From NCBI GenBank assembly GCA_017428055.1, contig JAFRRN010000098.1, positions 1 through 56,732 on the forward strand: DNA of 56,732 nt, in the 5' to 3' direction. The notes below the pieces were generated by a model that ran no database searches, was not told the origin of the DNA, and was given only the letters and a program-made list of their open reading frames with translations. The position numbers and the translations under genes were made by a program. Positions 1 to 56,732 of the stretch are shown piece after piece. The DNA comes from Prevotella sp. Its GTDB lineage: Bacteria; Bacteroidota; Bacteroidia; Bacteroidales; Bacteroidaceae. Position 1 is the first letter of the stretch; each line of letters begins with the position of its first letter.

Positions 1-1
1 A

Positions 2-142
2 GGCCGTAGCCGACAGATGGGCGGCACAGGCCTCGGCTTGGCCATCGTCAAGAATGCCATCCTTCTGCATGGCGGTCAGATAAGTGCTAAGAAAGCTGAT
101 GGCGGCGGACTGCAGTTTGACTTTACTTTAAGGAAGCAATAA
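2..142 (+). CDS. Sensor histidine kinase, C-terminal fragment
   Basis: The open frame enters from the left edge and stops at 140-142. It reads [19 protein letters not shown], the G2 box and following helix of the HATPase_c ATP-binding domain of a two-component sensor kinase. Only about 46 residues are inside the window, so sensor type, membrane topology and partner regulator are not visible. The domain is at the extreme C-terminus, so no hybrid receiver domain follows. The family is secure; the specific role is unknown. Confidence 0.85.
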
Positions 143-296
143 GTTTGTCGAACCCGCCAACGAATCGCCTTTGACCGCCGCAGACCGTGCGGTTTATTTG
201 GCTAAAAATAGTTAAGAACGGTGCAAGTTGCTGATAATCAGACAGGAGTCAAGTTTTCAACGAGGATGAGTATTAAACATCCTATTTGTATAAAAC

Positions 297-341
297 CAAT
301 CTCCCCATTTACATGAAAATTCATAGTAAGTGGGGAGATTG
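297..341. terminator. Strong hairpin between convergent genes
   Basis: Left and right arms of 16 bases pair with a single G-U wobble (CAATCTCCCCATTTAC at 297-312). The loop itself can continue the stem (ATGAA/TTCAT). On the minus strand the hairpin is followed by GGTTTTATAC, so it best fits termination of the minus-strand gene ending at 398. It could also stop plus-strand transcripts from the kinase gene. The rest of 143-397 shows no gene. Confidence 0.7.
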
Positions 342-397
342 AATTATGTTGATTTCACATAAGAACGGATTGATAAGGTGCAAATCGTATTGTTCTG

Positions 398-1984
398 CTA
401 TTCATTCAGCAGTTGCTCAATGGTCGCATCGTCGCGCCGCTTGCCCTGCTTGTCGAAGAGCATGACGAAGGGGATGCCTGAGAAATTGAACTTCTCTTGG
501 AGATAGCCCCATTCGGCGCGGGTGATGTGGATGTGCTCGCCCTTGATGTTGTTGGGTTTGAGGAACGACTTACATTTCTCGGGTGTGTCGTCGGTGATGT
601 ATAGATACTTCACGGGCTTGTCTTTGTTGGCCTCAACCTCGTCGCGCATTTGGAGCATCGTGGCACGGCATGGGCCGCACGACATTTCCCAGAAATCGAT
701 GTAGAGCACGCTGCCCTTGTAGGGTTCGATGATGCGCTGGAAGATACTGTCACCCTTGGTCATCGGTTTCTGCTCTACTACCTTAATCTCCTTTTCCTTT
801 ACGTAGTCGCGATAGGTCAGTATGCCCTGACGAATCAAATCGGGATGGGTGATGACGACCATCGTGGCGGCGAAATCGTCGGCAGCAGTGTCATATTGGT
901 CTTTATGCCATTCGAGGGTGTTGAAGAAGTAGCGCAGCTGGCACACCTGTGCACTGAAGTCGGTGGTACTGAGGTTGAGTTTGTCGTGCAGTTCGTTCAT
1001 CACATTTCTTCTGAACTCGCGGCGGTAGATGTGCTTTTCCTTCGATATGGCCTCGGCTATTTGGGGGTCGTATTCGAAGGGGATATAATCCATAACTCCG
1101 CTTGCATACATGGGGCGCATCACAGTGTACTCAACATAATTGAAAAAGAAGTCGTTGCCAGTAATCATCAGCAGCGGATTGTCGAGCAGGTATTTCTCGC
1201 GAGGCGCTACGAAACTGAAGAACTGCTGCCAATAGGCTGCTCTATCGATGTTGTCCATATCTGTAAGCATATAATAGCGGCAAATATGTTCCAAATGCTG
1301 CGAGACAATATATGTACGCAGGATGTCAGATGCCAAGGGTGAGAAGCCTTCGAGTTCAGGCAGGCCTGTATTTATCTTCTGTACCACGTCATCAAGACAA
1401 GCCACCTGCACATCCCTCCACGCCATGAGCGAGTCTGGTCCCTTTTCGTGTATGTTGTCTCTCGCCGGGAAGTCGCAGTAAGCTTTTCTTATCTTTTCAT
1501 GCAACTTGGTCACCTCACCGCTCAGTCCTGTTCCATCCCAAGTGATGGCCTCTTCGCGCGATGGCTTTGTGGGGTCTATCGTCATTTCCAACGTATCTCC
1601 AGGGCAGGCATACATCGTACTCAACGGATGGACGAGCACGAACATTGGGTAAGGCACATAGACGTTCATCGAGAACGTGCCGTCGGGCTTAAACTCGATG
1701 ACCGATGTTTTCTCCTTGTTGACGATGTAGTCGCGCATGATGACCCTAACGGCACCGTTCATCTTCTCCAGAAACTCCTTGGGGATTGCCTCGCCGCCAG
1801 GTACCCCTGCTATTCTTCCCTTAAAGACCACGTTGCCGCCGTGCAGTCGGTACTCGCTGACCTCCGCACTCGGATAGTTCAGCAACTGCGGCACCTCCTG
1901 CTCCTTCTTCACCTTCTTCGCCTCCATGCCCAAAGGAGCCAGCAGCATGGCAAGCAGCATTGTAAAAATGAATTTCCTGTTCAT
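398..1984 (-). CDS. TlpA-like thioredoxin-fold protein
   Basis: This is a 528-residue exported protein. The N-terminus has a signal peptide (basic MNRK then a hydrophobic stretch to about residue 22). The C-terminal ~120 residues form a thioredoxin-like domain with the redox motif CGPC at 436-439 (context DFWEMSCGPCRATM) and the cis-proline loop SGIPF near 505, as in TlpA/ResA proteins. Residues of about 40-400 match the long N-terminal region common to Bacteroidota TlpA proteins and have no catalytic motif I can name. Such proteins usually reduce or shuffle disulfides in the periplasm; the substrate is unknown. The gene is monocistronic in appearance, with a terminator hairpin 56 bases beyond its stop and about 390 bases of noncoding DNA upstream. 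Confidence 0.85.
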   Translation of the reverse strand: MNRKFIFTMLLAMLLAPLGMEAKKVKKEQEVPQLLNYPSAEVSEYRLHGGNVVFKGRIAGVPGGEAIPKEFLEKMNGAVRVIMRDYIVNKEKTSVIEFKPDGTFSMNVYVPYPMFVLVHPLSTMYACPGDTLEMTIDPTKPSREEAITWDGTGLSGEVTKLHEKIRKAYCDFPARDNIHEKGPDSLMAWRDVQVACLDDVVQKINTGLPELEGFSPLASDILRTYIVSQHLEHICRYYMLTDMDNIDRAAYWQQFFSFVAPREKYLLDNPLLMITGNDFFFNYVEYTVMRPMYASGVMDYIPFEYDPQIAEAISKEKHIYRREFRRNVMNELHDKLNLSTTDFSAQVCQLRYFFNTLEWHKDQYDTAADDFAATMVVITHPDLIRQGILTYRDYVKEKEIKVVEQKPMTKGDSIFQRIIEPYKGSVLYIDFWEMSCGPCRATMLQMRDEVEANKDKPVKYLYITDDTPEKCKSFLKPNNIKGEHIHITRAEWGYLQEKFNFSGIPFVMLFDKQGKRRDDATIEQLLNE

Positions 1985-2377
1985 ATCTTTTTTTATTTAT
2001 TCTTACTGATATGTACCTATCTTTATTGAAATATGACAATCATGTACGTCAAATTATCTTAATTGTTTGGAAATAAGAAGCGTGAACCTCTCTTATCTTT
2101 CCCTTGTGGCTGTAGGAAGTGCTATAATAGTCTGATAAGTTCCGCCCACGCTATCGTGCAAACATTCACCTTATCAATTCTCTGACTATTATTCCTTGAA
2201 ACTTCCTACATTTCTTGACAGTGCGGCTGCCATCTCCGCCAAATGCCTGTGGTGTGGCGAGAAACTGATTTTGATATAGGTTTCTTAGATGCAGCGTATT
2301 AATATAAAGAAAATATACCTCTTGGGAATACAATTCAACCGTACAGAATGAAAGAATCTTGCCTTTAAAAGAGAGGG
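1985..2377. other. Intergenic region with no convincing gene
   Basis: This 393-base gap separates two minus-strand genes and should hold the promoter of the TlpA-like gene and any terminator of the DUF3108 gene. No clear TAnnTTTG box was found on the minus strand. The only striking feature is the nested inverted repeat at 2111-2210. The remainder is AT-rich and has no convincing small ORF. Confidence 0.5.
2111..2210. repeat. 100-bp nested inverted repeat
   Basis: Three successive arm pairs occur in mirrored order: TGTAGGAAGT (2111-2120) with ACTTCCTACA (2201-2210), ATAATAGTC (2124-2132) with GACTATTAT (2184-2192), and TGATAAG (2133-2139) with CTTATCA (2170-2176). All three pairs are perfect, and the apex contains CACG-ctat-CGTG. 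The result is a long interrupted stem. It could be a structured RNA, a terminator or a miniature inverted-repeat element; no coding potential was seen. Confidence 0.7.
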
Positions 2378-3184
2378 CTATTCCACAATAGACGTAATGG
2401 GATTCCGTTCCCCTTTCATCCCTATAAGGAAAGCCTTGGCTGATCCGAAACGTAGGAACATGTCAAGACGGATGGGAATGTGGTTTTCGTCATCGGTGAC
2501 GTAGAAGTCAACGATTCTCTTGTATTTATCATCATCCAATTCCAGGTACGATAATTGTAGGCAGCGGTATTTCTTCCCGTTGTCAGCTTTCACGACGGTC
2601 TTGCCTTGGTATTTGATTTTTGCGGGCTTCCTACTGTCGCCATCAGCGATAGGGAAGTCTACGGTGTAACCTTTCTTCCAATTGGTGGGGTCGAATGAAC
2701 GGGCGCGGATAAACATGTTAATCATGTCGTAGATGCAATCGTCGTAACTGTGCTTTTGCCAGGTATGAGTTCCATCATTATGCTGGCTATGTTGCTTGAC
2801 ATTGCATTTCCCATTTTCATACGAATAGAAGATTTCATCCACATAGTATCGTTTCCCCTCGCGTGCCCCTTTTCTATAATATAGGGGGGCCAGGTCTGTC
2901 GATGAATAACACAGAAGCGTGTCGCGGAGGACGAACATCTCATCCACCTTGTTATTGCCCCGTGTAATCAATGAAGCCCGATAAGCGGGTTTTCCCTCGT
3001 AATGTGTTTGTACGGTAGACATAGATGCTATGCCCGCTTTTACCCAGATGAATTTCCAGTTGTAATAGAGGTTATAAGAAAGAAACTCACCAGACTTAAA
3101 TGCTGTGTTTTTGAATGTGCATTGGGCTTGTGAGTGTGTGGGTAAGAGGAGGGAAATGAAAGTCAATAAGAAAAGTCTCTTCAT
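2378..3184 (-). CDS. DUF3108 domain periplasmic protein
   Basis: The 268-residue protein starts at the methionine of MKRLFLLTFISLLLPTHSQAQ, a typical Bacteroidota signal peptide ending in an AQ cleavage site. An earlier in-frame ATG would extend the frame into the upstream gene and is not needed. The mature part (SGEFLSYNLYYNWKFIWVKAG near the start, then alternating beta-like segments) matches the DUF3108 family, predicted periplasmic beta-rich proteins of unknown function. The gene begins 10 bases after the stop of the Ig-like lipoprotein gene, so it is the last gene of a three-gene operon. Confidence 0.8.
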   Translation of the reverse strand: MKRLFLLTFISLLLPTHSQAQCTFKNTAFKSGEFLSYNLYYNWKFIWVKAGIASMSTVQTHYEGKPAYRASLITRGNNKVDEMFVLRDTLLCYSSTDLAPLYYRKGAREGKRYYVDEIFYSYENGKCNVKQHSQHNDGTHTWQKHSYDDCIYDMINMFIRARSFDPTNWKKGYTVDFPIADGDSRKPAKIKYQGKTVVKADNGKKYRCLQLSYLELDDDKYKRIVDFYVTDDENHIPIRLDMFLRFGSAKAFLIGMKGERNPITSIVE

Positions 3185-3194
3185 CTTGAAATGA

Positions 3195-5147
3195 TTATTG
3201 TTCAACATATATGATGCCCAAACTCTTGGCGCGGTCGGCATTTCGTTTCTTCACCGTTTTCGCCTTGTCAGGCTTTTGCTTTGTTATCTTTTCTGGCTTT
3301 TGGCGGAACGTTTCCCTGGCGGTGGGATTCCATGATTGCGTCAAGTCCCATTTGGCTTTGCATTGCAGAACATCAGGATAATAATAGACTGTCTCGGGTT
3401 GGAGGTCTTGGTCGAAGTCGCCCGTGTCCCATTTGCCATTGTCATTCTCGTCGATATACATACGCATATAATAATCTCCAGGTTTCACATAATAGAATTC
3501 CGCCTGTCCGTTGTTTGTTTTTGTTTCCTTGTAAACGCCATCGCTATTTGTGAGTAATTGTACGATGGCACTTTTCCCATCCATGCCAGGCAATGTGATG
3601 ATAATGGTGCTGTAAGCGTCTTCAGACCTCACGCCAAACCCGTTTTTCGTGGCTTTAGAAACATTCCCGTATATATCGATGAATGCCGCACTGTCTATCT
3701 CTAAGCTATATTCAATAGTAGGGTGCCATTCGCCGATGAGTTCATATTCCAGAGTGTTAAGTTGATGGAATAGAAATTTCGACTCATACCAGAGAGAGTC
3801 GTGTTTGGCATAGAGGTGTATCATGGAGGAGTCAGCCACAGCCAAAGGACATGGTGTCGATAGGCGGATGTTTTTGTCAGGGTCAAGTTGCGACGGAGCG
3901 TCAATCTTCATTTTCAATGGTGGGATAGGCATGATAGAGTCGTAGGGCTGTCCTTTCTTCTTGGCTTTCTCTTGCTCCTTTGCCCATTCATCATATTCCT
4001 TTTGTCTTTGCTTGATACGTTTGGCATAAGGTTGCTTAGAGAGCATCTCCAAAGTATCAGTTTTTGAAACCAATTCACCCAATGTGTCCGTCATAAGGTA
4101 CTGTACTTCCAAGCGCAGAGTATCTTGGTTTACCAATGTTGTATCGCGCAACCAATAGGTGATGGTGTCATTTTTCTCATTGGATGCCACGATGAAAGCC
4201 TCCCATTCGTCAAAGTTCAATCCTCTGATTTGTGGCAATTGTTCATCTCCATAAGAGAAATAGAATGTGAAATGGTCGGCCTCAGCCCTTTCTGTCTTAA
4301 TGAGATATCGGTCTGTAATGATGGGGGTAAAAGCCCTCAGGGTGATGTCGTCGGGGAAGAAGTGAGTGTATCCTACTTGTTTGATGTCGCTTATATGTAA
4401 AGTATCACGCCAAATTGTATCTTGCCGGATGTCAGGTTTTGATGAGGGTATGATAATATCGTGGTTAAATGCTATCTTCTCGCTTTTTTGGCTATATAGA
4501 TAGTTACCGTCAGCGTCCTGTAAGGCATAGACGCGATATGAGCCAGCTGCAATGCCCTTGATGACGAAATGCCCCCTGCTGTCTGTTCGTGCCACACGAA
4601 GCATGGGAGAGGTACGGAAAGTGGAATCTTCCATTTGGGAATAAAGCCCTACCAAGATACCCTTGATGGGTTCCAGATTTTCTGCTTCCAACACATAACC
4701 ACTTACTTCAAGCGTATCGATGCTTTCGCCAGTGGAAAAACTGTATGTGTAATTGCCCAAGGGATTGCCCTCGTTGTTGTCGCTGATGGCATCTGAGAAG
4801 TCGATGGTATAAGTGGTGTTCGGCAGTAGAGAGTCTTTCAAGTTGATAAGGATATGTTTGCCTGCGCCCTTAATGTCGGGCATTTCTATCTGTGGTGGTG
4901 ATATAATGACATTTTCTGTGGGATTATCAACTTTGATGAACTCATCAAAGGAAATGCGGATTTTCTTGGTATCAACGAAAGTCGCCTTGTCTTTTGGCGT
5001 GGAACCTACAACAATAGGAGGCTTCTCGTCATACCATCCTCCATCTGGGTTTCCCATCCTGGCGCAACCAACAAACACGAGGGCTAAAAGACAGGATAGC
5101 ATCCACTGTCTTCCCTGGTTGTTGATATGTTGTAAGGAAGCTCTCAT
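3195..5147 (-). CDS. Ig-like domain lipoprotein
   Basis: This is a 650-residue lipoprotein: the lipobox FVGC places the acylated cysteine at residue 28. Residues of about 40-140 form a bacterial Ig-like (Big_5/SbsA-type) domain with the typical opening PPIVVGSTPKDKATFV and FDEFIKVDN. A carboxypeptidase-regulatory-like beta sandwich follows (VSGYVLEAENLEPIKGILVGL, about 150-215). The rest is beta-rich, with a Lys/Glu-rich charged stretch near 390-415. The ATG overlaps the GH3-fold gene stop by four bases, indicating translational coupling. The function is unknown; a surface or periplasmic structural role is inferred. Confidence 0.8.
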   Translation of the reverse strand: MRASLQHINNQGRQWMLSCLLALVFVGCARMGNPDGGWYDEKPPIVVGSTPKDKATFVDTKKIRISFDEFIKVDNPTENVIISPPQIEMPDIKGAGKHILINLKDSLLPNTTYTIDFSDAISDNNEGNPLGNYTYSFSTGESIDTLEVSGYVLEAENLEPIKGILVGLYSQMEDSTFRTSPMLRVARTDSRGHFVIKGIAAGSYRVYALQDADGNYLYSQKSEKIAFNHDIIIPSSKPDIRQDTIWRDTLHISDIKQVGYTHFFPDDITLRAFTPIITDRYLIKTERAEADHFTFYFSYGDEQLPQIRGLNFDEWEAFIVASNEKNDTITYWLRDTTLVNQDTLRLEVQYLMTDTLGELVSKTDTLEMLSKQPYAKRIKQRQKEYDEWAKEQEKAKKKGQPYDSIMPIPPLKMKIDAPSQLDPDKNIRLSTPCPLAVADSSMIHLYAKHDSLWYESKFLFHQLNTLEYELIGEWHPTIEYSLEIDSAAFIDIYGNVSKATKNGFGVRSEDAYSTIIITLPGMDGKSAIVQLLTNSDGVYKETKTNNGQAEFYYVKPGDYYMRMYIDENDNGKWDTGDFDQDLQPETVYYYPDVLQCKAKWDLTQSWNPTARETFRQKPEKITKQKPDKAKTVKKRNADRAKSLGIIYVEQ

Positions 5148-6661
5148 TGTTTGTTCATGGCAAGCAGTTCGTCCATGTTCTTGCGGTCGTTGCTCAATCG
5201 TGGTATCTTGTGTTGACCACCTAATTTACCTTTTGCCTTGAGCCAGTCGTCGAATAACCCCTTTCGTGCCTTGATGATCTCCAAATGTTGGAGGGTCACG
5301 TCATGAAATCGCTTGGCCTCATAATCGCTGTTGATTTCTTGTAACTTGCTGTCAAGAAGTTTTGCAAATTCCTCAAGACTTGTTGGCTCGCGGCTAAATT
5401 CTATGAGCCATTGGTGTCGGCATTTGGCTTTTTTATCCATAAAAACGGGAGCCGCAGTGTATTCCAACAACTCCGCATTTGTCTTCTCACAAGCGTATGC
5501 CAATCCTTTCTCGGCATTGTCCATGATTAGTTCTTCTCCAAAAGCATTGATAAAGTATTTCGTGCGTCCGGTGATATAGAACTTATAAGGCTTGATGCTC
5601 GTGAAGGTCACGGTGTCGCCAATCATATATCTCCAAAGACCACAAGAAGTCGTGATGAGCATGGCATAGTTGATGCCTTTCTGTATACCCTCTAATGGAA
5701 CGATGGTGGGATGTTCCTTGCCAATCTCGTCCATGGGAATAAACTCATAAAAGATATCGTAGTCAACCATCAAGAGCATCGAAGAATCGTTGGGGTCACT
5801 CTGTATGCCGAAAAACCCTTCACTGGCGTTGTATGTCTCCATGTAGTGCATACTGTCGCTTGTAATTAATTCCATATATTGGGAGCGATAGGGTTGGAAA
5901 GATATGCCTCCATGGAAGAACACTTCCAAGTTTGGCCAGACCTCTTGAAGGTGTTTTTTGCCAGAGATCTCCATCACTCGTACCAATACTGAGAGCATCC
6001 ATGATGGTACGCCCGAGATAGATGTGACATTCTTCTGCCATGTCTCTTGGGCGATTTGGTCACGTTTCACTTCAAAGTCATTGAGCAATGCTGTTTTCTT
6101 GGTGGGTACACGGGCGAGGTTGGCCAAAGGGTTGATGTTTTCTATCAAGATGGCACTGAGGTCACCCACAAGGCTATGGGGTAAGTTGTAGTTTGGTGAG
6201 TGGCTTCCGCCAAGGATAAGGCTTTTCCCATCAAAAAACTTGCTTTGAGGATTGTTGAGTAAGTACAAGGCAACAGTGTCAAACCCTCCTGCATAATGTA
6301 TGTTTTTCAATCCTTCTGTGGTGACGGGTATAAACTTGCTCTTGTCATTGGTTGTCCCCGAAGATTTTGCAAACCATTTGACCGTTCCAGGCCATAGTAC
6401 GTTTGCCTCTCCGTGCCTCATTCTGTCAATGAAGCCTTTTAGATCCTCGTATGTATTAATAGGGATATTCTGGGCGAAATCTTTGTATGAGTGGATATTG
6501 TCGAATAAATGGTTCTTGCCGAATTCCGTGTATTTCCCTCTGTCGATTAAATGTTGAAGGGTGCGTTGCTGCACTTCTTCCACGTCTTTTGTATATCGAG
6601 GTAGAATGATGTTTTGTCTTGAAGAGAAGAATAGCTTGCGTACAATGCTCGTTATGCTCAT
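5144..6661 (-). CDS. GH3 auxin-responsive promoter family protein
   Basis: This 505-residue protein belongs to the acyl-adenylate-forming GH3 fold family, named after the plant amido synthetases. Visible motifs are the nucleotide loop FAKSSGTTNDKSKFIPVT, YNASEGFFG in the middle, and WRYMIGDTVTF further on, matching the three ATP/AMP-binding motifs of the family. There is no signal peptide, so it should be cytoplasmic. Plant members conjugate amino acids to jasmonate or auxin; the bacterial substrate is unknown, and I infer only an adenylating acyl transfer. It is first in the operon, with a well-formed promoter about 20 bases upstream. Confidence 0.85.
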   Translation of the reverse strand: MSITSIVRKLFFSSRQNIILPRYTKDVEEVQQRTLQHLIDRGKYTEFGKNHLFDNIHSYKDFAQNIPINTYEDLKGFIDRMRHGEANVLWPGTVKWFAKSSGTTNDKSKFIPVTTEGLKNIHYAGGFDTVALYLLNNPQSKFFDGKSLILGGSHSPNYNLPHSLVGDLSAILIENINPLANLARVPTKKTALLNDFEVKRDQIAQETWQKNVTSISGVPSWMLSVLVRVMEISGKKHLQEVWPNLEVFFHGGISFQPYRSQYMELITSDSMHYMETYNASEGFFGIQSDPNDSSMLLMVDYDIFYEFIPMDEIGKEHPTIVPLEGIQKGINYAMLITTSCGLWRYMIGDTVTFTSIKPYKFYITGRTKYFINAFGEELIMDNAEKGLAYACEKTNAELLEYTAAPVFMDKKAKCRHQWLIEFSREPTSLEEFAKLLDSKLQEINSDYEAKRFHDVTLQHLEIIKARKGLFDDWLKAKGKLGGQHKIPRLSNDRKNMDELLAMNKQ

Positions 6662-6687
6662 CGATGCTCCATATTAATAATATGGTG

Positions 6688-6719
6688 CAAAGGTAGCGCA
6701 ATTCATAGACAAAACCAAA
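6688..6719 (-). promoter_or_regulatory. Bacteroidota promoter for the GH3-fold operon
   Basis: On the minus strand a -33 TTTG (6716-6719) is followed after 20 bases by the -7 box TACCTTTG (6688-6695), matching TTTG-N19/20-TAnnTTTG. Transcription would begin near 6681, about 20 bases before the ATG. Confidence 0.75.
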
Positions 6720-6770
6720 TAAAATGGGTATTTTTAGTTTTGTACAAGGGTTCGTTAAGATAGTTTTACC

Positions 6771-7841
6771 TCAATTGAGGTCTTTGAAAGCCTCTTCTTC
6801 TGCTGCTGCAATGATGGACTCTCGTTCTTGGTTGGCAACGTCGTCTTCGTCGAGGGTATGCCTTGTGGCAATCCCCTTATCGTTGGTGTTACTCTTTTCA
6901 GCGACAGCTTTGTTCACCTTTGAGGCAATGGTTTCCTGTGTAGGTAAGGAATTGTCTTTGTCTATATTGGTGGCCTTGGATGCTTTATGGTGTTTCTTCT
7001 TTTCGATAAAAAAGTCTTCTTGGGCATCCTCTTCGGGTAAAGACATTAATAGGTTTTCCTCCATTTTGGTTCGATCAGACTTGATCGCCATGATCTCATC
7101 GATTAACTGGGGGTGTTTACGCAGCATTTCCAAGGTGAGTTTTGCGGCTTGTTGTTGGCTTTCCTTCTTGGAAAAGCCCATGGCAATTCCTCCCTCGATG
7201 TCTTCGATAAAGACTTGGTATTTGAAAAAGGGGTTTCCATTGGCATCACGTTCTTGCTTCAAGAGCCTAAACTCGATAGTCACCCTGTTTTTTTGGCACC
7301 ATTCAATCAGCCTACTCTTGAAGTTTACCACCTTGTATGCCACCTTGTCTAAGTTGACCACCTCATCCAAGATACGTTTCTTGACAAACTTCATGCAAGC
7401 TTTATATCCTTTGTCAAGATAGATGGCTCCCACCAATGCTTCAAATGCGTTTCCCTCGATGTAACTATTGTGGGATAAGTTTTGTCCATGTGAGATAATT
7501 AGCCTCGCTATCCCCATCTCTTTGGCGAGCTTATTGAGCATGTCTCGTTGCACGAGCTTACTTCTTGTGTTTGTGAGGAATCCCTCCCTCTTGCCAGGGA
7601 AATGGTCGTAGACGATATGTCCGACAACTGCATTCAGCACGGCATCCCCCAAAAATTCCAACCTCTCATTGTTGATGGGTTTTCCCTTTTGGTTCTTTTT
7701 TGCCACGCTGCTATGGAGCATGGCAGTTTTATAATACTCGATATTGTTGGGATAGAAACCAAGTATTTCATACAAAGACAAATAAAGCTCCCTATCCTTA
7801 CGGAAAAGGAGCTTTATCCTATCCATGAGATTATTTTGCAT
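6771..7841 (-). CDS. rnc: Ribonuclease III with long C-terminal tail
   Basis: The product is double-strand-specific endoribonuclease III, which processes rRNA and structured mRNAs. The signature NERLEFLGDAVL lies at residues 58-69 and a double-stranded-RNA-binding domain at about 170-245 (ending GFSKKESQQQAAKLTLEML). I start at MQNNLMDRIKLLFRKDRE, which resembles other Bacteroidota RNase III N-termini and overlaps the fabF end by 11 bases; an alternative ATG lies five codons later. At 356 residues it is over 100 residues longer than the usual enzyme. The extra part (about 255-356) is charged, low in hydrophobics and probably disordered. It is the third gene of acpP-fabF-rnc. Confidence 0.92.
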   Translation of the reverse strand: MQNNLMDRIKLLFRKDRELYLSLYEILGFYPNNIEYYKTAMLHSSVAKKNQKGKPINNERLEFLGDAVLNAVVGHIVYDHFPGKREGFLTNTRSKLVQRDMLNKLAKEMGIARLIISHGQNLSHNSYIEGNAFEALVGAIYLDKGYKACMKFVKKRILDEVVNLDKVAYKVVNFKSRLIEWCQKNRVTIEFRLLKQERDANGNPFFKYQVFIEDIEGGIAMGFSKKESQQQAAKLTLEMLRKHPQLIDEIMAIKSDRTKMEENLLMSLPEEDAQEDFFIEKKKHHKASKATNIDKDNSLPTQETIASKVNKAVAEKSNTNDKGIATRHTLDEDDVANQERESIIAAAEEEAFKDLN

Positions 7842-9093
7842 ACTTCTTAAATACGACACAAGCATTGTGTCCGCCAAATCCAAATGTGTTGCTGATAGCG
7901 GCACGTACTTCGCGCTTCTGTGCTTTGTTGAAAGTGAAATTCAGGTTGTAGTCAATCTCTGGGTCTTTGTCGTCCTCGTCATGGTTAATGGTTGGAGGTA
8001 CAATGTCATTTTTTACGGCAAGGAGAGTAATCATGGCCTCAATGGCACCCGCCGCACCTAACAGATGACCTGTCATCGACTTGGTGGAGCTGATGTTCAA
8101 CTTATAGGCATTATCGCCAAACACATCCTTGATGGCTTTCATCTCGGAGATGTCGCCCACATGGGTTGATGTGCCATGCACGTTGATATAGTCGATGTCC
8201 TCTGGCTCGAGTCCAGCATCCTCCAAAGCTGCTTGCATCACAAGTTTGGCACCTAAACCCTCGGGGTGTGAAGCGGTGATGTGGTAAGCATCTCCACTCT
8301 CGCCTTCCCCTACCATCTCAGCGTAGATTCTTGCGCCACGAGCCTTGGCATGTTCTAATTCTTCCAAAATAAGGCATCCTGCACCCTCAGCCATAACAAA
8401 CCCGTCACGGCTGGCACTGAATGGGCGCGAGGCACGTTGTGGGTCATCATTGCGGGTAGAAAGGGCTTTCATGGCATTGAAACCACCGACACCACACATG
8501 CATATAGCACTCTCGGCTCCTCCTGCTACAATGGCGTTTGCCTTGCCTAAGCGGATAATGTTAAATGCATCTGCCAAGGCATTGCTGGAAGAGGCACAGG
8601 CGGAAATGGTTGTATAGTTTGGGCCACGGAATCCAAAATGGATGGAGATGTGTCCGGATGCTATGTCGGCAATGATTTTGGGAATGAAGAATGGGCTGAA
8701 TTTCGGGCCATCCTCAATGTGTTGGGCATAATAAGTTACCTCGTCCTCAAAAGAACGGATACCTCCAATGCCAACGCCATACACCACGCCAATACGGTTC
8801 TTATCTTCTTTCTCCAAGTCCATCCCACTATCTGCCACAGCTTGTATGGCGGAAATCATGGCAAGTTGGGTGTATCGGTCCAATCTACGCGACTCCTTGC
8901 GGTCAAGGTATTGGTTGATGTCTAACCCCTTTACTTCGCAAGCGAAATGCGTTTTGCATTTGGAAGTGTCAAATTGTGTAATAGGGGCGGCACCACTCAC
9001 GCCATTGAGGAGGTTGTTCCATGTCTCCTCCACGGTGTTTCCCACAGGTGTTACGGCACCTAAACCTGTTACAACTACTCTTTTTAACTCCAT
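7831..9093 (-). CDS. fabF: Beta-ketoacyl-ACP synthase II
   Basis: This 420-residue condensing enzyme of type II fatty-acid synthesis extends acyl-ACP with malonyl-ACP. The Cys-His-His triad is visible: the nucleophile in TTISACASSSNALADA, the first histidine in NVHGTSTHVGD, and the second in KSMTGHLLGAAGAIEAM. Length and N-terminus (MELKRVVVTGLGAVTPVG) are standard. It lies 105 bases downstream of acpP, its carrier-protein partner, and overlaps rnc. An inverted repeat in the acpP-fabF gap may lower fabF expression relative to acpP. Confidence 0.97.
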   Translation of the reverse strand: MELKRVVVTGLGAVTPVGNTVEETWNNLLNGVSGAAPITQFDTSKCKTHFACEVKGLDINQYLDRKESRRLDRYTQLAMISAIQAVADSGMDLEKEDKNRIGVVYGVGIGGIRSFEDEVTYYAQHIEDGPKFSPFFIPKIIADIASGHISIHFGFRGPNYTTISACASSSNALADAFNIIRLGKANAIVAGGAESAICMCGVGGFNAMKALSTRNDDPQRASRPFSASRDGFVMAEGAGCLILEELEHAKARGARIYAEMVGEGESGDAYHITASHPEGLGAKLVMQAALEDAGLEPEDIDYINVHGTSTHVGDISEMKAIKDVFGDNAYKLNISSTKSMTGHLLGAAGAIEAMITLLAVKNDIVPPTINHDEDDKDPEIDYNLNFTFNKAQKREVRAAISNTFGFGGHNACVVFKKYAK

Positions 9094-9111
9094 GTATCTC
9101 TTTATAAAAGA

Positions 9112-9185
9112 TTTTGAGTTTTCAAGTTCCTAGCCTATAAGTGACAATCGTCCTTACAGAATACCATAAACTTAAAAACTCAAAA
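9112..9185 (-). repeat. Intercistronic inverted repeat acpP-fabF
   Basis: Fifteen-base arms at 9112-9126 and 9171-9185 match at 14 of 15 positions (core TTTTGAGTTTT/AAAACTCAAAA) around a 44-base loop. They lie between the acpP stop and the fabF start. The position suggests an mRNA stem that stabilises acpP or attenuates fabF; this is inference. Confidence 0.55.
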
Positions 9186-9198
9186 CCTCAAAAAATAT

Positions 9199-9435
9199 TT
9201 ATTTTGCGTTTTCTTCGATATAAGCGATGGCGTCACCAACGGTGGAGATTTTCTCTGCCTTATCGTCGGGGATGGAAATACCAAACTCCTTCTCAAACTC
9301 CATAATCAGCTCTACTGTATCCAACGAGTCGGCACCAAGGTCATTGGTGAAGCTTGCCTCGGGCTGTACCTCTGATTCGTCAACACCTAATTTGTCTACA
9401 ATAATAGCTTTTACTTTGCTTTCAATTTCTGACAT
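9199..9435 (-). CDS. acpP: Acyl carrier protein
   Basis: This is a 78-residue acidic four-helix carrier protein. The phosphopantetheine attachment motif [16 protein letters not shown] places the modified serine at residue 37, and the IPDD-x-AEKI-x-TVGDAI segment is standard. It carries growing acyl chains for FabF, encoded next. It is the first gene of acpP-fabF-rnc, with a plausible promoter about 85-115 bases upstream. Confidence 0.97.
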
Positions 9436-9520
9436 AATCTTTCTCTTTTAAGTTTATAATAATAATTCAATTTACTATCTCCTTCCGTGCTAAATTATGC
9501 AAGGGGGTAGAAATCGGGTG

Positions 9521-9552
9521 CAAAGGAAACAATTTTTATTCAATTAAACAAA
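9521..9552 (-). promoter_or_regulatory. Probable acpP promoter
   Basis: On the minus strand, TTTG (9549-9552) is followed after 20 bases by TTCCTTTG (9521-9528), which differs from TAnnTTTG by one base. The predicted leader to the acpP ATG is about 80 bases. Confidence 0.5.
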
Positions 9553-9643
9553 TATTTTCAACAAAAATGATATTTGGGCTGCACAAACGCACATCACTTG
9601 TGCAATAAAATGCCGCCTTTTGACGATTATTTGCGTTAAATAA

Positions 9644-9674
9644 TTTGTAGGTAACAAAATAAGTACTATATTTG
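9644..9674 (+). promoter_or_regulatory. Promoter for the DUF4254-GT9 operon
   Basis: TTTG at 9644-9647 and TATATTTG at 9667-9674 are separated by 19 bases, a good match to the Bacteroidota consensus. Transcription should begin near 9681, about 17 bases before the ATG. Confidence 0.75.
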
Positions 9675-9697
9675 CATGTTCATTAAAATAAAACCTA

Positions 9698-10300
9698 ATG
9701 TCATTTACTCAAGACTGTAACCGTATTTTTAGCAAAGTCATAAACGATTATCATCTGACAGATAATATTGACACGCCCATCAATAATCCTTATAAAAGAG
9801 ATACCATAGAAAACAGGTTGTATCTCAAATGCTGGATTGATACCGTGCAATGGCACTTTGAAGACATCATCCGCGATCCACATATAGACCCTGTTGAGGC
9901 ATTGCAACTGAAGAGGCGAATCGACAATTCCAACCAAGACCGAACTGACTTGGTTGAGCAGATAGATAGTTATTTCCGTCAAAAATATAGTGATGTGACA
10001 CCTTTGCCCGATGCCCGCATTAACACAGAAAGCCCGGCTTGGGCTATCGACCGTCTTTCTATTCTCGCACTGAAAATCTATCACATGCACGAGCAGGTGG
10101 AAAGAACCGATGTGGATGAGGCGCACCGCAAAAAATGCAAGGGTAAATTGAATGTACTCTTGGAGCAGCAAGCAGACCTATCGCTTGCCATAGACCAGTT
10201 GCTTGAAGACATTGAGGCTGGACGCAAGTACATGAAAGTGTATCGGCAGATGAAGATGTACAATGATCCTTCCACCAACCCCATCTTTTACAAGAAATGA
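9698..10300 (+). CDS. DUF4254 domain protein
   Basis: This 200-residue protein without a signal peptide is predicted to be cytoplasmic and largely helical. It matches the DUF4254 family of Bacteroidota, short proteins often encoded beside GT9 glycosyltransferases. Conserved-looking segments are ENRLYLKCWIDTVQWHFED and RIDNSNQDRTDLVEQID. Its stop overlaps the start of the GT9 gene by four bases, so the two are translationally coupled. A role in lipopolysaccharide core or surface glycan assembly is inferred only from this coupling. Confidence 0.75.
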   Translation: MSFTQDCNRIFSKVINDYHLTDNIDTPINNPYKRDTIENRLYLKCWIDTVQWHFEDIIRDPHIDPVEALQLKRRIDNSNQDRTDLVEQIDSYFRQKYSDVTPLPDARINTESPAWAIDRLSILALKIYHMHEQVERTDVDEAHRKKCKGKLNVLLEQQADLSLAIDQLLEDIEAGRKYMKVYRQMKMYNDPSTNPIFYKK

Positions 10301-11349
10301 AGACCGAGCATATCCTCATTATTCGGTTCTCGGCATTGGGCGACGTTGCCATGATAGTGCCAGTGGTCTATTCACTCGCCCATCAATATCCCCATTTGCG
10401 AATCACCGTGTTGAGTAGGCCGTTTGCCCGTCCCCTCTTTGATAACTTGGCACCCAATGTGGGGTTCATGGAAGCCGACGTGAAAAGTGAGTACCGTGGC
10501 GTGAAAGGACTTAATGCCCTTTACCGTAGGTTGATGGCGAAGAATTTCACCGCCATTGCGGATCTTCATGACATCATCCGGTCGAAATACCTTCGGCTGC
10601 GCTTTAATCTTGGCAGGCATAAGGTGGCGCATGTCAATAAGCACCATGGGGAGAAGAGGCGACTTACGGCACAAAACGGCAAGCAACTGCATCAGTTGCC
10701 TACGGTTTTCCAGAATTATGCCGATGTGTTTGCAGAGTTGGGCTATCCAGTTGATTTGCAATTCACGTCGATATTCTCGCGAGAGGGGGGTAGTCTCTTC
10801 TTGCTGCCTCAAGAAATAGGCGAGCGTAAGAGTTTTCAGCAATGGATAGGAATCGCTCCTTTTGCCGCCCATCCCAATAAGGTCTATCCCGTCGAGAAGA
10901 TGGAAGAGGTGATACGATCCATCATCAAGCTACATCCCTCATGCCGCATCTTCCTTTTCGGAGGCGGTGGCAAGGAAAAAGAGACCCTTGATGGATGGCA
11001 GCAGAAGTATGAGCCTTGTGTCAATGCCTCGGCACTCCTTCGGTCACTTGAAAAGGAACTGATACTGATAAGCCACCTTGATGTGTTGGTCAGCATGGAT
11101 AGTGCTAATATGCATTTGGCCTCGTTGGTCAATACGCCCGTGGTGAGCGTGTGGGGAGCCACACATCCATACGCGGGATTTTTAGGATGGAACCAAGATC
11201 CTGCCAATATCGTGCAGGCAGATCTGTCCTGCCGCCCCTGTTCCGTCTATGGCAGGAAGGCTTGTGTGAGGGGTGACCTTGCATGTATGGGTCAAATACA
11301 GCCCATATATATAATAAATAAGGTGGAGGAGATTCTTTCCAAAAGATAG
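10297..11349 (+). CDS. Glycosyltransferase family 9
   Basis: This 350-residue protein belongs to the heptosyltransferase (GT9, GT-B fold) family. It opens with HILIIRFSALGDVAMIVPVV, the characteristic N-terminal strand and SALGD loop. The C-terminal nucleotide-sugar site includes ISHLDVLVSMDSANMHLASL and PVVSVWGATHPYAGF. Such enzymes add heptose or similar sugars to the lipopolysaccharide core on the inner face of the cytoplasmic membrane. Donor and acceptor cannot be fixed from sequence. It is coupled to the DUF4254 gene by a four-base overlap. Confidence 0.88.
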   Translation: MKTEHILIIRFSALGDVAMIVPVVYSLAHQYPHLRITVLSRPFARPLFDNLAPNVGFMEADVKSEYRGVKGLNALYRRLMAKNFTAIADLHDIIRSKYLRLRFNLGRHKVAHVNKHHGEKRRLTAQNGKQLHQLPTVFQNYADVFAELGYPVDLQFTSIFSREGGSLFLLPQEIGERKSFQQWIGIAPFAAHPNKVYPVEKMEEVIRSIIKLHPSCRIFLFGGGGKEKETLDGWQQKYEPCVNASALLRSLEKELILISHLDVLVSMDSANMHLASLVNTPVVSVWGATHPYAGFLGWNQDPANIVQADLSCRPCSVYGRKACVRGDLACMGQIQPIYIINKVEEILSKR

Positions 11350-11403
11350 TTGCGGTTTTCCTGACAACGTTTTTTCTGTTTAACAAATTATTGATAAAGC
11401 ATT

Positions 11404-11562
11404 ATGAAGAAGTACGTATGTGATGTTTGCGGGTATGTATATGACCCCGAATTAGGTGATTCCGACAATGGCATCGAGCCAGGGACAGCATTTGAAGACA
11501 TCCCCGAAGATTGGGTTTGCCCCATCTGTGGAGTCGGTAAGGATGAGTTCTCTGAAGAATAA
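11404..11562 (+). CDS. Rubredoxin
   Basis: This short 52-residue ORF reads as a complete rubredoxin. Two Cys-x-x-Cys pairs, [10 protein letters not shown] (C6, C9) and [11 protein letters not shown] (C39, C42), ligate one iron atom, with the usual aromatic and acidic residues between them ([17 protein letters not shown]). It is a cytoplasmic one-electron carrier typical of anaerobes, often reducing rubrerythrin or superoxide reductase. It lies 54 bases after the GT9 gene and may have its own promoter. The convergent gene is the amidophosphoribosyltransferase-like gene. Confidence 0.95.
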
Positions 11563-11569
11563 AGTTAGA

Positions 11570-11653
11570 GAGGAGTTGAAAGGAAATTAAAAGGAGGTGA
11601 TGTTTTTTTATTTGCTTATGGACTGTTTCCTTTTGGTTTCCTTTTAACTCTCC
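11570..11653. terminator. Possible bidirectional terminator
   Basis: Seventeen-base imperfect arms (11570-11586 and 11637-11653, centred on AGTTGAAAGGAAA/TTTCCTTTTAACT) flank a 50-base loop with a run of seven T at 11603-11609. It lies between the convergent rubredoxin and amidophosphoribosyltransferase-like genes. The long loop makes intrinsic termination uncertain. Confidence 0.4.
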
Positions 11654-11692
11654 TTTATCAATTCCTTGAGGGTGGTGTGCCACCATCCATTT

Positions 11693-13117
11693 TCAAATAT
11701 CTATTTCCTTTCTGCATCTCCCCGTGCCATCGAAGCAATGGGTGCAGACCTTGCACTTGGGTAGGCCGATGGATTGGATGAGCGTCTCGATTTTGTTGAA
11801 CTTGAGAGAGGTGAGGCCTAAACGGCGACCGATTTCTTCCACCATGCGCGTGTATTCAGGCGAGTCGGTTGTGGCATATTGCTCGAGCTTGGCGGAGTCG
11901 TTGCCCTCAAAGTCGCGGATGACCTGCCGCGTAATCAGTTCCATGTCGCTTTTCGATGCCGTGAAGCCGATGAAGGGGCAGCCGTACACCAATGGTGGGC
12001 AGGAGATGCGCACATGTACCTCTTTGGCGCCATACTCGAAGAACATTCGCACATTGTCGCGCAACTGTGTGCCGCGGACGATGGAATCATCACAAAACAC
12101 GATGCGCTGGTCTTTTAGGATGGCGGGGTTGGGGATGAGTTTCATCTTTGCCACGAGGTCGCGGCGTGTCTGTGTGCCTGGGGTAAAGCTGCGAGGCCAC
12201 GTGGGAGTATATTTCACCACGGCGCGCTTATAGGGAATCTGGTGTCCTTCGGAATAACCTAATGCCGTTCCGACACCCGAGTCGGGGATGCCACATACCA
12301 AGTCGGCATCGATGTCATCCTCCTCTCCCATCACCTTACCGTTGTTCTCGCGCACCATCTCCACGTTGATCCCCTCGTAGTCGCTGGCAGGGAACCCGTA
12401 ATATACCCATAGGAACGAGCAAATCTGCTCCTCAGACGATGGCTCTTGCATCACCTCCAAGCCGTTGGCTCTCATCCGCACGATTTCGCCCGGGCCGATG
12501 TCGCGCACCACTTTATAGTCAAGATTGGGAAACGAGGTGGTCTCGGTAGAGGCGGCAAACGCCCCCTCTTTCTGTCCTATCACGATGGGTGTGCGCCCCA
12601 GGAAGTCGCGGGCGCAGATGATGCCGTCCTCCGTCAGGATAAGCATCGAGCATGATCCTTCTATCTTCTGGTACACAAGGTTGATGCCTTCCACGAACGA
12701 CTGGCCCATGTTGATGAGCAATGCCACCAGCTCCGTCTGGTTGATGTTGTTGGCCGACATCTCGCTGAAGTGCATCCGCTGCTCCAGCAGCTCGGCGGCG
12801 ATTTCGCGGAGGTTGTTGATTTTCGCCACCGTCACCACGGCATACCGCCCCAGGTGGGAGTTGACGATGATGGGCTGTGGGTCGGTGTCACTGATGACAC
12901 CCAGCCCTTGGTTGCCATGGAAGATGCTCAGCTCGTCCTCAAAACGTGAGCGGAAATAGTTTCTCTCTAAGCTATGGATGGAACGGCAGAAGCCCCTTTC
13001 GGGGTCAAACGTGACCATACCCGCACGTTTCGTGCCGAGATGTGAGTTGTAATCCGTTCCGTAAAATAAATCCTTGACACAATCTTTTATGGAGATAGAA
13101 CCAAAAAAACCACCCAT
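11693..13117 (-). CDS. Amidophosphoribosyltransferase-like protein (no Cys1)
   Basis: The 474-residue protein starts at MGGFFGSISIKDCV; a longer frame upstream is rejected because the family begins with this segment. It has an N-terminal class II glutamine amidotransferase fold (DLFYGTDYNSHLGTKRAGM, SHLGRYAVVTVAKI) and a C-terminal phosphoribosyltransferase domain with the PRPP loop IVFCDDSIVRGTQLRDNV. The C-terminus is cysteine-rich (CKVCTHCFDGTGRC). True PurF exposes a cysteine immediately after the initiator methionine as the glutaminase nucleophile; here that residue is glycine. The protein may use ammonia, another donor or another reaction, and a second canonical PurF probably exists elsewhere. 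It is transcribed convergently with rubredoxin and divergently from the phosphatase. Confidence 0.85.
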   Translation of the reverse strand: MGGFFGSISIKDCVKDLFYGTDYNSHLGTKRAGMVTFDPERGFCRSIHSLERNYFRSRFEDELSIFHGNQGLGVISDTDPQPIIVNSHLGRYAVVTVAKINNLREIAAELLEQRMHFSEMSANNINQTELVALLINMGQSFVEGINLVYQKIEGSCSMLILTEDGIICARDFLGRTPIVIGQKEGAFAASTETTSFPNLDYKVVRDIGPGEIVRMRANGLEVMQEPSSEEQICSFLWVYYGFPASDYEGINVEMVRENNGKVMGEEDDIDADLVCGIPDSGVGTALGYSEGHQIPYKRAVVKYTPTWPRSFTPGTQTRRDLVAKMKLIPNPAILKDQRIVFCDDSIVRGTQLRDNVRMFFEYGAKEVHVRISCPPLVYGCPFIGFTASKSDMELITRQVIRDFEGNDSAKLEQYATTDSPEYTRMVEEIGRRLGLTSLKFNKIETLIQSIGLPKCKVCTHCFDGTGRCRKEIDI

Positions 13118-13145
13118 TTGTTTTGTATATTTTGTTTTTGATGTG

Positions 13146-13153
13146 CAAAAGTA
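13146..13153 (-). promoter_or_regulatory. Candidate -7 box for the amidophosphoribosyltransferase-like gene
   Basis: TACTTTTG on the minus strand matches TAnnTTTG and lies about 30 bases upstream of the chosen start. No good -33 TTTG was seen at the expected distance. Confidence 0.5.
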
Positions 13154-13207
13154 CAAAAAAATAGGCATTTCTTGTCATCTATGAATGATAATGTGCAAAA
13201 AAATGTG

Positions 13208-13215
13208 TAATTTTG
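13208..13215 (+). promoter_or_regulatory. Candidate -7 box for the alkaline phosphatase gene
   Basis: TAATTTTG matches TAnnTTTG and lies 33 bases before the chosen ATG at 13249. It overlaps the earlier in-frame start at 13213, which supports the later start. No clear -33 element was seen. Confidence 0.55.
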
Positions 13216-13248
13216 CCAATAATACATTCACAACAAAAGACATTCGCT

Positions 13249-14733
13249 ATGATACGAAAGGCATTTTTATCCATGATGGCTTGGATTCTTGCATTTGCGG
13301 CTTTTGCCGCTGACAAGGTGGAGAGACCCAAGCTTGTCGTGGGACTTGTCGTAGACCAAATGCGCTGGGATTACCTCTATTATTTCTATGAGGACTTCGG
13401 CGAGGGCGGTTTGAAACGGCTCATCGATGAGGGATTCTCATGTGAGAATACGATGATCAATTACATCCCCACCGTCACGGCCATCGGGCACACCTCTGTC
13501 TATACGGGTTCCGTGCCGGCTCTCCACGGCATCGCGGGCAATAACTTCATGGAAAACGGAAAGGACATGTATTGTTGCGCCGACCCCACTGTCAAAGGGG
13601 TGGGTACCGACACCAAGGCTGGCATGATGTCGCCGCGCAACAACAAGGCGACGACCATCGGCGACGAGCTGCGCCTTGCCACCGACTTCAAGTCACGGGT
13701 CTATGGCGTGGCACTTAAGGACCGCGCCTCCATCTTCCCCGCCGGCCACTCCGCCAATGCCGCCTATTGGTATGACAAGGCGGTGGGGCATTTCGTCACC
13801 AGCACATATTACATGGAGCAACTGCCCAAATGGGTGGAGCAATACAACAAGGAGAATGCCACCAAGCCTGGCGAAGACCCAAAGGGGATGCCCGAGGGCG
13901 TTTCCATCACGTTCAAGATGGCGGAGGCCGTCCTCCGCAACGAGCGGCTGGGCTTGGGCGAGAGTACCGATATGCTTGCCATCAGCGTATCTCCCACGGA
14001 TGCCATTGCCCATACCTATGGTACCCGCGATGAGCATACCAAGGCTGCGTATATGCAACTGGACAAGGAACTCGCCAAGTTCCTCTCCATCCTCGACAAG
14101 CGTTACGGCAAGGATGGCTACCTGCTATTCCTCACGGCAGACCACGGGGGGGCGCATAACCCTAACTATCTCAAACAGCATCATATCTATGCCAATGGCT
14201 GGGGTGCGTCGGAATGGGTGAAAAAAATCAACGACGAACTCTCGGAAAAGTATGGGACGGACAAGTTAGTGACAGCCCATTATGGCGACTTCTTTTATCT
14301 CAACCATGCCAAGATAGACAGTGCGGGGCTTGACATCGACAACGTCAAGCAAGCCGTCATCAACATCTTGCTCCAAGAAGACGAACTGCAATATGTCGTG
14401 GACTGCGCCAAGGCGGGCATCGCCACCGTGCCGGAGCCCATCCGCGAGCGCATCATCAATGGCTATAACAGGCATCGGTCGGGCGACATCGTGGCGATTC
14501 CGCGGGCGCAGTTGTTCTCCTGGCGGTTCAAGGACGACTATATCGGCACCACGCATAGCCAATGGAATCCCTACGACTCCCATATCCCCCTCGTATTCCT
14601 CGGCTGGCACGTCAACCATGGCAGCACCTCCACGCCCACGCGTATCGTAGACATCGCCCCCACGGTATGCGCCATGCTCCACATCGAGATGCCCAACGCA
14701 TGTATCGGCAATGCCATCATGCTTAATCCTTGA
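13249..14733 (+). CDS. PafA-type alkaline phosphatase
   Basis: This is a 494-residue secreted enzyme with a signal peptide ending near FAAFA (residues 1-20). It is a member of the alkaline phosphatase superfamily, closest in pattern to Bacteroidota PafA. The metal and nucleophile residues are visible: D36 in LVVDQMRWD, the threonine nucleophile in NYIPTVTAIGHTSVYTG (T75 or T77), the following GIAGNN, the KDR pair of ALKDRASIFPAGHSANAAY, the metal ligands in SPTDAIAHTYG and LTADHGG, and the final histidine in GTTHSQWNPYDSHIPL. It should hydrolyse phosphate monoesters in the periplasm with two zinc ions. PhoX- or NPP-like activities cannot be fully excluded. Confidence 0.9.
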   Translation: MIRKAFLSMMAWILAFAAFAADKVERPKLVVGLVVDQMRWDYLYYFYEDFGEGGLKRLIDEGFSCENTMINYIPTVTAIGHTSVYTGSVPALHGIAGNNFMENGKDMYCCADPTVKGVGTDTKAGMMSPRNNKATTIGDELRLATDFKSRVYGVALKDRASIFPAGHSANAAYWYDKAVGHFVTSTYYMEQLPKWVEQYNKENATKPGEDPKGMPEGVSITFKMAEAVLRNERLGLGESTDMLAISVSPTDAIAHTYGTRDEHTKAAYMQLDKELAKFLSILDKRYGKDGYLLFLTADHGGAHNPNYLKQHHIYANGWGASEWVKKINDELSEKYGTDKLVTAHYGDFFYLNHAKIDSAGLDIDNVKQAVINILLQEDELQYVVDCAKAGIATVPEPIRERIINGYNRHRSGDIVAIPRAQLFSWRFKDDYIGTTHSQWNPYDSHIPLVFLGWHVNHGSTSTPTRIVDIAPTVCAMLHIEMPNACIGNAIMLNP

Positions 14734-14768
14734 CGGGGCTACCATAATGGGGTGTTATGCGCCGACAT

Positions 14769-14856
14769 TTTTCCATAGGCAATGATGTTGTGTCCTTCAT
14801 AACTGATTGATTTATAAACATTTCCGTTTTTATTTTGTCCGCATATTTTCCATAGG
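14769..14856. repeat. Direct repeat pair upstream of the TPR regulator
   Basis: TTTTCCATAGG occurs at 14769-14779 and again at 14846-14856, 77 bases apart, in the intergenic region before the TPR/HTH gene. It could be a regulator-binding site pair or chance; nothing else marks it. Confidence 0.35.
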
Positions 14857-14869
14857 TAAGTGATACGGC

Positions 14870-14912
14870 TTTCGTGAAATTGTCGTAACTTTGTATCGAC
14901 AATTTCACGAAA
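14870..14912 (+). promoter_or_regulatory. Promoter inside a perfect 16-bp inverted repeat
   Basis: The arms TTTCGTGAAATTGTCG (14870-14885) and CGACAATTTCACGAAA (14897-14912) are exact reverse complements. They flank an 11-base spacer that contains the -7 box TAACTTTG (14886-14893). The start codon of the next gene is at 14922, so transcription would start within the right arm. A dimeric repressor or autoregulator bound here would occlude the promoter. Confidence 0.8.
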
Positions 14913-14921
14913 GTTGGATGT

Positions 14922-16307
14922 ATGCTTACAAGAACATGGTACATATTTATATTTTGCGTTCTGTTGATGGCTTGTAGTCAGTCACAGCAGGGATTAAATC
15001 CGCAGACGGCAGCGCATTGTTTAGAGGAAGCGGAGGCTGCCTTGGCAAACGATAGCGTCCGTCTGGGTGAGACCTTATTGCGTAAGACCATCCGTTTGGC
15101 GGAGGAGTCTAAGGATTGGCACACCCATTATATCGCGTACCAACGATTGGCAAAAGCATTGTCGCAGGGCAACCCCGAGGAGGCTTTGCGTCTGATGAAG
15201 AAAGCCCTGGCCATCTATGGGCAGCATCCCGACGATGAGCGCAACAATGTCATCCTGCTCGACTATGCAGGCACATACGCCGCACAAGTGGCTTTCACCA
15301 CAGAGGGTTCTTACGACGAGGCAATCGATTTCATCCATCGCGCATACGACATAGCCAAGAAAAACCAAATGGCAGACCTGATGTGCCAGACGCTTACCAG
15401 CCTTGCCAACATCGCCTGGGCAAAGGAAGACTATCGCCAGGCTCTCGACTATGCCCATCAAGCGGAATCTGTGGCAACAGCCGACCTACGCCCCGGCACG
15501 TTACAGGTACTCGCCCGCAGTTACCTCGACCTCAATATGCTCGACTCGGCAGAAACCGTCTATCGGCAGATAGAGCCGGGCAATGATGTCCATCTTGCTT
15601 ATATCGTGCAGAGCAACCTCGCCAAGATTGCACTCCGACGGATGGGAGACACAAAGTTGGAAGACGATATTGATGATGCTTTCGACCAAATAGAGGACTT
15701 TTACTATAAGGCACTCGAACAAAAAGACCAATACTATCAGGAGACGTTGCGGCAGGAAATGGAGAACCAGCAGTTGGAATACCGTTCTAAAATATACGCA
15801 CGTACATTACTTATGACAATGATGGCATCGCTTATTGTCATCTTGGCGATTGTGATGGTAGTACGGTATAGGATGCGGGTACAGCATCAGGAGAAATGTC
15901 AGCTACAGAAAGAGGCAGAGCATCAGAAGACCCTACTCTTCCAAGCTAACGAAGTGGTGGCTTTCTTGCAAGACTTCATCCTCGAACGTGCGGAGGTAAT
16001 CAAGAAGCTCAACCAAAGCGGTGACTCGCTCATCACCCTCAGTACGCACGAATGGAATGAGATTGAACGAATGCTCAACGCCATCGACAACAACCGCTTT
16101 GCCCATATCCGTGAGCAGTACCCCAATATGAAGGAAGACGACGTCCGACTGTGCATCCTCACCCGCCTCGGGCTCAGCAACCGTACCATCGGAAACATCT
16201 ATTGTATTACCATCTCAGCCGTTCAGCATCGAAAACTGAAATTGAAGAAAGACGTGTTCAGAGAAACCAATCCCGACATTACACTGGAACAAATACTGAA
16301 GAATTAA
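14922..16307 (+). CDS. TPR regulator with membrane helix and HTH
   Basis: This 461-residue protein has a three-part layout typical of Bacteroidota. An exported N-terminal part starts with a lipoprotein-like signal (LLMACSQS, cysteine 18). Tetratricopeptide-like helical repeats follow (about 30-260). A membrane helix lies at about 292-314 (LLMTMMASLIVILAIVMVV), then a coiled-coil linker and a C-terminal helix-turn-helix (DDVRLCILTRLGLSNRTIG then ITISAVQHRKLKLKKDVF). It probably senses something outside the cytoplasm and binds DNA inside. The next gene, 24 bases downstream, is a secreted repeat protein and a likely target. The promoter palindrome immediately upstream suggests autoregulation. 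Ligand unknown. Confidence 0.8.
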   Translation: MLTRTWYIFIFCVLLMACSQSQQGLNPQTAAHCLEEAEAALANDSVRLGETLLRKTIRLAEESKDWHTHYIAYQRLAKALSQGNPEEALRLMKKALAIYGQHPDDERNNVILLDYAGTYAAQVAFTTEGSYDEAIDFIHRAYDIAKKNQMADLMCQTLTSLANIAWAKEDYRQALDYAHQAESVATADLRPGTLQVLARSYLDLNMLDSAETVYRQIEPGNDVHLAYIVQSNLAKIALRRMGDTKLEDDIDDAFDQIEDFYYKALEQKDQYYQETLRQEMENQQLEYRSKIYARTLLMTMMASLIVILAIVMVVRYRMRVQHQEKCQLQKEAEHQKTLLFQANEVVAFLQDFILERAEVIKKLNQSGDSLITLSTHEWNEIERMLNAIDNNRFAHIREQYPNMKEDDVRLCILTRLGLSNRTIGNIYCITISAVQHRKLKLKKDVFRETNPDITLEQILKN

Positions 16308-16331
16308 GTATAAACAAAAAACAGATAGGTT

Positions 16332-18501
16332 ATGAAACGTATATTATTATTCATTACGTATGTGCTGGTATCTAATAACATGTTAGCACAAGAGGATTAT
16401 CGTCCACTGTTTGAAGAGGGTAAGCATTGGACGTATGACAATTTCATGCCCCTGCGTCCAGCCGAGTACGATCATTATTACTACTATGATTTGAAGGGAG
16501 ACACCTTGATTGCAGGGAAGAACTGCCTAAAAATGTTCTCCGACAATAGTAACAATGATGGTATCGTCAGATATGAAAGATATCCAGACGAAGGATAATG
16601 GTGGCATTCCCATTAAGAAATATACGCTCCAGCTTGTCTTGGACAATGAGGAAGAATATGTTTACTGGTTAGAGGGTGTGGGAGCCATGATGGATTTCTT
16701 TGCCATGCTGCCTTGGCCTGGCAACTATAACAGCCTTATCGCCTGTAAGGTCAACGGCGAGACACTATACCAGTGGATTGAGCCGGAATATACTGAGAAG
16801 GGGTATCATAAGATGGCTATTGAGGGAAAAAGGTGGAACTACATCCACTATTACATGAAAGAAGACGGTTTACATGAGGTTCCTTATTCATACGTAGTAA
16901 AGGGCGATACAATCATCAGGCGTACCACTTACAAGAAACTATGGTATCAAGATGAGAAAACAGAACGTTTCGTATGTCTTCTTTTTGAGAGGGGGCGCGA
17001 AGTCTTTAAAAGCGTAAGGTTGGACTCCAACGACTCGCCGCTTATGAAGTCTTTCTTTGATTTCGGTCGTGAGGATTTCGGAAGGGTGTTCACATGGAAG
17101 GCAGTGGAGAATGAGGGCAATATCAACTGGATGGTCTATGGCGTTGACACCATCGAGGTGAACAATCGCCCGTTCCGCAGATACACTTGTCTACAGAAGT
17201 ATTCAAAGGAAGGGGAAAAGCTCACGACGATAGAGTACAATGGCGAAGGTGTGTGGCACGACATCTGGGTTGAGGGCGTAGGCTCTGAAAGCAGCGGTAT
17301 TGAAGACCAGATTCCTCTCCATGAACTATCAGCGATACCACCTGGCGAATATGATTATGATTTTACTCGTTTTGTCTCGTGTTATGAGAATGGAGAGTGT
17401 ATCTTCACGGCTGATGACTTCAACATCCAGACCAAACCAAATATCGACATGGCTTACCGCCCATTCGTAGAAGAGGATAAGGTGTGGCAAGTAGGTGCGG
17501 TTGGCTCGAATCCGGTGCAGATGGTCGAGTACTATTACTTCGATGGCGACACCATCATCGACGGAAAGACCTGCAAGCAGATGATGCGCCAGCGGTATGC
17601 CAACCCGGAATATCCCGATTATGCTATTGTCATGCAATATCCTTTGCTGCAATATGTGGGAGCGTGGTACGAAGAGGACAAGAAAGTGTACGAATACGAC
17701 TCGACAAACAAGCAGTTTAAGTTGATGTACGACTTCTCAGTCGATGCCAACGACACTCTGCGGACAGACAATCTTCCATACGTGATTGGAGCGAGACAGA
17801 CAGGAGGAATGAAAGGCTTTAAGGGCGTGTATAGAGATGTTATGATGCCTTGGGAAGGAGAGCAAAACATTTACAATACCACTTGGCTGGAAGGTGTCGG
17901 AGATATTGACGATCCAATTTATAATGTCTATTATGGGGAAGAAAATCATGCGCTAATCCTCATGTCATGCACTGTTGGCGATGAGGTCATCTACCTCAAC
18001 GACGAATATGAGGACGGGGCCACCCCAGATGCCATGAAAGGCCGAAAACGCTTCGACTTCACCCATACCATCAAGACAGATCCAAAGGCACCAAGGCGGA
18101 GCCGTGCCGAGCAACCGCTATATGGCGAATACAACACCCGTAGCGTGGTGGTCAATCTCTACCCGCTCGACGAAGCCTATCAAGTACGCATTGTTGACGC
18201 GACGGGCAAAGTCGTCTATGGGAAATCCATCAACGCTGGCAACATCGTCGCCCTCAACATCGACATCTCCGCCTACACAGAAGGTTGTTACACCGTCACG
18301 GTGGAAAATGGCCATGAGTCCTTCACCGGCAATTTTGAAGTGCAAACGACGGGAATAGAAGAAGTAAGAGGGAAGCAGAATGTGGCAAGAGATATTATAT
18401 ACAACCTTCAAGGCCAGCGAATCCGCTCTTTGCAGAAGGGGTTGAACATCGTCAACGGACGAAAGGTTTATGTAGGGGCGGATCGGCGTATCCGCCCGTA
18501 A
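16332..18501 (+). pseudogene. Frameshifted secreted repeat protein
   Basis: Translation starts with a signal peptide (MKRILLFITYVLVSNNMLAQ) and the unit YRPLFEEGKHWTY...YYYYDLKGDTLIAGKNC, then stops at 16596-16598. The adjacent frame (open from 16555) carries the rest: two further, longer units including MAYRPFVEEDKVW...YYYFDGDTIIDGKTC, a beta-rich domain near the end, and the tail NLQGQRIRSLQKGLNIVNG. The first unit is much shorter than the others, so a deletion that shifted the frame is the simplest reading; no slippery sequence is present. A sequencing error or a functional downstream restart is possible. The final residues and stop lie within a REP-like element. Function unknown; surface or secreted. 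Confidence 0.7.
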
Positions 18502-18543
18502 ATAAACCAACGTTGGATGTGGGCGGATACGCCGATCCGCCCC
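18475..18543. repeat. REP-like double palindrome
   Basis: Two 23-base arms (18475-18497 and 18521-18543) are perfect reverse complements around a 23-base AT-rich centre. Each arm is itself a palindrome, GGGCGGAT and ATCCGCCC around a six-base loop. This architecture resembles REP/BIME elements moved by RAYT transposases. It overlaps the end of the preceding gene, encoding its last residues ADRRIRP and its stop. No second copy was found in this window. Confidence 0.8.
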
Positions 18544-18988
18544 TTCCATTTTTGTCCGTGTTATTCGTGTCCGAAGTTTGTCAATATTTTGTCACGAAAT
18601 GGGCGCAAATGGCGGGCAGTTTTCCAAACGAAAAACCTTTTGGGCGTAAATAACGCAATGGTGACGCTTTTTGTAACGCACTCATTACCAACGTGTTGGC
18701 TTTTGAGGGCGTTTCCAGACGGCGATAAATGCGGCATTTTAACATTTTTTCTGTGGCATCTGTCGCCCATGAAAGCCCCATTTACGAGCGATAACTGTGG
18801 CATCCGTCGTCGATAACTGCCGCCCAAAAAATGTTAAACGCATGTTTCCGTTGTTTTTTACTTGATAGTTTACCTCCAACAACCCCTATTTCCGTCCACG
18901 GAAAATCTATTTCACGATTATTCCCGAACGTCATTTTGTCATAATAAATGATATTCTTTTTTTTCTTGCACAATCCAAGATTATTGAT
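18544..18988. other. Intergenic region with nested repeats
   Basis: This stretch holds no convincing gene. TTTAACATTTTTT (18738-18750) is repeated inverted at 18826-18838. GCGATAAATGCGGCAT (18722-18737) recurs imperfectly as GCGATAACTGTGGCAT (18787-18802). CTGTGGCATCTGTCG (18751) recurs with one change at 18795. The right side becomes very AT-rich before the DUF554 promoter. It could be the remains of a mobile or repeat element. Confidence 0.5.
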
Positions 18989-18996
18989 TACTTTTG
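18989..18996 (+). promoter_or_regulatory. -7 box for the DUF554 gene
   Basis: TACTTTTG matches TAnnTTTG. A start site near 19003 would leave a leader of about 15 bases with GGAGGG directly before the ATG at 19018. The box overlaps an in-frame TTG at 18994, ruling that codon out as the start. Confidence 0.6.
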
Positions 18997-19017
18997 CCCG
19001 TCAAATTACGTGGAGGG

Positions 19018-19710
19018 ATGATAGGTACCATTGTCAACACCGTTTCCATCGTTGTCGGCACCGTCGTAGGGACGGTGCTGCACCGTGGCATCAAGGAGAG
19101 ATACAAGCAGATGCTCTATGACGCATTGGGGCTTGCAAGCCTCGCCATCGGGCTGAATGCCACCATCAGCAACTTCCCGAAGAGCGAATACCCCGTGCTG
19201 TTTATCCTCTCACTCGCCATTGGGGGCGTGGTGGGGACGGTACTCGACATCGACGGGCGATTCAAGCGGTTGGTGGACAAGCGGTCGAGAGGGGGCGATG
19301 CCAACCGTCTTGCCGACGGCCTCTCCACCGCCATCCTGCTCTATTGCATCGGTCCGCTGTCGATGTTGGGCCCTGTCATCAGTGCGTTGAGGGGCGACCA
19401 CACCTTTCTCTTCACCAATGCCACGTTGGATTTCGTGTCATCCACCATCTTCGCCTCCACCTACGGCATCGGCATGGTGTTGGCTGCGCCCGTCTTGTTT
19501 TGTTGGCAGGGTATGTTTTGGCTCATCGCCCATCTCTCCGCCTCGACCATCAGCGAGGCTTTGATGGCGGAGTTGCTCATCGTGGGTGGCTTGATGATTA
19601 CCGCCAGCGGCTTGTCCTTGCTTAGCCTGAAGGATTGCAAGACGCTCAATCTCCTCCCCGCCTTGCTTGTTCCCGTGGTGTGGTTTTGTGTTCGCTCGGC
19701 AATTATCTGA
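19018..19710 (+). CDS. DUF554 family membrane protein
   Basis: The 230-residue protein begins MIGTIVNTVSIVVGTVVGTV and matches the DUF554 (YdfK-like) family of multi-pass inner-membrane proteins. About six to seven hydrophobic helices are visible, with small-residue-rich segments such as FILSLAIGGVVGTVLDIDG and ELLIVGGLMITASGLSLLSL. The family function is unresolved; a small-molecule or ion transport role is often assumed. It lies 60 bases before the giant LRR gene in the same direction and might be cotranscribed, since no good promoter was seen between them. Confidence 0.85.
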   Translation: MIGTIVNTVSIVVGTVVGTVLHRGIKERYKQMLYDALGLASLAIGLNATISNFPKSEYPVLFILSLAIGGVVGTVLDIDGRFKRLVDKRSRGGDANRLADGLSTAILLYCIGPLSMLGPVISALRGDHTFLFTNATLDFVSSTIFASTYGIGMVLAAPVLFCWQGMFWLIAHLSASTISEALMAELLIVGGLMITASGLSLLSLKDCKTLNLLPALLVPVVWFCVRSAII

Positions 19711-19737
19711 TAACAGTTTCTCCCCAAAATACAATTC

Positions 19738-19751
19738 ATTGATTAATCAAT
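19738..19751. promoter_or_regulatory. 14-bp perfect palindrome before the LRR gene
   Basis: ATTGATTAATCAAT is an exact palindrome 20 bases upstream of the LRR start codon. Its position suits an operator, but with AT-only flanks chance is possible. Confidence 0.35.
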
Positions 19752-19770
19752 CGTTACAATAAGAAAGATA

Positions 19771-22700
19771 ATGAGAAAAGTAACATTAAGCATTCTTGCC
19801 ACCTTGCTCCTCATGGTGCAGGGGGCATGGGGCTGGGACGGCTCGGGAACGAGCAACGCCCCGTACCTTATCAAGACCGTGGCTGACTGGGATGCCCTCG
19901 CATCGGGCAGCACCAGTCAAAGCTACAGCGGCAAGTATTTCCGCCAGACGGCTGACATCACGGGTGTCACCAAGATGGTGGGAACAAACGAAAAACCCTT
20001 CGCCGGCATCTACGACGGCGACGGACACACGCTCGGCTTGAGCATCGACAGCAATGATGCCTTCACCGCACCCTTCCGCTACATCGGCGGGACCACCATT
20101 CGCCACCTGCACATCACGGGCAGCGTCAGCGGCAACCTACACACCGCAGGACTCGTGGGAGCCTGCGTGGGCACTGTGGACGGCGCAACGCCGACCAACA
20201 CCATCGACGACTGCCAGGTCTCCGCCACCATTACCGAGAAGTATGGCGACGGCGTACTCCGTGCCGGCGGCTTCATCGGCCACGGCTACGAGGCGAAGAA
20301 CGTGCTGACGGACTGCCTCTTCGACGGCACCATCAACGTGGCGACGGGCAGCCAGGATAGCTATGCCGCGTCCTTCATCGGCTGGAGCCACTACACCACC
20401 GCCGACCGCCAGAGCATCACCAACTGCTTGGACGCCGGCCAATTCAACGGCTTCCACCGCACGGCTCTCTACTACGCCTATTCCGAGAGCGACTATAGCG
20501 CCGACCACGCCATCACCCTCGACCGCTGCTACACCAGCACCATGAGCTACACCGTGGCGCAGGGTACCTTTGTCTTCAACAGCATCACCGTGCCAGACGG
20601 GTGTACCTATACATTCGATAGCGACCCCACGGTGAAGTTTGGTGGCAAGAACTACTGGACCACCGGTGCTGTGGTGAACATCACCGTGCCTGAGGGTACG
20701 TCCTTCGACCACTGGCGCACGCTGACATATCCCGGCGTGTTCGTCGGCGACTGCTTCAAGGCCAGCGGCAAACACCAGTTGCAGGACGTGACGGGGCCTG
20801 TCACGCTCGTCATCGAGACCAACAGCATCCCCGACGCAGAGACCGAGCGCACCCTCTGGGGCGTCACCTACCGCTACCTCTCGCGCCAGGACTACCACTA
20901 CTACTTCAGCGACGAGACCGTAGCCGCCAAGGGCTGGCACTTCGAGAACGACCTCGACGGCGGCACCAAGACAGACAAAGACAACCTGCTTGTCTATGAT
21001 GCCAATGGCGATGCCTCGGAAATCACCGTCGTCACTGGCTACGACGAGGGCGACTACAACGACGACGGCGTGCAGATACACAATGATCTCGTGGGCGACC
21101 TACGTGCCCACACCCATTTGGCTCTGATTGCGCCGCGTGCCTTCAACAACAGCTCGGCCCTGAAGACCCTCTACTTCAAGGACACCGATGCCAACAACTA
21201 CAACGCCCTGCTGCCCTTCGACTTCGAGATTGGCAACGAGGCTTTTGCCAACTGTCCCAACCTGACGGAGGTGAAGATGATGCAATACACCACCGAGGGC
21301 ACCAACCACTGGGAGGGCCTCGCCCCCGCACAGGTGACGAAGCTGGGCGATGACATCTTCCTGGCCTCGCCCAACGCCAAGGTGAGCACCCACCGAAGCG
21401 TCTATCAGCAGTACCTGAGCAGCACGACGTGGAAGCCCTACCGCTCGCGCGTCATCATCTACGACGCCACCGTGGAGGACTTCACCGAGCATGGCGTGAA
21501 GTACCATAAGTTCCGCAACGCCGACGAGACCGAGGCGCTGACCAACGCCGATAAGGAGCAGATGATGGACAACCACCTGCGCATCTGGAACGCCGACTAC
21601 CAGCAGTTCAGCGCCGCCGAGCTGCTCGACACCAAGGACGGCGCCACCGTCTATTACACCTACGTGGTGGGCGTCGATGACGACGACATCGACAGCTACG
21701 ACGGCGTGATGCGCATCTACAACGACGCCGGCTCCTACTACAACTACAAGACGCTGGCCTTAGGCCGCAACGCCATCGCCGGCAACGAGCACGTCAAGAC
21801 CATCGAGTTCTACCAGAGCGCGGGCCGCAGCGACAACAGCTACAGCGACCTGAAGATGGTCATACAGAACGGTGCCCTCAAGGGCTGCAAGAACCTGAAG
21901 GAGCTGCGCCTGTTCTACTACGTGGAGGAAGGCACCGACCACTGGGAGAGCCTCGGCCCGAAGGATGTCATCCCGGGCGACAACATCTTCGGGCTGGCTA
22001 ATGCCACCGAGACGCTGAACATGACGGAAGAAGAGTTTGATGCCTCGACAAGGGCACCAGAAGGCTTCAAGATTCTCGTCTCGCCCTACCGCTATCAGGA
22101 ATTCCTCGACGACCCCAACTGGCTGCCCTATCTCGCCTACATCGAGCCGGTGAACTTCGACCCCACAGGCGGCAGCAAGACCGACTTCACCAAGGACGGT
22201 CTTACCTACGGCTACATCTCCTCGCCCGGCGGCATCTTGCAGACGTCGCAGGTGGTGAGCCAGGACGTGTCGTGGTGGACGGCACCGCGCATCGGTATCG
22301 AGGTGCTTCTGGACATTATGACCCTCTCGTCATGGATGGGAGCGCAAGGAACACTTGAAGGTGTACAGGCAGCCAGCATTGAGGCACAGAAAGAGTTTCT
22401 GTACACATGTAATTTGGTAGAAGGGTCAGAACTGACGATTCAGGCCGCAGAGGGCAATATTGTAACGCTCACTAACACCATAAATTCAGGTAATGGATTT
22501 GCTCAGGCCATTGTCCAATTCTTCAAAACGCAAAACGACAAAGGAATTATTGCGAAAGCATTGTCTAACTATATGGGGCTTAATCTACTCGACAATTTTG
22601 CTGAGAAAGGTATCATCGACCAAGGCGGCAATCTCCTGATGAGCCTCGCAAGGTTAGAAACGTTGGACAAGAATACACTGGGTACTGTTCTTTTGGGATT

Positions 22701-25700
22701 GGTACACGCTGCTAAAGAACAAGTGAAATCACAAACCAGTCTGCTTGCGGTTCAGAGGGCGGCCATGAAGGCACAGGAGCAGGCATGGAAGAAATTGTTG
22801 CTCAAATATACTGCAGCATTTCATATGGATTTTACTTACCAATTAGAGTATGGCACCCTGCTCAAAAAGACCACGTCGCTGCTCAATATAATCAATCCCG
22901 CCAGTGCAGCCACTTCCACTTCCGGCCTTATCGCCTCGCAGGCCTGGGGCGGCAGCGGCTCGTACAACGGCGATGCGCTGAACAAGGGTATGCGCGAGAA
23001 CATCCTGTCGAATATCCACCAGGTGGGACTGGTGGGCGGCGGCTACGTCATCACCACACCGTCGAAGAACCTCCTGTACCATAATTATATTAAGAGCGTG
23101 GACGACAACTTAGAGAACGCCGTCATCTACGCCGGCTTCGACGACGACGGCAACAGCACCACGTCGAACATCACGATGACCTTCGCCCCGAAGGCCTTCC
23201 AGAACAAGACGAACCTCAGGACTATCTCGTTCCACGCCAACGAGGGACAGACCAGCAACGCCTCGATGGCCATGATGATTACCATCCCCGACTCGGCCTT
23301 CGTGGGCTGCACCAACCTGACGGAACTGAACCTGCTGCTGAAGGACAACGAAAAGGGCACCCGCGCCCTCGGTCCCGAGAACTTCGTGCTCGCCGGCGAC
23401 AGCATCTTTGCAGGTCTGGACTCGCTGCGGTTCCACATCCTCATCGACGAGAGCCGCAAGCAGGACTTCCTCGACAACGAGTCGTGGGCACCGCTGGCCC
23501 GTTTCTTCAAGTACGGCACCGCCAAGCCCGAGGTGCAGTACCGCGAGTACGGCGCAAGCTACGCCTACGCCTACGAGCAGAACTCCATCAAGAAGGAGAA
23601 CAAGGTGAGCGGCCACTTGATTGAGCACACCATCGTCACCGGCATGGACTCCACGGACTACTACGGCTTCGCGCAGCAGCATCAGGGCGCCGTGAAACTG
23701 TGCAACGACATCGGCACCTACAACAACTACCAGCTCGACTACGTGCAGCGCAAGGCATTTTACGGCAACCCGATGCTGCGCACCGTATCGTTCACCGACC
23801 TCTATGGGGCTGGCGGCATTGGCGACAGCTATAGCAGCCTCGACATCACGCTGCAAGACTCCTGCTTCGCCTACTGCCCGAACTTAGTGAACATCGACCT
23901 CGTCTATATGAAGACCGACGGCACGAACAAGCTCGTGCCCCTGACGCCACAGCAGGTGAAAGCCGGCAAGGGCATCCTCGACGGCACCACCGCCAAGATA
24001 AAAATGCTGCCCGAGCAGGTGGCATGGTTCGAGGCCGACTCCACATGGGCAGCCTATAAGGACCGCTTCATGCCCTGCATCATGCGCAAGACCGACAAAG
24101 AGGTGTATAACAGACTGAAGGACATGCGCTACTACGACCCCGCCGCCACCGGCACCGACGACGACCTGTGGGACGACTTCATCGACCTGGCACGCATCGC
24201 CGGCGTGGGCTTCTCGTGGATGGACGGGCGCTTCACTAACAACGACAGGGTGCGCTCCTTCGCCGACTTCAAGCAGTTCGAGAGCGTGGGCCTCGACTAT
24301 GTGGGCGGCGGCTGGTTCAACGGCTGCCGTAACCTCGGCAGTATCAACCTGCCCTCCACCATCAAGCGCATCGGACACGACGCGCTGGCCAACACCGGCC
24401 TCCGCGAGATAGAGATTCCCGCCTCGGTGACAGAGATTGAGCAGGATGCCTTCCTCGGCTCCACGGCGCTCAACACCGTCATCGTGCGCGGCGAGACACC
24501 CGCCACGCTGAGCGGTAGCAACCAGTTCGACAAGCACGACGGGCTGCGCATCTACGTGCCGGCTGCGAGCATCGATGCCTACAAGACGGCATGGAGCGAC
24601 TACGCCCAGTACATCGTGAGCGATGCCGAATACCGCAAGGTGACACACATCACCACCACCGCCGTGGGCCAGTTGGCCGATAAGCTCGGACTCACGCCCG
24701 TGAAGGAGAACAGCAAGATACGCTACCTGCAGGGCGACTATGCCAAGTACGACTCGCTGACCGTCAGCGGACCGCTGAACGGCGACGACGTGGCCGTGCT
24801 GCGCCACCTCATGGGTGCCGACGCCTGGGAGAGCGACCCCACCGGCGGCCGCCTGCGCTACCTGAACCTTTGGGGTGCCACCCTCTGCAAGGACACCGAG
24901 CACTCGTACAACGGCTACGGCGTGGACGAATACTTAGAGAAGGACAACTGGGTGGGCGAGTACATGTTCCACAACTGCACCGCACTTGAGACCCTTATCC
25001 TGCCCGCCAGCGTGACGGAGATAGGCGAGAACACCTTCCAGGAGGCCACCGCCCTGAAGCGCATCGCCGTGGGCCGCAACACCACGAAGTACACCCGCGA
25101 CCTGCTGCAGGATCTCGAAGGCATCGAGGAGCTCGTCTTCCTCACCGACCAGTTCGCCTCGTCAGAGAGCAGCGACCCGTGGGAGGCCGACATCGACGTG
25201 GTCTATGTGCGTCAGTCGCAACTGGCCGACTACATGAGCGACCCGGCCCTGACGCGCCGCACGCAGAACGTGACGACCGTCTTCGAGGACGATCAGGTGA
25301 TGTGGGTGCTGGCCGAAGGGGAACACTACTTCCCATCGGAGTACCTCAACCTGGAGAGCGTGGAAGGCATCTTCACCGAGGAGAACAGCAAGGAGATCAT
25401 CTCCTTCAACGAGTTCCAATACTTCCAGAATGTGAAGCGGCTCGATGCCACCTTCACCGGCTGCACCAACCTGTCGAATATCTCGCTGCCCGACTCCATC
25501 GAGTATATCGGCTATGACGCGTTCCGCAACTGCCGCCACCTGAAGAACATCTACATCTCGTGCGACAGCGTGCCCGAAATCGATGCCAACGCCTTCGACA
25601 CCCAGGTGGAGAACTCCTACGGCGACGACGACTTCCGCATCTACGTGCCCAAGGAAATGTGCAAGCGCTACCGCGAGGCATGGCCGCAGTACGCACAGTA

Positions 25701-27570
25701 TATCAATGTGGACACCCGCCGCTACACCGACGACGACATCATCACTGTCACCGTGACCGAGGCGAACACGCTGGCACAGGCACTCGGCCTGACCACCACC
25801 ACCGACAAGCGCGCCGACGGACAGCAGTACATCAGCAGCGCACGCGGCGACTACTCGAAGTACAAGCGGCTGAAGGTGGTAGGCCCCATCTCAGGCGCGG
25901 ACCTCAGCATCCTCCGCTACCTCGCCGGCTTCTGCCCCTGGAGCAACACACGCAACTACATGGGCAAGCTGGAGTACCTCGACCTCTACGACGCCGACCT
26001 CGTGAAGAGCGACTGGACCGTGGCCACTGACACCTACTACAAGTGGTTTACCGATTACGACCATTACCATAGGGCACATATCTCGGAGGACAACACGTTC
26101 CCCACCTACGGTCTGCTGCAGGCCTACAACCTGAAGACACTCATCCTGCCGAAGAGCTGCACCAAGATGGACATCCACGGCCTGATGGAGTGTGAGGGCT
26201 TAGAGGTGCTGGTCATCGGCGACAAGATGGAGGACTTCCAGTGGAGCGCCCTCGACGACGACACCATGCTGACACGCCTCTACATCCTCTCGGAGAAGAA
26301 GACGCAGATGAACGACATGCCGTGGGTGCTCCGCGAGTTCGCCAACAACTACAACCCGACGTTCGACGGCTTCTACGTGCGACCCAGCCTCTACCAGGAG
26401 TACCTGAAGGACCAGAACTACACACAGAACATGCAGCGCACGAACCTCATCTCGAAGGGTGAGTTCGACGAGGACGAGTCGTTCCTGGCCTTCGCCGCCC
26501 ACGGTGCCGCCACTCAGGACGACCTGGCCAACGTGAACGATGTAAGCGGTTGGTTCCAGAACCACCCGGGTATCACCGACCTCACGCCCCTGGGCTACAC
26601 CCTCATCGACTCGCTGAAGACAGCCGACATCGCGCCGCTGACGCAGCTGCAGAAGGTCGTGCTGCCCGTGACGCTTGAGACCATCGAGGACGGCCTCTTC
26701 AAAAACGCCACCAACCTGCGCTATGTCGATATGCTGATGTGCGACTCTACCAGCGTCATCGCCGACGTGAAGGCCCGCGGTCTCAGCCGCATCGGCATCG
26801 ACAGTCTGCAGACGCTCGTCTATCTGCCCCAGACCTACGGCACCGCTGACGGCACGAACCTCGTCGTAGCAAACGGCGGCGGCCTCGCGGCCAAGACCTT
26901 CCGACTGGTGGACGGCAAGGACTACTGCGTGCCCTACGCCTTCACCGCTGAGAGCGTGGAGAACTCGCGCACCCTCGTCGACAAGAACAAGAAATACACC
27001 GTCTGCCTGCCGTACAAGATGAACGAGCCAGTGGGTGGCAAGGCCTACAAGCTGACGGGCCGCAATGCCAATACGCTCGTCTTCACTGAGGTGAACGGAC
27101 AGATGGAGGCTTTGCAGCCATACCTTGTCGTGACGCAAACGTCGGGCGTGTCGCTCGCCACGGACATCGGGCAGGAGATCCCGCCCAGCACCGCCGCCTA
27201 CACCGCCAAGCAGGTGGATGGCCCAGGCTACACGATGCGCGGCACCTTCTCCACCATCGACAACTCGACGGCAGCGGAGTTGGGCGCATACATCCTCCAG
27301 CGAGACGACCTGTGGCATCCCGTGACGACGACCGAGCAACAGGCTTATATCCCGCCATTCCGTGCCTACCTCCTGCCGAGTGCCGCAGGCTATGGCGCGA
27401 AGGAACTTGGGATGGAATTGATTGACGGCATTGCCGACGGCATCGAGCAGTTCAAGACTGTTGACCGCGACGGCACGGAGCGTTACTACGACCTCAATGG
27501 CCGTCCGCTCAATGACAAGCCAGGCAAGGGAGTATACATCTTTAACGGAAAGAAATACACAAACCAATAA
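19771..27570 (+). CDS. Giant BspA-like leucine-rich-repeat surface protein
   Basis: The protein has 2599 residues and a signal peptide (residues 1-22, ending VQGAWGW). Residues of about 20-190 contain GLUG/right-handed-helix-like sequence (PFAGIYDGDGHTLGLSI). Next come four long modules with LRR_5 strands such as IAPRAFNNSSALKTLYF and ALKGCKNLKELRLFYY. The second half has classic BspA motifs (LPASVTEIGENTFQEATALKRIAVG) and two related TVTEANTLAQALGL-type units. The end is RYYDLNGRPLNDKPGKGVYIFNG, the sorting-type tail shared with other proteins here. BspA-like proteins mediate adhesion to host or bacterial surfaces; that role is inferred. The third module is interrupted by a helical segment of about 200 residues (nt 22290-22890) with lower G+C. 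Most of the gene uses strongly G/C-ending codons, unlike its neighbours. A dockerin gene follows 12 bases later. Confidence 0.88.
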   Translation: MRKVTLSILATLLLMVQGAWGWDGSGTSNAPYLIKTVADWDALASGSTSQSYSGKYFRQTADITGVTKMVGTNEKPFAGIYDGDGHTLGLSIDSNDAFTAPFRYIGGTTIRHLHITGSVSGNLHTAGLVGACVGTVDGATPTNTIDDCQVSATITEKYGDGVLRAGGFIGHGYEAKNVLTDCLFDGTINVATGSQDSYAASFIGWSHYTTADRQSITNCLDAGQFNGFHRTALYYAYSESDYSADHAITLDRCYTSTMSYTVAQGTFVFNSITVPDGCTYTFDSDPTVKFGGKNYWTTGAVVNITVPEGTSFDHWRTLTYPGVFVGDCFKASGKHQLQDVTGPVTLVIETNSIPDAETERTLWGVTYRYLSRQDYHYYFSDETVAAKGWHFENDLDGGTKTDKDNLLVYDANGDASEITVVTGYDEGDYNDDGVQIHNDLVGDLRAHTHLALIAPRAFNNSSALKTLYFKDTDANNYNALLPFDFEIGNEAFANCPNLTEVKMMQYTTEGTNHWEGLAPAQVTKLGDDIFLASPNAKVSTHRSVYQQYLSSTTWKPYRSRVIIYDATVEDFTEHGVKYHKFRNADETEALTNADKEQMMDNHLRIWNADYQQFSAAELLDTKDGATVYYTYVVGVDDDDIDSYDGVMRIYNDAGSYYNYKTLALGRNAIAGNEHVKTIEFYQSAGRSDNSYSDLKMVIQNGALKGCKNLKELRLFYYVEEGTDHWESLGPKDVIPGDNIFGLANATETLNMTEEEFDASTRAPEGFKILVSPYRYQEFLDDPNWLPYLAYIEPVNFDPTGGSKTDFTKDGLTYGYISSPGGILQTSQVVSQDVSWWTAPRIGIEVLLDIMTLSSWMGAQGTLEGVQAASIEAQKEFLYTCNLVEGSELTIQAAEGNIVTLTNTINSGNGFAQAIVQFFKTQNDKGIIAKALSNYMGLNLLDNFAEKGIIDQGGNLLMSLARLETLDKNTLGTVLLGLVHAAKEQVKSQTSLLAVQRAAMKAQEQAWKKLLLKYTAAFHMDFTYQLEYGTLLKKTTSLLNIINPASAATSTSGLIASQAWGGSGSYNGDALNKGMRENILSNIHQVGLVGGGYVITTPSKNLLYHNYIKSVDDNLENAVIYAGFDDDGNSTTSNITMTFAPKAFQNKTNLRTISFHANEGQTSNASMAMMITIPDSAFVGCTNLTELNLLLKDNEKGTRALGPENFVLAGDSIFAGLDSLRFHILIDESRKQDFLDNESWAPLARFFKYGTAKPEVQYREYGASYAYAYEQNSIKKENKVSGHLIEHTIVTGMDSTDYYGFAQQHQGAVKLCNDIGTYNNYQLDYVQRKAFYGNPMLRTVSFTDLYGAGGIGDSYSSLDITLQDSCFAYCPNLVNIDLVYMKTDGTNKLVPLTPQQVKAGKGILDGTTAKIKMLPEQVAWFEADSTWAAYKDRFMPCIMRKTDKEVYNRLKDMRYYDPAATGTDDDLWDDFIDLARIAGVGFSWMDGRFTNNDRVRSFADFKQFESVGLDYVGGGWFNGCRNLGSINLPSTIKRIGHDALANTGLREIEIPASVTEIEQDAFLGSTALNTVIVRGETPATLSGSNQFDKHDGLRIYVPAASIDAYKTAWSDYAQYIVSDAEYRKVTHITTTAVGQLADKLGLTPVKENSKIRYLQGDYAKYDSLTVSGPLNGDDVAVLRHLMGADAWESDPTGGRLRYLNLWGATLCKDTEHSYNGYGVDEYLEKDNWVGEYMFHNCTALETLILPASVTEIGENTFQEATALKRIAVGRNTTKYTRDLLQDLEGIEELVFLTDQFASSESSDPWEADIDVVYVRQSQLADYMSDPALTRRTQNVTTVFEDDQVMWVLAEGEHYFPSEYLNLESVEGIFTEENSKEIISFNEFQYFQNVKRLDATFTGCTNLSNISLPDSIEYIGYDAFRNCRHLKNIYISCDSVPEIDANAFDTQVENSYGDDDFRIYVPKEMCKRYREAWPQYAQYINVDTRRYTDDDIITVTVTEANTLAQALGLTTTTDKRADGQQYISSARGDYSKYKRLKVVGPISGADLSILRYLAGFCPWSNTRNYMGKLEYLDLYDADLVKSDWTVATDTYYKWFTDYDHYHRAHISEDNTFPTYGLLQAYNLKTLILPKSCTKMDIHGLMECEGLEVLVIGDKMEDFQWSALDDDTMLTRLYILSEKKTQMNDMPWVLREFANNYNPTFDGFYVRPSLYQEYLKDQNYTQNMQRTNLISKGEFDEDESFLAFAAHGAATQDDLANVNDVSGWFQNHPGITDLTPLGYTLIDSLKTADIAPLTQLQKVVLPVTLETIEDGLFKNATNLRYVDMLMCDSTSVIADVKARGLSRIGIDSLQTLVYLPQTYGTADGTNLVVANGGGLAAKTFRLVDGKDYCVPYAFTAESVENSRTLVDKNKKYTVCLPYKMNEPVGGKAYKLTGRNANTLVFTEVNGQMEALQPYLVVTQTSGVSLATDIGQEIPPSTAAYTAKQVDGPGYTMRGTFSTIDNSTAAELGAYILQRDDLWHPVTTTEQQAYIPPFRAYLLPSAAGYGAKELGMELIDGIADGIEQFKTVDRDGTERYYDLNGRPLNDKPGKGVYIFNGKKYTNQ

Positions 27571-27582
27571 GGAAAGGAGAGA

Positions 27583-27915
27583 ATGGACATGAATGCTATA
27601 CGAAAAGCCGCCCTCGCCGCACTGTTCGCCATCATGGCGGGCAGCGCGGGGGCGGCGACCCAGAAGGGCGACGTGAACAATGACGGCAACGTGAACATCG
27701 TGGACGTGAGTACGCTGCTGCAATATATCCTTAACGACAAGCTTGAGTGCGACGTTGCCGTCGCCGACATGAACGGCGATGGCGAGGTGAACGTGGTTGA
27801 CGTGATTGCGCTGATTGACTACATCCTCCGCAAGACATCCACCACCGAGACGGGCGACTTCTCCGACGACCCCGCCACGGAGCCGGCATACTCGCCGAGG
27901 AGAGGAATGGAATAA
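27583..27915 (+). CDS. Secreted dockerin type I protein
   Basis: This small 110-residue exported protein has a signal peptide (to about GSAGAA, residue 24) followed by two calcium-binding dockerin loops, DVNNDGNVNIVDV and DMNGDGEVNVVDV, each with the helix that follows (STLLQYILND, IALIDYILRK). The tail is short and charged and carries no catalytic domain. A ribosome-binding site (GGAAAGGAGAG) precedes the first ATG. Dockerins normally bind cohesins; I do not recognise a cohesin in the window. Cotranscription with the LRR protein suggests the two act together on the surface. Confidence 0.85.
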   Translation: MDMNAIRKAALAALFAIMAGSAGAATQKGDVNNDGNVNIVDVSTLLQYILNDKLECDVAVADMNGDGEVNVVDVIALIDYILRKTSTTETGDFSDDPATEPAYSPRRGME

Positions 27916-27948
27916 GCACGGAATATCCTGTGCTTATTCCTCTTTTTA
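27909..27948 (+). terminator. Rho-independent terminator after the dockerin gene
   Basis: GGAATAAGCACGG (27909-27921) pairs with CCTGTGCTTATTCC (27927-27940) with one bulged T, followed by TCTTTTTATA. The dockerin stop codon lies inside the left arm. Confidence 0.85.
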
Positions 27949-27975
27949 TAATATTAAGCCCATGAAGCGAATAAG

Positions 27976-28554
27976 ATGGGATTCTTGGAGATTGTATTGT
28001 TAGCGATAGCCTTGGCGATGGATTGTTTTGCCGTTTCCATTGCCAGCGGTGTCATCATGCGGCATGGCAGATGGAGCGTGATAGGATGGATAGCGTTCCT
28101 ATTCGGTTTCTTCCAGGCAGCGATGCCCCTCTTGGGATGGATAGCGATGAGCCGCTTCGCCCATTTGGTGGAGGCTTACGACCATTGGGTGGCGTTTGGC
28201 ATCCTCGCGTTCATCGGTGGGAAGATGATTCGTGAGTCTTTCCTGCCGGAGGCGGAGCAACATTTCAATCCTTGCCATTTCCTTACCCAGCTCATGTTGG
28301 CGGTTGCCACCAGTATTGACGCATTGGCGGTAGGCATCACTTTCGCCTGTATGGGAGAATACGTGACGATGGTAAACTTGCTGTTACCCCTTGCCGTTAT
28401 TTTTGCTGTCTCATTCCTTTTCACTTGGATAGGTCATGTTCTTGGCATCCGCTTTGGCAAGGGCATCGCCCGTCGGTTAAGGCCAGAGTTGTTGGGTGGC
28501 GTTATCCTTGTGTTAATAGGTTTCAGGGTTTTGTTTTCGCATTTATTGGCTTAA
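27976..28554 (+). CDS. mntP: Manganese efflux pump MntP
   Basis: This 192-residue inner-membrane protein of the MntP (DUF204) family exports Mn2+. Two homologous halves are visible, each with the conserved acidic residue in a membrane helix: LAIALAMDCFAVSIASG near the start and VATSIDALAVGITFA near the middle. Six helices are predicted, and GWIAFLFGFFQAAMPLLGW is typical. The ATG at 27976 is preceded by AATAAG. No manganese riboswitch is present: the leader is only about 30 bases beyond the upstream terminator. It may be cotranscribed with the LolA-like gene 13 bases downstream. Confidence 0.93.
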   Translation: MGFLEIVLLAIALAMDCFAVSIASGVIMRHGRWSVIGWIAFLFGFFQAAMPLLGWIAMSRFAHLVEAYDHWVAFGILAFIGGKMIRESFLPEAEQHFNPCHFLTQLMLAVATSIDALAVGITFACMGEYVTMVNLLLPLAVIFAVSFLFTWIGHVLGIRFGKGIARRLRPELLGGVILVLIGFRVLFSHLLA

Positions 28555-28567
28555 AGTTAATTGAGTC

Positions 28568-29251
28568 GTGAATAATCTTATATTGTTGATATTTCATCAT
28601 TTCGTGGCACTACATTTGTGCTTGGGTTTGAGTACTGTTCCCGCTATCAAGGACGTGGGAAATTCGCATGTCGCCGTCATGGCAGGGAAAGACAAGAAGT
28701 CTGTGGGTAACGAGAAGCTGGCGCGGCAGGTGTTTGACCATACCTATCAGATGGTGTTCGGTGCGCAAGGCTCCACCTTGCATTATGCCGTCAACCTGAT
28801 AGGCATCTATAAGACCGAGGGAACTATTTGGTACAAGGGCGAGAAGAGCAAGTTCGTGGAGTCGCGATACACGGCTTGGAATGATGGCGTTACTTATTAC
28901 AAGTTAGACCGCAAGCATGACACGGTAGAGATGTACCGTGCCAACTCCGACGAGAAGGACAAGTATGCCAGCAAGTTCAAGTTCGACCCGGAGAACTTCT
29001 CCTATTCCATTGCGGAGAGTGGCGATAACTATGTGATAACGCTCAAGGCCAAGAAAAGCATCAAGGGAATACGCGAGGTGAAGGCGGTCATCAATAAGCG
29101 CAGCCGCGCCCCGGAGAGCCTTCGCATCAAGTTGGCGTTTTTCTGGACGACGGTCAAGATTTCCCAATTCAAGAGTGGTGGCATCGATGACAAAGTGTTT
29201 GTTTTCCCTAAAAACCAATATCGGCATTGCAAGATGATAGACAAAAGATAA
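28568..29251 (+). CDS. LolA-like periplasmic protein
   Basis: The 227-residue protein begins with GTG and has a hydrophobic N-terminus (NNLILLIFHHFVALHLCLGL) that can act as a signal peptide. The body has the alternating strand pattern of lipoprotein-carrier (LolA/LolB-like) folds: YAVNLIGIYKTEGTIWYKG, SKFVESRYTAWNDGVTYYKL and FDPENFSYSIAESGDNYVI. The level of similarity I can judge by eye supports fold, not function. It lies 13 bases after mntP and 7 before the GH2 gene, so an operon is likely. An internal ATG would remove the signal peptide and is less likely. Confidence 0.55.
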   Translation: MNNLILLIFHHFVALHLCLGLSTVPAIKDVGNSHVAVMAGKDKKSVGNEKLARQVFDHTYQMVFGAQGSTLHYAVNLIGIYKTEGTIWYKGEKSKFVESRYTAWNDGVTYYKLDRKHDTVEMYRANSDEKDKYASKFKFDPENFSYSIAESGDNYVITLKAKKSIKGIREVKAVINKRSRAPESLRIKLAFFWTTVKISQFKSGGIDDKVFVFPKNQYRHCKMIDKR

Positions 29252-29258
29252 GGAACGT

Positions 29259-31676
29259 ATGGATATGAGAAAGATGTTATGGCTTTTGGCGTTTGTCCTC
29301 CTCGCCGCCGTCAATGCGGACGGCCAGGTATCATTCGGCAATGCACAGTTGTTTAATGAGGGGTGGCTGTTTTCCCTTGGCGACAAGGACGATGCCCATC
29401 GCGTGGATTACGACGACTCGGCATGGCGTAAGTTGGCATTGCCCCATGACTATTCCATCGAGGGAGACATGTCTCCCCAGTTGGCATCGTGTACGGGGTT
29501 CCTGCCAGGGGGTATGGCTTGGTATCGAAAACATTTTGACTTGTCGGGCGAAGAGTCAAGGTACATTTATTTCGAGGGGGTGTACAACCGCTCGGAGGTG
29601 TATCTCAATGGCCATCTGTTGGGCAAGCGTCCCAATGGCTATGTGTCGTTCCTGTACGACATGACACCTTATTTAAATAAAGAGGGGGACAATGTGTTGG
29701 CAGTTAAGGTAGACCATAGCAAATATGCCGACTCACGATGGTACACGGGGAGTGGCATATACCGAGACGTGTGGCTCGTTTCCGCCCCTGCCATCCACCT
29801 CCAGCAATGGGGTTCTGCCTATCGCCTGAAAAACATCAACACACGCCAGGCAACGGTGGATGTGGATGTGGAGACGGCACAGGTCGATGCCGAGGCTTCC
29901 TTGCCACTGAGTGCAAAGGTCGTCGTCATGGATGCTAAGGGCACACAGGTTGCGCAAGCCACCACTCCCATCGGTGTGGGGGAACGGAAAACTGTTGTCG
30001 TTAAAGTACCTCAACCCCATAGATGGACGTTGGATAACCCATATCTTTATACCATTGTGACACGTCTTTTCCAAGGAGGAGAGGAGATTGACCGTAGCGA
30101 GATGAGAGCAGGCTTGCGTACTTTGCAGTTTGATGCCAACAAAGGTTTTTCCCTTAACGGCGAGTGGATGAAGGTGAAGGGCGTTTGTCTGCATCATGAC
30201 GCTGGTGTGTTGGGTGCCGTCGTGCCACGCGATGTGTGGAAACGTCGTCTCCAGCAACTCAATTCGATAGGCGTGAATGCCATCCGCATGAGCCATAACC
30301 CACAAGCCCCTGCGCTCTATGATCTCTGTGATGAACTGGGATTGTTGGTGATGGATGAGGCTTTTGATGAATGGGAATTTCCTAAACGCAAATGGCTTGA
30401 AGGCTGGAATAAGGGAACGCCGGGCTATGACGGCTCGTCCGACTTCTTCGAGGAATGGATGGAACGGGACGTGCAGGACATGGTGCGCCGCGACCGCAAC
30501 CACCCTTCCATCTTTTTATGGAGCATCGGCAACGAGGTGGATTATCCCAATGACCCTTATTCGCACCCTGTACTCGATGGCTCGTCTATCAGCCAACCGA
30601 TGTATGGTGGGTATAAGCCCAACCAGCCACATGCCGGACGCCTCGGGACGATAGCCAAACGGTTGGCTGCCGCCGTGCGCGACATAGACCAGTCGCGCCC
30701 CGTGACGGGAGCGTTGGCGGGGGTCGTGATGAGCAATGAGACGGAATACCCCGGCGCATTGGATGTGGTAGGGTACAATTATACGGAAGACCGTTATCCT
30801 ATAGACCACCAACGCTACCCCCGGCGGGTGATTTACGGTTCGGAAAACCGACATGACCTGCCGGCATGGAAGGCTGTGGGCGAGAACCCCTATATCTTCG
30901 GACAGTTCTTATGGACGGGTGCCGATTATTTAGGCGAGAGCGGACCGTGGCCGGCGCGTGGCTCATCGGCGGGGCTGATAGACTACGGCGGTTACGTCAA
31001 GGCCCGTGGATGGTATCGTGCCGCGCTTTGGAGCGACAAGCCTGTCTGCTACATCGGCACGTACCCTATCGGTGGGCGGCGCGGCAATGGTAGGCGTGGC
31101 AACGGATGGGTCTCCATCGATGCTCCCGACGTGTGGAATTACCGCGACGGGCAACAGGTGAGGGTGGTATGCTATACCAACGAGCCATCGGTAACGCTAA
31201 CGCTGAATGGTACAGCTATTACGGAGGAGGCTCGTTATGACTCCATCAATGGCGTGTTTTATTGGGATATACCGTATCGCCCCGGCATATTGAGGGCAGA
31301 GGGCAACGAGCGTCATTCGTCGTATGAGATTGCTACAAGCGGTCGCCCATACGCTTTGCGGCTCATGGCAGACAAGGCAACACTACATGCAAAGGGCGAC
31401 GTGGCACATCTTACGATAGAGGTGGTGGACGAGAAAGGAAACGTGGTCAAGCTTGCAGACAACGATATTACCTGCTTCGTGCGTGGGGCGGGAAGGCTCC
31501 TGGGATTGGAAAATGCCCATATCCAAGACACTTCCAACCAACGATCCATGCATCGCAGGGCATACCAGGGGCGGCTCCTCGCCTATATACAAGCCAATGG
31601 AGAGAGGGGAGACATCCATGTGACTGTTTCCTCGCCACTGATTGAGGAGGCGGAAATGACCCTTCCCGTGCAATAA
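29259..31676 (+). CDS. Glycoside hydrolase family 2 (beta-galactosidase-like)
   Basis: This 805-residue secreted enzyme has a signal peptide to about residue 23 (FVLLAAVNADGQ). The order is a sugar-binding jelly roll (about 25-190, with WYRKHFDL, RSEVYLNG and YTGSGIYRDVWL), an Ig-like domain (about 195-290), a TIM barrel (about 295-600) and C-terminal beta domains. The acid/base glutamate is E426 in WSIGNEVDY and the nucleophile is E529 in IYGSENRHD. GH2 enzymes remove beta-galactosyl, glucuronosyl or mannosyl residues from glycans; the exact sugar is not decided here. A ten-base-arm hairpin follows the stop. Its neighbours do not include a SusC/D pair, so it is not in a classic polysaccharide utilisation locus. 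Confidence 0.9.
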   Translation: MDMRKMLWLLAFVLLAAVNADGQVSFGNAQLFNEGWLFSLGDKDDAHRVDYDDSAWRKLALPHDYSIEGDMSPQLASCTGFLPGGMAWYRKHFDLSGEESRYIYFEGVYNRSEVYLNGHLLGKRPNGYVSFLYDMTPYLNKEGDNVLAVKVDHSKYADSRWYTGSGIYRDVWLVSAPAIHLQQWGSAYRLKNINTRQATVDVDVETAQVDAEASLPLSAKVVVMDAKGTQVAQATTPIGVGERKTVVVKVPQPHRWTLDNPYLYTIVTRLFQGGEEIDRSEMRAGLRTLQFDANKGFSLNGEWMKVKGVCLHHDAGVLGAVVPRDVWKRRLQQLNSIGVNAIRMSHNPQAPALYDLCDELGLLVMDEAFDEWEFPKRKWLEGWNKGTPGYDGSSDFFEEWMERDVQDMVRRDRNHPSIFLWSIGNEVDYPNDPYSHPVLDGSSISQPMYGGYKPNQPHAGRLGTIAKRLAAAVRDIDQSRPVTGALAGVVMSNETEYPGALDVVGYNYTEDRYPIDHQRYPRRVIYGSENRHDLPAWKAVGENPYIFGQFLWTGADYLGESGPWPARGSSAGLIDYGGYVKARGWYRAALWSDKPVCYIGTYPIGGRRGNGRRGNGWVSIDAPDVWNYRDGQQVRVVCYTNEPSVTLTLNGTAITEEARYDSINGVFYWDIPYRPGILRAEGNERHSSYEIATSGRPYALRLMADKATLHAKGDVAHLTIEVVDEKGNVVKLADNDITCFVRGAGRLLGLENAHIQDTSNQRSMHRRAYQGRLLAYIQANGERGDIHVTVSSPLIEEAEMTLPVQ

Positions 31677-31679
31677 TAA

Positions 31680-31703
31680 ATGGTTGTGTGCGAACACAAC
31701 CAT
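31680..31703 (+). terminator. Hairpin after the GH2 gene
   Basis: ATGGTTGTGT (31680-31689) and ACACAACCAT (31694-31703) form a perfect stem with a GCGA tetraloop three bases after the GH2 stop. No T-run follows, so it may protect the mRNA end or act with Rho rather than terminate alone. Confidence 0.55.
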
Positions 31704-31758
31704 GTTGACACAAGTCAAGAATCTCCCCTTTTCCCACCGAAAAATACCAATCATGGTG

Positions 31759-31786
31759 TTGGAGTTGGCAAAAACCGTTACCTTTG
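31759..31786 (+). promoter_or_regulatory. Promoter for the 27-residue ORF transcript
   Basis: TACCTTTG (31779-31786) matches the -7 consensus, with TTGG at 31759-31762 as a partial -33 element. The predicted start near 31793 leaves a leader of about 225 bases before the short ORF at 32019. The leader includes a G/C-rich patch at about 31968-31990 that could fold. Confidence 0.5.
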
Positions 31787-32018
31787 CACCGTCAAAAAAC
31801 AAGAAAGCATAGGTAACTGCTACGTAGACATCGGAAAAAGAAGGTTTAGCATAATAGGGAAAACATTGTATTTTAGGATAACGAATCATACGGTACCGGC
31901 CTTGGTGAAGGCAAAAGATTGAGAAAGAAGGATAACAAGATTGTTTTATTTAAAAGATGTGACAGGATGCCGCCGCGAGGCGCCACCCTCCATCGTTAAA
32001 AGAAAGGAGAATTAGACT

Positions 32019-32102
32019 ATGACAACAACATGGATTATTACATGGGTGGCAGCCCTGACTGCCGCGACAAGCTTCATGATAGAGAGTGGCTTGCGCAAAT
32101 AA
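32019..32102 (+). CDS. 27-residue hydrophobic protein
   Basis: This short ORF encodes a 27-residue peptide starting MTTTWIITWVAALTAATSFM and ending IESGLRK: a hydrophobic stretch long enough for one membrane pass with a basic end. It has a strong Shine-Dalgarno-like site (AAAGGAG, about eight bases upstream), a plausible promoter and a strong terminator eight bases after the stop, all of which argue for real expression. I do not recognise the family. It could be a membrane microprotein, a toxin-type peptide, or a marker inside a regulatory RNA. The convergent neighbour is the small acidic protein of the protease operon. Confidence 0.55.
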   Translation: MTTTWIITWVAALTAATSFMIESGLRK

Positions 32103-32110
32103 GATAAAAA

Positions 32111-32157
32111 GAAATGAGGAATTGCCAAGGGGGTGGGCAATTCCTCATTTCCTTTTT
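32111..32157. terminator. Bidirectional rho-independent terminator
   Basis: The perfect 16-base arms GAAATGAGGAATTGCC (32111-32126) and GGCAATTCCTCATTTC (32136-32151) enclose a nine-base loop. On the plus strand CTTTTTATT follows; on the minus strand TTTTTATC follows. It ends both the 27-residue ORF transcript and the S8 protease operon. Confidence 0.92.
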
Positions 32158-32168
32158 ATTCGTCCTCT

Positions 32169-32357
32169 TTATTCATCCCATACGCTCTCGCGATAGTCTG
32201 CGTCATCGGCATCGATGGTATCGTCAATGTCTTGGCTGCCCTTACCGAACTGGTCGGGTGTAGAGCCATCGCCGATACCGATGCCCATGACTTCCCCTGA
32301 CGAGAGGAAGTCATGGAGCATGGTTACTGGCTGGATATACTTTTTGTAAGTCTTCAT
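32169..32357 (-). CDS. Small acidic protein, last gene of the protease operon
   Basis: The 62-residue protein starts MKTYKKYIQPVTMLHDFLSS. There is no signal peptide. The N-terminal third is basic, the middle has MGIGIGDGSTPDQFGKG, and the end is strongly acidic, finishing ESVWDE. It is homologous by eye to the 65-residue protein at 40197-40394: both share YI-x-P, DF-[IL]-S, MG, G-[DE]-G-[ST]-T, QFG/QLG and VW-x-E. The start lies 11 bases after the stop of the third S8 protease gene. Short proteins of this style recur in Prevotella, but I know no function. Precursor-peptide, chaperone or regulatory roles are all open. Confidence 0.75.
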   Translation of the reverse strand: MKTYKKYIQPVTMLHDFLSSGEVMGIGIGDGSTPDQFGKGSQDIDDTIDADDADYRESVWDE

Positions 32358-32368
32358 TTTTACGGTCT

Positions 32369-35300
32369 TTATTTCATGATAACTGACTTGCCATTGTGGA
32401 GATACACGCCCTTGCGGGTCGGCTTGCCTTGCAGCTTGATACCCTCTACGGTGTACCATGCGCCGTCGTCTGTCACGGTGTCAAGAGCCTTGATGCCCGT
32501 TGCCTCTTCGCCATCCACGACGAGAGAGAATCCCTTGGCGTTGTTGCCTCCTAAAATGAGGAATGCCTTGTTGGCTGCCAAGTTCTTGCCCGAATAGCGG
32601 TAGAAGTTGATGTAGGTGTCGGACCCTCTTCCCAAGGTGTAGATGGTGCCGGGGGTTTCTGCCAGCACGGCAGCTACGGTCGTGTTCACCACTGAGCCGC
32701 TCAGGTAGCTGGACCTTGTCAATGGGTCGGCTTCTGCCACACGTGGGAATCGGTAGGCAGGACATTCTGCCGTATTGGAGTTGCCTTGGATGATGACACC
32801 CGTGTTGGCGGGAATCGTCTCATACAGGCGGGCGGCCTTCAGTTCCTTGCCGTTAATCTCATAGATGTAGAACACGCCGAGGATGTCGGGGTCGTATTCG
32901 TCGTAAGGAATCTCCACGGGATAGTCGAGGTAGAGCGTGGTCAAGCCCACGTCGCTTATCTTCACGTCGAAGAATTGGGTGGCAACGCCATTGAGTGTGA
33001 CAACGGCATCCTCTGCGTATGGAGCAGAAAGGGTCACTGTGCCTGTGAACGTGCCAAACTCGGAAGGATTGAACGTCACGGTGACGGTCTTGCCATCCTC
33101 TGCATCGGCAATGCTGATGCTCTCGGCATCGACGGTGTAAACGCTGTTCTCGTCTGCCAAAGTGACTGTAATGACATCACTGAGGTTCTCGGCTATCACG
33201 TCGAATGTCAAGCTGACGGGAGTACCCACCTCCGTGGTGAAGTCCAAAGCGTCGGGGTCAGCAATGATTTCAGGAGCGAGGGCGCGACCATTGAGAGACA
33301 CAGTAACTGGGTCTGCCTCTTGGCTTGTCAAGGTAATTGTGCCATTGAATGTTCCAGCGGTTGTAGGGCTAAAGGTCACATTTACATCCTTGCCAGTGCC
33401 ACTCTCTGCCTCTGTAACGGTGATGCTCGATGCGTCGATGCTATAAACGCCATTGGCATCGGTCAGTGTGGCGGTGATGTCGCCCTCCAACTCGTTGCCC
33501 TTCACGTTGAAAGTCTGTGTGACAGGAACACCAACGGGAGTCTCGAAGGAGAGGCTGGTGGGAGTGGCGATGATCTCGGCTGACTTCAGCGGGGTTTGGA
33601 ATGCAATCTCGTAGAGGTAGCCGCGAGCTTGGCTTGCAACAACCTTGTAAATCTTTGAAGCATCCAAATCTGTAATTGAAAGGTTTCCTGCTCCGCTTGT
33701 AGTACGGCTTGTACTCTTTGTGGCTGTCGTTGCTGAGGTTAATGTTCCATCACTATTTTCTGTGCATTCATAGACAGAGAATGTCGTAGGATAGGTCGTT
33801 GAAGTACTACGCTGAGAACAATAGAGCTTGACAGCAGTTGTGTTGGTCACATAGAAAGTGACTGTTTTGTTTGTAGTACTATTCCTACTATTAGTTCCAA
33901 CGGCCATAGCTGTCGCAGAAGTAAAGTAATTGCTGCTTCCGAGGTGCACATCATTAGCATTCCAAGTTGTGTTTCCACATTGATTTGATTGTGATACACT
34001 TGTCTCAATCCACTTTTGTGGGTTTCCACTATTGAATGTAGTACTTGTTGTCGAATATTTCGCTCCAACCACACCACCATATACAGGCAAGGTGAGCCAT
34101 GCTACCTTCTCGTCTTTGTATTCTTTGTATGTATACAGTTTGTTCACCAATGATGTGTTCCATCCCGCATCATCAATCGTCGCATATTTGGCGATGTTGA
34201 GGTAAGCGTCGCTGGCAGTACCTCCAGCTTCCTCTGCCACGCCATTAATGGTGACAATTACATCTTCAGCTCCTGCGCTTGACAATGTGATGGTGGCGTT
34301 GTGTGTACCCTCTGCCGTTGGTGCGTAGGTGATGGTGATGGTTACGCCATCGGTAGTCTGTGCTGCTGATGCTGCGATGGTGGTATTGTCTATGATATAT
34401 ACACCATTTGCATCAGTGAGTGTTGCCGTGATGTTGCCTGTAAGATTTGCACCGCGAACAACCACAGTCTCTGTGGCACTTTCTCCAACGGTTGCTGCCA
34501 TGGTCACTGCCTGTGGCGTAGCACCAATCTGTGGGTCATCGTCCAACAACTCCTCGATGCCGGCGAGAGCATCGATTTTTCCATTACCAAACATATTGGC
34601 ATTGGTGCCAGTGACATAGCTGTCTTGGATGGCGGTCTCTTGCATCAAGGTTTTCACATCTTCAATCGTCAATGTCGGGTCTACTTGCAGCCACAATGCC
34701 ACGATGCCACCCGCGCAAGGTGTTGCCATGGATGTTCCAGCGTTTACTCCTAATGGATTGTTTGCATCATAGCCTTTGATAAGAGATGTGGAAGTGGTAT
34801 TATTGGCAACATAGCCTTTGTTAAATGCTGCAATTACCATTTCACCAGGTGCAGTAATCACAGGGAGCTTTGTACCAAGTGGGCCATAGCCTGGAGCTTG
34901 ATAACCAGAAGAACTGGCAATATCGCCAATTGTTCCATCTACAGCGTAATAATATCCATCTTGGTTTTGTTCCGACACCCATCCTAACATTGTGGTATAC
35001 GAGCCAATGGGGATGACATACGGGTTGGTACCGTCGTCGCTGATGGAGCAGAGGCTATTACCTGCATCGAAGGTGTAGGTCGTGCCATTGTAAGTAGCGC
35101 TGCCACTGCTAAAATAGGTGTTGTTTGACCCCCAACTGTCGATGTCGCAAGTAACTCCGTTGTTTTTGGGATAGCAACTTAGACCGATTTTGTACCTACC
35201 TGTACGAGTTGATCCGCTTGTCGTGTATGCCTTTTCCCATAGATAGTACACATTGGTATATATATTATATTTTCCAGAATATTCATCTCTGTCAAAGAAA

Positions 35301-36778
35301 GCGCAAAGAAATCCGTCAGTCCCATCTTCTGAAAGAGACTCGAAATAGTTGGCTAAATTCGCATCATAGGTGATTTCATCGTCATCAACTTCCTCGACAC
35401 TGTATATTTTGTCACTTGTCATTTCATCCGATACCCATACAACCGTGTTGGTGGAGGTGTCAATGACATAGAACTTGGCAGCCAGTTCTACATCTGGTGT
35501 GCGGGCATAAGTTATGGTTTGACCATAGAGTGCAATGTTGTAGAGTGTATAGTTGCCAGATGTAGCCCCATCATAGTAGGTGAGATCTAAGAGCGACTGC
35601 GAGGGAGAGGCTTTTGTGGCACTCTTATAAAGATAGACTTGCTCCTCACCATCGTTGCCTGCTGCTTTCACGATGACCTTACCTGCTCCGCTCATGTATT
35701 GCTGGCAGATGTCTGTCAGGTAGCCGGTACCATCGTGTGGACCTACCTGTGAGCCAAGGCTGATGCTGATGACGCAGGGCTTGCCCACTTGGTCGGCATA
35801 TTGGCTGATTTTCTGTATACAAGCGGCAATGTTGGCATTTGAAAGTTGTCCCGCCAATCCGCAAAGCACGAGGTCGGCATTGGGAGCCATACCGCCGTAG
35901 GTACGTGAGCCATTGACGATGGAACTTGATTCAGTATCCCAATAGTTTGCCGTAACGGTAAAATTGGATCCGCCAGCGATACTACTGGTATGTGATCCGT
36001 GACTTGATCCCGTATAGTCATAAGTGAGAGCCTCGATGGCACTCTGTGTGTCATATTCCACAAGTTGTGCTGCATCGGTGTCGTAGACGATGGCTTTCTT
36101 GATGCGGGTATTGCCGTTGGCATCCTTGAACATCTGGTGGTCAAACTGGATGCCCGTGTCGATGATGCCGATGACCACGCCCGTGCCGTCGTAGGCTTGC
36201 AGCAACCCTGCTGCTTGTGCGTCGGCGGTGTAGTTGAGTACGTCGTCCACGTTGGTTGCCTCGCGTCCATAGTATGTCTCCTTCTTGAACATCGTTGCCA
36301 CGGACACCTTCGTCACGTTCTTCAGTGCTGCCACTTGTTCAAGGGCTTTCACGGGAACGTTGGCGGTCACGAGTTTGTCGAAGGTGGCTGTCACCTTCAC
36401 GCCCGCGATGCTCTCCAAGGCGGAGAGGTTGTTGTCGGTAAGTTTCACCCATACTTGCACTTTCTCTACACCCTCGCTGATGAACGGCTCGGCGAAGGTT
36501 GCGCCGTCGTCGCTGTCTTCATCTGCGGAGAGAGTGGTGGCAGTTCCGAATGTTCCAATTTGCTGTGTCTTCTGTTGGGCTTTTCCGCGTCTTGCCACGG
36601 GAGCCTTCAGGTTGTTCTTCTTGACGAACTGCTGCTTGGCAACTTTCGCCGTCGCCATCTTGCCATCGCGCTGGGCAATCACCATGCGTGTGCCAGCAGA
36701 CAACTTCTTCTCGTTCTGCGCAAAGGTGAACGTGAACGTTCCCAATAGCAGGGCAATAAAGAATAATAGCTTTTTCAT
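32369..36778 (-). CDS. Secreted S8 (subtilisin) protease, third copy
   Basis: This is a 1469-residue subtilase. A signal peptide (MKKLLFFIALLLGTFTFTFA) is followed by a propeptide-like region (about 100-165, VKVTATFDKLVTANVPVKAL). The catalytic domain has Asp207 in GIIDTGIQFDH, His260 in HGSHTSSIAGG and serine in NAGTSMATPCAGG. Three Ig-like anchor repeats follow (openings ATPQAVTM, ATPTSLSF and ADPDALDF). A discoidin-like or unidentified insert of about 200 residues lies between repeats one and two. The end is a GLTTLYLDYPVEIPYDEYD-type domain and the tail AWYTVEGIKLQGKPTRKG. It is likely surface-bound or secreted and degrades protein. It is downstream of the second protease by 46 bases and probably cotranscribed. 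Confidence 0.9.
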   Translation of the reverse strand: MKKLLFFIALLLGTFTFTFAQNEKKLSAGTRMVIAQRDGKMATAKVAKQQFVKKNNLKAPVARRGKAQQKTQQIGTFGTATTLSADEDSDDGATFAEPFISEGVEKVQVWVKLTDNNLSALESIAGVKVTATFDKLVTANVPVKALEQVAALKNVTKVSVATMFKKETYYGREATNVDDVLNYTADAQAAGLLQAYDGTGVVIGIIDTGIQFDHQMFKDANGNTRIKKAIVYDTDAAQLVEYDTQSAIEALTYDYTGSSHGSHTSSIAGGSNFTVTANYWDTESSSIVNGSRTYGGMAPNADLVLCGLAGQLSNANIAACIQKISQYADQVGKPCVISISLGSQVGPHDGTGYLTDICQQYMSGAGKVIVKAAGNDGEEQVYLYKSATKASPSQSLLDLTYYDGATSGNYTLYNIALYGQTITYARTPDVELAAKFYVIDTSTNTVVWVSDEMTSDKIYSVEEVDDDEITYDANLANYFESLSEDGTDGFLCAFFDRDEYSGKYNIYTNVYYLWEKAYTTSGSTRTGRYKIGLSCYPKNNGVTCDIDSWGSNNTYFSSGSATYNGTTYTFDAGNSLCSISDDGTNPYVIPIGSYTTMLGWVSEQNQDGYYYAVDGTIGDIASSSGYQAPGYGPLGTKLPVITAPGEMVIAAFNKGYVANNTTSTSLIKGYDANNPLGVNAGTSMATPCAGGIVALWLQVDPTLTIEDVKTLMQETAIQDSYVTGTNANMFGNGKIDALAGIEELLDDDPQIGATPQAVTMAATVGESATETVVVRGANLTGNITATLTDANGVYIIDNTTIAASAAQTTDGVTITITYAPTAEGTHNATITLSSAGAEDVIVTINGVAEEAGGTASDAYLNIAKYATIDDAGWNTSLVNKLYTYKEYKDEKVAWLTLPVYGGVVGAKYSTTSTTFNSGNPQKWIETSVSQSNQCGNTTWNANDVHLGSSNYFTSATAMAVGTNSRNSTTNKTVTFYVTNTTAVKLYCSQRSTSTTYPTTFSVYECTENSDGTLTSATTATKSTSRTTSGAGNLSITDLDASKIYKVVASQARGYLYEIAFQTPLKSAEIIATPTSLSFETPVGVPVTQTFNVKGNELEGDITATLTDANGVYSIDASSITVTEAESGTGKDVNVTFSPTTAGTFNGTITLTSQEADPVTVSLNGRALAPEIIADPDALDFTTEVGTPVSLTFDVIAENLSDVITVTLADENSVYTVDAESISIADAEDGKTVTVTFNPSEFGTFTGTVTLSAPYAEDAVVTLNGVATQFFDVKISDVGLTTLYLDYPVEIPYDEYDPDILGVFYIYEINGKELKAARLYETIPANTGVIIQGNSNTAECPAYRFPRVAEADPLTRSSYLSGSVVNTTVAAVLAETPGTIYTLGRGSDTYINFYRYSGKNLAANKAFLILGGNNAKGFSLVVDGEEATGIKALDTVTDDGAWYTVEGIKLQGKPTRKGVYLHNGKSVIMK

Positions 36779-36824
36779 ATTGATAATCGTTTAAAAATTC
36801 TTGTTTTACACCTTATTATATATA

Positions 36825-39800
36825 TTATTGGATGGTGATAGCCTTCCCCTGATGGATATACAGACCCTTTTGGGTTGGCTTGCCAGAGAGTTTCACACCT
36901 TGTAAGGTGTACCATGCGCCGTCAGTGGCGTTGGCATCAAGAGCCTTGATGCCTGTGGCGTCGCCACCGAATCCGAGGGTGAGAGCCTTTGCGCCGCTCG
37001 CACCCTCATAAATGAGGAATGCCTTGTAGGCAGCAAGTGTCTCGCCACTATACCGATAGAAGTTGATGTAGCTGTCAGAACCCCTGCCAAGAGTATAGAC
37101 GACACCGCTCGACTGCGCAGCCTCCAATGCTGCCGCCGGTGTAATGACCTCCACTGAGCCGGAGAGGATGCTTTCGTACTTCAACGCTGTCGCCTCGCTG
37201 ATTTTCGGGAAACGGTAGGTTCCCGTATTGCCTTGGATGATGACACCCGTATTGGCTGGGATGTCCTGGTTGAGGCGGGCGGCGCGTAGCTCCTTGCCGT
37301 TGATGCCCGTGATGTAATACACGCCGAGCAGGTCGGGGTCGTATGTCTGATAGGGAATCGACACAGGGAAGTCAAGATAGAGGGTCGTCAAGCCTACGCT
37401 GGTTATCTCCACGTCGAAATAGTCGGGATAAGCCTTCGTGGCGGTGGCGTTGAGTTGTACGTTGACACTCTCTGCGCGGTCGCTTGACAATGTGACTGTT
37501 CCCGTGTATGTGCCTTGTGCTGCCGGGGCAAAGGTCACGGTGACGGTTGCACCCTCCTCGGCATCGGCAATGCTGATGTTAGTGGGGTCTACGCTGAACA
37601 CGTCGCCGCCTTCAGTCACGGTGACAGTAACATTGCCAATGAGGTCTGCACCAAGCACGTCGAAAGTCTTGGTCGTGGTTTGCCCAGCTTCAATCACATC
37701 AAACACCAACTCTTCGGGATCTGCCATCAACTCGGGAGTCGTGGCTGTGCCAGAGAGGTTGACGGTGACGCTTGTGGCATTGGTGCTACTTAACGTAATG
37801 GTACCAGTGAACGTTCCTGCCGTCGTCGGGCTGAAGGTCACGGTGATGTCCTTGCCCGTCTCTGCCTGTGCCACGCTGACGCTTGTGGCATTGATGCTGT
37901 ACACGCCATTGGCATCGGTGAGCGTTGCCGTGATGTTGCCCTCAAGGTTCTCGCCCGTCACGTTGAAGGTTTGTGTCACGGGGATGCCCGTGGTGGTCTC
38001 AAACGTGAGGTCGGTGGGGTTGGCAGTGATGGTGGGGTTGTTGGCATTTTCCAAGATGTACTTGATGCCCGCCAAGGCATCAATCTTGCCCTGCCCGAAG
38101 TGGGAAGCGTAGGTGCCGGTGACATAGCTGTCCTTGATGGCAGTCTCTGCCATCACCTCCTTCACCTTGTCGGGGGTGAGTGTCGGGTCTACTTGCAGCC
38201 ACAGGGCAGTGATGCCAGCGGCGCAAGGCGTTGCCATGGACGTTCCCGACATGGCACCGAGCTTCTTGTTCGTGCCGTAGGCATAGTAATAGTTAGATGC
38301 ACTATAGCCACTGTTATATGCGGCAATGATGACTTCCCCTGGTGCGGTAATCCAAGGCTGCTTGAGTCCTGTAGGACCATATCCTTCTGCTTGGTAACTG
38401 GAGAACATGCTGACCTGTTCGTATGTGCCGTTGTTAGTCCAAGATTGGTTAGAGGCAGAATTAGTGCCTGCCCGCCAATACTTGCTCGAAACATACGAGC
38501 CGACGGAGATGACACTTGGGAACGATGCCTCGTCGCTGGCGGAGCTTTCGTTCGTGCCAGCTTTAAATGTGTTACCATTGACAGAGGCAGAGGATGAGGC
38601 AAAGTCTATATATACTGCGGGCCATGAGTCCACATAGCATGTGCCGCTCTTGGGATAGACACTCATTCCTATCTTATAGTTGGTGCTTACTGGCTTGAGG
38701 TAATATAAAATGGTTTCCACATACCATTTGTTATTGTGTTCATCCTTTTCCAAGTAGCCACAGAGATAACCGTAGTTGTCGCTGTCGTTGTTGTTGGCAG
38801 TGAAATAGGTACTCAACTTGGTTGTTCCATCGCTACCTGTGTCATTGACGCTGATTTCTGCGCCATAGAGTTCGATGTTACCCTCATTATCCACGAAATA
38901 GTCATCCGTGGTTATTTCGTTGGAAGTCCAAAGGATGGAGTTGCTGCTGGTATTCACCACGTAGTAGCGTACTGCAAGTTCCACGTTGGGTGTACGTGCG
39001 TAGCTAAGAGCAACTCCATAGTCCATGTTGTAACTGCTGCGCGTCTGGCTACTGAGTACGGTCATGGCTGGTGCCGATGCGGAGGCATTCTTGTAATGGT
39101 AAATGCCATCCTCGCCCTCGTTGCCAGATGCAAAGAGGATAATCTTGCCCGCTCCCGTATATTGTGCGCAGACATCTGCCATGTCACCCGTGCCGTCGTG
39201 TGGTCCGAAATGTCCGCCGAGACTCAGTGAGATGACGCAGGGCTTGCCCACTTGGTCGGCATAGTCGCTGATGTTCTTGATACAGGCGGAGATGTTGGCG
39301 TCGGTTAGCTCCTCGCCGAGGTCGCAAAGCACGAGGTCCGTGCCGGGTGCCATGCCACCGAACTTGGCATTGCTCACGGTGGAGTAACTGGTGCCCGTCG
39401 TATAGACGTATGCCGTGGCGGTGTAGTCGCTACCGCCGGCAATGCTGCTGGTGTGTGTGCCGTGGGTCTCGTCGGCGTAATAATACGATGAGCCAGTATA
39501 TTCCTGCAATTCCTCGGCATCGGTATTATAGACGTATTTTTTCTTGATACGTCCCGAGAACATTTGATGACCGAAGTCTATGCCCGTGTCAATGATACCC
39601 AGCACCACTCCAGTTCCGTTGTATGCTTGCAGTAACCCTGCCGCCTGTGCGTCGGAGGAGTAGTTGAGCACGTCGTCCACGTTCGTCATCACGCGGCTGC
39701 GGTAGGTTTTCTTCTTCAGCTTCTTGGCGACAGACACCTTGGTGACATTGCCCAATGCTGCCACTTTCTCAATGGCATTCACGGGTACGTTGGCAGTTAC

Positions 39801-40169
39801 CTTGCCGTCAAACTTGGCTTGGATCTTCACGCCGAGTGCCTCGAGGGCAGCGTAGTTGTCATTGGTCATGCTGATCCAGCATTGCACCATCTTCACGCCA
39901 TTGACGGTCGATGGTGTGGCGAATGGAAAACCGTCGCCCTCATCGTCGTCCTCAGCTGTTGTCTCGGTGGCACCGGGTGCTTTCCAAGGAGCGTTTCTCT
40001 TGTTTTTCTTCATCTGGGTCATCTCCTTCTTGGCGGCATCGAGTGACAACTTGCCGTCGCGGTCGGCGATGACGATGCGCGTGCTTGGTGAAATCTTTGT
40101 CGCTTTCTGCGCGTAGGAGACGAGGAACGTTCCTGCGAGGAAGGCAATCAGTAATAATAGCTTTTTCAT
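36825..40169 (-). CDS. Secreted S8 (subtilisin) protease, second copy
   Basis: The chosen start gives MKKLLLLIAFLAGTFLVSYAQ, matching the paralogue downstream; an ATG five codons earlier is possible. The protein has 1114 residues. The propeptide-like region contains LGVKIQAKFDGKVTANVPVN. The triad is Asp194 in GIIDTGIDFGH, His236 in THGTHTSSIAGG and serine in MSGTSMATPCAAG. Only two Ig-like repeats follow (ANPTDLTF, ADPEELVF), then the GLTTLYLDFPVSIPYQTYD domain and the tail AWYTLQGVKLSGKPTQKG. It is closely related to its two neighbours and best explained by tandem duplication. It follows the small acidic protein gene by 27 bases. Confidence 0.9.
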   Translation of the reverse strand: MKKLLLLIAFLAGTFLVSYAQKATKISPSTRIVIADRDGKLSLDAAKKEMTQMKKNKRNAPWKAPGATETTAEDDDEGDGFPFATPSTVNGVKMVQCWISMTNDNYAALEALGVKIQAKFDGKVTANVPVNAIEKVAALGNVTKVSVAKKLKKKTYRSRVMTNVDDVLNYSSDAQAAGLLQAYNGTGVVLGIIDTGIDFGHQMFSGRIKKKYVYNTDAEELQEYTGSSYYYADETHGTHTSSIAGGSDYTATAYVYTTGTSYSTVSNAKFGGMAPGTDLVLCDLGEELTDANISACIKNISDYADQVGKPCVISLSLGGHFGPHDGTGDMADVCAQYTGAGKIILFASGNEGEDGIYHYKNASASAPAMTVLSSQTRSSYNMDYGVALSYARTPNVELAVRYYVVNTSSNSILWTSNEITTDDYFVDNEGNIELYGAEISVNDTGSDGTTKLSTYFTANNNDSDNYGYLCGYLEKDEHNNKWYVETILYYLKPVSTNYKIGMSVYPKSGTCYVDSWPAVYIDFASSSASVNGNTFKAGTNESSASDEASFPSVISVGSYVSSKYWRAGTNSASNQSWTNNGTYEQVSMFSSYQAEGYGPTGLKQPWITAPGEVIIAAYNSGYSASNYYYAYGTNKKLGAMSGTSMATPCAAGITALWLQVDPTLTPDKVKEVMAETAIKDSYVTGTYASHFGQGKIDALAGIKYILENANNPTITANPTDLTFETTTGIPVTQTFNVTGENLEGNITATLTDANGVYSINATSVSVAQAETGKDITVTFSPTTAGTFTGTITLSSTNATSVTVNLSGTATTPELMADPEELVFDVIEAGQTTTKTFDVLGADLIGNVTVTVTEGGDVFSVDPTNISIADAEEGATVTVTFAPAAQGTYTGTVTLSSDRAESVNVQLNATATKAYPDYFDVEITSVGLTTLYLDFPVSIPYQTYDPDLLGVYYITGINGKELRAARLNQDIPANTGVIIQGNTGTYRFPKISEATALKYESILSGSVEVITPAAALEAAQSSGVVYTLGRGSDSYINFYRYSGETLAAYKAFLIYEGASGAKALTLGFGGDATGIKALDANATDGAWYTLQGVKLSGKPTQKGLYIHQGKAITIQ

Positions 40170-40196
40170 ATTCAATAGTTTCAAAGATGAGAACTC

Positions 40197-40394
40197 TTAT
40201 TCACTCCACACGTTGACTTTGGCATTGGTGGGGGTGGGGTCCATGGGGTCAAAGGGTCCTGGCTCGTCGGTGTCATGACCCAACTGTTCTTGGGTAGTTC
40301 CCTCTCCAAGTTCCCATCCCATCAGATAGTGTCTTGAAATGAAATCGTTAACCTTGATTCTTGGCTTGATGTAGCCTTTCACAATCTTTTCCAT
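40197..40394 (-). CDS. Small acidic protein between proteases
   Basis: This 65-residue protein starts MEKIVKGYIKPRIKVNDFIS, contains LMGWELGEGTTQEQLGHD and ends NAKVNVWSE, with a proline- and acid-rich stretch before the end. It has no signal peptide and no cysteine. It is a diverged paralogue of the 62-residue protein at the operon end. It lies 31 bases after the first protease gene and 27 before the second, so it is cotranscribed with both. Its position rules out being a cis propeptide, since each protease carries its own. The function is unknown. Confidence 0.75.
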   Translation of the reverse strand: MEKIVKGYIKPRIKVNDFISRHYLMGWELGEGTTQEQLGHDTDEPGPFDPMDPTPTNAKVNVWSE

Positions 40395-40425
40395 AAATGT
40401 TGCTTTTGTTATTCTATTATTTATT

Positions 40426-43400
40426 TTATTGAATGATTACCGTATTGCCGTTGTGAATATACATTCCCTTGCGGACGGGCTTGCGAGAAAGCTTCACGCC
40501 CTGCACGGTGTACCAAGAGCCCTCCTCCGCATCGGCATTGATGGTGTCGATGCCCGTGGCATCGCCCTCAAAGCCTAAGGTAAGCGACTTCGCACCGCTT
40601 GCTCCCTCGTAGATGAGGAAAGCCTTGTATGCGGAAAGCTTGCTGCCGCTATACCTATAGAAGTTGATGTAGGAGTCAGACCCCCTGCCGAGGGTGTAGA
40701 TGATACCGCTTGACTGCGCTGCCTCCAAAGCTGCCGCAGGGGTGATGTCCTCCACGGAGCCGGAGAGGATGCTGTTGTACTTCAATGGCGTTGCCTCATC
40801 GATTTTTGGGAATACGTATGTTCCCTTGTTTCCTTGGATGATGACTCCCGTGTGTGCGGGGATGTCCTTGTTGAGGCGAGCGGCACGTAGCTCCTTGCCG
40901 TTGATGCCCGTGATGTAATATACGCCGAGCAAGTCGGGATCGTATTCCTGGTATGGGATTTTCACGGGGAAGTCGAGGTAGAGCGTTGTCAGTCCTACGT
41001 TGCTGATGACCACGTCAAACGACGCGGGGTAGGCTTTCGTGGCTGTGGCGTTGAGCTGCACGTTGACGCTCTCGGCTTGGTCGCTGCTCAAGGTGACAGT
41101 CCCTGTGTAGGTGCCTTGTTCTTGTGGGGCGAAGGTCACGGTGATGGTGGCACCCTCCTCGGCATCGGCCTTGCTGATGGTGGCGGCATCGATACTGAAC
41201 ACGTCGCTGCCCTCCGTCACGGTGGCTGTCACGTTGCCAAGCAGGTTGGTGCCCAAGACGGTGAATGTCGCGGTTGTGGACTGTCCCTGCCCTGCCTCAA
41301 TCTCGTCGAAGGTCAATTCGTCGGGGTCTGCAATCAGCTCGGGAGCCACGGCGGTACCTGCGAGTTGCACGGTGACGCTCTCGGCATAGAGTGTGGAAAG
41401 GGTGACGCTACCCGTGTATGTGCCAACCGCCGTGGGGCTGAAAGTCACGGTGAACGTTGCTTCGTCTTCTGCCGCTGACGCACTGACGGAGGCCGGTGTG
41501 ATGGCAAACACGCCGTTATCGTCTGTGAGCGTGGCGGTCACTTCGCCCGATAGGTCTGCTCCCAATACGCTGAAAGTCTTGCTGTCTGTCTCGGTGACGA
41601 TGGCGTTGAATGCCAGGCTTTCGGGATCAGCGATGATCTCGGGCGGCGTAGCCGTACCCGTCAGGTTGACGGTGACGCTTTCCGCATTGCTGCTGGCGAG
41701 GGTGATGGTGCCCGTGAATGTGCCATTGGCGGTTGGGCTGAAGGTCACGGTGATGTCCTTGCCGTCCTCTGCGTCGGCAACGCTCACGCTTGTTGCGTCG
41801 ATGCTGAACACGCCGTTGTCGTCGGCGAGGGTGGCAGTGATGTCGCTCTCAAGGTATGCGCCCTTCACGTTGAACGTGCCGGAAGCCGTCTTGCCCGTCG
41901 TGGCAGCCAGCGTGAGCGATGTCGGGTTGGCTATAATGGTCGGGTCTTCGTCTTCATCGATGGTGACGACAGTCTTCTTATAAAGATAAATGCTGGAGGC
42001 AGAGGTACTCAGACTGAACCCATTGCTGTAGTAGACATAGTAGGATCTCATCATCCCACTATAGTATAGGTAATTATTGGTGCCGTTCCAAGTCCAATTC
42101 GTCGAAGTCGTGGAGATGGCCAAAGAGCGAGTCATCGTACCTGATGCATAAATATAATAGTTCCCATTCTTGAACGTATATCCGCTTGCCGTCGTCCAGA
42201 CGGATGTGGCATCTACGTCATCGGACTGGATATAGGGCGCAGAGGAGATGTTGTCGGCAGACTTCACGGTCACTGCGTCGGCGGCGACGGTTGTCCCGCT
42301 ATGTCCGAGGGCATATCCTGCACCCGCCGTGTTGCGACTTACAATCAAGTACTCATTGCCAGCAGTAATGGCATTAGTCAATTGATAAATAGTAGCTGTT
42401 GTCTGCTTGGGTTTGGAGATACCCGTCAGGCTTACCGTGACGGTCTCAGCACCCGCGCTGGTGAGTGTGAGCGTGCCTTCGTATGTACCCGTTGCCGTCG
42501 GCGCGTTGAAGGTGACGGTGATGTCCTTGCCGTCATCGCTCAGAGCATCGGCATTGGCGATGGAGGTCGTGTTAATAGAGAAGCCTGTGCCACTGACTGC
42601 CACGGTGACATTTTCCGTGAGGAACTTGCCCGAAACATTGAGTGTCTGCGTGTCGGTCTCGCCCTTGATGGCCTCGAAAGTCATACTCTCCTGGTCGGCG
42701 ATGATAGTAGGTGTTGCTGCCTCGGCAGTACCCGTCAGGCTGATGGTCACGCTCTCGGCATTGCTGCTCGTGAGAGTGATGGTGCCCGTGGTGTTGCCTG
42801 CCGCTGTGGGCGACCATGTGATGGTCAATGTGGCGGTTGCCGAGCCATTGGTTTGTGTGATGGTGGTCTTGTCAACAGAGAATGCGCTGTCGCCCGCCTT
42901 TGTCACAGTGATGTTCCCTTCCAGGCTGATGCCCGTCACTGTGACTTCCTTGGTGTAGGTCATCGTGGCATAGCCCGTAAACGCAAGTTCCGTAGGGGTG
43001 GCGGTGATGGTTGGTCCGCCCGTCACGCCGAGAATATACTGGAGGCCCTTGATGGCGTTGATCTTGCCGTGTGTGCCGAAGGTCTTGGCACCGTGTGCGC
43101 CGCTGCCCGTGCCGTTGGTCCACTCGTCGGTGTCCCATGTCGCTGCCATCACCTCCTTGATATAGTCGGGGGAAGGGGTCTTGCCCACCTCCACGCAAGC
43201 CTGCAGCCATTGGGCAATGATGCCCGAGACGCACGGCGTTGCCATCGAGGTGCCCTCCATGGCGGCGTATGGGTATGTGGTATTGTTGACCACAAGGTCT
43301 TCAATGTAGTCGTCCGACCAATAACTGTATTCATCGACAGATGCCGTGTGGTAGTGGTTGATGGCAGCCACGATGCGGGCGCCGGGGGCGTTGATGTGCG

Positions 43401-45264
43401 GCAGGGCGGTGCCGAGAGGGCCGTACCCAGCTGTCTGCCAACTGGAGAAATAGGCATGGTCGCCGACATTGGGGTAACTACTGCTCCAATCATGTGCCGT
43501 TCCCGCATAGTCGGTGATGGAGTTTTTCGTCACGTAGGCACCCACGGAAATCACATTGCTGTAACAAGCATTGTCGCTCACCGAGCATTCATCGTTGCCC
43601 TTGCAATAGTTGTAGCTGCTGCTATTGAGGTTGAGGTCGGTGCCAAACCATGAATAAGAGTTCTCCCACATGTCGATGATGGTGGATGAGTTGCTGCTTG
43701 TAGGATAAACGGACACGCAGAACATATAGTCGCTATTGTAAACGCCGTCGCCATCACTGTCGGCATAGCTTGTCGAAAGCATGATAGGGGCGTAAATCTG
43801 CCAATAGTATTTGCTGTTGTTGGTGTCTTGGGTCCTGACAAGACGTATCTTTCCTGCGTCGCCATACATGTTGGAATAGCTCGACGATGACTTGAAGTAT
43901 TGCGCCAAGTCCGTAGACCCCGTCATGTCGATGGTGGTACTGGCACTGTATGCCGAACTGGAATAGACGATTTCACCCGTATTGACATTCACCACGTGGA
44001 ACTTCAACGATGTCGCCACGTTAGCCGTGCGGGCGTATGCCGTGATGGTTGGCATGAGCATTTCCACATTGCCGTCGGCATTGGAGAAGGAACGCTGCAC
44101 GTTGACAATCATCGGTTTGGAGCTTGTGGATGTGCCGCTGGCGTACATGCCGCCGCCGTTAGACGTGCCCATTTCCACAAAAGCGTCGGCACGCATACCG
44201 TCGTTAGAGGCGGCATAGACGATGATGTGGTTGTCGCCGGCATATTGGTTGACGATGCTGGCGATGGTTCCCGTGCCGTCGTGCGGTCCCACTTGTGAGC
44301 CAAGGCTCAATGAGATGACGCAGGGTTTGCCCACTTGGTCGGCATAGTTGCAGATGTTTTGGATGGCGGTTCCGATGGAGGTGGTGTACAGGCTGCTGAG
44401 ACCGGCAATCACGAGGTTTGCCTCGGGGGCCATGCCCCCATACGTGGCGTTGGCGTGGTCGTCGGTGACGGTCACCGTCGTGCCGTTGACGATGACGCTC
44501 GACCCGCCTGCCGTGGAAGATGTATGTGTGCCGTGGTCGCCTGTGTTGGTGTCGTAGGTCAAGTTGTTGATCTGTGTCGTGGAGGAGTAGGTGGTCAGGG
44601 ATGTGCTGTTGCTGCCACTAAGCGTGTAGGCTCTCACGATGCGCGTGTTTCCACTCTTGTCCTTAAAGGCGAGGTGTTGGAAGTCGATGCCCGTGTCTAT
44701 GATGCCGAGGATGACATTCTTGCCCGTGTATTGCTTGGTGAGGCCGAGGGCTTGCGCCGCCGCCGAGTTGGAGATGGCGTCTCCCGCCTGTGTCACGCTG
44801 CGTTGCAGGTCGTTGGTGGGTTGGAGTATCTCTGCCACTTCGATGCGCGTCACGTTGTCGAGTGCCGCCACTTCCTCGATCTTATCCACGGGGATGAGGG
44901 TGGTGGCGAGATCCTTGAACTTCGCCTCGAAGATGACGCCAAGGCTCTCCAATCCTGAGAAGTCGTTGTTTTTGACGGCGATGAACGCGGAGATCATCTT
45001 CACGCCATTCACCATCTCTGCCTCGGCGATGGGGCGGGTGTTATACAATTTGAGGCCAGGCTCTTTGCTCAAGTCGATGGGTGAGTCTGGTGTGGTGATG
45101 AGGTTGATTTCCTCTCTGTTGTTGATTTGGGGAAGTTGGGTTTCACCAAGTTGTTCCGACAGGAACATCAGGGTGGAAGCCGAATACTTGTTGGTGATGT
45201 CTCCTTGTGCGAATGTAACCGTGCAAGTCACCATCATGATGATGATCAGTAATCCTCTTCTCAT
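40426..45264 (-). CDS. Secreted S8 (subtilisin) protease, first copy
   Basis: At 1612 residues this is the largest protease of the operon, with a signal peptide (GLLIIIMMVTCTVTFAQ). A propeptide-like region (about 85-145) precedes the catalytic domain: Asp190 in GIIDTGIDFQH, His244 in DHGTHTSSTAGG, Ser673 in MEGTSMATPCVSG. Five Ig-like repeats follow (ATPTELAF, ADQESMTF, ANPTSLTL, ADPESLAF, ADPDELTF). Between the second and third is an insert of about 150 residues with a beta-rich, Tyr/Ser-rich composition. The end has the GLTTLYLDFPVKIPYQEYD domain and the tail SWYTVQGVKLSRKPVRKG. The start has a good GGAG site. Its promoter lies in the intergenic region shared with the pectinase gene. Confidence 0.9.
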   Translation of the reverse strand: MRRGLLIIIMMVTCTVTFAQGDITNKYSASTLMFLSEQLGETQLPQINNREEINLITTPDSPIDLSKEPGLKLYNTRPIAEAEMVNGVKMISAFIAVKNNDFSGLESLGVIFEAKFKDLATTLIPVDKIEEVAALDNVTRIEVAEILQPTNDLQRSVTQAGDAISNSAAAQALGLTKQYTGKNVILGIIDTGIDFQHLAFKDKSGNTRIVRAYTLSGSNSTSLTTYSSTTQINNLTYDTNTGDHGTHTSSTAGGSSVIVNGTTVTVTDDHANATYGGMAPEANLVIAGLSSLYTTSIGTAIQNICNYADQVGKPCVISLSLGSQVGPHDGTGTIASIVNQYAGDNHIIVYAASNDGMRADAFVEMGTSNGGGMYASGTSTSSKPMIVNVQRSFSNADGNVEMLMPTITAYARTANVATSLKFHVVNVNTGEIVYSSSAYSASTTIDMTGSTDLAQYFKSSSSYSNMYGDAGKIRLVRTQDTNNSKYYWQIYAPIMLSTSYADSDGDGVYNSDYMFCVSVYPTSSNSSTIIDMWENSYSWFGTDLNLNSSSYNYCKGNDECSVSDNACYSNVISVGAYVTKNSITDYAGTAHDWSSSYPNVGDHAYFSSWQTAGYGPLGTALPHINAPGARIVAAINHYHTASVDEYSYWSDDYIEDLVVNNTTYPYAAMEGTSMATPCVSGIIAQWLQACVEVGKTPSPDYIKEVMAATWDTDEWTNGTGSGAHGAKTFGTHGKINAIKGLQYILGVTGGPTITATPTELAFTGYATMTYTKEVTVTGISLEGNITVTKAGDSAFSVDKTTITQTNGSATATLTITWSPTAAGNTTGTITLTSSNAESVTISLTGTAEAATPTIIADQESMTFEAIKGETDTQTLNVSGKFLTENVTVAVSGTGFSINTTSIANADALSDDGKDITVTFNAPTATGTYEGTLTLTSAGAETVTVSLTGISKPKQTTATIYQLTNAITAGNEYLIVSRNTAGAGYALGHSGTTVAADAVTVKSADNISSAPYIQSDDVDATSVWTTASGYTFKNGNYYIYASGTMTRSLAISTTSTNWTWNGTNNYLYYSGMMRSYYVYYSNGFSLSTSASSIYLYKKTVVTIDEDEDPTIIANPTSLTLAATTGKTASGTFNVKGAYLESDITATLADDNGVFSIDATSVSVADAEDGKDITVTFSPTANGTFTGTITLASSNAESVTVNLTGTATPPEIIADPESLAFNAIVTETDSKTFSVLGADLSGEVTATLTDDNGVFAITPASVSASAAEDEATFTVTFSPTAVGTYTGSVTLSTLYAESVTVQLAGTAVAPELIADPDELTFDEIEAGQGQSTTATFTVLGTNLLGNVTATVTEGSDVFSIDAATISKADAEEGATITVTFAPQEQGTYTGTVTLSSDQAESVNVQLNATATKAYPASFDVVISNVGLTTLYLDFPVKIPYQEYDPDLLGVYYITGINGKELRAARLNKDIPAHTGVIIQGNKGTYVFPKIDEATPLKYNSILSGSVEDITPAAALEAAQSSGIIYTLGRGSDSYINFYRYSGSKLSAYKAFLIYEGASGAKSLTLGFEGDATGIDTINADAEEGSWYTVQGVKLSRKPVRKGMYIHNGNTVIIQ

Positions 45265-45570
45265 CGTTTGTTTTCTCCTTTCTTGATATTATACTATTGT
45301 AATAAACTTTATGTTCGTGTTATTATATAATGAACTTTGAAACCCAGCTTTACAGAGGAATATCTCTGTTGTCCCTTGTTTTACAAAACGGTTTTGGCTA
45401 CAAAAATACGCAAAATTGTTTAAATAATGTGTGTTATAATTACAATTTTGCCCTTTTTAGTTAAAAATACCACGAAAATGTGATTTTTCCCTGCTTTCCG
45501 AAGGCAAGGATGATGGCATCTACCTTTTCTTGGAGATATTGTATGATGGCGGCGGTTATATGTTTAGGCT

Positions 45571-45655
45571 TTGTTTTCGTATGGTAAACAAATTGTTTTC
45601 GTATGCTAAACAAGTTGTTTACGTATGGCAAACAAATTGTTTACGTATCGTAAAC
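45571..45655. repeat. Four tandem 22-bp palindromic sites
   Basis: Units start at 45571, 45593, 45615 and 45637 with an exact 22-base period, the last shortened to 19 bases. The consensus is TTGTTTwCGTATnGyAAAC, and most units approximate an inverted repeat (GTTTAC and GTAAAC around a five-base centre). A 22-base period is about two helical turns, so bound proteins would lie on one face of the DNA. The array is about 100-190 bases upstream of the pectinase promoter and may serve as a cooperative operator for either divergent transcript. Confidence 0.8.
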
Positions 45656-45698
45656 TTTTCTCGCAAAGGGCATTGATGGCAGCGGGAGCATCCATTAC

Positions 45699-45712
45699 CG
45701 TAAACGTTTACG
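45699..45712. promoter_or_regulatory. Perfect operator-like palindrome
   Basis: CGTAAACGTTTACG is an exact 14-base palindrome with a central CpG, similar in form to LacI-family operators. It contains the same GTAAAC/GTTTAC half-sites as the tandem array, here abutting. It lies 25 bases before the pectinase -33 region. Confidence 0.65.
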
Positions 45713-45736
45713 TATGTTTCCTGCGTGTTTGATGCC

Positions 45737-45765
45737 TTGACTTTTTGATAATTGTACTACCTTTG
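45737..45765 (+). promoter_or_regulatory. Promoter of the pectinase gene
   Basis: TACCTTTG (45758-45765) matches TAnnTTTG. TTGAC at 45737-45741 is a reasonable -33 element 18 bases upstream. The predicted leader is about 95 bases. Confidence 0.65.
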
Positions 45766-45865
45766 TTGCGACAAATCAAAGAATAATCAATTTTATTAGT
45801 GGGGTCAGCGAGGATTCCCTTATTAGAATACTTTTTCCAATTACTAACTATTATTTTAAAAACAA

Positions 45866-48800
45866 ATGAACAAAAACCTAAAAACCATTGCGATGCTATG
45901 CCTATTGGCACTCTGCTCGCTCGCCGGCACGACACAGATGCTGGCTGCCACGACCGTTACCGCGTTGTGGGATTTCCAAAACCAGAACCCCTCGAGCCTC
46001 TCGGGGTTGAAGATTGAGGGCGACCAAGACCATGTCGCCTCCACCAACTCAAGTATCAGCATGTTCGTGATTGCCAAGAGTGGCAAGTTCGCCGTGCGTA
46101 CCAGCGATGCCCAGCTGAACGCCAACACCTACATGCGCATCCCCGTACAGAGCACGAATGACGTGGTGACTATCGTCTCCTACCCAGGTTATTACAATTA
46201 CACCATCAATGGCACGGCGGCAACCGCCAACACCATGACGCACACTGCTACTTCCGATGAGGTGAGCGTGGGCTATGTTCAGGTGCAAGCCACCTCCACC
46301 ACCTACTTGTATAGCGTTAAAGTGGTGCAGAGCGTGTCGAGTGGCACCACCGCCACGGCGACGTGGGACTTTGAGAATGTCAACCCATCGAGCCTCAGCG
46401 GCATGGCCATTGAGGGTACGTCGGGCCATGTGGCATCGACGCTTGATGGCGTGCAGATGTATGTCATCGGCAATTATGGCAAGTTCGCACAGCGCACGAG
46501 CGACGCGCAGTTTAACGCCAAGACCACCTTGCGCATCCCTGTCACCACGACGAGCGACGTGGTGACGGTGACGAGCTGCACTGGCTACCACAACTATGCC
46601 GTGGGAGGCACCGCCGCCACCGCTGACGTGACGACACACACCGCCACGTCGAGCGAGGTAAGCACGGGCTATGTGGTGATCTACGGCACCGGGTCGTCGT
46701 ACCTGAAGAGCATTACCGTGGTGCAGAACGACTATGTTGCCCCCACTTCATCGAGCAGCAGCTCCACCACGAGTACGGTGACGGCGTTATGGGACTTTGC
46801 CAACGTGAACCCCTCCACTCTGAGTGGGCTGACCATCGAGGGCACGCAGGGGCATATCCCCTCCACCATCAGCGACGTGAGCATCTACTGCATCGGCCAA
46901 TACGGCAAGTTTGCCCAGCGCACGAGCGATGCACAGTTTAACGCCAAGACCGCCCTCCGCGTACCCGTGACCAGCACGAGTGACGTGGTGACGGTGACTA
47001 GCGACACCGGTTATCATAACTATACGGTGGGAGGCGTTGCCGCCACGGCTGACGTGACGACGCACACCGCCACCTCGAGCGAGGTATCCACGGGTTATGT
47101 GGTCATCTATGCCACGGGGTCGTCCTACCTCCAGAGCATCCAGGTGGTACTCAATGCCTACACGGGGTCGGGTACGGCAACCTCCTCGTCGTCCTCATCG
47201 AGCAGCAGTTCCGGCACGACCGACAACACGACGACCGCCAGCGGCTCATTCACTGCCGTGAGCCAGGACTATTACATCGTGAGTGCGGGGTCTGCCAGCG
47301 GCTTCCTTTCCGCCTTGAGCAGTGCCAACAGCAGCTCTTCCTCCTCGCGTAAGTACATCTTCCTGCCTAATGGCACGTATGACCTTGGCACGACATGCCT
47401 CACCGCCATCACGGGTAGCAATATCTCCATCATCGGCCAGAGCATGGACAAGACCATCATCAAGAATGCTCCCGACGTGTCTAATGAGGGCATCAGCACC
47501 ACCGCCACCTTGCTCAACAAGGGCAACAACAACTATTTCCAGGACCTCACCATCCAGAACGCCCTCGACTACTACAACGCCGGGTCGGCGGGACGCGCCG
47601 TGACCTTGCAGGACAAGGGTAACTACACCATCTGCAAGAACGTGAAATTGGTTTCTTACCAGGACACTTATTATAGCAACAATGCCAGCGGCTCGTTCTA
47701 TTTTGAGGACTGTGACATCCACGGCACGGTTGACTTCATCTGTGGCGGTGGCGATGTGTTCTTCAACGAGTGTACGCTGACCGTCGAGCCACGCACGTCG
47801 AGCGGATCGGGCAGCTGCTGCATCGCCGCCCCCTATACGCAAAGCTCGTGGGGCTATGTGTTCAACAACTGCAAGATTGCCAATAATGCCGCATCTTATA
47901 GCCTCGGTCGCGCTTGGGGCGGAAGTCCGAAGTTGGCTTATATCAATACGACATTGACCGCTCCCTCGAAGATCATCTCTACCCGCTTTACCGCCGCCGG
48001 CATGAACGTGGTTGCCAATAAATTCGTGGAATATAACTCGATGAACACCAGTGGTACGACCGTCTCGCCATCAAGCAATGTGGTGAGTTTCACGCAGGGC
48101 AGCACCACCAATACCATGGAGACCATCATCTCCGCCTCCGCCGCTGCGGGCTATGCCCTGGGCAAGGTGTTCACCTCTTGGACTCCCAATGAGGATGCGG
48201 CACAGCTCACCGTCAGCTCTGTCTCGCAGAGCGGTAGCACCATCAAGTGGTCGGCGGTGTCGGGAGCCAGCTCGTATGCCATCTTCAAGGATGGTACGTT
48301 CCTCGCCATCGTGGGCAGCAGTACCACGTCGTATAGCATCAGTGCCACAGGAACTTATACCGTCCGTGCCTCCAACCCGATGGGCGGCTTTGGTACGGCA
48401 GGCAGTGTTACCGTGTCAAGTGTCTCTTCGTCAAGCTCTTCTTCCAGTTCCTCATCCTCAACGTCAAGCATGAGCAGCTACGACAAGAACGCTCCCGTGG
48501 GATGGGGCACGGTGGATGGCTCCATCACGGGCTCGGGCGATGCCAATGCCGTAACCGTCACCACGGCAAGCGAGTTCATCAGTGCCTTGAAGGGTACGAC
48601 GGCAAAGACCATCTATGTGAAAGGCACGTTGACATTCACGGGTCGCCAGACCGTCAATGGCGCACAGAACAAGACGGTCTACGGCCTCTCGGGGTCGGCT
48701 CTCGCCAATACCACCCATACGGCAACGGTTGCCAACACGGGCATCTTGACCTTGAAGAACTGCTCCAACATCATCTTCCGCAACCTGACCTTCAAGGGCG

Positions 48801-49675
48801 CAGGGGCATACGACGTGGACGGATATGACAACCTGACGCTGCAAAACTGCCAGTATATATGGATTGACCACTGTGACTTCCAGGATGCCGTGGACGGCAA
48901 CCTCGACTGCAACAATGGCTCTGACAACATCTGCGTGACATGGTGCCGCTTTCGTTATCTCATCTCGCCGTGGGCTGGAGGCTCCGGCGGCAGCGACGAC
49001 CACCGCTTCTCCAACCTCTGGGGCGGCAGCGACAAGAACGCCAGCACCGACGGCGGCAAGCTCCGAACCACCTTCGCCAACTGCTGGTGGGATGAGGGAT
49101 GCCGTGAGCGTATGCCTCGCGTGAGGTTCGGCAAGGTCCATATCGTCAATTGTCTCTATTCCAGTACGGTAGCGAACTATTGCATCGGTGCGGGCTATAT
49201 GAGCAACATCTACGTGGAGAAGTCGGCTTTCACCAGCACGAAGGCCAAGGCTACCCCCTGGAAGAGTTGTGCAACGAGCAGTGGATATACTGATTACAAC
49301 ATCACGTTGACAGGAAACTCCGGCGTGAGCGATGCCACCAAGCGCAGCGGCAGCAACAGTTACTTCAATCCGTATAGCTACTATAGCTATTCGCCGATGG
49401 CAGCGAGCAAGGTGCAGAGCGAGGTGTCCACATACGCCGGTGCCACGTTGAGTGTCACGGCGGGCAGCGGCGTGAACTCCGCCAAGGGTGCTTTCTGGAC
49501 GGGAGAAGATGAGGTGACAGCCATCAATGACGTGGATGCAGAGGCTGTCGTCGTGAGCCGCCAGGTGTTTGGTGCCAATGGTGCGGAGTTGCAAGGCTAC
49601 CAGAAGGGCTTGAATATCGTCAAGACCACCCTTTCCAACGGTAAGACCGTCGTGAAGAAAGTGATGGTTCAGTGA
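45866..49675 (+). CDS. Pectinesterase-pectate lyase fusion
   Basis: This is a 1269-residue secreted two-enzyme protein with a signal peptide to about residue 28. Three beta-rich repeats follow (about 29-152, 162-288, 302-432), each with a WDF-x-N-x-NPS-[ST]-LSG-x-x-IEG opening and separated by Ser-rich linkers. A CE8 pectinesterase domain (about 458-740) has YQDTYYS and GTVDFICGGG. A fibronectin-III-like segment (about 775-852) leads to a PL1 pectate lyase (about 868-1155) with WIDHCDFQDAVDGNLD and RMPRVRFGKVH. The esterase would demethylate pectin and the lyase cleave the resulting polygalacturonate. The tail resembles those of neighbouring secreted proteins. The promoter region carries an operator array. 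Confidence 0.93.
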   Translation: MNKNLKTIAMLCLLALCSLAGTTQMLAATTVTALWDFQNQNPSSLSGLKIEGDQDHVASTNSSISMFVIAKSGKFAVRTSDAQLNANTYMRIPVQSTNDVVTIVSYPGYYNYTINGTAATANTMTHTATSDEVSVGYVQVQATSTTYLYSVKVVQSVSSGTTATATWDFENVNPSSLSGMAIEGTSGHVASTLDGVQMYVIGNYGKFAQRTSDAQFNAKTTLRIPVTTTSDVVTVTSCTGYHNYAVGGTAATADVTTHTATSSEVSTGYVVIYGTGSSYLKSITVVQNDYVAPTSSSSSSTTSTVTALWDFANVNPSTLSGLTIEGTQGHIPSTISDVSIYCIGQYGKFAQRTSDAQFNAKTALRVPVTSTSDVVTVTSDTGYHNYTVGGVAATADVTTHTATSSEVSTGYVVIYATGSSYLQSIQVVLNAYTGSGTATSSSSSSSSSSGTTDNTTTASGSFTAVSQDYYIVSAGSASGFLSALSSANSSSSSSRKYIFLPNGTYDLGTTCLTAITGSNISIIGQSMDKTIIKNAPDVSNEGISTTATLLNKGNNNYFQDLTIQNALDYYNAGSAGRAVTLQDKGNYTICKNVKLVSYQDTYYSNNASGSFYFEDCDIHGTVDFICGGGDVFFNECTLTVEPRTSSGSGSCCIAAPYTQSSWGYVFNNCKIANNAASYSLGRAWGGSPKLAYINTTLTAPSKIISTRFTAAGMNVVANKFVEYNSMNTSGTTVSPSSNVVSFTQGSTTNTMETIISASAAAGYALGKVFTSWTPNEDAAQLTVSSVSQSGSTIKWSAVSGASSYAIFKDGTFLAIVGSSTTSYSISATGTYTVRASNPMGGFGTAGSVTVSSVSSSSSSSSSSSSTSSMSSYDKNAPVGWGTVDGSITGSGDANAVTVTTASEFISALKGTTAKTIYVKGTLTFTGRQTVNGAQNKTVYGLSGSALANTTHTATVANTGILTLKNCSNIIFRNLTFKGAGAYDVDGYDNLTLQNCQYIWIDHCDFQDAVDGNLDCNNGSDNICVTWCRFRYLISPWAGGSGGSDDHRFSNLWGGSDKNASTDGGKLRTTFANCWWDEGCRERMPRVRFGKVHIVNCLYSSTVANYCIGAGYMSNIYVEKSAFTSTKAKATPWKSCATSSGYTDYNITLTGNSGVSDATKRSGSNSYFNPYSYYSYSPMAASKVQSEVSTYAGATLSVTAGSGVNSAKGAFWTGEDEVTAINDVDAEAVVVSRQVFGANGAELQGYQKGLNIVKTTLSNGKTVVKKVMVQ

Positions 49676-49720
49676 TTGATGACATGTAGACAGTCATATT
49701 GTCAACATTGATAAACGGAT

Positions 49721-49757
49721 ACGAATGCCACCCATGACAAGAAAGGGTGGCATTCGT
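49721..49757 (+). terminator. Terminator after the pectinase gene
   Basis: The perfect 13-base arms ACGAATGCCACCC (49721-49733) and GGGTGGCATTCGT (49745-49757) enclose an 11-base loop; GTTTCTTG follows. The T-tract is weak but the stem is strong. Confidence 0.75.
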
Positions 49758-49816
49758 GTTTCTTGAAATAATTGTTGTCTGACACAATAAAAGGGCGGAT
49801 ATTGCGTTATTCATTC

Positions 49817-50755
49817 GTGTTTAAACGCAAAATAATCATACTGCTTGCCCTGTTCCTGTCGGCGATGGGAAAGGCGCAATACGATGTCTCCTTCTCACAT
49901 TACTTCGATATGGAGCCATCGTTCAATCCCGCGTCAGTAGGTAAGGAGGCGGTCTTGAATGTTACTGCCGCGTATGCGATTGACCTCGCCGGATTTGAGC
50001 ACAACCCCCAAACTATGTATTTCGCCGGTGACATTCCCTTTTATGCGCTCAAGACTTATCATGGCGTAGGGGCACAGTTGATGAGTGACAAGCTCGGACT
50101 GTTTGACCACCAGCGGCTTGCCGTGCAGTATGCCATTCGCCACAAGCTGCTGGGTGGGCAACTCGCTTATGGCTTACAGGTAGGGTTGCTCAGCGAGAAG
50201 TTTGACGGTTCGAAGGCGGAGTTTCCCGAAGAGGGTACCGACCTGGCATTCACCAATTCGGAGGTTGACGGTACAGCTCTTGACATCGACTTTGGCCTGT
50301 ATTACACCCATCGCAATTGGTATGTTGGCGTCTCCGCCAAGCACCTGACGGCTCCCCTTGTCCATCTTGGTGAGACCAACGAGTTGCAGATAGACCGGAC
50401 ATATTATTTGACGGGTGGATACAATATTCGCTTTCGTTCTCCGTTCTTAAAGGTGAAGACATCCTTCTTGGTTCGTTCCGACTTGGTGGCTCTCCGTGGC
50501 GACGTGACGGGGCGGTTGGTTTATACCAATGACACGAAGATGATGTACGCCGGCTTGGCCTACAGTCCTACAAACTCGGTGACATTCCTCATAGGTGGAA
50601 GTTTCCAAGGGATTGTGTTGGGCTATAGCTATGAGGTGTATACCTCTGCCATCAATCCTGGCAACGGTAGCCATGAGCTGTTTCTTGGTTACCAAATGGA
50701 CATTAACTTGGTGAAAAAGGGGCGCAATCTTCATAAGAGCGTGCGCATCCTTTAA
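49817..50755 (+). CDS. porP: PorP/SprF family type IX secretion protein
   Basis: This outer-membrane protein of the PorP/SprF family has about 312 residues. The segment FKRKIIILLALFLSAMGKAQ is a signal peptide, followed by YDVSFSHYFDMEPSFNPASVGKE, the family hallmark. The body shows beta-barrel-like strands (YGLQVGLLSEKFDG, LDIDFGLYYTHRNWYVGVSAKHL, FLIGGSFQGIVLGYSYEVY). No ATG is available; GTG at 49817 gives a normal signal peptide, while TTG at 49802 or 49772 would lengthen it. PorP anchors substrates or the motor complex at the outer membrane. It is the first gene of the por cluster. Confidence 0.85.
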   Translation: MFKRKIIILLALFLSAMGKAQYDVSFSHYFDMEPSFNPASVGKEAVLNVTAAYAIDLAGFEHNPQTMYFAGDIPFYALKTYHGVGAQLMSDKLGLFDHQRLAVQYAIRHKLLGGQLAYGLQVGLLSEKFDGSKAEFPEEGTDLAFTNSEVDGTALDIDFGLYYTHRNWYVGVSAKHLTAPLVHLGETNELQIDRTYYLTGGYNIRFRSPFLKVKTSFLVRSDLVALRGDVTGRLVYTNDTKMMYAGLAYSPTNSVTFLIGGSFQGIVLGYSYEVYTSAINPGNGSHELFLGYQMDINLVKKGRNLHKSVRIL

Positions 50756-50802
50756 AAGTTGAATAATTAAAAAAGTTGGAAATATAATAATCAAATGAAT
50801 CA

Positions 50803-52317
50803 ATGAAGATGAAAGAAGGAAAATTGAAACAAATGATACCTGAAAAGTGGAAGGCAGCCAGCACGGCGATTCTTACCTTTTCGCTTTTTTACCTTTTCAC
50901 CTTTTCCTTCATGGGATGCATGGGCAGCAAGTCGGCATCGTCGTCCGGACGTGGGGGCGAGGTGGTCGGCATAGGCGGCAAGGCATTCTCCGAACCCACT
51001 CCCTACGGAATGACACGCATTAATCGGGGTTGGCTTCGCATGGGTATGGAGGAGCAAGACAGCCTATGGGGCAAACAAGCGCCCGTGAAGGACGTGTCGG
51101 TGGATGGCTTCTGGATGGACGAGACAGAGATCACCAATTCGCAATACAAGCAGTTTGTCAACTGGGTGCGTGATAGTATTCTCCGCACACGTCTCGCAGA
51201 TCCGTCGTATGGTGGTGATGAGACTTATATGATTACCGAAGACAAGAACGGCGACCCCATCGAGCCGCACCTCAATTGGAAGAAACAACTGCCACGTAAG
51301 CCCAACGAGGATGAACAACGTGCCATGGAAAGCCTTTATAAGGTTAATCCCGTGACGGGCGAGAAGTTGCTCGACTCACGGCAGTTGAATTATCGTTATG
51401 AGGTGTATGACTACACCACGGCAGCCCTCCGTCGCAACCGTTTGCAGGCAGAGGAGCGCAACCTGAATACCGATGTCGTGGTGGATCCTAACGAGGTGGT
51501 GATGATTTCAAAGGATACCGCTTATATCGATGACGAGGGACGTATCGTGAGAGAGACCATCAATCGCCCATTGACTGGCGAATGGGACTTCCTCAATACC
51601 TATATTGTCAATATCTATCCCGATACGACATGCTGGGTGAACGATTTCCAAAACTCAGATAACGAGACCTATCTGCGTAACTATTACTCCAACCCTGCCT
51701 ATAACGACTATCCCGTGGTGGGCGTGACATGGGAACAGGCCAATGCGTTCTGTGCTTGGCGCACGGACTACCTGTTGAAAGGTCTTGGCCCAGAGGCTCG
51801 TTACGTGCAACGCTATCGTCTGCCTACCGAGGCGGAATGGGAATATGCCGCCCGTGGCAAGGACCAGAATGAGTTTCCTTGGGACAATCCAAGTGTGAAG
51901 AGTGGCGATGGTTGCTTCTATGCCAACTTCAAGCCCGACCGTGGCAATTACACCAAGGACGGCAATCTCATCACGAGCAAGGTGGGTATCTATTCCGCCA
52001 ATTCCAATGGTTTGTTTGACATGGCGGGCAACGTGGCGGAATGGACGAGTACCATCTATACCGAAGCGGGTGTGGATGCCATGAACGACCTCAACCCACA
52101 ATTGGAATATAAGGCGGCAAAGGAAGACCCATACCGATTGAAGAAAAAGAGTGTCCGCGGCGGGTCGTGGAAAGACCCGGAGAGTTATATCCGCAGCGCG
52201 TGGCGCACATGGGAATACCAAAACCAGCCCCGCTCCTATATTGGCTTCCGTTGTGTGAGAAGCCTTGCTAACACCACAAGTACGAAACAGAAACAAACCA
52301 AGAGCAAGAAAAAATGA
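50803..52317 (+). CDS. porK: Type IX secretion lipoprotein PorK/GldK
   Basis: This 504-residue lipoprotein carries a hydrophobic stretch ending FSFMGC (cysteine 39). The mature protein has a formylglycine-generating-enzyme (SUMF1-like) fold: DGFWMDETEITNSQYKQFV, YPVVGVTWEQANAFCAWR, YRLPTEAEWEYAARG, GLFDMAGNVAEWTS and VRGGSWKDPESY. PorK forms the periplasmic ring with PorN under the outer membrane. The stop overlaps the start of the next gene by four bases. Confidence 0.93.
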   Translation: MKMKEGKLKQMIPEKWKAASTAILTFSLFYLFTFSFMGCMGSKSASSSGRGGEVVGIGGKAFSEPTPYGMTRINRGWLRMGMEEQDSLWGKQAPVKDVSVDGFWMDETEITNSQYKQFVNWVRDSILRTRLADPSYGGDETYMITEDKNGDPIEPHLNWKKQLPRKPNEDEQRAMESLYKVNPVTGEKLLDSRQLNYRYEVYDYTTAALRRNRLQAEERNLNTDVVVDPNEVVMISKDTAYIDDEGRIVRETINRPLTGEWDFLNTYIVNIYPDTTCWVNDFQNSDNETYLRNYYSNPAYNDYPVVGVTWEQANAFCAWRTDYLLKGLGPEARYVQRYRLPTEAEWEYAARGKDQNEFPWDNPSVKSGDGCFYANFKPDRGNYTKDGNLITSKVGIYSANSNGLFDMAGNVAEWTSTIYTEAGVDAMNDLNPQLEYKAAKEDPYRLKKKSVRGGSWKDPESYIRSAWRTWEYQNQPRSYIGFRCVRSLANTTSTKQKQTKSKKK

Positions 52318-53204
52318 CCAAGTATAGCAAGTTCAATGTTGTCTACCGTCTACAGAAGTGGATGGATAGCGTTCCAGGGCAAACATTTCTCAACTATGCA
52401 TATAGTTGGGGTGCCTCTATCGTGATTTTGGGTACGCTCTTCAAGCTCACCCACTTACCTGGGGCAAACTTCTTCCTTTTCCTTGGAATGGGAACGGAGG
52501 TGTTTGTGTTCTTCATTTCAGCATTCGACCGGCCGTTTGACAAGACGGCAGACGGAAGGAATTTGCCTACGCATCTTGGCGTGGAGGGCATCGAGGGCGC
52601 AGACATACCTGTCGATGAATTGACCGAGGGCGAGACACCCGCTGTGGCGGCTGCCGTGGGCAGTGGTGGCGGTGGCATCATCGGAGGCGGTGGTGGCACA
52701 ATCATCATCGGCGGCGGTGGCAGTGGTGATGTTGTAGATGGTGCTGGCCATGTAGGTGACATAGATGAAGTAGGTCATGTAGGTGGAGCTGGAACGGTAG
52801 GTGCTGTTGGTGGCGGGGCTTGGATTTCGCAGCAACAGGAGACCACTCCCGACATGGCAGAGGCACAGGGCAACTACGTGGAAGAACTCAAGAAACTTAC
52901 CGAGATGCTGGGCAAGGTGTCGGAGCAAAGCGAGCGTCTCACCCGCGACAGCGAGGAGATGGAGAACCTCAACCGTACCCTTACGGGTATCTGCAAGGTT
53001 TATGAGATGCAACTCAAGGGTGCCAGCCAGCAGATTGGCACCATTGACCAGATCAATGAGCAGAGCCGTAAGATGGCAGGGCAGATTGCCGAACTCAATA
53101 AGATTTATGCCCGTATGATTGAGGCAATGACCGTCAATATGCCGAAGACGGGGCTTCAAAGGGCAGATGTGACGAATGGGATGGTTGGGGAAGATGAGCT
53201 TTGA
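52314..53204 (+). CDS. porL: Type IX secretion motor protein PorL/GldL
   Basis: This 296-residue inner-membrane protein has two helices at about 33-72 (WGASIVILGTLFKL, ANFFLFLGMGTEVFVFFI). Glu62 in GMGTEVF corresponds by context to the proton-conducting glutamate of GldL. The cytoplasmic part is mostly a coiled coil (about 185-285). Between the membrane part and the coiled coil is a Gly-rich segment (about 114-169) with GGGG runs and repeated GHVGD/GHVGG units, longer than I expect for the family. It forms the proton-driven motor with PorM. Confidence 0.92.
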   Translation: MTKYSKFNVVYRLQKWMDSVPGQTFLNYAYSWGASIVILGTLFKLTHLPGANFFLFLGMGTEVFVFFISAFDRPFDKTADGRNLPTHLGVEGIEGADIPVDELTEGETPAVAAAVGSGGGGIIGGGGGTIIIGGGGSGDVVDGAGHVGDIDEVGHVGGAGTVGAVGGGAWISQQQETTPDMAEAQGNYVEELKKLTEMLGKVSEQSERLTRDSEEMENLNRTLTGICKVYEMQLKGASQQIGTIDQINEQSRKMAGQIAELNKIYARMIEAMTVNMPKTGLQRADVTNGMVGEDEL

Positions 53205-53242
53205 CACGCTTTTAGTTCATTGACCTATCAAACAGTATTATT

Positions 53243-54796
53243 ATGGCAATCAAGAAAAGACCCGTATCTCCCCGACAGAAGATGATCAACCTGATGTATG
53301 TGGTGTTGATGGCGATGCTGGCGTTGAACGTCTCCACGGAGGTGCTCAACGGCTTCTCCGTCGTGGAGGAGAGCCTCAACCGCACCACATCGAACTCGGC
53401 AAAGGAGAATGCGTCGATATATAAGGACTTCGATGATCAGCTCAAACTCAATCCCTCGAAAGTGAAGGCTTGGTATGATAAGGCGTCAACCGTCAAGCAG
53501 ATGAGCGATTCCATCTACAATTTCGCACAGGAATTGAAGGAGGCGATTGTCAGGGAAGCCGATGGGAAGAAAGCCGACATCCATAACATCCGCAACAAGG
53601 AAGACCTTGAGGCGGCATCATTTGTCATGCTTGCGCCAGGCTCTGGCAAGGGCAAACGACTTCATGATGCCATCGTCTCTTATCGCGAGCGTATCTTGAA
53701 GATGGTTCCCGATCAGCAACAACGTGAGATTATCGCCAACAACTTGACCACCGAGTTACCCAAGGGTGCGCATACGATGGGTAAGAACTGGCAGGAGTAT
53801 ATGTTTGAAGACATGCCTGTGGCTGCCGCTGTGACCTTGCTGTCGAAATTGCAGAGTGACATTCGCTATGCTGAAGGTGAGGTCTTGCACACATTGGTGT
53901 CAAACATCGACGTGAAAGATATTCGTGTGAACAAGCTGGATGCCTTTGTCATCCCTGAGAAGACAACCCTTTATCCGGGCGAGACGTTCTCTGCCAATAT
54001 CGTGATGGCGGCTGTAGACACCACGCAGACGCCAGAAATATACATCAATGGCAACCGCATCAATACCACGGGCAAGTATTCTTTTACGGCTGGTGGAGTG
54101 GGAGAGCATACGTTTGGTGGCTATATGTTGACGCATAATGCAGCTGGCGAGACCATCCGACGTGAGTTCTTGCAGAAATATAGTGTCATTCCCGCACCGA
54201 GCGGAGCCACCGTGGCTGCCGACTTGATGAATGTGTTGTATGCGGGATATAGCAACCCGATGAGCGTCAGCGTTCCCGGCGTACCGCAAAATGCCGTGTC
54301 TGTGACGATGAGTGGCGGCTCGTTGACCGCTAAGGGCGACGGTCATTACATTGCCGTTCCCGCAGCCGTGGGCAAGGATGTGACCTTTACCGTCACCGCC
54401 AATGACAAGGGAACGAGTAGGCAGATGGCACAAGTCACCTTCAAGGTGCGTAAGTTGCCCGACCCAACGCCATACGTTGTCATTGGTGACGACCGCTATA
54501 AGGGTGGCGGATTGGCGAAAGCATCGCTGATGGGCATGAACACGTTGAGTGCCGCCATTGATGACGGCTTGCTTGACATCCCATTTAAGGTGTTGTCGTT
54601 TGAGACTGTGTTCTTCGACAACATGGGAAATGCTGTTCCCTTGGCATCCGATGGCAACCAGTTCTCTGGCCGTCAGAAGGACTCGTTCCGCAAGTTGTCA
54701 CGCGGTAGGCGTTTCTATATCCGTGGAGTACAGGCCATTGGTCCCGATGGCATTACCCGTACCTTACCCGGTGCCATGGAGGTCATCGTGAAGTAA
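53243..54796 (+). CDS. porM: Type IX secretion motor protein PorM/GldM
   Basis: This 517-residue protein has one N-terminal inner-membrane helix (KMINLMYVVLMAMLALNVST) and a long periplasmic part with helical then Ig-like domains. Arg11 in SPRQKMINLMY corresponds to the conserved arginine that pairs with the PorL glutamate. The C-terminal domains (about 215-517) reach the PorK/N ring. It follows porL by 38 bases. Confidence 0.93.
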   Translation: MAIKKRPVSPRQKMINLMYVVLMAMLALNVSTEVLNGFSVVEESLNRTTSNSAKENASIYKDFDDQLKLNPSKVKAWYDKASTVKQMSDSIYNFAQELKEAIVREADGKKADIHNIRNKEDLEAASFVMLAPGSGKGKRLHDAIVSYRERILKMVPDQQQREIIANNLTTELPKGAHTMGKNWQEYMFEDMPVAAAVTLLSKLQSDIRYAEGEVLHTLVSNIDVKDIRVNKLDAFVIPEKTTLYPGETFSANIVMAAVDTTQTPEIYINGNRINTTGKYSFTAGGVGEHTFGGYMLTHNAAGETIRREFLQKYSVIPAPSGATVAADLMNVLYAGYSNPMSVSVPGVPQNAVSVTMSGGSLTAKGDGHYIAVPAAVGKDVTFTVTANDKGTSRQMAQVTFKVRKLPDPTPYVVIGDDRYKGGGLAKASLMGMNTLSAAIDDGLLDIPFKVLSFETVFFDNMGNAVPLASDGNQFSGRQKDSFRKLSRGRRFYIRGVQAIGPDGITRTLPGAMEVIVK

Positions 54797-54834
54797 TAAT
54801 ATAATAATGTAGGAATAATTGAAATAAGATAGTG

Positions 54835-55890
54835 ATGAAACGTATTTTTTTCATATTGCTCATAGCTTGCTTGGCTCAAGGCATCCTGGCGCAGCCACAA
54901 CGAAGGCGCACACAGCAACAAGCGGCAGCACAGCAACAAAACAAGTCGAATGCCAATACCATAACAACACGTGCGCAAATTTCCTTCCCCACGCAAGCCG
55001 TGATGTCGGAGGATGTGGTGTGGAGGCGTGACATCTACCGGGAGATTAGTCTCATGGAGGATGCCAATGCTGGCCTGTATTATCCCGTTGAACCCGTAGG
55101 CACACAGATGAACCTCTTTACTTATATGTTCCGCTTGATTATGCGCGGCATGGTCAAGGCGTATGAGTATCGCATGGATGGCAACGAGGTGTTTACCGAC
55201 TCCGCGAGAATCAAGCCCTTGCAGTTCCTTGACGACTACCATATCTATTATGAGCGAACGGCGAAAGGTGTTCATCTGGATGACAGCGACATTCCTTCCA
55301 AGGAGGTAACGGCTTACTATCTGAAGGAAAGTGCCTACTATGACCAGGCCACGTCAACATTCCATACCAAGGTGTTGGCACTTTGCCCCATCATGGTGCG
55401 CGAGGATGACTTTGGCGACGGTGCGGCAAAATATCCCTTGTTCTGGGTGAAATATGATGATATGGCACCATTCCTCGCCAAGCAGACCATCATGACAAGC
55501 AACCTCAACAATGCAGCGACGATGAGTGTGGACGATTTCTTTGCCATGAACAAGTACCGTGGAAAGATTTACAAGACGACGAACATGCTCGGACAGACCT
55601 TGGCTCAATACTGCAACAACGACTCTGCGGCGATGTCGAAGGAACAACGGCGTATCGAGGCGGAGCTGAAGGAGTTTGAGAAACAACTTTGGGGAGACCA
55701 ACAAAAGAAGGACTCGCTCGACTCCATTGCCAATGCTGCGAAAGATGTCAAGGAGAAGAAAGTGAAAAAATCGACGCGACGCAGCGGAGGCACTACGGAA
55801 AAGACAGTGAAGAAGAGCGGACGTAGTCGCAGCACTTCAACGCCCAGTTCGGGTTCAGCCCGCGTGACAGTTCGTCGGGAAAGACATTAA
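54835..55890 (+). CDS. porN: Type IX secretion protein PorN/GldN
   Basis: The 351-residue protein starts at the ATG of MKRIFFILLIACLAQGILAQ; a GTG one codon earlier is unlikely. The Gln-rich segment after the signal (RRRTQQQAAAQQQNKS) is followed by the conserved GldN core (VVWRRDIYREISLMEDANAGLYYPVEP, LFTYMFRLIMRG, ILWV-type FWVKYDD). The C-terminus is very basic, with a Ser/Arg/Lys-rich tail (about 300-351). PorN partners PorK in the periplasmic ring. Confidence 0.92.
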   Translation: MKRIFFILLIACLAQGILAQPQRRRTQQQAAAQQQNKSNANTITTRAQISFPTQAVMSEDVVWRRDIYREISLMEDANAGLYYPVEPVGTQMNLFTYMFRLIMRGMVKAYEYRMDGNEVFTDSARIKPLQFLDDYHIYYERTAKGVHLDDSDIPSKEVTAYYLKESAYYDQATSTFHTKVLALCPIMVREDDFGDGAAKYPLFWVKYDDMAPFLAKQTIMTSNLNNAATMSVDDFFAMNKYRGKIYKTTNMLGQTLAQYCNNDSAAMSKEQRRIEAELKEFEKQLWGDQQKKDSLDSIANAAKDVKEKKVKKSTRRSGGTTEKTVKKSGRSRSTSTPSSGSARVTVRRERH

Positions 55891-55900
55891 ATATTATAAT

Positions 55901-56539
55901 ATGTGTAGGAGGATTCTTTTTTCGTTGTGTTTGGTAATAGTTGCCCTTACTGCTAATGCCCAAATGCGGCTGGGTGTGGAAGGTGGAGTGGACTTGGCGC
56001 AATTGTCATTCAAGAATGACGTGTTTAATTCGACCAATCGTATGGGATGGTTCGTGGGACCTACCTTGAATATCCCCATTCCTCTTCCAGGCATGAGCAT
56101 CGACTTGTCTGCTTTGTATAGCCAACGAGAGTCAAAGATAGACGTGTATTATAGTCCGGTCGGCAGTAGTGATACGCGACAAGTGAACACCTTGAAAACA
56201 AAGCAAATCATTGTACCTTTGTCGTTGAGATATTCTGTGGATTTGGGTACGAATGCGAGCGTGTTTGGGTTTGCCGGTCCTCAATTGGGCTTTGCCGTGG
56301 GAGACAAGGAACAAAACCTGACCGATGACAAAGAGGCGATATGGCGTTTGAAAAACTCCGCCTTCAGCGTGAATGTGGGTGCTGGTCTTCTCCTCGGTCC
56401 ATTGCAATTGTCTGCTAATTACAATGTAGGAGTAGGCAAGACGGGTGAGGTGACATGGAAAGATGCCACACAAGCCGTTGCCGACGGATGGAATGGCAAT
56501 TACAATTCCTGGCAAATCAGTGCCGCTTATTACTTTTAG
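55901..56539 (+). CDS. Outer-membrane beta-barrel protein (PorT-like)
   Basis: The 212-residue protein has a signal peptide (SLCLVIVALTANAQ) and begins RLGVEGGVDLAQLSF, then alternating amphipathic strands to a terminal aromatic YYF typical of barrel-assembly signals. It fits the OMP_b-brl_2/PorT-type family of small barrels. It follows porN by 10 bases. It may be a por-associated outer-membrane component, but PorT itself cannot be confirmed. Confidence 0.7.
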   Translation: MCRRILFSLCLVIVALTANAQMRLGVEGGVDLAQLSFKNDVFNSTNRMGWFVGPTLNIPIPLPGMSIDLSALYSQRESKIDVYYSPVGSSDTRQVNTLKTKQIIVPLSLRYSVDLGTNASVFGFAGPQLGFAVGDKEQNLTDDKEAIWRLKNSAFSVNVGAGLLLGPLQLSANYNVGVGKTGEVTWKDATQAVADGWNGNYNSWQISAAYYF

Positions 56540-56679
56540 ACATTATCATAATATAGGTCAATGATATAAAGCAGGTGCACATACATGTCATCGGGTGCGT
56601 CAACTGAACTGTGTCAGCTGCTTTGTCGCTGAATAGCCAAGAATACTGGGGGACAATCCTGAGCGTACCTTTCTTGGCA

Positions 56680-56715
56680 AACTCTGGCTGGGCTCGATGC
56701 CCAGTCAGAGTTTTT
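56680..56715 (+). terminator. Hairpin terminator downstream of the por cluster
   Basis: AACTCTGGCTGGGC (56680-56693) and GCCCAGTCAGAGTT (56699-56712) pair with one mismatch around TCGAT, followed by TTTTTG. It lies 140 bases after the last por gene. The stretch 56540-56680 contains no clear gene and might belong to an element continuing beyond the window. Confidence 0.75.
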
Positions 56716-56732
56716 GAACACTGGTGGCCTAA

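Follow-up and report, generated by a model that had tools for sequence, protein, structure and literature searches.

The small proteins encoded among three large S8 proteases in a Prevotella genome are probably RiPP-like precursors related to the 'linear polyphosphorylated peptide' (LPP) RiPPs, matured in trans and co-made with cargo of the type IX secretion system (T9SS). The published LPP pathway has equal core parts, and it is on this ground that the small proteins are proposed as LPP-like precursors matured in trans. The proposal builds on the observed linkage and anatomy of the genes, the selection acting on them, the conservation of a YxxP motif, the key residues of three maturation proteins, and the joint presence and absence of both sides in high-quality genomes. 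The window, i.e., the whole stretch of DNA analysed (56,732 nucleotides), is contig C92 of a 4.2-Mb assembly.

An operon of type IX cargo and small proteins

The window contains a five-gene operon with three S8 proteases and two paralogous small open reading frames (ORFs) (Table 1). The first-pass annotation had described this arrangement, and both the coordinates and a second genome bear it out: the identical gene order is found in L012 (JAFYZV010000192.1), a Prevotella MAG obtained from water buffalo omasum, where the end of the contig truncates the first protease. The intergenic gaps are 31, 46, and 11 nt, and a further 27 nt separate the stop codon of the 65-aa protein from the ATG at 40169, which is taken as the start of protease 2; the mechanical ORF starts at a TTG, which yields 1119 aa and a gap of 12 nt. 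All three proteases match Peptidase_S8 (Pfam), and their translations, inspected by eye, display the motifs GIIDTG, [TS]HG[ST]H, and GTSMATP as well as Sec-type N-termini and a C-terminal tail, in keeping with the catalytic triad, signal peptide, and sorting-type tail ascribed to them earlier. The terminator, previously called strong, is a hairpin of -29.6 kcal/mol (z -7.4).

Table 1. Features of the operon and of the neighbouring T9SS genes (positions in the window)
Feature	Coordinates	Strand	Remarks
S8 protease 1 (1612 aa)	40426..45264	-	T9SS cargo with short CTD; Pfam match
Short CTD of protease 1 (TGI..WYTVQG..KGMYIHNG)	40429..40572	-	tail profile; motifs as in the available part of PMC11969387
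YxxP small protein 1 (65 aa)	40197..40394	-	candidate RiPP-like precursor
Proposed leader of small protein 1 (KGYIKPRIKV...LMG)	40320..40394	-	putative end and putative cleavage site
S8 protease 2 (1114 aa)	36825..40169	-	short CTD; protease 3 directly next
Short CTD of protease 2	36828..36971	-	tail profile
S8 protease 3 (1469 aa)	32369..36778	-	T9SS cargo with short CTD; Pfam match
Short CTD of protease 3	32372..32515	-	tail profile
YxxP small protein 2 (62 aa)	32169..32357	-	candidate RiPP-like precursor
Proposed leader of small protein 2 (KKYIQPVTML...VMG)	32283..32357	-	putative end
Intrinsic terminator, operon end	32106..32156	-	21-bp hairpin
T9SS core operon porP-porK-porL-porM-porN	49772..55890	+	neighbouring, opposite strand

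The two small proteins are 34% identical and have in common all five motifs that had been listed for them (YIxP, DF[IL]S, MG, G[DE]G[ST]T, and VWxE). As also stated earlier, no signal peptide is visible by eye in either of them, and neither matches a family in Pfam or NCBIfam. Compared with L012, dN/dS is 0.36 and 0.18 for the small ORFs and 0.11-0.17 for the proteases; the small ORFs thus evolve as proteins under purifying selection.

The C-terminal tails resemble the short CTD of T9SS cargo in P. intermedia, for which the available part of the published description gives a length of 43-55 aa, cleavage at PT/GI, and motifs B, D, and E (PMC11969387). Correspondingly, the tails found here are about 45-50 aa long and carry a TGI cleavage motif, motif B (Y..G), motif D (GxYI), and motif E (a basic end). 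Together with SprA, located on C84 of the same genome, and porPKLMN, the presumed export machine for the short-CTD cargo, these motifs identify the proteases as T9SS cargo of the short-CTD type. The words 'downstream', 'operon', and 'small protein' do not occur in the main text of that article.

Small-protein genes lie behind short type IX tails

A first, narrow profile of the small proteins detected them in 2 of 60 genomes and was then widened. The next profile, made from seven sequences, matched 14 sites in the genome at E ≤ 10, all of which start 7-33 nt behind the stop codon of a long ORF encoding the C-terminal pattern [YF]xLxG...GxYIxxGKKxxxK or something similar to it; every one of its nine new matches was tail-linked at this threshold, two of the nine being near-identical copies. 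With the widest profile (E ≤ 1e-3), 34 of 36 matches lie 11-164 nt behind a match to the tail profile on the same strand, the exceptions being C2:16405 and C14:16702. This last fraction is partly circular because the underlying 58-row profile includes rows gathered behind tails, and the out-of-sample counts are cleaner. Across the genus, the family was found in 93 of 120 genomes (E ≤ 0.01), and among the best loci of 29 other genomes, 28 were tail-linked (26/27 out of sample); in the lone exception, G126, the small gene sits just 5' of a short-CTD gene. The order yielded seven matching genomes out of 295 (E ≤ 0.001), the present one included. Tails judged by eye precede the small gene at 14 of 15 examined loci in another family (f111), and a short T9SS tail stands in front of none of the five matches in the remaining lineages.

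The relation is not reciprocal. The tail profile has 136 matches in the genome at E ≤ 1, and a small ORF follows 31 of the 70 that were examined (21/30 in the first set, 10/40 in the further one). These 70 are the first 75 of the 136 minus five, the remaining 61 being the weaker ones, and the pattern false positives L122, L132, and L172 were removed before counting.

Copies that do not follow a short tail have other neighbours. A YxxP ORF lies 16-28 nt 5' of a lipoprotein-like gene once in G377 and twice in G174. Of the two matches in G364, one comes 7 nt after the gene of a protein whose tail is of another kind, and the other shares its reading frame with a lipoprotein-like ORF. Lipoprotein-like genes also follow the unlinked f111 copy of G330, at 78 nt, and a G004 copy not detected by the profile, at 18 nt. 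Three solo copies in the present genome lie ahead of genes for proteins with Sec-type N-termini, at distances of 192-356 nt. The pairing with surface or exported proteins may therefore be wider than the T9SS case. The first-pass annotation had expected recurrent linkage to S8 proteases or secreted proteins and had named random neighbours as the outcome that would speak against a functional unit. The tabulated neighbours are not random, though solo copies occur, and the link to secreted proteins held up; the S8 domain did not prove to be the marker, as it is the short T9SS tail that distinguishes the linked genes.

This bears on the idea that the small proteins are protease-specific partners, i.e., inhibitors, chaperones, or substrates of the S8 enzymes. 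Nine S8 genes are present in the genome, five of which end in a short tail; four of these five have a small gene directly behind them, as such a partnership would predict, and in the fifth case the next protease gene comes directly afterwards. The other four S8 genes, which lack a short CTD, had no visible family member after them; for one of these, on C51, the contig ends only 290 nt further on, and a short-tail-like sequence follows the gene in another reading frame. S8 genes precede only 4 of the 34 tail-linked matches, whereas 30 follow genes outside the nine. A Pfam scan of nine linked cargo proteins returned one S8 protease, two LRR proteins, and five without a match, and another gave a weak phosphatase-like match below the cut-off. 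Linkage to S8 genes only was accordingly rejected, as most linked cargo is not S8, and a role as dedicated protease partner seems barely credible.

The variety of cargo domains, together with near-identical small peptides behind two different large cargo genes (on C97 and C63), would also suit a 3' cassette, in which the CTD-coding gene end and the small gene spread together by recombination and the role of the small gene is unrelated to the cargo. Purifying selection on both peptides of the window and the repeated joint absence of the family with the maturation proteins (see below) point to a function instead, and we hold this reading, taken by itself, to be quite improbable. Such a cassette is nevertheless compatible with precursors matured in trans, as the route by which their linkage to cargo genes spread.

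Proposed leader and core of the small proteins

Across 58 aligned rows, some of which had been selected by a Y..P pattern, Tyr and Pro of YxxP are invariant. The same rows are rich in Lys before the Tyr, are dominated by hydrophobic residues at +5, +7, and +16, and have small residues most commonly at +19/+20. The leader can be summarized as KKxYxxPx[I/T]x[V/I] followed by [M/L][L/M]xx[G/S]; the variable core after it is acidic and has W[D/E] at its end. The acidic fraction of the part after Y+20 is 0.27, and a Trp is located within the last 12 residues of 57 of the 58 proteins. An A-x-S-like stretch that occurs in many relatives is lacking in the pair from the window.

According to the available parts of two articles, RREs bind the leaders of lasso peptides and LPPs through the YxxP motif (PMC12710340, PMC13381572). 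The small proteins thus have the LPP layout of a YxxP leader and a variable C-terminal core; they do not carry the full LPP leader consensus, YxxPxVLxHQxIxFETxxS, and agree with it in YxxP and in a similar hydrophobic spacing.

A PqqD, HprK-like kinase, and signal-peptidase-like protease trio

In G377, a YxxP gene clusters with genes for an NTP_transf_5 protein, an HprK-related protein, an S24/signal-peptidase-like protein, and an ABC transporter, and capsule-export genes adjoin. Because of this cluster a search for PqqD was undertaken, and PqqD was found in 101 of 120 genus genomes. At 15 of 16 fetched PqqD loci, the HprK-like, S24/signal peptidase I (SpI)-like, and PqqD genes are adjacent, PqqD being on the other strand in one of the 15 (G126). 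The present genome has a single trio, on C58 (L231). Neither an MsbA-like exporter nor an NTP transferase was found beside it, and the precursor genes of this genome are dispersed and not part of the biosynthetic cluster. Elsewhere, an ABC gene in the cluster was recognised by profile scan in G377, G004, and G045, by BLAST in G055, and by eye in G230, G330, G018, and G174; PF14907 was confirmed in the clusters of G377 and G004, which also have a YxxP ORF near the machinery. The 13 PqqD loci that have no ABC gene next to them share a further gene, which encodes an exported protein of ~150-190 aa.

The three proteins are identified with different firmness. The PqqD of the present genome matches PF05402 above the cut-off (4e-13), and an Asn and an Asp, equated with N33 and D70 of LppB by position, are invariant in 19/19 RRE sequences; a phmmer search against solved structures gave three chance-level matches. 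The HprK-like protein scores far below the cut-offs of TIGR04249 (1.9e-6) and TIGR04352 (1.6e-4), its P-loop GTGKST being invariant in 16 rows. The SpI-like protein likewise remains below the cut-offs of Peptidase_S24 (0.0011) and sigpep_I_bact (0.0012), and the Ser of its GxSMxP motif and the His of HR[I/V] are invariant in 18/18 sequences. Given the weak curated scores, the names HprK and SpI rest on motifs, context, and weak homology, and the two proteins may be taken, as weak assignments, to represent the HprK-like kinase and SpI-like peptidase of an LPP pathway.

YxxP being the lasso leader motif too, the small proteins could in principle belong to a lasso-peptide pathway proper, and the PqqD of this genome does weakly match lasso_PqqD_Strm, below the cut-off. 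Against this, neither a B2 peptidase nor an Asn-synthase-like cyclase was recognised by eye among the genes listed beside the 16 PqqD loci, and a signal-peptidase-like protease is present instead. Lasso membership is judged, by eye, unlikely, and its probability is very small in our estimate.

Joint presence and absence of trio and small proteins

Among 57 high-quality genus genomes, 46 have both PqqD and small-protein matches, 4 have PqqD only, none has small proteins only, and 7 have neither (Fisher p 1.2e-6). The HprK profile is negative in exactly these seven. On a SprA tree with 40 of the 57 genomes, the seven require five label changes, at least four of which are forced by supported branches, and the 'both' label likewise requires five changes, three of them forced, so that the absence is not that of one clade. 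One 99% complete genome with small-protein matches (G010) has no SprA match. The four genomes with PqqD and no small match are G004, G018, G045, and G137, the last being assigned by elimination; in G004 the YxxP ORF missed by the profile adjoins its PqqD.

Below the quality cut, the association is absent (63 genomes: 38 with both, 9 with small matches only, 13 with PqqD only, and 3 with neither; p = 1), and for all 120 genomes p is 0.0016. The nine PqqD-lacking genomes with small matches are all 56-88% complete, and two of them have HprK; 9.8 such genomes are expected from incompleteness alone. Outside the genus, HprK was found in 5/6 genomes with small matches vs 1/8 without (p 0.026), these eight having been chosen by hand from 288.

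The first-pass annotation had offered three functions: a modified peptide precursor, a cytoplasmic escort, or a regulator. The YxxP leader and the trio of RRE, kinase, and peptidase speak for the first of these. The other two would make the small proteins cytoplasmic escorts or regulators of T9SS cargo, which might, e.g., prevent the short CTD from folding until Sec export, with the trio being unrelated. The absence of a visible signal peptide, the tight 3' coupling to short-CTD genes, and the acidic sequences would all suit such a role. Nevertheless, many short CTDs do without a small gene, as the count of 31 in 70 tail genes shows, the YxxP gene precedes lipoprotein-like genes in other lineages, and neither the invariance of YxxP nor the joint absence with the trio is predicted. 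We therefore regard an escort or regulator as unlikely.

Proposed maturation and its implications

In the preferred reading as RiPP-like precursors, the trio located elsewhere in the genome would serve all small proteins in trans. The PqqD-type RRE would bind the YxxP leader, the HprK-like kinase would phosphorylate the core, and the Ser-His signal-peptidase-like protease would take off the leader; export and an envelope or surface role beside the cargo may complete the scheme. Since the precursor gene is placed at the 3' end of a short-CTD cargo gene, peptide and surface protein would be made together. One may speculate on an envelope role such as decorating or tethering the cargo, given that the core is acidic and may be phosphorylated and that the small proteins are paired with surface proteins. 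A more far-reaching scheme, advanced tentatively and rather doubtful at present, is that every T9SS surface protein taking part is produced along with a phosphorylated RiPP of its own, which is matured by the shared trio, delivered to the envelope, and acts on or decorates that cargo, amounting to a modular two-part surface system with more than 30 uses in one genome. If so, Bacteroidota would couple secretion to peptide modification.

A family without a Pfam or NCBIfam name, present in 36 copies here, thereby gains a testable role as RiPP-like precursors served by one trio. If correct, this would extend to the Bacteroidota a RiPP class called restricted to Bacillota and would connect the maturation of peptides with the type IX secretion system.

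Comparison with known systems

No report joining T9SS cargo with RRE-dependent peptides was found among the titles and abstract beginnings covered, which included few subscription papers and no preprints. The terms 'type IX', 'S24', and 'HprK' are absent from the available part of a survey of Bacteroidales RiPPs (PMC10352776), and a survey of rumen lasso peptides places the clusters in Firmicutes only, as far as its available part goes (PMC7533575).

The closest known system is that of the LPP RiPPs, which the authors of a 2026 article call restricted to Bacillota (PMC13381572). In the available part of that article, Ser3 of the core is the residue phosphorylated by the kinase, the RRE assists cleavage by the SpI-like peptidase, RRE binding requires YxxP, and the clusters are often located in capsule loci. 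Paeninodin-type lasso peptides, as described in the same part, have in common with the present systems an RRE, an HprK-like kinase, an NTP transferase, and a [Y/W]xxP leader; unlike there, the B2 and C enzymes were not recognised beside the trio by eye among the genes listed.

Compared with LPP as described there, the present system differs in its host phylum, in having one stripped trio far from more than 30 dispersed precursor genes, in the position of these genes behind T9SS cargo genes, and in a leader that agrees with the LPP consensus in its YxxP part only. Like LPP, it has a YxxP leader, a discrete RRE, a putative HprK-like kinase, a putative SpI-like peptidase (Ser-His here), and a conserved leader followed by a variable core. 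Some other Bacteroidales genomes add an ABC exporter and a PF14907 NTP transferase to this likeness, and in G377 the YxxP gene and its accompanying parts adjoin capsule-export genes, as in the LPP clusters of capsule loci.

T9SS genes and short sorting tails in the window

The T9SS core operon adjoins the S8 operon, and three further long open reading frames (ORFs) of the window end in stretches resembling the short T9SS sorting tail (short CTD), one of them matching pectinesterase and pectate lyase. The profile of the YxxP small-protein family found no match behind any of these three ORFs.

Coordinates of T9SS, short-CTD-like and trio-associated features
Feature	Location	Strand	Remark
porP-porK-porL-porM-porN, T9SS core operon	window 49772-55890	+	adjoins S8 operon
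OMP beta-barrel gene	window 55901-56539		downstream of porP-porK-porL-porM-porN; weak PorT/SprT match
Long ORF	window 19771-27570		short-CTD-like end
Long ORF	window 16555-18501		short-CTD-like end
Long ORF	window 45866-49675	+	short-CTD-like end; pectinesterase and pectate lyase matches
Gene for exported protein (~150-190 aa), own copy	L231:11328-11906	-	trio neighbour

Elsewhere in this genome (G000), a short-CTD-like stretch on contig C51 (L014:8893-9015) lies in a different frame 3' of the stop of an S8 gene whose own tail is of the longer type. On contig C32, a small gene (L206, C32:16310-16615) is preceded by a short-CTD stretch whose reading frame stays open for just 58 aa, possibly the remnant of a broken cargo gene.

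Variation among small genes, trio loci and genomes

Near-identical YxxP peptides (L060:5805-5996 and L061:482-673) each lie 3' of a different 1.8-kaa cargo gene, apparently because the 3' end was duplicated recently. A lipoprotein-like protein of G364 (L216:7448-8557) is preceded in frame by an N-terminus resembling the YxxP leader, which may represent a fusion, an overlap or a sequencing error.

A gene for an exported protein of ~150-190 aa adjoins the trio (PqqD/RRE, HprK-like kinase and signal-peptidase-like protease) at 13 of the 16 PqqD loci; the own copy is without a Pfam or NCBIfam match. SprA_N was not found in G010 (99% complete), where PqqD and HprK are present together with three weak small-protein matches; this genome may be T9SS-less or misassembled.

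Several exported proteins of G000 (L016, L055, L060) have dockerin-like C-termini (DLNGDGSVNITDIVTLTNLVLNQ and similar), and the N-termini of some cargo proteins look cohesin-like by eye.
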